NCBI GenBank assembly: GCA_013151245.1
Contig: JAADIR010000095.1
Location: 1 to 33,920, forward strand
Direction: 5' to 3'
From: Chlorobiota bacterium
Lineage (GTDB): Bacteria; Bacteroidota; Ignavibacteria; Ignavibacteriales; Melioribacteraceae
Length of the DNA: 33,920 nt
Shown here: piece after piece, positions 1 to 33,920 of the stretch
Layout of the letters: each line of letters begins with the position of its first letter
Position numbering within the stretch: the first letter of the stretch is position 1
The notes under the pieces: generated by a model
Told to the model about the DNA's origin: nothing
Database searches by the model: none
Seen by the model: only the letters and a program-made list of their open reading frames with translations
Program-made: the position numbers and the translations under genes

Positions 1-1
1 A

Positions 2-136
2 TTAAAAAAGCTCTTGTGTAATGCTCCCTATTTTTAGTGTAACATGGGTCTCTTAAATATTGTATTTCATTCCAACCAGCGCTTGATAAATCTTTCATCG
101 GTCTGTAAATTCTATGAAACGGTTTATTTAACGCCA
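2..136 (-). CDS. Hypothetical protein, N-terminal fragment truncated by the window edge
   Basis: Reverse strand from ATG at 136 is open to the edge: MALNKPFHRIYRPMKDLSSAGWNEIQYLRDPCYTKNREHYTRAFL. Not in the supplied ORF track because it is partial. Confidence 0.5.
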
Positions 137-238
137 TTTTAATTATCCAATTTTATTTTTATAATCGCATTTTAAATTAAAGAGTTTTTATGAATATTTA
201 TAGTAATTTTACTTCGTTTAAATATTTATTCGCTATAT

Positions 239-267
239 TACCGTATGACGCTTAGCGTTATATGGTA
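239..267. promoter_or_regulatory. Imperfect palindrome, candidate operator upstream of the HigA-like gene
   Basis: TACCGTATGACGCT-T-AGCGTTATATGGTA; arms complementary at 12 of 14 positions, the other two would be G.U in RNA. Confidence 0.4.
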
Positions 268-393
268 TTATCTTTGAAAACTTTTATGATAATGGAACGG
301 AATTTTGCAGAACGATTTGTTCAAGTCTCATTTCATTTAAAAGTTTGAACCTTTTCCCATACCAATAATAAATCATCTTTTAAGGAGAATGGA

Positions 394-723
394 ATTACAC
401 ATATTAAGAAAGCGCCTTTTCATCCCGGACAGATTTTAAAAGAGGAGTATTTGGATGAACTGCAAATATCGCAGACGGAGTTAGCTTCCGCGTTGGGAAC
501 AACGTTTCGCACAATAAACGAGATTGTAAACGAGAAAAGAAACATCAGCGTTGAAACGGCTATGAAACTTTCAAAATATTTTTCCACCGGCGTCGAGTTC
601 TGGTTAAATCTTCAGAATCAATATGATGTTTATAAGACCTATAACAAAAAAAAGAAAGTAATCGACAAGGTTCTTCCCCTCAAGAAAAGGAAGAAAATAT
701 TAAAGAGCAAGGCTAAAAAATAA
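394..723 (+). CDS. HigA-family XRE antitoxin (orphan; start uncertain)
   Basis: Supplied ORF starts at TTG 451, but the frame is open upstream and encodes GITHIKKAPFHPGQILKEEYLDELQISQTELASALG..., including the HPG motif typical of HigA. No in-frame ATG/GTG upstream; ATT at 394 follows an aaggag motif. Confidence 0.7.
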   Translation: MTHIKKAPFHPGQILKEEYLDELQISQTELASALGTTFRTINEIVNEKRNISVETAMKLSKYFSTGVEFWLNLQNQYDVYKTYNKKKKVIDKVLPLKKRKKILKSKAKK

Positions 724-802
724 GCGCAGAAATAATTGACGCGATTCCATCAAAAATTTTATGTATATTAAATTTTATAATTTATAAATTGAAACAGGAA
801 AT

Positions 803-2602
803 ATGAATACCGCAAAAACACAACATACATTTCACATACCCGTAATGGGGTTAAGTTACACAATCGACTCGCCGATTAAAGTAGCGCATCTCGGCATTTC
901 ATCGGTTATATCAATCATTGAGCACAACATGATTGAAAAGATGCGCGAACATTATTCGAAGATGTTCAATTTTCCGTTTGAGCCGATAACGCCGAAAACG
1001 GAAGACTTTAGAGCCGAGAGAGTTACTTCTTATCTCGATTTGGTTAACGACATTGTTAAAATGAAGTTCGATAAATTGAAACAATCATTTATTGAAACGC
1101 GCGACGAATTGGAAAAATATTTTGAACTGCTCCCCTCTTTTTCCGAACTGAAAAAACATTTCGAAGAATTGATTGCCAACAACAAAAGCATTCAAGAAAT
1201 TCAGCGCTGGCTCGATGAAAATCTTACTCTCGGCAGTATCGACGTAAATATTATGACCAAACTTGACGGCGCAAATTATAACGGGAATGAGAAACTTCCC
1301 ACCGAACAAAACGACGCGCACGTCGCATTGCGCGGATATGCAAACAGTTCGCTTGAATCTTCAATTGTTCTTTCGGCGGGAATGAATCCGAGACTTTTCA
1401 GCTACATGGAAAACTTCGATGATTTCTATCCCGACCAAAACGGGAATTTCAAAAAGAAAATTATCATCAAAGTCAGCGATTATCGCTCGGCGTTTATTCA
1501 AGGAAAGTTTTTTGCAAAGAAAGGGCTTTGGGTTTCGGAATACCGCGTGGAATCGGGGCTTAACTGCGGCGGTCATGCTTTTGCAACCGACGGATATTTA
1601 CTCGGACCTATTTTGCATGAATTCAACAAGAACAGAAAAACTTTATTTGAAACTACCTACGCAATTTTCAAAGACGCTTTGACTAAAAAGGGAAAAATTG
1701 TTCCAGCCGTTATTCCATCGACAAAGTTATCGGCTCAAGGCGGAGTGGGAACTGCGGAAGAACATAACTTTTTGCTTGAAGAATATAACGTCGATTCCGT
1801 AGGCTGGGGTTCCCCTTTCCTTCTCGTTCCCGAAGCGACAACCGTTGACGAAACAACGATGCGGATTTTAAGCGACGCAGGAGAAGACGACCTTTATCTT
1901 TCAAACGCTTCCCCTCTCGGCGTTCCGTTCAACAACGTTAAGAAAAGCACTAAGGACATTGAGAGAATGGAGCTTATAAAAACCGGACAGCCCGGAAGCG
2001 CATGCCCAAAGAAGATTTTAGCGTTTGTAACCGATTACGGCGATATTCCTATTTGCACCGCCTCTAAAAAATATATAGACATTAAACTTGCAGAGTTAAA
2101 AAAAGAAAATTTCTCCGAAGCGCAATATAACAGAGAATTCAGTAAAATTACCGAGAAGGAATGTTTATGCAACGGGCTTGCAAGCTCCGCGCTTCTGGCA
2201 AATAATCTCAACACGCTTATGGAGGGCGAAGCGGTTTCGGTTTGCCCGGGTCCAAATATGGCTTACTATTCGGGAAAGTTTTCTCTGCTTGAAATGGTTC
2301 AGCATATTTATGGAAAAGTTAATATTCTCAATACAAGTAATCGTCCGCACATGTTCATTAAAGAATTGAAAATGTATGTGGATTATTTAAAAAACAAAAT
2401 GGACGAAGCCGCGTTTCCTTTTAGCGACAAGCAGATGAAATATTTCGAAACGTTTCAAACAAATTTGAACGACGGAATTGAATATTACAAAAATCTTTTC
2501 GCCGAAAACAAGGAAGCGTTAAAAGAAAATTACGAAAAACTGATTGATGATTTGGAAGCATTTGAAATTCAATTAAAAGGATTTGTCGCGCTATCCGCAT
2601 AA
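803..2602 (+). CDS. Conserved hypothetical protein, Cys-containing (possibly TIM-barrel/flavoenzyme-like)
   Basis: 599-aa ORF; motifs GLNCGGHAF, SAQGGVGTAEEHNFLLEEYNVDSVGWGSPFLLVPEAT, GSACPKK, PICTASKKY, ECLCNGLASSALL, VSVCPGPN. Family not named with confidence. Confidence 0.75.
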   Translation: MNTAKTQHTFHIPVMGLSYTIDSPIKVAHLGISSVISIIEHNMIEKMREHYSKMFNFPFEPITPKTEDFRAERVTSYLDLVNDIVKMKFDKLKQSFIETRDELEKYFELLPSFSELKKHFEELIANNKSIQEIQRWLDENLTLGSIDVNIMTKLDGANYNGNEKLPTEQNDAHVALRGYANSSLESSIVLSAGMNPRLFSYMENFDDFYPDQNGNFKKKIIIKVSDYRSAFIQGKFFAKKGLWVSEYRVESGLNCGGHAFATDGYLLGPILHEFNKNRKTLFETTYAIFKDALTKKGKIVPAVIPSTKLSAQGGVGTAEEHNFLLEEYNVDSVGWGSPFLLVPEATTVDETTMRILSDAGEDDLYLSNASPLGVPFNNVKKSTKDIERMELIKTGQPGSACPKKILAFVTDYGDIPICTASKKYIDIKLAELKKENFSEAQYNREFSKITEKECLCNGLASSALLANNLNTLMEGEAVSVCPGPNMAYYSGKFSLLEMVQHIYGKVNILNTSNRPHMFIKELKMYVDYLKNKMDEAAFPFSDKQMKYFETFQTNLNDGIEYYKNLFAENKEALKENYEKLIDDLEAFEIQLKGFVALSA

Positions 2603-2610
2603 AAAAACGA

Positions 2611-3303
2611 TTGCCCGATTTACTCTTGAAGCGACTAACGAAAAAAAAGAAAAGGAAAATTGAATTTTTCATCTTAGCGGGAACGGCGGCGCTGTCGTTG
2701 TTTCTGTGGAATACTTTTCCGCTCTATCCTTTCAAAATATTTGTCGTGATTATTCATGAATCTTCTCACGCTCTTGCGGCAATCTTCTCCGGCGGAAGCG
2801 TAAAAGAGCTGGACATTTTCTGGAATCTCGGCGGCGTTACTAAAACTTCGGGCGGAAATCATTTCATAATTACAATTGCCGGCTACACGGGAAGTCTCCT
2901 TTTCGGAACGCTTCTTTTTGCGGCTTCATATAAAAAGTCTTATCTTTTATGGTTTACCGGCATTTCCGCGGTAACGCTTCTTTTAGTAATCGCTAATTTC
3001 ATGACTCAACCGGCGGGAATTATTTTCGGGTTGATTTTTTTTCTCATCTTAATTTTCCTGCCGCATTTTTTTGACGAAAGTATTACTAATATTTTCTTCC
3101 GCGTTATTGCTTTACTGAATATCGAATACGCAATTTACGATGTTATCAGCGATCTCTTTTCTTCTTCCTTCATTCAAAACGACGCGGATATTCTCTCCGA
3201 TCTGACGGGAGTTTCCGCAACCTTATGGGCTTTACTGTGGCTTGTTCTTAGCTGCGCCGTAATCGGTTTTATTCTTAAATACAGCTACAAAAGAGCGTTC
3301 TAA
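2611..3303 (+). CDS. M50-like membrane metallopeptidase
   Basis: 230 aa, multiple hydrophobic segments, HExxH (IIHESSHALAAIFSGG) in an M50-like context; TTG start 8 nt after the previous stop. Confidence 0.7.
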   Translation: MPDLLLKRLTKKKKRKIEFFILAGTAALSLFLWNTFPLYPFKIFVVIIHESSHALAAIFSGGSVKELDIFWNLGGVTKTSGGNHFIITIAGYTGSLLFGTLLFAASYKKSYLLWFTGISAVTLLLVIANFMTQPAGIIFGLIFFLILIFLPHFFDESITNIFFRVIALLNIEYAIYDVISDLFSSSFIQNDADILSDLTGVSATLWALLWLVLSCAVIGFILKYSYKRAF

Positions 3304-3421
3304 ATTTACGCAACGGCTTGCCGATATTACTATAAAAGTCGCTGAAATATTTTTCTTCGACGTTTAATGCTCAACGCAGATTACGCGCGCCGATACTAAG
3401 CGATTCCTTGCTTTATACAAC

Positions 3422-3450
3422 AAAAAAAAACGCAGACCGGAAAGTCTGCG
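3422..3450 (-). terminator. Rho-independent terminator of the accD-side minus-strand operon
   Basis: Minus strand CGCAGAC-TTTCCG-GTCTGCG followed by 9 T. Confidence 0.75.
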
Positions 3451-3480
3451 CTGCAAAAGTTAAAAACATTATTAATGATT

Positions 3481-4320
3481 TTACATCATCAAATCCAAAA
3501 GCTGCGTGATTTTTTGTTTCATCTCTTTTCTATGAACAATAAAATCGACGAAACCGTTGTCGAGCAGAAATTCGCTTCTTTGAAATCCCTTCGGCAAATC
3601 TTTTCCAATTGTTTGTTTGATAACGCGCGGACCGGCGAAACCGACGAGAGCTTTCGGCTCGGCGATGTTTACGTCTCCGAGCATTGCGTAACTTGCGGTA
3701 GTGCCGCCCGTTGTCGGATCGGTTAAGACGGAAATGTAAGGAATTTTCGCCTCCGCAAGTCTGGCAAGACGCGTGCTGGTCTTTGCCATCTGCATAAGCG
3801 AGAACGCTCCTTCCATCATTCTTGCGCCGCCGCTCTGAGATATTATTATCATCGGCATTCTACTTTCATAAGCGCGGTCGATTGCGCGCGCAATTTTTTC
3901 GCCTACTACGGAGCCCATGCTTCCGCCAATGAATTTAAAATCCATGCAGGCAAGAGAAACTTTCCGTCCGTTGATCTGTCCCACGCCGGTTTTAACCGCA
4001 TCGTTTAATCCTGTCTTTTTAATCGTCGAAACAACGCGGTCGGTATATTTTTTTGTGTCGGTAAATTGCAGAGGATCGCCCGATTTCATTTTTTTATCGT
4101 ATTCTTTGAACGAACTTCCATCGAGAAGAATCTTGATATAAGCCGCGCTTCCGATACGAAAATGGTAATCGCATTTAAGGCAAACCCAGTGGTTCAATTC
4201 AAGTTGTTTGACGTGAATAATTTCTCCGCAAGAATCGCACTTAATCCATTGACCGTCGGGAATGTCGCTCTTTTTACTATCGGGGGAAATATTTTCTTTT
4301 GATCTTTTAAACCAAGCCAT
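3481..4320 (-). CDS. accD: Acetyl-CoA carboxylase carboxyltransferase subunit beta
   Basis: Zinc ribbon CDSCGEIIH...[63 protein letters not shown]. Confidence 0.96.
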
Positions 4321-4322
4321 TT

Positions 4323-5048
4323 CTATTTCTTCCCTACAATGTTAATAAACAATGTAATTATCTGTTTAGAGTTGGCCGGATCGTTTGACTCAATAAGCGC
4401 CGTGCGCGTCATTTTTCCAATTCTTCCGGTAGTGTCAAACTCAAAATTAATTTCCGCTTTCTCTCCGGGATTCAAAAAACTTTTTGTCGCTTCGGCTTTT
4501 ACGCAATCGCATGAAGGAGTAATTTTCAAAATCTTTAATTCCGTCTTGCCTTTATTCATAAACATCAATCTTCCCTTAACAACCGAACCCTCTTCAACTT
4601 TACCAAAATTATATTGATTCGTTTTAATTTCCAGCGCCGGCGCATTCGGCAAAGATTTTATTGCATCCTCCGTTAAAACGTTTGCGACAAATTTAATTCT
4701 TCTTTGCGAGCCTTTAGGATCGTTCGACATAATGTAAACATATTTGTGCTGGGCGCCCGAACGTCTCGCCGTATTGAATGAGACATGTATTTCAGTGCTT
4801 TCGCCCGGCTTAAGAACGTTCTTTTTTGGCGCCGCCGCCGTGCATCCGCACGAAGCGCGCACTTTGGTTATTTTCAGTTCGCCGTTTCCGGTGTTTTTTA
4901 TTGTAAAATCATGTTCGACTATTTCGCCTTCTTTTACATTCCCAAAGTCATAATTTTCTTCGTCGATATGCAATCTTGGAACCGCTTTTTCCTGAGCAAA
5001 GACAAATGCTGCAATAAAGAAAAACAAAAATATCATTCCTTTTTTCAT
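4323..5048 (-). CDS. DUF1573 domain protein, two repeats, signal peptide
   Basis: Two repeats of the NYDFGxVxEGxxVxxxFxxxNxGxxxLKIxxxxxSCGCxxA type; N-terminal [19 protein letters not shown]. Confidence 0.88.
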
Positions 5049-5716
5049 TTTGAGACTCCTTGTTTAATATTTAATTTTTTTAAATAATTTGGTTCAATTA
5101 AATCGAAGTTAAAAGTTAATAAATCCTTGCCAAAATAATAAGCCCACAACGCAATAAAAATACTTCTCGGCGAAGAAATAATATTAGCTCCTTTTGATTG
5201 ATAGTTCCCGAAATACTTTTCAGCATCCCCGGCTTTCGCTTTCAGATCTTGGGCGGCAATGATTTGAAGCTCGTCTAAAACCGAATATGAATTTCCTTTT
5301 CCCGATTCGTATTTGGCAAAATAATATTCCGCGCCGTTCACTTTATTTGCAATTATAAATTTTGAATTTTCCGGAAGGTAATTCGATATCTGCATCGCCA
5401 ACGCTTCAAAAGTCGGAACAAAAACCATCGGCAATTTTGCGCCCGAAGCTATTCCTTTTGCGGCGGCAACTCCTATTCTCAAACCGGTAAAGGAACCGGG
5501 ACCGTTGGAAACCGCAAGCGTTTTAACTTCATTAAGCGTTACGCCGGATTTAGCCAGAACGTTATCAACTAATTTAAAAAGGATTTCGGAATGTATATTT
5601 TTTTCATTTGCATTTATTTCATAATAAACATTTTCGTCTTTCAGCAATGCAACGCTGCACAAATCGCCGGATGTTTCGATAGCAAGAATCGGCGCCATAC
5701 TTTTATTTTCGCTCAA
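5045..5716 (-). CDS. tsaB: tRNA threonylcarbamoyladenosine biosynthesis protein TsaB
   Basis: ILAIETSGDLCSVALL; SNGPGSFTGLRIGVAAAKGIA; 4-nt overlap with the DUF1573 gene. Confidence 0.93.
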   Translation of the reverse strand: MSENKSMAPILAIETSGDLCSVALLKDENVYYEINANEKNIHSEILFKLVDNVLAKSGVTLNEVKTLAVSNGPGSFTGLRIGVAAAKGIASGAKLPMVFVPTFEALAMQISNYLPENSKFIIANKVNGAEYYFAKYESGKGNSYSVLDELQIIAAQDLKAKAGDAEKYFGNYQSKGANIISSPRSIFIALWAYYFGKDLLTFNFDLIEPNYLKKLNIKQGVSK

Positions 5717-6128
5717 TTTTTATTTTCCGTTTGTTATCGTCAATATATTCTATGGTAATTAAAAAATCGTAATCCTTTAATTGTTCCGGGAAAAGTTCCG
5801 CCCACTCAACAAATTTCACGGCGTCTTCGTCCGATAGGTAATCATACAGTCCGATGTTTTCAAACTCGTCCGCTTTTTCAATTCTGTAAAGATCGATATG
5901 GAATACTTTCTTCTCGCCGTGATATTCGTTAACAAGCGAAAAAGTAGGACTTGTAACCCCGTCAATTCCCAATGCCGAACAAACGGACCGCACAAAAAAT
6001 GTTTTTCCGGAACCGAGATTGCCGTGGAACAAAACAAGATCGCCGCCGTTCAATTCTTCCGCAAATTCTTCCGCAATTAATTTTGTTTCTTCCGCGCCGT
6101 CGGCAACTTTCTCAAACGGATAATTCAT
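5703..6128 (-). CDS. tsaE: tRNA threonylcarbamoyladenosine biosynthesis ATPase TsaE
   Basis: Walker A GNLGSGKTFFVRS; SPTFSLVNEYHG...HIDLYRIE; overlaps tsaB by 14 nt. Confidence 0.94.
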   Translation of the reverse strand: MNYPFEKVADGAEETKLIAEEFAEELNGGDLVLFHGNLGSGKTFFVRSVCSALGIDGVTSPTFSLVNEYHGEKKVFHIDLYRIEKADEFENIGLYDYLSDEDAVKFVEWAELFPEQLKDYDFLITIEYIDDNKRKIKIERK

Positions 6129-6129
6129 T

Positions 6130-7701
6130 CTATATTTTACTCTTCAATGTAATTACCGGTAAAATCATTTCTTCCATCGAAATTCCGCCGTGCTGGAAAG
6201 TATCTTTATAATATGAAAGATATTTGTGATACTCGGTCGGGTAAACGAAATAATAATTTTCTTTTGCAATAATATAATTTTGAGTAATTCCCCTATGCGG
6301 CAATTTATATTCGGCGTTATTTTTTATGAACATCGCATGTTTGTCGTCAACTTTTAAATTTCTTCCGTATTTGAATCGGAGATTTGTCGATGCTTCCCTA
6401 TCGCCGAGAACTTTGGCGCCGCGCATTGTGCGGATGCTGCCGTGGTCGGTGGTTAAAATAATCGTCGAATTTTTCATCTCGGCAATATTTTTCAGAGTTC
6501 CCAACAGAGAAGAGTGCTGAAACCAGCTTTCCGTCAGCGAACGATACGCGGATTCGTCGGGCGCAATTTCTTTGAGCAAATCGGAATCCGATCTTCCGTG
6601 CGCAATCATATCGAGGAAATTAATAACTACAGCCATCATGTGAGTTTTTTTATGCGAAACAATATTGTGCTCAAACGATTTCCCGACTTCAGGATCAATT
6701 ACTTTCATATACTTTAAATCATTTCTTAACGTAATATGTCTTCTGTCGAAAAGTTTTTGCATCAGTTCTTTTTCATATTTGTTCAAACTGCGCTCATCGT
6801 CTTTGCCCGAAGCCCATAAATCGGGGTAATAATTTTCAATCTCCGACGGGAAAAGTCCTGAAAAAAGCGAGTTCCTCGCGTAAGGAGTTGCGGTCGGCAG
6901 AATCGAATAATAGTAATCCTTTTTCACGCTAAAATAATCGAGGATGTGTTTTTCAATCATTTCCCATTGATCGATTCGCATACAATCGAGCACAAAGAAA
7001 AAGACCGGACCTTCCGAATTTTTTATTTCGGGGATAACAAATTTATCAACAATCTGCGGGCTTAACGTCGGCACGCCTTCGGCGTCAAGATTGTTAACCC
7101 AATGCTTATAATTCCTTTCGACAAATTTACCGAACGCCTGGTTTGTTTCCTTGAACTGTTCATCCAATGTTTGGCGGAGGTTTACTTCTTTATGCTCGTC
7201 AAATTCGAGGCTCCAGTTTACAAGCCGGAGATAGATGTCAATCCAATCCTCATATCCGAGATTATCCATCATCCTCATTGAAATACTGTTGAAATCCTGC
7301 ATATAGTCCTTCACAACATATTCCCCCGAAATCTCTTTCGCCTGAAGATGTTTTTTGCAAACCATCAAAACTTGCGAAGGAAGAACCGGTTTGATTAAGT
7401 AGTCGGAAATCTTGCTGCCGATAGCGTCGTTCATCAAAGCTTCTTCTTCGCTTTTTGTAACCATAACAACCGGAACATTAGGGTCGGTTTCCTTTATTTT
7501 CGCCAGGGTTTCAAGTCCTCCCATTCCCGCCATCATTTCATCGAGGAAAATCAAATCGTAACTTTTATTGTTCACTTCGCTGACGGCGTCTTCGCCGTTG
7601 GTAACGGTATCAACGTTATATCCTTTTTCAGTCAGAAAAATAATGTGCGAGCGGAGCATTTCAATTTCATCGTCAACCCATAATATTTTATTTTTTTCCA
7701 T
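6130..7701 (-). CDS. porX: Response regulator with C-terminal PglZ domain (PorX-like, T9SS regulator)
   Basis: N-terminal receiver ILWVDDEIEML...DLIFLDEMMAGMGG...VTKSEE; C-terminal PglZ/alkaline-phosphatase-like FFFVLDCMRIDQW...TTDHGSIRTMRG; 523 aa. Confidence 0.9.
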   Translation of the reverse strand: MEKNKILWVDDEIEMLRSHIIFLTEKGYNVDTVTNGEDAVSEVNNKSYDLIFLDEMMAGMGGLETLAKIKETDPNVPVVMVTKSEEEALMNDAIGSKISDYLIKPVLPSQVLMVCKKHLQAKEISGEYVVKDYMQDFNSISMRMMDNLGYEDWIDIYLRLVNWSLEFDEHKEVNLRQTLDEQFKETNQAFGKFVERNYKHWVNNLDAEGVPTLSPQIVDKFVIPEIKNSEGPVFFFVLDCMRIDQWEMIEKHILDYFSVKKDYYYSILPTATPYARNSLFSGLFPSEIENYYPDLWASGKDDERSLNKYEKELMQKLFDRRHITLRNDLKYMKVIDPEVGKSFEHNIVSHKKTHMMAVVINFLDMIAHGRSDSDLLKEIAPDESAYRSLTESWFQHSSLLGTLKNIAEMKNSTIILTTDHGSIRTMRGAKVLGDREASTNLRFKYGRNLKVDDKHAMFIKNNAEYKLPHRGITQNYIIAKENYYFVYPTEYHKYLSYYKDTFQHGGISMEEMILPVITLKSKI

Positions 7702-7754
7702 ATTTAAAACCTCTTTAGTTTCTTCTTCACGGATAAATATTATCCGATTAAATG

Positions 7755-10700
7755 TTATTGTATCGTAATCCTCACATCCAAACCGGCTTCGTTGGTAGTG
7801 GTAGCCGGAATTCTCGACGCGCCTTCCGGTTCCACGGAAGAGCGTTTGTAAAATATAGAAATCGTCACTTTTGAACTCATTACATACTTCAATCTCGGTT
7901 CCAGACTAATCCGCGTTGTTCCATCCTGCGGTTTTCCTCCTTCCTTATAATTATTCATCTCGTAAACAACTACAGAATTTTTCCCAAGCGTATATGAGAA
8001 AGAAAATTCCAAATCGTTTTTCAAACTCAATCCGAACAGCGGCAGTTCAAAACCGGATTTCGAAAAACTAGCGGAAATATTTATATCGCGCGAAAAAGTT
8101 TCCGAAATATTTTGGTTCGTAACCGCCAAATCAAATGAAGTCTTGGTGTTATACTTCAACGTCGCTCTTAAGTTTCCATCCCAAAATGTATCGAACGTTA
8201 AATTTAATCCAACCAGCGGATTGAAGCCGTAGCTCACTTTCTGGGAAGTCGTTTCGGAAATTCCGTCCGCATTAATTTTCGAACCTTCATAATAACTCGA
8301 ACTGTATGTATGATTTATAGATATCTTTTTTGCAATTCCTTTAAATATCGAATATTTTTCCAGTCCGTTCCAAGTAAAGGACCAATTTATTCTTGGGATA
8401 TATTGAAGCGCTTCCGATAGCAAAGGAATTTTTTGGAACCATGGAAGCGTTTCCATTCCCTCCCTGAACGAGTTGGTTAAATTTGCGTTTCTATCGACGG
8501 CGTTTGGGTCGTATAATTCCGCTACTTTGCTTATTCCCGAACCAAAGAATGGCAAAGCGAGAAAAGACCTGTCTATTGTGGAAGTTGAAGTAATATTTGT
8601 AACGGTGGCAATTCCAAGCGAATCCGTTTGAAGCTGCGTTGTTTTGTTTATCCCCCACGAAACTTTCCAATTAACGTCAATCTGCGCTCCCTGCCACAAC
8701 GGGCGAGAAGTTTTAATATCAAACGACGTCTTCTGCGAAAAGTTGTCGGACAAGTTTCCGTTTGGCGCTCTCGGTCCGAGGTCTTGAGAAAGCCCAAGCT
8801 GAAAAGCTCTCGAAGGACCGTTCATATTGTTAAACCCGACTCCCCAAAAGTTTGTGAACCCCGTGCCTGTGGCTAAAAGTCCCGAACCCCTTTTTGAGGA
8901 GTTCTGCTGAAAGTTCAACCTTATCTGGTCGTAATCAAAAAAGATGTATTTAATTGTTTGAGCCAAATAATTTAATCCGACTAAAAATATCGACGGAGAA
9001 TTGTCCGCTTTAATCGGATTTCCAAGCGAATCTGTTTTTGCCTTTTCAACATTTACTTCTTTACCCTTTTCAAGTTCTTTATCCACATTGCGCGATCTGT
9101 CGCGTCCGCTTCTTCCGCCGCGTCCTCTGTTCGATCTGCCGTTATTTGCGGTTGACCGCCGGGAATTTGCCGAAGACGAACCTTTTGATTTGAACAGCGG
9201 ATCGAAAATTGATTTCAATCTTATCTGCATTCCGGCGTTAAGATTTGATTGAAACCCCGCGCTTTTACCCAAATCTTCCTGCCGGAAATCGCGCTGCCAT
9301 GCGTACGAAACGCTGTAGCCCGCCGTAATTGTAAAATATTTATTTAAGTTCCCAAACGTCGGAAGCATCGGCTTGGTTTGGAAATCGAACAACTGTGCGT
9401 ATTTATAATCTTCGCCGAAACCTTTACCGTGGAATACGTCCCGCCATATTTCGCTTTCGGAGCGATCTACGTTATCGACGGCAAGTATTGAAGCGAGCGA
9501 AGCCGAGACGTCGACTTTATAATTCAGAGAAAGATTCAAGAACCCGCCTTCGGTAATTCTCCATAAAAATCCGAAACCGCGAGTAGTCGTAAAATCCCTG
9601 TGAATCGAAGGATCGATATTTATTCCCCGCGATTGGCTGAAGTTCCTCAGCCTTTTTGCCGTGGCAAGCGCTTTGAAGTTGGAAGGAGCAAACCTTATTT
9701 TCAAATCTTTGTAGTCGGAAATCAAACTAAAAAGAAAGCCGATGATTGGGATATCCGCCGGTTTGAAGAAGAGATTTTTACCGAAATTAACGCTGTAATT
9801 TGCGCTTGCGTTCCACTGCCAATTTTCCGACGATAAAATTGTGGGATTTCTATTGTACGTTTTATTGTAATTAAAACCGAACGTCAAATTGTTAACGATA
9901 TCTCTAACATACCAAGCCTCAGTAGGAACTTTAAATTTAATATTTGAAAGAGACCAAGTTTCATTCACCGAAAGAGTGTAAGTATCGTTTATCATTTGAT
10001 TTTTTATCTTATCGGCTGTCTCGGCGTTCTCTCCTCTGTTTTCCAAATCCTTTTTCTTTTGGTCGGCTGCTTCAGCCACTAAAATATCGGTGCCGGGTAA
10101 ATATATCGGTTTGGAAATCGATTCGGATCTTGAATAATTTAACGATAGATTGCTCCCCTGAAGATTGAACGGCAGCAGTTTTATAATGTCCACTGTTGTT
10201 GAAATTCCCCAAGAACGCTTATCAACGCGCGAACCGAACCGGTCGCCCAACTTGTGAAAAAACGGATCGGTTTGACTAGTGTTAAAATTAACCGAAAGAA
10301 TATCGGCAAATTTTATGCTGGACGATGCGCTGTAAGCCCAGCCTTTTCTGTCGTCGGCGCCGAGCACGCGCAGCTCGTTCAGCCAAACTTGCCCGCTTAC
10401 CGTTTCCCCCGCAATGCTCGAACCGTCCTTTTCCGGAGGATTATAAACAACAAACTGAAGCGCCGTAACTTTTGTTAACGTCGGTTTGCCGCGCACGCCG
10501 TAATAATGCCCGGGTTTTCCTTCAACCGGGACCTTGAACAACGTCTTAATCGGGATTGAATCGTTATCCCTCAACGCTTTGATAGCGGTCATTTTTGCAA
10601 AATCAATATCGATGTTGCCCCATCCCGCCCGCAACGGTTGACGGTATTCGTAAAAGTTTAACGAATCCGTCCCGAACCTGAAGATAACGTCCGCTCCATA

Positions 10701-13700
10701 ATTGTTCAGGTCTTGATAATAAGAAACCGAACCTTTTGTCGAGTCCATATCGCCGTGAACAAAAAGTTTCATCTTTTTGTAATTAAAAAGATCGAGCGGT
10801 TGATAGAGATATTTCACGGTCGAACGGGAATCCCCGTCTTCCAGTTCGGAAATAAACAACTGCAGCGATTGTTCGTTTTTTAAAACGTTTTGATCCGGTT
10901 TCGTTTTGTCTTTTTCCTGAAAAACTCCCGGAGGACTTGAATATTCAGGATTATCTTCAATGCTGATTGTTGAAATTGTAAGCACCGTATCTTCTTCGGT
11001 AATGCGCGGAGGCGATAAAACTTTTTGCCACTGATTTCCGACAAGATTAAACTCAGCCAACCGCATGTGCACTTCATGATCTACTCCGGCAACCCAGAGG
11101 CGAACAAATTCGACAACGGAAAAGCTGGGATTGTTAATCGCCTCTTCATAATCTTTTAATGGAATTTTAATGAGGTACCAGTTAGTTCCTCCGCCGCCTT
11201 GCACAAATTTGTTGTTGGCGCGGCTTGTATCGAGCGGAATCTTATATCTAAAATAACTATCGACGCGGTCAAGCGTAAAGTTACGGTTTAAGTCTTCGCT
11301 ATCAGGCGCTCTTCCCAAATCGGAAAGAACGGCATTCCCTTGAGTGCCGTTTATCTGCGTATAACTTTCAATACTTTCACCGCTGCCGAGCGCAAAGTTA
11401 TCCACGCTCGGATCGTCAAAATCAACTCCGTTAACCGCTCTTTCTTCCGCGTCTAAAATTCCGTCTATACCGGTATCTTCGCCTTCGTCAATCAAATCGT
11501 TTTGGTTTTTATCTTCAGTATCAAGAACTCCGTTTGGAATTACGTCTTCGCTAATCTGTCCCAAATCAATATAAAAATATTCATCCGGAGAAATATCGCC
11601 GTCAAGTTTCATCCAAAATTCAATAAACTCAATATTCTGCTCCACAAGGTTGTTAGCCGAAGATGAAAGAAGTTTCATCATACCCGACCAATTTTTTTTA
11701 GGTTCGTTTTCAAAATCCGCCGCGGGATTATAATTGTAAGAACCGCGCTCAGTCGGGCGCATTACATAATCCAGCACAGTAATCTGCTGTTCGTCTCTCG
11801 CGGCTGATTTCCTGTCCCCGTAAATATCCTGCACAAGAACATTGGACGGTAAAATGTTGAACCAAAATGATTTGGCTTTGTAAGCCATCTGCAAAGTATC
11901 CGCAAGCTGTCCGATATAAGGAAGGTTATCCGGAATTGATAGGTCTCTCCATGTTCCGTAGTTAATGCCGATAGGAATAATTTTTTTGGCTCCTTCAAAA
12001 TCGTCAATATAAGCGATGCTTTCGCTGTTATCGGAAACAATCGTACTGTTCTTTGTGTTCGGCGTCGGGTTCATATAAGCAAATTCGCCTTTTAACGAAA
12101 AGGTTGACATTTGCGAAGTGGAAAAAACTTTATCGAGCGCTTTTGTAAGAAACGGCATATCGAATTTCGTATTTAAGTCAACGCCCATAATAGAGTTGTT
12201 CAGCGGTTCTTCTCCGATCCTAACTTTATCGCTAAGAGTTTGCTGGTTTAAATTCAAATATGAAAAACCGATGTAATTATTTTTGTTGAAGTCGTACGTT
12301 CCTCTAAAACCGAACAATGTTTTTGAAGCCAGAGCAAATAAATCATTTTTTTCAAACGTTATTTTCAAATCGGCGCCCGGCACAAGAGCCGCGTCGTTCA
12401 TAATTGTGATTTGTCCGATGTTGTAATCAACTTGATAATCAACGCCTTCTTTCAATTCCCTACCGCCAAGCGTAACTTTAACGGAATTTTCAACCGCGTT
12501 AAAACCGATATTAAACGTCGATGAAACGTCCGCCGAATATTCGCCTTCCATAATCCACTTATCTTTGTCTCTATCTTGTTTTGCGAAAGTTACCGTCGTA
12601 TCGTAAACCGATTGGTATTTGTAATTCGGGTCCAAGTTAGCCGGATAATTTCCGCCGAACGGCTGAAGTCTCGGGAATATAATTTCGCCGGTCGAAGGAA
12701 TAATCGTTCTTCCGGGAACAAAGTCGAAGTTCCCGTCGGGCGGTCCCGTTCCCGCCGCGTCGGTTTGGTCAAGTTCAAACGCTTGAATCAGTTTTTTTCC
12801 GCCTAGTTCAAGAACAGGGTCTTGTCCTTCAATCTGATATTTTATATCGTAAGTAAATCCTTCCGATTTAATATCTCTACCGCCAATCGGATAAATATTT
12901 TTTAATTGAAGTTTCCACGCGGTTCTATATTTAGGTTGAAGGTTTGGCGGTTTTATTAACTTCAAAACAATTACTTTACTTGTGTCGCCCGCCGCGTCGA
13001 TATTAAATTCGCCGTAGAACTGATCGTCTTCATTGTTCCCCTGCTGCGGTCCTTCAATTCTATAAGCTACCGCAATGGCGTCCTGGTCTTGCACTTGCGA
13101 TTTGAAACTGATATAACCGGTTTCGCTGTGTATCTCATAATCAACGCCCTGGGTCAGACGCAGGAAACGTCTTCCGATAATCGTTTTTCCGTTTTCCGAT
13201 TCAAAATCCTGCGAGCGATAACTTTCATAAAACTGATTCGGATCGTCGGTATAATTCCTCGGAGGCAAATCAATAAAAGCGTTGCCTTTTCTTTCTTTCG
13301 GATTGTAAATACCGGTGTAAGTTTTCCAAACTTCAATATCTTTAACTTTTAATCTGTTGGCATTTTGATTTGGTCTGTAAACAGGGTTTCCGTAATAAAG
13401 ATAAAATAAATTATAGTCCGAGGAAGTATCTGCGTAAACAGTATCGATGAAATAATGAGTTTGAGAATATTGGTACGCGCGCACTTCAAATGTACTTTTT
13501 TCCGAGCCTCCTGTTACGTTAACTTCTTCCACCTCGCTCTTTTTCTGCGAAGCAAGGGCTATCAAGTTAAAAGGTCCCATCTTAAAATTGGCTTTCACTC
13601 CAAACAACGCTTCGCTTCCGCCGATTAACGGAGTGGTTTGAAGAGAAACGTTTCCCGCTTCAATACTTTGAATTATCTCGTCGTCATAGCCGGTATATTT

Positions 13701-14612
13701 CAGATGGAGTTGGTTCTCATATTCAAACGTTCTTTCGGTGTTCCAGTCGGCTCTAATTTCCAGTTTATCGCCGATTGTTCCGCTTACGTTTATTTGGACT
13801 TCCTGCTTAAAATCGGGTTCGTTTTTCGTGTTGCCCAATTGCGAAGCCGTCAGCCCTTCGGTTGTTTCGCTTTTCCAAGCGCCGTGGATATCAACCGCGC
13901 CGTTTATTTTCAAACTGATTTTCGGCGGTCCGAAAATGCTGAGGAAGGATGTGCTTGGAAGCGGAATATCAATGTTTGTAATATCGGAAAGGAGATCCGA
14001 CAATTCATATTTTCCCGTTTTCAATTCGTAAGCGTATCCTTTGTCTTCCCAAAGATCGCGATTTCCCCATTTCAATTTAAGTTTGATATATTCGTCAATC
14101 GGCAGTTTCAAAATAGGTTTCATTATGTTGCCGGCGACTTCTTCTTTAATTATAACATATTTTCCGGTCGAGTCAATTTCGACCGTGCGTTTCAAATATT
14201 TAGCGCTGGGGTAAACAAAGAAAGCCGATTTCTTTTTTTCGTGAAACGGAACGTAAGGTTCGTCCTTAAATTGGTGTTTGAAATATTCCAATCTCGCGGT
14301 TGAATCCAAAGCCATAGAATCGACTTTAACGGTATCAGCCATCGTCAACGAATCTGCGGTTTGAAGGCTGTCGGGAATCCGGAGAGAATCGGGAATGTTA
14401 CTTATGTTATTACTGTCCGGCGGCGACTTGCTGAGATAGTAATCAAGGTTGTCTATCAGAGCTTGTAATTCTTTTTCGTTTTTTTGAATTTTATTTGAAG
14501 ATATTGCAGAAAGAGCGCCGCTGTTAGAAGAAATTCCGGCTATGTCAACAACCGGATTTGAATACAGCAGTTCCGCTATCGTCTCTTTTGCAATGAAGCC
14601 AAAGACCGACAT
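7755..14612 (-). CDS. sprA: T9SS outer-membrane translocon SprA/Sov-like protein (N-terminus probably under-called)
   Basis: 2285 aa with SprA-type features: 'IFGPPKISLKINGAVDIHGAWKSET', 'GDKLEIRADWNTERTFEYENQL', 'AYIDDFEGAKK', repeated beta-barrel-like segments, C-terminal ISIFYKRSS...LDVRITIQ. Confidence 0.93.
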   Translation of the reverse strand: MSVFGFIAKETIAELLYSNPVVDIAGISSNSGALSAISSNKIQKNEKELQALIDNLDYYLSKSPPDSNNISNIPDSLRIPDSLQTADSLTMADTVKVDSMALDSTARLEYFKHQFKDEPYVPFHEKKKSAFFVYPSAKYLKRTVEIDSTGKYVIIKEEVAGNIMKPILKLPIDEYIKLKLKWGNRDLWEDKGYAYELKTGKYELSDLLSDITNIDIPLPSTSFLSIFGPPKISLKINGAVDIHGAWKSETTEGLTASQLGNTKNEPDFKQEVQINVSGTIGDKLEIRADWNTERTFEYENQLHLKYTGYDDEIIQSIEAGNVSLQTTPLIGGSEALFGVKANFKMGPFNLIALASQKKSEVEEVNVTGGSEKSTFEVRAYQYSQTHYFIDTVYADTSSDYNLFYLYYGNPVYRPNQNANRLKVKDIEVWKTYTGIYNPKERKGNAFIDLPPRNYTDDPNQFYESYRSQDFESENGKTIIGRRFLRLTQGVDYEIHSETGYISFKSQVQDQDAIAVAYRIEGPQQGNNEDDQFYGEFNIDAAGDTSKVIVLKLIKPPNLQPKYRTAWKLQLKNIYPIGGRDIKSEGFTYDIKYQIEGQDPVLELGGKKLIQAFELDQTDAAGTGPPDGNFDFVPGRTIIPSTGEIIFPRLQPFGGNYPANLDPNYKYQSVYDTTVTFAKQDRDKDKWIMEGEYSADVSSTFNIGFNAVENSVKVTLGGRELKEGVDYQVDYNIGQITIMNDAALVPGADLKITFEKNDLFALASKTLFGFRGTYDFNKNNYIGFSYLNLNQQTLSDKVRIGEEPLNNSIMGVDLNTKFDMPFLTKALDKVFSTSQMSTFSLKGEFAYMNPTPNTKNSTIVSDNSESIAYIDDFEGAKKIIPIGINYGTWRDLSIPDNLPYIGQLADTLQMAYKAKSFWFNILPSNVLVQDIYGDRKSAARDEQQITVLDYVMRPTERGSYNYNPAADFENEPKKNWSGMMKLLSSSANNLVEQNIEFIEFWMKLDGDISPDEYFYIDLGQISEDVIPNGVLDTEDKNQNDLIDEGEDTGIDGILDAEERAVNGVDFDDPSVDNFALGSGESIESYTQINGTQGNAVLSDLGRAPDSEDLNRNFTLDRVDSYFRYKIPLDTSRANNKFVQGGGGTNWYLIKIPLKDYEEAINNPSFSVVEFVRLWVAGVDHEVHMRLAEFNLVGNQWQKVLSPPRITEEDTVLTISTISIEDNPEYSSPPGVFQEKDKTKPDQNVLKNEQSLQLFISELEDGDSRSTVKYLYQPLDLFNYKKMKLFVHGDMDSTKGSVSYYQDLNNYGADVIFRFGTDSLNFYEYRQPLRAGWGNIDIDFAKMTAIKALRDNDSIPIKTLFKVPVEGKPGHYYGVRGKPTLTKVTALQFVVYNPPEKDGSSIAGETVSGQVWLNELRVLGADDRKGWAYSASSSIKFADILSVNFNTSQTDPFFHKLGDRFGSRVDKRSWGISTTVDIIKLLPFNLQGSNLSLNYSRSESISKPIYLPGTDILVAEAADQKKKDLENRGENAETADKIKNQMINDTYTLSVNETWSLSNIKFKVPTEAWYVRDIVNNLTFGFNYNKTYNRNPTILSSENWQWNASANYSVNFGKNLFFKPADIPIIGFLFSLISDYKDLKIRFAPSNFKALATAKRLRNFSQSRGINIDPSIHRDFTTTRGFGFLWRITEGGFLNLSLNYKVDVSASLASILAVDNVDRSESEIWRDVFHGKGFGEDYKYAQLFDFQTKPMLPTFGNLNKYFTITAGYSVSYAWQRDFRQEDLGKSAGFQSNLNAGMQIRLKSIFDPLFKSKGSSSANSRRSTANNGRSNRGRGGRSGRDRSRNVDKELEKGKEVNVEKAKTDSLGNPIKADNSPSIFLVGLNYLAQTIKYIFFDYDQIRLNFQQNSSKRGSGLLATGTGFTNFWGVGFNNMNGPSRAFQLGLSQDLGPRAPNGNLSDNFSQKTSFDIKTSRPLWQGAQIDVNWKVSWGINKTTQLQTDSLGIATVTNITSTSTIDRSFLALPFFGSGISKVAELYDPNAVDRNANLTNSFREGMETLPWFQKIPLLSEALQYIPRINWSFTWNGLEKYSIFKGIAKKISINHTYSSSYYEGSKINADGISETTSQKVSYGFNPLVGLNLTFDTFWDGNLRATLKYNTKTSFDLAVTNQNISETFSRDINISASFSKSGFELPLFGLSLKNDLEFSFSYTLGKNSVVVYEMNNYKEGGKPQDGTTRISLEPRLKYVMSSKVTISIFYKRSSVEPEGASRIPATTTNEAGLDVRITIQ

Positions 14613-14849
14613 AAAAAAAACCGCAAATGAAGAAATTGTAATCAGCGATTTTCCAAATTTTACTACTTTATCGAAATTTTTCTTATTGATGAAAACACCA
14701 ACTAACTGATTCTAAACAAGTAGAAAAACGTCTATACTTCCTCCATTTACATTTTTTTTTAATGCTTTAAATTATATACTATAAAATTAATATACAACGA
14801 TTTTTACGCATTGTACAAATTTTTACCCTATCCGTTATTTTCGATGAAA

Positions 14850-15539
14850 TTAGATCAAATCATCCATGTGGGTCTTCTCTTCAAGAGAATCAATTATCTT
14901 ATTTTGATGAACGATAATCGCGGTTAATTTGTTGCCGTAACAAGCGCCGGTGTCAATGTTTATGCTGAACGAGTCTTCGTGAAAGACGGCGCTTCTTTGC
15001 TTTGTGTGCCCTACAATCTGCAGTCTTCCGATATTCATCAGCGGATATCTATTCCACAAAACGCCGTTATCTGCGGTGATGTGACTATATATTGCCTCTT
15101 CCAATAACTCAAAATCTATTTTGTTTTTTCTTTTTACAAGTTTTTCAAAATCGGACGAAATTCCCGCATGAGAAAGGAAGGCGTCCGGCAAGTCAAAAAA
15201 GAACGGCTGTTCTTGAATAAATTCAATGTGCTCTACTATTAGTTCTTCCCTGTCAATATAAGATTCCATTGTAACTTCGTTTCCGTTGAACATCCAATTT
15301 CTGGCAAAAACGGAAGAGGGACTTTTAAAGAATTCATAAAACATGTGGTCATGATTTCCCTGAGTAAATGGAATTTTGTTTTTACGAACAAATTCAATTA
15401 CCTCAAAAGAATTTTTTCCCCTGTCAACCAGGTCGCCCGTGGCAAATATTGTTATATCTGGATATTTCTTCTTTATCGAATCATAAAGAGCGACTAAAGT
15501 ATAGTAACATCCATGGACGTCGCCGATTACTGCAATCAT
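14850..15539 (-). CDS. Serine/threonine protein phosphatase, metallophosphoesterase (PP1-like)
   Basis: GDVHGC, GDLVDRG, GNHDHM motifs; VGHTKQRS and NIDTGACYGNKLTAI near the C-terminus. Confidence 0.9.
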   Translation of the reverse strand: MIAVIGDVHGCYYTLVALYDSIKKKYPDITIFATGDLVDRGKNSFEVIEFVRKNKIPFTQGNHDHMFYEFFKSPSSVFARNWMFNGNEVTMESYIDREELIVEHIEFIQEQPFFFDLPDAFLSHAGISSDFEKLVKRKNKIDFELLEEAIYSHITADNGVLWNRYPLMNIGRLQIVGHTKQRSAVFHEDSFSINIDTGACYGNKLTAIIVHQNKIIDSLEEKTHMDDLI

Positions 15540-16895
15540 TTAATTAACCTTATAAGTTTCGTAAGCAAATCGTTTCAGTTCTTCTTTGAAATCGGGATGC
15601 GATATTTCGATTAATGCTTTTGCCCTTTCTTGAATAGTTTTACCGAAAAGATTAACTACTCCGTATTCGGTTGCAACATAATGAACGTCGCCGCGGGAAG
15701 TAACTACTCCCGCTCCTTCTTTTAACGTGGGAACGATGCGGGATATTTTCCCGTTCTTCGTAACCGAAGGAAGGGCAATTACGGCTTTGCCTCCTTCGGA
15801 ATGAGCGGCTCCGCGGACAAAATCAACTTGTCCTCCTATTCCCGAATATAAACGCGTCCCGATCGAATCGGAACAAACTTGTCCCGTCAAATCAATTTCA
15901 ATTGCGGAATTGATTGCAACCATCTTTTTATTTTTCGCTATTATAAAAGGATCGTTCACATATTCCTGCGGATGAAATTCAATTATAGGATTATTATCGA
16001 GAAAATCGTACAAACGTTTAGTGCCTAAAACAAATCCGGCGATAATTTTTCCGGGATGAAGCGTTTTTTCTTCGCCGTTGATTATTCCCTGCTCGACAAG
16101 ATCAATGATTCCGTCGGAAAACATTTCCGTGTGAACTCCGAGATTGTTTCTGTCGTAAAGATAATTCATCACCGCGTCGGGAATTGCGCCGATTCCCATC
16201 TGCAAAGTCGCTCCGTCTTCAATCAATTCGGAAACGTTCTTCCCTATTCTATCATAAATATCCAAAATTTCCGTTGAAGCGTTCGGATCAATTTGCGGCA
16301 GTTCCAGCAGCGGCTCGGAATATTCAACTATGTAATCGATTTTACTAATATGAATAAAACTGTTCCCCAGTCCGCGCGGCATGTGTTCGTTAACTTGAGC
16401 GATTACTATTTTTGATTTTTCGGCGGGCGTTTTGATATTTCCAACATCAATTCCGTAACTGCAAAAACCGTGTTCGTCCGGCGGAGAAACATGAATCATC
16501 GCAACGTCCGGTTTGATAATTCCGTTTTTAAATAACAGCGTAACTTCGGAAAGAAAAATCGGAATGAATTCGGCTCTCCCTTCGTTTACAGCCGTTCTTG
16601 TATTTTGTCCGATGAAAAACGCTCTGTGTTTAAAATGTTTTTCCATTCCCGGCTGCATGTAAGGCAAATCTCCTACGACAAGTATGTGGTAAATTTCAAC
16701 GTCCTCAAGATCGTCTTTTCTTTCCACCATCGATCGAATTAACTTTAACGGAGCGGCGCATCCGGGCTGCACAACAACTTTGTCGCCGGATTTAATTACT
16801 TCGACGGCTTCCTCCGGCAAAACGATTTTCGATTTATATTTTGCGTGCCAGCCTTGCCGTTTTATATGTTTTAATTTTGATTCTTGAATATTCAT
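15540..16895 (-). CDS. Acetyl-CoA hydrolase/transferase family protein (4-hydroxybutyrate CoA-transferase-like)
   Basis: 451 aa; GATLQMGIGAIPDAVMNYL, HTEMFSDGIIDLVEQG, GIGGQVDFVRGAAHSEGGKAVIALPS, EYGVVNLFGKTIQERA. Confidence 0.92.
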   Translation of the reverse strand: MNIQESKLKHIKRQGWHAKYKSKIVLPEEAVEVIKSGDKVVVQPGCAAPLKLIRSMVERKDDLEDVEIYHILVVGDLPYMQPGMEKHFKHRAFFIGQNTRTAVNEGRAEFIPIFLSEVTLLFKNGIIKPDVAMIHVSPPDEHGFCSYGIDVGNIKTPAEKSKIVIAQVNEHMPRGLGNSFIHISKIDYIVEYSEPLLELPQIDPNASTEILDIYDRIGKNVSELIEDGATLQMGIGAIPDAVMNYLYDRNNLGVHTEMFSDGIIDLVEQGIINGEEKTLHPGKIIAGFVLGTKRLYDFLDNNPIIEFHPQEYVNDPFIIAKNKKMVAINSAIEIDLTGQVCSDSIGTRLYSGIGGQVDFVRGAAHSEGGKAVIALPSVTKNGKISRIVPTLKEGAGVVTSRGDVHYVATEYGVVNLFGKTIQERAKALIEISHPDFKEELKRFAYETYKVN

Positions 16896-16911
16896 TATTG
16901 TTCACTTTTTC

Positions 16912-18060
16912 CTAATTAATCGAAAATATGTGTAATCTTTTATAGTTCACGTTAAATATTTCGCAGAGAGATTCGTTTGTACAAAAACCTTTATGAAAAC
17001 AAACTCCGTTTGCCAATCCTTCGTTGCCCATAAGAGTATGCAGCAATCCGTCGTCCGCTATTTGTTTAATATATGAAATTGAAGAATTGGTCAATCCGTA
17101 ACTTGCAGTTCTCGAAACAAGCGCCGGAATGTTCGGAACGCAATAATGAATGACGTTATGTTTTACAAAAGTAGGCTGCGATATTGAGGTAGGATAGCTC
17201 GTTTCAACGCACCCGCCTTGATCGATGGCAACGTCAACAATAACGGCTCCTTTTTTCATTGATTTAACCATCTCCTCCGTTACAAGGTTCGGAGATTTCA
17301 TTCCTTTTGTTTGAGCCGCGCCTATCAAAATATCTGCAAACTTACAGCCGCGCGCAATTGTGTAAGGGTTTGCCGCAACGGTTGTGATGTTCTTCCCCAA
17401 AAGATTTTCAATTCTTCGCAAACGATAGAGATCTTTATCCAAAACAATTACTTGCGCGCCTCTTCCCAACGCGGCTCTTGCGGCGTTCATTCCAACTACG
17501 CCGGCTCCTAAAATAACGACCGCCGCCGGAGCAACGCCCGTTATTCCGCCGATAAGAATTCCTCTGCTTTCCGGGATGTCGCTCTTTAAATATTTTTCGC
17601 CGATGTGCATTGCAATTTGCCCCGCAATTTCACTCATCGACTGGAGAACCGGAAGTTCGCCGTTTTCTTCTATCAATTCGTAACTGATTGCCGTTATTTT
17701 TTTGTTTAATAAAACGTCAATAGTCTTCTTCCGTCCTACGGCTAAATGGAGAAATGAAAAAAGGATTTGTCCTTCTACTAGCAAGTTGGCTTCTTCATCG
17801 CTTAAAGGGGCGACTTTGGTAATCATTTCAGCGCGCTGATAAACTTCTTCCTGAGAATAGACAATTTGTCCGCCGACTTTTTCATATTCTTGATCGGTAA
17901 AATGACTTTCCAAACCCGCTCCGGTTTCAATATAAACAGTGTGTCCCGAACGAACCAACGCGTCAACGCCCGCCGGAGCTAACGAGACTCTCTTTTCTTC
18001 CAAATTTTTTTCTCTCGGTATTCCGATTCTCATATTAATAACCTCGTTTTTTTTCATCAA
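16912..18060 (-). CDS. ald: Alanine dehydrogenase
   Basis: MRIGIPREKNLEEKRVSLAPAGVDALV; VVILGAGVVGMNAARAALGRGAQVIVLDKD; VDVAIDQGGCVETSYPTS. Start may be the internal MRIGIPRE. Confidence 0.95.
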   Translation of the reverse strand: MMKKNEVINMRIGIPREKNLEEKRVSLAPAGVDALVRSGHTVYIETGAGLESHFTDQEYEKVGGQIVYSQEEVYQRAEMITKVAPLSDEEANLLVEGQILFSFLHLAVGRKKTIDVLLNKKITAISYELIEENGELPVLQSMSEIAGQIAMHIGEKYLKSDIPESRGILIGGITGVAPAAVVILGAGVVGMNAARAALGRGAQVIVLDKDLYRLRRIENLLGKNITTVAANPYTIARGCKFADILIGAAQTKGMKSPNLVTEEMVKSMKKGAVIVDVAIDQGGCVETSYPTSISQPTFVKHNVIHYCVPNIPALVSRTASYGLTNSSISYIKQIADDGLLHTLMGNEGLANGVCFHKGFCTNESLCEIFNVNYKRLHIFSIN

Positions 18061-18395
18061 AAAAATAGTCAGAAAGATTTTCTTTTACAATTTAATCTTT
18101 TTGCAATTTTAATTTTGCGTTGAATTGAAATGAAATAATCTGCAAATTTGACGTATGTTAGTTGTCCGCGATATGGAGTTTTTATCGGCGAGATTTCTTT
18201 TAATCAAAACTAACTTCCGTTATGAGCGGTAAATTTCTTACGTATAAACACTTTTCATCACAATAAAAATTATTGCAGCCGCCGCTTCCTCTTCTCCTCT
18301 GTAACGGGGTTAATTGGATTCATTAAAGTTGTGTTTTTTTAACCGAAAGATCGGCTAAAATATTTTTGAGTCTTTTATTGCAATATTCTATTTTA

Positions 18396-18992
18396 TCAAT
18401 TTCGGGCAAATTTTATTAACGTCTTATAATTGTTTTTATCCGCCTCTTTCAAAGCATTAATATATTCGCTTCTAGTTTCGCTAATGTCGGTTAAGTTTTT
18501 CCCTCCCCACGAAAAAGAACTTTTCCCAAAACATTTTTCAATCAAAATATCGGCGATCATTCTTGAATGTCTTCCGTTGCCGTTAGGAAAGCAATGGATT
18601 TTTACGATTCTATGACTAAACCTTACGGCAAATTCATCCGGCGCAAACGTACTATTTTCTTTCCAATATTTGGCGTCTTCAATTAATTTCCTTAATTCCG
18701 TTTTAATAAAAAACTTATCAACTCCAATATTTTTATTCGTGTTTCTAAATGAGCCTGCCCATTTCCACACATTGCCGAACATTCTATTGTGTAATTCTTT
18801 AATGAATTCAACCGATAAAACTTTTTCAAAATTAAACGATTTACCGAGGAGCCATTCGTTTGCTTCGTCAATATTCAATTGTTCAAATTCGTTAAGCTCG
18901 CCTAGAGTTGTAATTGAAGGGATAAGAAGTTCTTCTTTCTCGTCGTCGTCAATTGGAGTTTGACCGTCAATATAATTTAAGTTTAATCCCAT
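18396..18992 (-). CDS. Fic-domain protein, 'mobile mystery protein B' type
   Basis: Fic motif HCFPNGNGRHSR; GNVWKWAGSFR; overlaps the mmpA-like gene by 10 nt. Confidence 0.88.
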   Translation of the reverse strand: MGLNLNYIDGQTPIDDDEKEELLIPSITTLGELNEFEQLNIDEANEWLLGKSFNFEKVLSVEFIKELHNRMFGNVWKWAGSFRNTNKNIGVDKFFIKTELRKLIEDAKYWKENSTFAPDEFAVRFSHRIVKIHCFPNGNGRHSRMIADILIEKCFGKSSFSWGGKNLTDISETRSEYINALKEADKNNYKTLIKFARN

Positions 18993-19447
18993 AAATATTT
19001 AGGTTTTTCTTCTTTTAGTTTTGCCGCTCTTTCTTTAATAGCTTCTTTCAAACGTTCTTCGGTGTTTTGCTGGTCTTCCAAAGCCATATTGTGAGAAGTT
19101 TTCCTTATAATGCTTTCAGCCAAAATCAAAGCCCGTTTTTCAATCATTTTTTCAAGAGAACCTTCATACGGAATAAATCCGTAAACAAATTTTAAATTTA
19201 GCGCTTCCCCTAATTCCATTAGTTTTTTAAGGGTAATAGTTTTATTGGCTTCCCTATCTTCAAGTTCTTTAACCGTTGGTGAGGATTTGTTTAATTTTTT
19301 CGCTAATTGAACGAGCGTCATATTTAATGCGGTTCTTATAGTTTTAATCCACCCGCCTTGCGGAGTTTGAATTCCCTCCAGTACGGAAAGTTGTTTTATT
19401 TTGCGGTCAAGCTGTTTTAGCATTAGATTTTTATTAAAGTTATCCAT
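18983..19447 (-). CDS. XRE-type HTH protein, 'mobile mystery protein A' type
   Basis: IQTPQGGWIKTIRTALNMTLVQLAKKLNKSSPTVKELEDREANKTITLKKLMELGEALNLKFVYGFIP, followed directly by the Fic partner. Confidence 0.88.
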   Translation of the reverse strand: MDNFNKNLMLKQLDRKIKQLSVLEGIQTPQGGWIKTIRTALNMTLVQLAKKLNKSSPTVKELEDREANKTITLKKLMELGEALNLKFVYGFIPYEGSLEKMIEKRALILAESIIRKTSHNMALEDQQNTEERLKEAIKERAAKLKEEKPKYLWD

Positions 19448-19457
19448 CAGGTTATAG

Positions 19458-19484
19458 CCTTATATTAAGTATATTAATATAAGG
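19458..19484. promoter_or_regulatory. Perfect inverted repeat, candidate operator of the mobile mystery A/B pair
   Basis: CCTTATATTAA-GTATA-TTAATATAAGG: 11-bp perfect arms, 5-nt spacer, starting 11 nt upstream of the mmpA-like start codon. Confidence 0.65.
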
Positions 19485-19995
19485 GTATATCCTAACATTT
19501 ACAAATTTATTATTAGGGTTCGTACTAATTTTTAGGGCTGGATAATGGACTATTGCAAAGCAACATTATACATATAGCGGTAAACCGCAATGGAAAATGG
19601 AAAATTGGAATTTTGAGCATAACAATAGTTATTTCGGTTCAACCGATTTAAATTTTTCATTCATTCCATAATCCATTCATTCATTTTTAAATTAATCTTC
19701 AAAATTTCTTTACCGCTGTGTAATAAAAAAGCAATACGCGCGGCAGACAATAAAAAACTACTTGTCCCGATTTATCCCGATGCTTTTTGTCGGGGTGTTT
19801 TTCCGAAAGCGGAATGTTCCATTTATCGGGAAGTATTTAACTTGTAATACTATAATAACTTCGAAATATCGCTGTAATATTTTTCACACAACGCGTTAAC
19901 AATTTTTTCATTGTTCGCAATGCAAACGTTATTACATAACGAATACTAAACAGGGAGAGGAAATTTGAGAAGTTATTTTGTTTGTTAAATGAATG

Positions 19996-20098
19996 TGCCC
20001 CCGGAGGGGGACTCGAACCCCCACGGGAGCGCTCCCACTAGACCCTGAACCTAGCGCGCCTGCCTGCCGGTAGGCAAGTCTACCAATTCCGCCATCCT
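19996..20098 (-). pseudogene. tRNA-Leu(CAG)-like pseudogene with a 20-nt D-loop insertion and disrupted acceptor stem
   Basis: Near-identical to the intact tRNA-Leu at 20380-20463 through the anticodon, variable and T arms, but the 5' strand reads GAAAGGA instead of GCCCGGA and the D-loop carries CTTGCCTACCGGCAGGCAGG. Confidence 0.75.
20059..20078. repeat. Short palindromic (REP-like) insertion, copy 1
   Basis: CCTGCCT-GCCGGT-AGGCAAG; absent from the intact tRNA-Leu copy. Confidence 0.75.
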
Positions 20099-20114
20099 TT
20101 CCTTAATCGACAAA

Positions 20115-20351
20115 TTATAGTAAACTTTTTAAATATTCTTTTCCAACGCCGGATTTAAAATATTTTTCTCTTTCCCTTGCAGATTTTCTATCGAAACATT
20201 CTTCCGTGTAAATCAATTTGAATGGGCGGTAAGCTCTTGTTGTTTTTTCATAACCTTTGTTATGTCGTAACAATCTATTTTTTAAATTACCGGTTAATCC
20301 AACGTAGATATAATTTCTCGTTACGCTTTTTATTGCATAAACATGAAACAT
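20115..20351 (-). CDS. Single-domain GIY-YIG nuclease family protein
   Basis: MFHVYAIKSVTRNYIYVGLTGNLKNRLLRHNKGYEKTTRAYRPFKLIYTEECFDRKSAREREKYFKSGVGKEYLKSLL; typical 78-aa standalone GIY-YIG protein. Confidence 0.92.
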   Translation of the reverse strand: MFHVYAIKSVTRNYIYVGLTGNLKNRLLRHNKGYEKTTRAYRPFKLIYTEECFDRKSAREREKYFKSGVGKEYLKSLL

Positions 20352-20379
20352 TTTCCGTTATCTTCGAAGTGTTTTTTTG

Positions 20380-20463
20380 TGCCCGGAGGGGGACTCGAAC
20401 CCCCACGGGAGTACTCCCACTAGACCCTGAACCTAGCGCGTCTACCAATTCCGCCATCCGGGC
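20380..20463 (-). tRNA. tRNA-Leu (anticodon CAG), CCA not encoded
   Basis: GCCCGGA TG GCG GAATTGGTAGA CGC G CTAGG TTCAGGG TCTAG TGGGAGTACTCCCGT GGGGG TTCGAGT CCCCC TCCGGGC A; acceptor, D, anticodon, variable and T stems all pair. Confidence 0.95.
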
Positions 20464-20501
20464 AATTATATTTATTCAAACAATGTAAAACCTTTACTCT
20501 T

Positions 20502-20549
20502 GCGCGCCTGCCTGCCGGTAGGCAGGTCTACCAATTCCGCCATCCGGGC
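20502..20549 (-). pseudogene. 5' fragment of tRNA-Leu with the same palindromic D-loop insertion
   Basis: GCCCGGATGGCGGAATTGGTAGA-CCTGCCTACCGGCAGGCAGG-CGCGC, then homology to tRNA-Leu stops before the anticodon stem. Confidence 0.8.
20507..20526. repeat. Short palindromic (REP-like) insertion, copy 2
   Basis: CCTGCCT-GCCGGT-AGGCAGG, 7-bp perfect stem; same site and orientation as 20059-20078. Confidence 0.75.
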
Positions 20550-20609
20550 AATATTGAAGCGTTCGCTTCGCAAAATGTTTAAAAAGAACGTTCGAAAGAT
20601 ACGAACAAT

Positions 20610-22922
20610 TTACAGAATTTCAATCGCCTCGTGGGCAAGAGTATCGGGCATCAAATACTTATCGAATATTTTAATCGACGTGTCTTTTTCCGCATTAAAG
20701 GGACGCGGCAAATCTTTAACATTTATGATGTCTCTGTAAATTCCCGAAAAGCAGTCGTCCGAATAAAGTTTCGGGTCGCCGAGCTCAAAAATCGATTCGT
20801 TGCAGAACGCCGCCGTTACAACGTTTCCGCTCGCCGGCGGTTCGAAGTATTCCACGGGATAGTCTTCTTCAAATTCTTTGTAAAAATCCCTCATAAAAAC
20901 AGCCCAAATGGGAAGCGCGGCTTGGGAACCGGTTCCGTAGCTTCCGGTAAAAGAAATACGCTGATCGTCGAAGCCTACCCAAACGCCCGCGGCTAACTGC
21001 GGAGTAAATCCCATAAACCAAGTATCCGCGTAACCTTGAGTTGTTCCCGTCTTTCCGCCCGCAGGTCTGTAAAAATTATATTTGGACCTCGCGGCGCGCC
21101 CGGTGCCGCTGTTGATAACGGTTTTAAGCATATCGGTAATAATGTACGCGGTTTCTTCCGAAAGCGCTTCGCGCGTTGTGGATGAAAAATTATCAATTAT
21201 AATTCCGTCTTTATCTTCGAGCTTTGTAATTGAAATAGGCGAATTGTAAATTCCGTGATTAGCAATAGTGGCATAAACCGAAGTCAATTCCAGCGGAGTG
21301 ACGCCGGAAGTTCCGCCGAGCGCGATTGCGGGAAGGAGTTCCAATCTGCTGTTGATTCCCATTTTTTCGGCATAGCGACCGACTTGAGGAAGTTTTACGT
21401 GGTCTTCAATGATCAATCTTGCCGCTATAATATTTAACGATCGTCTCAAGCCCTCTCGCAGCGTAGTAAATCCGCCGGTCGATTTATCAAAATTCTGCGG
21501 GCTCCAGGCAAGTCTTCCTTCGCCGAAAACAAAAGGCTGATTCAATATCGGATAAGCCGGGTACAGTCCGTTATCAATAGCGCAAGTGTAAATAATCGGT
21601 TTGAACGCCGAACCGGGCTGGCGTCGAATCTGCGTTACGTGATTTAATCCGTAATTGAAATTGTTGTTCCGTCCGCCTACCATCGCTTTTATTTCGCCGT
21701 TTTTTGCGTCGAGAACTACAAAGCCAACTTCAAGCCGCTGCGCTTCTGTTTGAACGGAATCGACGAACGCCGTATTCTTTTTGAGCCGCGAATAAATATC
21801 TTTTTTTTCAGCTGCGGTTTTTGCGAAACGGTACTCTTTTCTTTTCTTAATCGCTTTATCAATAAGCTCGTTTAATAATTTTCTGTTCCGGTTCCAATTC
21901 CAAAATTTGTCAAACTTTTTTTGAAACGCGTCCAAATGCTGCCGCACGGCTTTAACGGCAATATCCTGCATCCGCATATCTATTGTCGTATAGATTGTTA
22001 ATCCGTCTTCATACAAATCGAAATCATATTTTGACGACATTTGGGTCAGCTGCTGCCGAACGTATTCCACAAAGTGCGGAGCTTTATCGCTTATAAAACC
22101 TTCGCCCAAAGATTTCATCGAAACTTGAATCGGTTCGCGTTTATATTTTTCGTAATCTTCGCGCGAAAGGAAACCGGATTCATACATATTGAACATCACA
22201 AGATTTCTTCTGCGGAAAGCGTTATCGTAATGCTTAACCGGATGATAATAAACCGAAGAGTTCAAAAGAGCAATCAGCACGGCTCCTTCCGGCACGGTTA
22301 ATTCCGAAACGGATTTGTTGAAATAAACTTTTGCCGCGGTTTCAATTCCGTACGCCCCTTCGCCGAAATAGGAAATGTTAAAATACATCTCCAATATTTC
22401 GGGTTTCGTATATGTTTTTTCAATTTGAATCGCCGTAATCCATTCGCGAATTTTGCGAATGATTTTATCAGAGAAAGATTCGTTTCTTATACGCAGTTCA
22501 TACAGATTTTTTGCCAACTGCTGAGTGATTGTGCTGCCGCCCTGCAGCTCGCCGAAAAATATTGTTTTTACGACGGCTTTTATAAATCTGTCTAAATCAA
22601 CGCCCCAGTGTTCGTAAAACTTTTTATCTTCCGTTGCAATCAACGCGTTTACCATAAATTTAGGAATGCTGTCAATCTGCGTTTCAATTCTGTTTTCGCG
22701 AAAGAATCTTCCTATTAAATCGCCGTCGGAACTGAATACCGTGCTCGCCAATTTCGGTTTGGGATTTTCAAGTTCTTCGAGCGAGGGCAAACCTTCGGAG
22801 ATGTATTGCGCAAAGAAGAAAATTGCGGATAAAAAGAGAACAAAAAACACTCCGGCAAGAGACCAAAATATTTTTTTCCTATCCGTATTTTTCTTTCTTC
22901 CAACTTTCTTTTTAGCTTTCAT
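20610..22922 (-). CDS. Penicillin-binding protein 1A (transglycosylase/transpeptidase)
   Basis: EDKKFYEHWGVD and GGSTITQQLAKN (GT51); RRQPGSAFKPIIYTCAID, GGKTGTTQGYADTWFMGF (transpeptidase); N-terminal TM. Confidence 0.96.
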   Translation of the reverse strand: MKAKKKVGRKKNTDRKKIFWSLAGVFFVLFLSAIFFFAQYISEGLPSLEELENPKPKLASTVFSSDGDLIGRFFRENRIETQIDSIPKFMVNALIATEDKKFYEHWGVDLDRFIKAVVKTIFFGELQGGSTITQQLAKNLYELRIRNESFSDKIIRKIREWITAIQIEKTYTKPEILEMYFNISYFGEGAYGIETAAKVYFNKSVSELTVPEGAVLIALLNSSVYYHPVKHYDNAFRRRNLVMFNMYESGFLSREDYEKYKREPIQVSMKSLGEGFISDKAPHFVEYVRQQLTQMSSKYDFDLYEDGLTIYTTIDMRMQDIAVKAVRQHLDAFQKKFDKFWNWNRNRKLLNELIDKAIKKRKEYRFAKTAAEKKDIYSRLKKNTAFVDSVQTEAQRLEVGFVVLDAKNGEIKAMVGGRNNNFNYGLNHVTQIRRQPGSAFKPIIYTCAIDNGLYPAYPILNQPFVFGEGRLAWSPQNFDKSTGGFTTLREGLRRSLNIIAARLIIEDHVKLPQVGRYAEKMGINSRLELLPAIALGGTSGVTPLELTSVYATIANHGIYNSPISITKLEDKDGIIIDNFSSTTREALSEETAYIITDMLKTVINSGTGRAARSKYNFYRPAGGKTGTTQGYADTWFMGFTPQLAAGVWVGFDDQRISFTGSYGTGSQAALPIWAVFMRDFYKEFEEDYPVEYFEPPASGNVVTAAFCNESIFELGDPKLYSDDCFSGIYRDIINVKDLPRPFNAEKDTSIKIFDKYLMPDTLAHEAIEIL

Positions 22923-22925
22923 TTT

Positions 22926-23654
22926 TTACCAATCGATAATTTCAAACTTATTTTCAAAATACTTGCCGTAACAAGGTTCGGAAAGCCACGTTCCCAAATT
23001 TATGTAACCGCAAGATTTGTATTCTCTGAATTTTCTAACGTGCGTGTGCCCGAATATAACGTAATCGAAACCGGAATCAATTTTCTTTTTAGCGAATTCA
23101 AAAAGACTGTCCTTTTCGCCGTAATCCTTATCTTCGGTATAGTTCCTGCTTGTTTTACTCGAAAGCGAAGCGATCCAAATTCCGAAATCGGGATGAATCA
23201 ATGAGTAAAACCACTGAAGAAATTTGTTCCTCAATATTTTTTTCAAAATAAGATAACCGTAATCGTTGGCAATTAATCCGTCGCCGTGCCCGAGAAAAAA
23301 TCTCTTTTCCCCGATTTTCGTTTCAAAACTTTTCTGATGAAGACGCAACCCGATTTCATCCTCAAAAAAATCTCTGTGCATAAAATCATGATTTCCTATT
23401 AAGTAATGAACTTCAATTCCCGCCTCGGTCAAATTCTGCAAAGCCGTAAAAGTTCTGAAATATCCCTTTTGAATAACGCGGCGATATTCGAACCAATAAT
23501 CAAAAAGGTCGCCGAGGATATACAATTTCCCCGCATTCTTCAAAGTATATTCGAGGAATGAAACGAATTTCCTTTCGAGTTCTTTTTCCTTTTCTTTTGT
23601 TTGAAGTCCGAAATGTAAATCGGAAACAAAAAACGCCGGTTTATTCACAAGCAC
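22926..23654 (-). CDS. UDP-2,3-diacylglucosamine diphosphatase-like metallophosphoesterase (LpxH family)
   Basis: FVSDLHFGL, GDLFDYWFEYR, LIGNHDFMHRDFF, FLGHGDG, VIFGHTHVRKF. Confidence 0.85.
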   Translation of the reverse strand: MLVNKPAFFVSDLHFGLQTKEKEKELERKFVSFLEYTLKNAGKLYILGDLFDYWFEYRRVIQKGYFRTFTALQNLTEAGIEVHYLIGNHDFMHRDFFEDEIGLRLHQKSFETKIGEKRFFLGHGDGLIANDYGYLILKKILRNKFLQWFYSLIHPDFGIWIASLSSKTSRNYTEDKDYGEKDSLFEFAKKKIDSGFDYVIFGHTHVRKFREYKSCGYINLGTWLSEPCYGKYFENKFEIIDW

Positions 23655-23756
23655 AATCTTAAATTATTTTAAACTTTAAAATAAAACAAAAGTAATAACT
23701 TTGTTTTAAAACTTTCGGGCAAAAAGCAATCACATTTAACCGACTAAAATCACAAG

Positions 23757-25481
23757 TTATTTTTCAATTCCTACGGGATTAATAATTTTAATCTTTGCAA
23801 GAAGTTTGTTTTTTCTGTCAACTTCCACCGCAGCCGGCTGGGCGGAAACATTTACGCTGATAACCGTATCTTTCGATGAAATGTAAAACAGAGAATCGGC
23901 AAACGGACGGTTGGGGAAAGAGAATCTGATTTCCAAAGGAAAGTAAAACGCCGGATATTTTTTCTGTTTTTGAGAAATTGAAATATTGAATTTACCGGAA
24001 GATTTATCGCCCGGCAAATATTTAATCTCAAGTTCCGGGATGCCTTCGCCTTTGTAAACCCATTGGTCGAAAAACTTTTTCAGATCTTTGCCGGATATTT
24101 TTTCGGCGACATTTTTAAAATCATCCGTCGAAGCGTTTTTATATTTGAACTTCTCGTAGTAAGTGCGGAGCGTTTTAAAAAACATTTCATCCCCAATTTC
24201 GGCGCGGAGCATGTGAAGAGTCCATGCGCCTTTATTGTAAATCAAATCGCTGAAGAGATGCGTTCCCGGGTTGTAGAGCGTTCCTTCCGAAAAGTCGTCG
24301 AACTTTGAAAGCATCGTCGATTCCAAAGCGTCTTCGCCCGCGCGCGCTTCCCAATAAAGAGCTTCCGAATAAGTTGCAAAACCTTCGTTAAGCCAAACGT
24401 CGTTCCATGTTTTCGGGCTGACCGCGTCGCCCCACCATTGATGAGCAAGCTCGTGAATATAAACGTCTTTGAAAAAATTCTTTCCGGAAACAAACTTCTC
24501 CCCTATTCCGGTAATGGTTTGATGTTCCATAGCGCCTAAGTCCCATAAGAATTCCGCCACTCCGTATTTTTCCTTCGCAAAAGGATATTGCCCGAACTTT
24601 TTTGAAAAGAATTTCAATGCGTCTTTATTTATTTTAAAATCAATTTTCGCCGCTTCAAGATGTTCGGGAAAGGCGTAATATTCGAGCGGCATTTTCAGCG
24701 AATCGTTAAAGATAATTTCGTCCGTAAAAGAAGAATAATCCGCCGAATAAATTGCAATTAAATATGTGGCAATCGGGTAAAACGTTTTCCAGTGAAAAGT
24801 TTTTCTATCGTTAAAAATCAACGTCTCAATCAGCTTTCCGTTTGAGACCGACGTTTTTGAAGTATCGTTTGTAATGTAAATATCCGCAAGCGCTTTGTCC
24901 GTAGGCATATCGTTGCACGGAAACCACGTCGATGCGTAAATAGGTTCGCTCAGCGAGTAAACGACGTCCTTCTTTTCAAATTTCCCGAAGTTAAAGGAAC
25001 CGAAACCGAGACTTTTGGGCGAGCCGTGATAATAAACCGTCGCCTTCGCCGAATCGGATTTCTCAGGTTTCGAAAAACTCAAGAGAGTTCCATCATGCGT
25101 AAATTTTACTTTGCTCCCATTCATAAAAAGAGAATCGACAATCATATTATCGTAAAAATTGAGATCGATTGCAGAAAGCGTAGGATCAGTGACGCGAAAA
25201 GAGATTCCGGTTTTTCCTAAAATAATTTTTTCTTTCGGATGAAGATCGATATGAATTGAATAATGAAGTACGTCAATCTTTTTTTGATTTGGAGCGTAAT
25301 ATTTTTCCAAAGCTTCGTCGGAAATTATTTCTCCCGAAAAGCCGGCTGTTGCAAATTTACCGCCCCGAACAATTATGTCGTAAAATTTTGAGAGCGGTTC
25401 AAAGAAGACGATAATCCCAATCAAAAATGTAAAAAAGAATAAAATAATCGGGAAACGATATTTATTTTTCTTGACTTTCAT
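23757..25481 (-). CDS. M1 family aminopeptidase
   Basis: Zinc motif HELAHQWWGDAVSPKTWNDVWLNEGFATY; substrate motif present as GAMEH; N-terminal hydrophobic anchor. Confidence 0.93.
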   Translation of the reverse strand: MKVKKNKYRFPIILFFFTFLIGIIVFFEPLSKFYDIIVRGGKFATAGFSGEIISDEALEKYYAPNQKKIDVLHYSIHIDLHPKEKIILGKTGISFRVTDPTLSAIDLNFYDNMIVDSLFMNGSKVKFTHDGTLLSFSKPEKSDSAKATVYYHGSPKSLGFGSFNFGKFEKKDVVYSLSEPIYASTWFPCNDMPTDKALADIYITNDTSKTSVSNGKLIETLIFNDRKTFHWKTFYPIATYLIAIYSADYSSFTDEIIFNDSLKMPLEYYAFPEHLEAAKIDFKINKDALKFFSKKFGQYPFAKEKYGVAEFLWDLGAMEHQTITGIGEKFVSGKNFFKDVYIHELAHQWWGDAVSPKTWNDVWLNEGFATYSEALYWEARAGEDALESTMLSKFDDFSEGTLYNPGTHLFSDLIYNKGAWTLHMLRAEIGDEMFFKTLRTYYEKFKYKNASTDDFKNVAEKISGKDLKKFFDQWVYKGEGIPELEIKYLPGDKSSGKFNISISQKQKKYPAFYFPLEIRFSFPNRPFADSLFYISSKDTVISVNVSAQPAAVEVDRKNKLLAKIKIINPVGIEK

Positions 25482-25569
25482 TTTATCAATCCGTAAATAT
25501 ATAATTAAATCTCAACAGTTCTTATATGTTTTCAACAATGTATTCCCCTAAAAAATTGCAGAGGAAAAA

Positions 25570-26805
25570 ATGGCGTTTACAGGTTCCGATTTAATCCGTT
25601 CGAGTTTGACAATGATTCTTGCAGGCGGCGTGGGGCAAAGACTCTATCCATTAACGATGGAAAGGACAAAACCTTCGGTTCCTTTCGGCGGCAAATATCG
25701 CATTATTGATTTCGCCCTTTCAAATTGTCTTAATTCGGGTTTGAGAAAGATTTACGTTCTCACTCAATACAAGTCCGATTCCTTATCCCGACATATTTTT
25801 GAAGCGTGGAATATTTTCAATTCCGAATTGGATGAGTTTATCTATTCGGTTCCGCCGCAGCAGAAAAAGAGCAACGATTGGTATCTCGGCACTTCCGACG
25901 CTATTTTTCAAAATCTTAATTTAATTGAAGATAGACATAAATGGGTAATCATGCTTTCGGGCGATCATATTTATAAAATGGATTATCTTAAAATGCTGCA
26001 GTACCACATAAACAAGGGCGCCGATATGTCAATCTCAAGTATTTATGTGCCTAAAGAGACGGCGGACAGATTCGGAGTGCTTGAAATAGACGAAAATTAT
26101 GTTGTGAAATCTTTTGTTGAAAAGCCGAAAGACCCGCCCGAAGCGCCGGACAAAGCCGGATATTCTTTTGTAAATATGGGAATTTATATTTTCAACGCTT
26201 CCGTTCTTAAAGACGTTCTTAACGAAATGCATTCAAAAAATATCGAACATACCGATTTCGGAAAGCATGTGATTCCTTATATGCTCAAAAAGAATTTCGA
26301 CATTTATTCCTTCCGCTTTGTTGATGAAAACAGAAAAGAAAAACCTTATTGGGTTGACGTTGGAACTTTAGACAGTTATTATGCGGCAAGTATGGATTTG
26401 ATAAGCGTAATTCCTCATTTCAATTTATACGATACGCATTGGCCCATTAGAACAAAACAAGTTCAGCTTCCGCCGGTTAAAACTTTGTCCCACGAAGGCG
26501 AAAGAGTAGGACGGATTTTCAATTCACTCGTTACCGACGGCACAATCGTATCGGGCGGTTTGGTCGAACGCTCAATCTTAGGACCGAACGTTCACGTCAA
26601 CAGTTACAGTTACGTTACCGATTCAATTATTATGGATAACTGCAATATAGGACGCCGCGCCAGAATCCGCAGAGCGATTATTGATAAAAATGTTATCGTT
26701 CCCGAAGGAACTGAAATCGGCTTCGATTCCGAAGCGGACAAACAAAAATTTACCGTAACCGAAACCGGCATTGTCGTAATCCCGAAAAATTATAAGTTTG
26801 AATAA
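25570..26805 (+). CDS. glgC: Glucose-1-phosphate adenylyltransferase
   Basis: MILAGGVGQRLYPLTMERTKPSVPFGGKYRIIDFALSNCLNSGLRKIYVLTQYKSDSL; C-terminal beta-helix-like region. Confidence 0.97.
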   Translation: MAFTGSDLIRSSLTMILAGGVGQRLYPLTMERTKPSVPFGGKYRIIDFALSNCLNSGLRKIYVLTQYKSDSLSRHIFEAWNIFNSELDEFIYSVPPQQKKSNDWYLGTSDAIFQNLNLIEDRHKWVIMLSGDHIYKMDYLKMLQYHINKGADMSISSIYVPKETADRFGVLEIDENYVVKSFVEKPKDPPEAPDKAGYSFVNMGIYIFNASVLKDVLNEMHSKNIEHTDFGKHVIPYMLKKNFDIYSFRFVDENRKEKPYWVDVGTLDSYYAASMDLISVIPHFNLYDTHWPIRTKQVQLPPVKTLSHEGERVGRIFNSLVTDGTIVSGGLVERSILGPNVHVNSYSYVTDSIIMDNCNIGRRARIRRAIIDKNVIVPEGTEIGFDSEADKQKFTVTETGIVVIPKNYKFE

Positions 26806-26944
26806 TCTTATTAATTTTACAATCGGAAACTATTAAATAGAGAATTATCCATTCTCCATCATACATTGTCCATCAAACAAGTTCCGTTGTTTTTAACTAT
26901 TGTATTATCTTTCAAGAAAGAAAAATATTTTATACGGAGAAACA

Positions 26945-29900
26945 ATGGGCGAAAAAGATATTCTTTCCCTTGAAGAAATAAGAGAAAAAGTTTTTGCCGG
27001 TTCGGCGTCGCTTGAGGAAAATGAAAAAGCCGACGTTATTTCGGCTATTATTTACGCTATTGAAAAGCCGCTTGAGTCGTTCGACGAAAACGAGATAAAA
27101 TTGCTTGAGGAATCCCTCGCCAATCTGTTTGTTTCCGGTCTCGCCGAAGCGCTGGTTGATACGATTGAACCGGAAATATATTTTACGTTCGGCAAAAGAC
27201 TTTTCGACGATGAGAAATTTCATTCGTCCAAACCGTTCGCAAAACTAATTCACGCATACTTGGACGTTTTTCGTCATCCGGTTTTTTTGAAGAAGATTTA
27301 CGGCGACAGAAGTTGGGACTCTTTAATTTCTTCATTGATTTCCAAAAGTAATTTTCGTGTAAAAGAATTATTTGAACAAAGAGCGTCCGAATACGGAAAT
27401 AAACCTTTGCTGAGAACCATTTCCAACAAGCGGACCGTTAATTATTCATGGTCGTACGTCGCCAAAAAAACAAGCGAATACGCCGCCGCCCTCGCCGAAA
27501 ACATTTCCGGTCCGGAAAGCAAAGTCGCATTTTTGATGAGCAACAGTCTGCAAATGGCTCTTCTCGATCTATCGTGTCTTACTTCCGGCGTCGTAAACGT
27601 TATGCTGCCCGGCAATTCCGTCTCGCAGCATATTGAATACATTTTAAATCAAACAAAGGCGGAGCTTCTTCTTGTTGAAAACGAAAAACAACTTTCGAAA
27701 GTTAAGATTGTAAAAAACAGACTTCATTATGTTAAAAAAGTCGTTCTGCTCGAAGGCGCCAGCGTTGAAAAATGGGTTGTTTCATTTAAGGAATTTCTAA
27801 CGGCAAAAGGAAACGGAAGCGAAATTTTAGAGAAGCTCGAAAAGGAAAGGACGGTTGAATCAACCGCAACGCTTATGTACACTTCGGGAACGACCGGAGA
27901 GCCGAAAGGAATTATTTTCAAAAACAAGAACATTGTTTTTAAAAGATTCTGCCGCGCAATGGCGCTGCCCGATATCGGCGAACGCGACAGATTTCTTTCC
28001 TACCTCCCGCTCTTTCACACCTTCGGGAGATTCCTCGAACTTATGGGCTCGGTCTTCTGGGGCGCGGAATATATTTTTATTGAGAACCCTTCCGCCGAAA
28101 CGATGATTTCCAATATGCGTCTGGTTCAGCCGACAATTTTTATCAGCATTCCCAAAAAGTGGATGGAACTCTATGAGCATATCGCTTTGCAATGCGACAT
28201 TGAGTTTGACAACGAAGAAAATATAAGACAAACGGTTGAATCATTTACCGGCGGAGCGTTGAAATTCGGGCTTTCAGCCGCGGGTTTTCTTCCCCCTGAA
28301 ATATTCAAGTTCTTCCAAAAATACGGCGTGGAAGTAATGAGCGGATTCGGGATGACCGAAGCCACCGGCGGAATAACAATGACGCCTCCCGGAAAATATT
28401 CGGAAAACTCTTTGGGCGCGGCTTTGCCGGGCGTTGAAATTAAACTTGCAGAAGACGGCGAGCTTTTAATCCGCGGCGATTACGTGATGGACGGCTACTA
28501 CGGACGCGCGAAAGAGGAAGTCTTCGATTCGGAAGGCTGGTTTCCAACCGGCGACGTGATGAAAACGGATTCGAACGGTTTCATCGAAATTATCGACAGA
28601 AAAAAAGAGATATACAAAAACATAAAAGGCGAAACGATAGCGCCGCAGAAAATTGAGAATTTCTTCCGCGACTTTGAGTTCATTCATCAAGTCTTTCTTG
28701 TGGGCGACCACAAGCCGTTTAACGCTCTCCTCATTCATCCGACGGAAGAAACGGAAGACAGCCCGCTCCGCGATATGACCGAAGAACAAAAACACGATTA
28801 TTACGCTTCGTCGGTCGCAACCGTCAATCATTTTCTCGCGCCGTTCGAAAGGATAATCGATTTTAGAATTATCGCACGCCCCTTCTCCGCAGAATTGGGC
28901 GAGGTTACTCCGAAAGGGACTTACAAGCGGAGAGTTATTGAAAAGAATTTTGACGACGTTATTTCGGGAATGTATAAAAAGAATCACACCGAAGTTAACG
29001 TAAACGGTCTTGTCGTAAAAATTCCAAATTGGTTTCTGCGCGAGAAAGGAATTCTTTCCCGCGACGTTTTTGCGGAAGACGATAAATTGGCAATACCGGA
29101 ACTTGAAAAAGAATTGACAATCAAAAAAATTGACGCCGATAAATCCGTTTATCAAATAGGCGATTATAATTTTGTAATAAACGATTCGTCAATCGATCTT
29201 CAGCTGATACTAATTGATCCGCGTCTTTGGCTTGGCAACGCGTCTTTTGTAGAATTCACCGGAGAGGAAATTATCCAGTGGGTCCGAAGTCCGCGCCAAG
29301 AACCGAAATTTAGATTTCATTCAAAACAAAACGCCGAATTCGATTTGCCGATTTTAAAAGTAAGAAGAAAAATTGAAGCCGGAGAAGTTTCGTTCCTCGG
29401 TCTTCATCAAGCGCTATTGATTCTTGAAGCGGACAATTACGAAGCTCAGCCGGCGGCGGTAAAATACGTCTCGTTATGTTTGAAAGACGAAACTCTGCCG
29501 GTTCATAAATATGCGTTAAACGTTCTCCGCAATCCTCAATTGGCGACGTTCAAAGAAACGAGACGGGAACTGTTAAAACTTATAATATTAAATTCTAAAT
29601 TGGATAATCTTAAAGAGTTTATTCTAACTTTCTTAAAAATCGATTATGATATAATTACGAACGACGTAGTTGAAATAATCGTAAAACTGAAAGACAAGAA
29701 CAAAGTTCTGGAAATTATTGAAAACATACTTTTCGAAATAGTAAAAGAATTACCGTCCGGATCGGATATTGCAAAATCTCCCGCGCCCAGCGTCTTCAAT
29801 CTTTTATCCGTTTACGGCGTCAAACATCCCGCCAAATATAAGCATATCAGACGCGTGATGGTTTTCTATCAGTTAAATCCGGAAAACAAACCGCTTGCTC

Positions 29901-31726
29901 AAATAGCCGCCGACGAACGCTCGCGTATGAGAAGCGGATTCCGAAAATGGCTCGGAGAAAATCAGCGGATTGCAATTCATCAGGAAACCGGCGAGGAATA
30001 CAGCTGGGAAGACGTTATCATTTTTGAAGAAGGAATTAACGAAGCGGATAAACAAAAAATCGTTAATTCAATAGTCAACACGCCGATATTGCGCGAAACG
30101 ATTTTTTTAATCGCAAACGGAAGACAAATCGGTTTGTCAAATATTCTTCCGAACGGAATTTGGATCAGTTTTCTGCACGAAGACGACTTCAAAACTTCGT
30201 ACCGCGTTTCGGTTCAAACCGATTATTTCGGGTTGTTCGATATTGTTTTAAATATCAACAAAGGACTGCCGAAAAGCGAAATTATTGAGGAAGTAAATTG
30301 GCATTGCCTTTCCGATTCCAGATATTTCAATCAAGAATTGCTCGGCGAACTCGGCGCGCTGTACCGCGACGGAGAAATTTGGAGCGCAAAATTTATTTCC
30401 GGCGAATCGGTGGCAAAATTTCTTTTCAGAAAATCGAAAAAAGGAACCGCCGAAAGCGAGCGGCGGCTTTTCTTCCTCTGGCCGTTTTTTATTTGGAATT
30501 CCGCCTCGCTCTATTTCGGTTTTTGGCGGTTGACCGGAAAACGAATGTTCCTTGAAGACGCTTCCCCTTCCAATTTCATTATTCCTCCGCACGATTATCA
30601 AACGGGCACAAGAATTGTTTCAATAACCAAACGGGCGGAATTCGAAAACCTTAGCGAACTTTTCAGCCTCTATTTTGAAAGTATGATTGAAAAAACCGAG
30701 GAACAATATCCTTTCCTGAAAAAAGAAAAAATATGGAAATATATTTTCAGCGGTTTGATTAATTCATTCGGCGAAAAGGAAGGTTTGAGAATACTTAAAG
30801 AACTGCAGAGAGAATTGACCGATATTCCTTCCGGAAAATTCAAAAACGCTCTGCCGGAATTGGACGAGTTTCTGCGGAACATCGAAGAGTTCGGTTTCAT
30901 TCCAAAGCAGCTTTACTTTGCAATCAAAAGATTCCACAGATGGCTCGCGCTCAATGAGGACGCGCAGTTGAACGCTATTGCCGAAATGCTGAAAGAGCTT
31001 TATTCCACATATCAGCTGAACGAATGCGAAAAGAATTACCCCGAAACGCGAACGAAGTTTTTCCTTATGACGATTTTTGCGGGAACAAATTCCGAACTTG
31101 AATTGAAACTCAACGAAATCATACAGCTTCAGCGAAACGACGACCTGAACAAAGAAGAAACAATCGCCCGCCTTTCGGATATTAAAAACCAAATTGAATT
31201 GAGCGAACGGGAAGATTATTTCTTAACGCGTTTGAGCTATCCGCATATTAAACCGTCGGACGAAGCGGCAATCCTTCGTATGCAGACCGAAGGCGCGCCG
31301 TCGTCTAATCTTGTCGTGCAGTACGAAGATTTCGACGGCAATCCTTTTATGATTCGCAAACCGATTTCGCCGAAAGAAATTTCCCGGCTTCATCAATTAT
31401 TTATTGAAGCGAATATGCTCGTAACGTTTCAAAGCGACCACGAATTTCTTATCGCGCTTTCCGAACGCGGGTTTATTATCGGCGGACTTTTCTATCGTTT
31501 CATCGACGGCGAAACTGTCTATATGGATAAGATTGTCGTCTCCAACCGTTACCGCCACAAAGGCGTAAGCGACAAATTGATGAACGAACTTTTCAACAGA
31601 ATGAAAACGCAAAACGTACAAAACGTTACAACCGGATTTTTCCGACCGGAATATTTTTACCATTTCGGGTTTAAAATTGAACGGAAGTATTCCGGATTAG
31701 TAAAAAAATTATGGGCAAATAAATAG
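26945..31726 (+). CDS. Multidomain protein: N-terminal AMP-binding acyl-CoA ligase, uncharacterised middle region, C-terminal GNAT-like acetyltransferase
   Basis: LMYTSGTTGEPKGI, GFGMTEATGG, WFPTGDVMKTDSNGFIEIIDRKKE (ANL family); C-terminal MDKIVVSNRYRHKGVSDKLMNELFNRMKTQNVQNVTTGFFRPEYFYHFGFK (GNAT-like). The supplied ORF starts at 26900; ATGGGCGAAAAAG at 26945 is the likelier start. Confidence 0.88.
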   Translation: MGEKDILSLEEIREKVFAGSASLEENEKADVISAIIYAIEKPLESFDENEIKLLEESLANLFVSGLAEALVDTIEPEIYFTFGKRLFDDEKFHSSKPFAKLIHAYLDVFRHPVFLKKIYGDRSWDSLISSLISKSNFRVKELFEQRASEYGNKPLLRTISNKRTVNYSWSYVAKKTSEYAAALAENISGPESKVAFLMSNSLQMALLDLSCLTSGVVNVMLPGNSVSQHIEYILNQTKAELLLVENEKQLSKVKIVKNRLHYVKKVVLLEGASVEKWVVSFKEFLTAKGNGSEILEKLEKERTVESTATLMYTSGTTGEPKGIIFKNKNIVFKRFCRAMALPDIGERDRFLSYLPLFHTFGRFLELMGSVFWGAEYIFIENPSAETMISNMRLVQPTIFISIPKKWMELYEHIALQCDIEFDNEENIRQTVESFTGGALKFGLSAAGFLPPEIFKFFQKYGVEVMSGFGMTEATGGITMTPPGKYSENSLGAALPGVEIKLAEDGELLIRGDYVMDGYYGRAKEEVFDSEGWFPTGDVMKTDSNGFIEIIDRKKEIYKNIKGETIAPQKIENFFRDFEFIHQVFLVGDHKPFNALLIHPTEETEDSPLRDMTEEQKHDYYASSVATVNHFLAPFERIIDFRIIARPFSAELGEVTPKGTYKRRVIEKNFDDVISGMYKKNHTEVNVNGLVVKIPNWFLREKGILSRDVFAEDDKLAIPELEKELTIKKIDADKSVYQIGDYNFVINDSSIDLQLILIDPRLWLGNASFVEFTGEEIIQWVRSPRQEPKFRFHSKQNAEFDLPILKVRRKIEAGEVSFLGLHQALLILEADNYEAQPAAVKYVSLCLKDETLPVHKYALNVLRNPQLATFKETRRELLKLIILNSKLDNLKEFILTFLKIDYDIITNDVVEIIVKLKDKNKVLEIIENILFEIVKELPSGSDIAKSPAPSVFNLLSVYGVKHPAKYKHIRRVMVFYQLNPENKPLAQIAADERSRMRSGFRKWLGENQRIAIHQETGEEYSWEDVIIFEEGINEADKQKIVNSIVNTPILRETIFLIANGRQIGLSNILPNGIWISFLHEDDFKTSYRVSVQTDYFGLFDIVLNINKGLPKSEIIEEVNWHCLSDSRYFNQELLGELGALYRDGEIWSAKFISGESVAKFLFRKSKKGTAESERRLFFLWPFFIWNSASLYFGFWRLTGKRMFLEDASPSNFIIPPHDYQTGTRIVSITKRAEFENLSELFSLYFESMIEKTEEQYPFLKKEKIWKYIFSGLINSFGEKEGLRILKELQRELTDIPSGKFKNALPELDEFLRNIEEFGFIPKQLYFAIKRFHRWLALNEDAQLNAIAEMLKELYSTYQLNECEKNYPETRTKFFLMTIFAGTNSELELKLNEIIQLQRNDDLNKEETIARLSDIKNQIELSEREDYFLTRLSYPHIKPSDEAAILRMQTEGAPSSNLVVQYEDFDGNPFMIRKPISPKEISRLHQLFIEANMLVTFQSDHEFLIALSERGFIIGGLFYRFIDGETVYMDKIVVSNRYRHKGVSDKLMNELFNRMKTQNVQNVTTGFFRPEYFYHFGFKIERKYSGLVKKLWANK

Positions 31727-31776
31727 AAACGGTAATATTTTTCAAATTTAATTTTAATCAACTTAACGGAGCAATT

Positions 31777-33453
31777 ATGAAAAAATATTTTATTCTTTTT
31801 CTTACGACGGCGTTTCTCGGCTACGCGCTGATCGGCTGCAAGACAAACAACGCAAACGAAAACTCAAAACCGGGAAAGAGCGAGATGCAAAAGAAAATAG
31901 ACCAATTCGCGAAAACGGAAGTGAAATACGACGCTTCCCTACTCGATGAAAATCAAAAGAAAATTGTTCATAACCTATACGAAGCGGCGAAGATAATCGA
32001 CAAAATATTTTTAACGCAAGTCTATTCGAAAAATCCCGAAATTAAAAAAGAACTTACCGCGGCAAAGGACGAAAAAAGCAAAGAGATTTTGGAATATTTC
32101 AATATTATGTTCGGACCGTTCGACAGACTCGACCACGACAAACCGTTTTACGGTAAAGAAGAGAAACCGTTGGGCGCGAACTTCTATCCCGAAGATATGA
32201 CAAAAGAGGAATTTGCGAATTGGATTAAAAATCATCCCGAGGACGAAGAATCTTTTACGTCGGAATACACGGTTATCAAGAGAAACGGCGATTCGCTTTA
32301 CGCCGTTCCTTACGCCGAAGAATACCAGGAAGATTTGACAAAGATAATTGCGTATCTCCGCGAAGCCGCCGAATTCGCAGATAATCCTACGCTGAAAAAA
32401 TATCTTCTCGCTAGAGCTAAATCGTTTGAAACGAACGATTATTTTGAAAGCGATATGGCGTGGATGGATTTGAAAGATTACAGAATTGAAGCGGTGATTG
32501 GACCTTACGAAGTTTACGAAGACGGATTGTTCAACTACAAAGCGTCTTACGAAGCGTTCGTCACAATCGTCGATCCGGCGGAATCCGCTAAATTGAAAAA
32601 GTTCGCATCTTATTTAACCGACATCGAAAAGAATCTTCCTATCGACGACAAATACAAAAACTTCGACCGCGGTTCGGAATCGCCGATCGTAGTCGTGCAG
32701 GAAGTTTACGCTGCCGGAGACGCAAAAGCGGGCGTGCAGACTTTGGCTTTCAATCTTCCTAACGACGAGCGCGTGCGCAAAGCTAAAGGCTCCAAAAAAG
32801 TGATGTTGAAAAATATTCACGAAGCGAAATTTGAAAAACTTTTGAAACCGATAGCCGAAATTGTTTTGGATTCTTCTCAATTAAAATACGTTACGTTCGA
32901 CGGATTTTTCAATCACACTTTGATGCACGAAATTTCCCACGGAGTCGGTCCGGGTTTCATCACGGTTGACGGAAGAAAAACGGAAGTGAAAAAAGAATTG
33001 AAAGAAACATATTCCACAATGGAAGAATGCAAAGCCGACATTTTGGGAATGTTCAACAACGCGTTTATGATTACGAAAGGCGTTTATCCCGCATCGTTCG
33101 ACAAAGAAACTTACGCGACCTTCCTCGCCGGAATTTTCCGCTCAATCCGATTCGGAATAAACGAAGCCCACGGCGGCGGCAACGCGATTATTTACAACTA
33201 CCTTCTCGCAAAAGGCGCTTACGAATACAATGAAAAAACGGAAAAAGTTAAAGTCAATTTCGAAAAAATATATCCGGCTTTAACCGATTTGGCGCACGAC
33301 GTTCTTATGCTCCAAGCCGAAGGAAATTACGAAGGCGCGAAAAAGTTCATCGCAAAATACGCGGTTCTTTCCCCTTCGATGAAAACTTTGATAGGAAATC
33401 TTTCCGGTTTGCCGATTGACATTAAGCCGGTTTTTCAGATTGAAGAAAATTAG
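31777..33453 (+). CDS. M49-like (dipeptidyl peptidase III-related) zinc hydrolase, lipoprotein
   Basis: Signal peptide with lipobox-like ALIGC; HTLMHEISHGVGPG then EECKADILGMF; GGGNAIIYNYLLAKGAYEY. Confidence 0.82.
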   Translation: MKKYFILFLTTAFLGYALIGCKTNNANENSKPGKSEMQKKIDQFAKTEVKYDASLLDENQKKIVHNLYEAAKIIDKIFLTQVYSKNPEIKKELTAAKDEKSKEILEYFNIMFGPFDRLDHDKPFYGKEEKPLGANFYPEDMTKEEFANWIKNHPEDEESFTSEYTVIKRNGDSLYAVPYAEEYQEDLTKIIAYLREAAEFADNPTLKKYLLARAKSFETNDYFESDMAWMDLKDYRIEAVIGPYEVYEDGLFNYKASYEAFVTIVDPAESAKLKKFASYLTDIEKNLPIDDKYKNFDRGSESPIVVVQEVYAAGDAKAGVQTLAFNLPNDERVRKAKGSKKVMLKNIHEAKFEKLLKPIAEIVLDSSQLKYVTFDGFFNHTLMHEISHGVGPGFITVDGRKTEVKKELKETYSTMEECKADILGMFNNAFMITKGVYPASFDKETYATFLAGIFRSIRFGINEAHGGGNAIIYNYLLAKGAYEYNEKTEKVKVNFEKIYPALTDLAHDVLMLQAEGNYEGAKKFIAKYAVLSPSMKTLIGNLSGLPIDIKPVFQIEEN

Positions 33454-33474
33454 TTTTTTAGTTTTGCAGCGTTT

Positions 33475-33514
33475 AGCGTCAAGCGTTGGGTAAGCAACGT
33501 TTGACGCTTTTTTT
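33475..33514 (+). terminator. Rho-independent terminator downstream of the M49-like gene
   Basis: AGCGTCAAGCGTTG-GGTAAG-CAACGTTTGACGCT followed by a T tract. Confidence 0.85.
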
Positions 33515-33520
33515 ATGATA

Positions 33521-33592
33521 CAGCTCATTCATAAGTGGTTTACGGCTCATTTGCTTTCAAATATGAGCCGTATATTTAATTCATTTGAGCTG
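33521..33592. repeat. Nested inverted repeats
   Basis: Outer CAGCTCA/TGAGCTG (33521-33527, 33586-33592); inner ACGGCTCAT/ATGAGCCGT (33542-33550, 33563-33571). Confidence 0.65.
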
Positions 33593-33739
33593 ATTGATTT
33601 AATATTTTACAAATTTTAAGTTTTCGGAGTTCTTTCAGATCGCTTCGCTACGTTCGCGACGACTACAAATAAAATTTCCATCATATTCGTCGCAGAAAAT
33701 TCTCCATCCGGCTTCGCTATGCTTCGCCGCGATAAATTC

Positions 33740-33920
33740 TCAATTATCCATTGTTCTTACGGGAATTACGATAATCACGCTTGTGCGAACGCGTTCGCCG
33801 TTTTTTATTCCCGGGTTGAAGCGGGCGTCGAGAATAGCGACTTCCGCCGCTTCGTCGCAGCCGTAGCCTAAGCCTTGAATAACGTGAGTGTCGCGCACGT
33901 TGCCGTATTTGTCGATATCG
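33740..33920 (-). CDS. TonB C-terminal domain protein, truncated by the window edge
   Basis: Minus strand reads DIDKYGNVRDTHVIQGLGYGCDEAAEVAILDARFNPGIKNGERVRTSVIIVIPVRTMDN*, the classic TonB_C pattern. Missing from the ORF track because it is partial. Confidence 0.88.
   Translation of the reverse strand, partial: DIDKYGNVRDTHVIQGLGYGCDEAAEVAILDARFNPGIKNGERVRTSVIIVIPVRTMDN

Follow-up and report, generated by a model that had tools for sequence, protein, structure and literature searches.

In Aas, the acyl-ACP synthetase/phospholipid acyltransferase, a ligase and an acyltransferase are carried in one chain, and the transferase is a PlsC-type O-acyltransferase. In class I (types I and II) bacterial lysine acetyltransferases, an inactive NDP-forming acyl-CoA-synthetase homologue is joined to a GNAT domain (PMC11254643). 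In Bacilli, the GNAT enzyme AcuA binds the ANL enzyme AcsA, acetylates its A10 lysine and shuts it off (PMC11255334), and AcuB brings adenine-nucleotide sensing to this circuit (PMC13121692).

A gene on the forward strand of the analysed DNA (a 33,920-nucleotide stretch, referred to here as the window) was compared with these systems. It encodes, in order, an AMP-forming acyl-CoA ligase, a long middle region with a kinase-like fold and a GNAT acyltransferase. Like Pat/YfiQ of Salmonella and E. coli, the protein is large and multidomain, with an acyl-CoA-synthetase-type domain and a terminal GNAT. The synthetase homologue of Pat/YfiQ is NDP-forming and inactive, whereas that of the fusion is an AMP-forming ANL domain with intact motifs; an NDP-forming domain was absent from the Pfam results of the window protein. 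The fusion also holds a beta-rich module, helical repeats and a probable pseudokinase, which lie outside the Pat/YfiQ description. With AcsA-AcuA(-AcuB) of B. subtilis, where a GNAT controls an ANL ligase and AcuB is the nucleotide sensor, it shares the pairing of ANL ligase and GNAT. However, the Bacilli components are separate proteins and the fusion is one chain; the domains of AcuB are Bateman (CBS) and ACT, whereas the fusion has a kinase-like fold; and AcsA is an acetyl-CoA synthetase, while the closest relatives of the fusion's ligase are long-chain fatty-acid ligases. The likeness to Aas is conceptual: Aas-family models match the ANL part of the fusion (NF006386), but Aas has a PlsC-type transferase instead of a GNAT and is without the pseudokinase. 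No description of a ligase-pseudokinase-GNAT architecture was found in searches of the literature open without subscription.

Gene structure and the ligase and GNAT ends of the chain

The gene lies in one uninterrupted reading frame (26900–31726, forward strand, as for all parts of the fusion and its two immediate window neighbours given below), as had been reported in a first-pass annotation of the same DNA. Translation from a TTG at 26900 yields 1608 aa, and translation from the ATG at 26945 yields 1593 aa plus stop (complete fusion gene, 26945–31726). Because a ribosome-binding site, GGAG at 26936–26939, stands six bases before it, the ATG appears the likelier start, and residues are numbered from it. 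The domain anatomy described here is well supported. An N-terminal extension (aa 1–135, 26945–27349) had no Pfam match and carries a conserved IHxYLDLFR..FL..IY block near aa 102–119.

The ANL acyl-CoA ligase domain (aa 143–680, 27371–28984), already recognised in the first-pass annotation, was matched by the Pfam families PF00501 (AMP-binding; aa 143–519, E 2e-58) and AMP-binding_C_3 (aa 560–680, E 1.6e-13). Its motifs were examined in an alignment of 78 members and proved invariant in all of them: T313, S314, G315, T317, K321 and G322 of the A3 motif YTSGTTGEPKG (aa 312–322, 27878–27910), E472 of the A5 motif, G536-D537 of the TGD motif, and D551, R552, K554, K558, G562, P567 and E571 of the A8 region. 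The AMP-binding fold together with the A3, A5, A7 and A8 motifs places the domain in the ANL superfamily. In the A10 region, TPKGTYKRR (aa 655–663, 28907–28933), K657 and R662 are likewise invariant (78/78), and a Thr or Ser stands where many long-chain ligases carry the lysine of TPTxKxKR. A ligase dead through loss of the A10 lysine was considered and dropped: a standalone 627-aa ligase of the window's own genome reads TPKLSVKRK in its A10 region and so shares the TPKxSxKR pattern, for which reason the unusual place of the lysine was not read as inactivity. From its motifs, the ligase is seemingly a live AMP-forming enzyme.

The nearest NCBIfam models were those of long-chain fatty-acid--CoA ligases, carboxylic acid reductase and similar enzymes, all scoring far under their cut-offs (for FadD-type curated long-chain ligase models, 202 against a required 476 bits and 199 against 950 bits), and the models therefore do not fix the acid substrate. 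The fusion has the ANL core, AMP-binding_C_3 and the DRxKxxYK A8 motif in common with FadD/FadD11 and ACSL-type ligases, but differs from them in these low scores and in its 900-aa extension.

At the other end of the chain, the GNAT domain (aa 1440–1588, 31262–31708) that had been suspected from the letters was borne out by several methods. PF00583 matched aa 1495–1562 above its curated cut-off (E 8.9e-6), GNAT models matched 40/40 aligned members, and structure prediction of the middle and C-terminus returned a GNAT fold by AlphaFold2 and Foldseek, which places the domain in the GNAT superfamily; a structure without this fold would have refuted the first-pass reading. The equivalent of the CoA-pyrophosphate loop is RHKGVS (aa 1537–1542, 31553–31570), of the R/Q-x-x-G-x-G/A type; across the family the loop reads R-x-x-G-x-S/A/G, and in the window a Ser replaces the last G/A. 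A group of distant members (L039–L047) has the canonical RGRGIG loop.

A GNAT-only profile was searched against solved structures, and the best match was the histone lysine acetyltransferase GCN5 of Tetrahymena (E 6e-10), followed by an uncharacterised S. aureus GNAT (2e-6) and by PCAF and KAT2A (1e-3). GCN5/PCAF histone acetyltransferases are thus the best solved-structure relatives of this profile, but the likeness is short-range only and the fusion stands in a bacterial multidomain context. The best curated bacterial GNAT models (NCBIfam) were PRK07757, which matched 38/40 members, RimI and ArgA-like. A protein lysine would be the favoured acceptor on these profile matches; since the domain is also near ArgA-like and RimI models, a free amino acid or alpha-amine could be accepted instead.

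The middle region and its kinase-like fold

Between the ligase and the GNAT match, aa 681–1473 of the window protein had zero Pfam matches, in agreement with the first-pass annotation, in which no motif could be named for roughly 750 residues. An AlphaFold2 model of aa 683–1593 (mean pLDDT 88, pTM 0.75) predicts, in order, a beta-rich module, a helical array, a mixed domain (including a lobe of three strands), then long helices and finally the GNAT. The beta-rich module (aa 684–794, 28994–29326; model and alignment) matches no known family and holds a conserved IPNWFLREKG block, in which P694 and W696 are invariant in a 40-member profile alignment (A1). A helical-repeat stretch had also been suspected, and the model places a HEAT/ARM-like array at aa 803–1003 (29351–29953), the least conserved stretch of the chain.

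For aa 1003–1435, a second AlphaFold2 model was built from 78 sequences (pLDDT 91.5, pTM 0.88) and compared with the PDB using Foldseek, which gave 468 matches at E ≤ 1e-3. Nearly all of the best 50 of these were protein kinases (FGFR2 at E 6.8e-6, JAKs, EGFR, CDC7), and a lanthipeptide-synthetase kinase domain was also among them. The FGFR2-type best match had a probability of 1.00, with TM-scores on the target of about 0.4; the predicted two-lobe kinase fold class (aa 1025–1435 with a helical C-terminal extension, 30017–31249) is accordingly supported and the relation is called remote. Pfam sequence profiles gave no kinase match. In the longer model, PI3K and VPS34 headed the Foldseek list (E 1.5e-4, TM-score 0.19, rmsd 18.6 Å) because the order of helical array then kinase is shared. 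This predicted likeness is suggestive, yet membership of the PI3K family is doubtful, the match being collinear over helical and kinase parts but with a TM-score of only 0.19.

The first-pass annotation had speculated that 'EDASPSNFIIPP...RIVSIT' recalls an APH/choline-kinase-like fold. The kinase-like fold stood in the predicted structure; the APH/choline-kinase reading was rejected, as none occurred among the best 50 of the 468 PDB matches, and neither the window protein nor the 40 aligned members had an APH or ChoK Pfam match.

Kinase residues were mapped from the secondary structure of the model and the alignment, without coordinate superposition. So mapped, the beta3 strand is without the conserved lysine in the 78-member alignment. 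In the degenerate catalytic-loop equivalent, DASPSN (aa 1205–1210, 30557–30574), the Asn is kept in 68/78 members, and position N-5, equivalent to the HRD Asp, is Asp in only 36/78. The equivalent of the DFG Asp is Ser1226, Ser in 76/78 and Thr in 2/78. Given the missing beta3 Lys and DFG Asp and the variable HRD Asp equivalent, the domain is probably a pseudokinase. Its predicted fold is alike to those of eukaryotic-type protein kinases, PI3K/VPS34 and lanthipeptide-synthetase kinases, but catalytic residues are missing from it. The most conserved block of the kinase part lies in the helices after the pseudo-active site (aa 1325–1380, 30917–31084); it reads AIKRFHRW...AEML.ELY.TY...YPETRTRFF, with W1333, Y1356, R1369 and T1376 invariant in the 78 sequences.

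Distribution of the family and its gene neighbourhoods

In order to survey the architecture, aa 690–1593 were used as a query against 146 sampled relatives. Matches were found in 68, nearly always within one frame of about 1530–1640 aa. The A1 profile added three members in another group of the class (frames of 1532–1548 aa), and in the rest of the phylum its matches were short and partial, confined to the GNAT or the helical part. In a collection of genome contigs, the window sequence alone retrieved zero relatives, and an alignment-based scan of the same collection found them in 140 stretches from several phyla. The 80 stretches kept belong to Ignavibacteria/Melioribacteraceae, Calditrichota, KSB1, Gemmatimonadota, Acidobacteriota and some MAGs with loose taxonomic labels. 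Nearly every one yielded a full-length ORF, the exceptions being contig ends and one probable frameshift (L109, with 840 and 742 aa in neighbouring frames). Apart from these exceptions, no member with the ligase, middle or GNAT naturally separate or missing was seen in five phyla.

On the family tree the window protein clusters with Melioribacteraceae-type sequences, and the nine distant sequences L039–L047 form a separate subfamily with about 20% identity in the C-terminal part. The fusion is an old, conserved family and not a single-genome oddity. It had earlier been called unusual, and that description holds with respect to known architectures; as an oddity it does not. The survey did not turn up a widely characterised architecture.

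Neighbouring genes were compared in 90 stretches. A citrate synthase gene lay within 600 bp of the fusion in 32 of them by tblastn. In 25, all Ignavibacteria, it is upstream on the same strand. The seven linked loci outside Ignavibacteria belong to Gemmatimonadota, Acidobacteriota, KSB1 and the unclassified Bpl_9; here citrate synthase is convergent downstream (L135, L141, L143, L147, L149), downstream on the same strand (L137) or upstream on the same strand (L142). It sits beside the fusion in at least three arrangements, and it is the sole neighbour class in the 90 stretches that crosses phyla. The adjacent citrate synthases tested belong to the eukaryotic-like (Si)-synthase type, and at the KSB1 locus L143 the gene belongs to a different citrate-synthase subfamily with a distinct sequence. 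Along the family tree, the neighbour arrangement switches 12 times. If a genome of several thousand genes has one or two for citrate synthase, adjacency by chance would be expected, as an estimate, in well under one of the roughly 20 non-Ignavibacteria stretches.

A citrate synthase match was present in 138/146 relatives irrespective of the fusion. Presence of the enzyme was consequently rejected as a correlate of the fusion, and only adjacency is informative. Within the 90 stretches, Calditrichota and the distant clade L039–L047 had no citrate synthase nearby. In the window, a glucose-1-phosphate adenylyltransferase gene (GlgC type; 25570–26805; Pfam and neighbourhood comparison) is upstream, in the slot that citrate synthase occupies in many Ignavibacteria. 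The window's assembly (93.3% complete) gave no match to citrate synthase of any type, which may reflect a gap in the assembly or genuine loss of the gene. Unless the gene lies in such a gap, citrate synthase would not be the sole target in this organism.

Other neighbours were recorded as side observations. In about 21 Ignavibacteria loci (L073–L132), citrate synthase and the fusion are preceded by a pair of squalene/phytoene-synthase-like genes plus one amine-oxidase-like gene, a set that resembles HpnC/D/E, and genes for CTP synthase and purine metabolism frequently come after the fusion. In KSB1, inspection of the sequence showed the fusion next to acetate kinase in L130 and next to glycogen synthase in L131; with glgC in the window, these loci show other central-carbon genes in the citrate-synthase slot. 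Downstream of the fusion in the window is an M49-type (dipeptidyl-peptidase III-like) lipoprotein peptidase (31777–33453; Pfam), which is not conserved with it. Elsewhere in the window, an acetyl-CoA hydrolase/transferase-type protein, also acetyl-CoA-related, stands beside alanine dehydrogenase (15540–18060), a response-regulator-PglZ protein (PorX-like; 6130–7701) adjoins a very large SprA-type (gliding/type IX secretion) protein (7755–14612), and a small Fic/DOC-domain protein (18396–19447) comes right after a helix-turn-helix protein, a possible toxin-antitoxin-like pair.

Deacetylase genes were also surveyed among the relatives. Sirtuins are near-universal. In one family, HDAC-like genes occurred in about 20/38 fusion-bearing against 2/about 41 fusion-less genomes; the trend was opposite in another family, and deacetylase co-occurrence was judged phylogenetic and uninformative.

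Proposed function and competing explanations

Our preferred reading, with a rough probability of 0.4, is that the fusion is a single-chain acyl-CoA ligase and lysine-acyltransferase regulator whose targets would be the ligase of its own chain and/or citrate synthase. Its observed basis is the ANL motifs, the GNAT fold with its CoA loop, and the kinase-like fold without key catalytic residues. A lysine acyltransferase regulator is proposed because the fusion holds a ligase, a nucleotide-fold domain that is apparently non-catalytic and a GNAT, as in the AcsA/AcuA/AcuB and Pat precedents; citrate synthase is proposed as a target because it is the sole gene repeatedly encoded beside the fusion. 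The A10 lysine off its textbook position counts against this reading, as do the closeness of the GNAT to ArgA-like and RimI models and the absence of an adjacent citrate synthase in the window, Calditrichota and the distant clade. The ligase would join a carboxylic acid to CoA at the expense of ATP, and the GNAT would use this acyl-CoA and pass the acyl group to protein lysines, the likeliest targets being the ligase itself and/or citrate synthase. Self-acylation of the ligase would act as a feedback shut-off, as AcuA does to AcsA, and the pseudokinase and helical array may serve as an adenylate/acyl-CoA sensor and docking scaffold. The fusion would then be the single-protein equivalent of the Acs/Pat-type control of acetyl-CoA metabolism by acylation, placed where carbon enters the TCA cycle. 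The self-contained acyl-transfer machine suggested in the first-pass annotation is a plausible candidate reading. The most specific version, in which a competent ligase feeds its own acyl-CoA to a lysine acyltransferase that is gated by the pseudokinase as nucleotide sensor and sets citrate synthase activity across phyla, would amount to a new kind of protein-acylation machinery in bacterial metabolism and is doubtful.

The main rival is a bifunctional small-molecule N-acyltransferase, in which the ligase would activate a fatty acid and the GNAT would acylate an amine or amino acid, giving an N-acyl amino acid or aminolipid. This is possible, if somewhat unlikely: the ligase's closest relatives are long-chain fatty-acid ligases and the best GNAT relatives include ArgA-like amino-acid N-acetyltransferase models as well as PRK07757 (38/40), but lipid-synthesis and amino-acid genes are unlinked to the fusion across phyla, where citrate synthase is the only recurring neighbour, and the large pseudokinase/helical middle is hard to fit to a simple two-step enzyme. 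Unlikely to a slightly greater degree is a fatty-acid ligase with a regulatory tail, whose GNAT would be an acetyl-CoA sensor that modifies the ligase using acetyl-CoA only and leaves the ligase product unused. Acyl-CoA ligases are known GNAT targets (PMC11255334), and ligase and GNAT are fixed in cis in every member seen whole; by itself, however, such a tail leaves the repeated citrate-synthase linkage unexplained.

That the middle works as an atypical kinase, whether of PI3K-like or protein-kinase-like type, and makes the fusion a signalling enzyme is improbable. The confident kinase fold, the PI3K/VPS34-like order of helical and kinase parts (E 1.5e-4) and the catalytic-loop Asn (68/78) are set against an absent beta3 Lys, an N-5 Asp in only 36/78, a Ser or Thr in place of the DFG Asp in 78/78 and PI3K matches at a TM-score of 0.19 only, and an active protein or lipid kinase was rejected on these residues. 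The idea that the ORF is misread, or the fusion a product of chance or of sequencing error, has nothing but the unusual length in its favour and is refuted by the recurrence of the same arrangement of about 1600 aa in 68/146 relatives and in 140 matched stretches of several phyla.

Bacterial lysine acetyltransferases with an acyl-CoA-synthetase-like domain are already known, but their synthetase is a dead NDP-forming one. A conserved family that unites a seemingly live AMP-forming ligase, a probable pseudokinase and a GNAT within a single chain would represent a distinct and testable design, one that would couple acyl-CoA supply to acylation control in phyla little studied for this. That the fusion is linked to citrate synthase time and again, in one case to a different subfamily of it, provides a concrete candidate target, and the conserved set, often next to citrate synthase, suggests a hitherto uncharacterised switch acting on central carbon metabolism.
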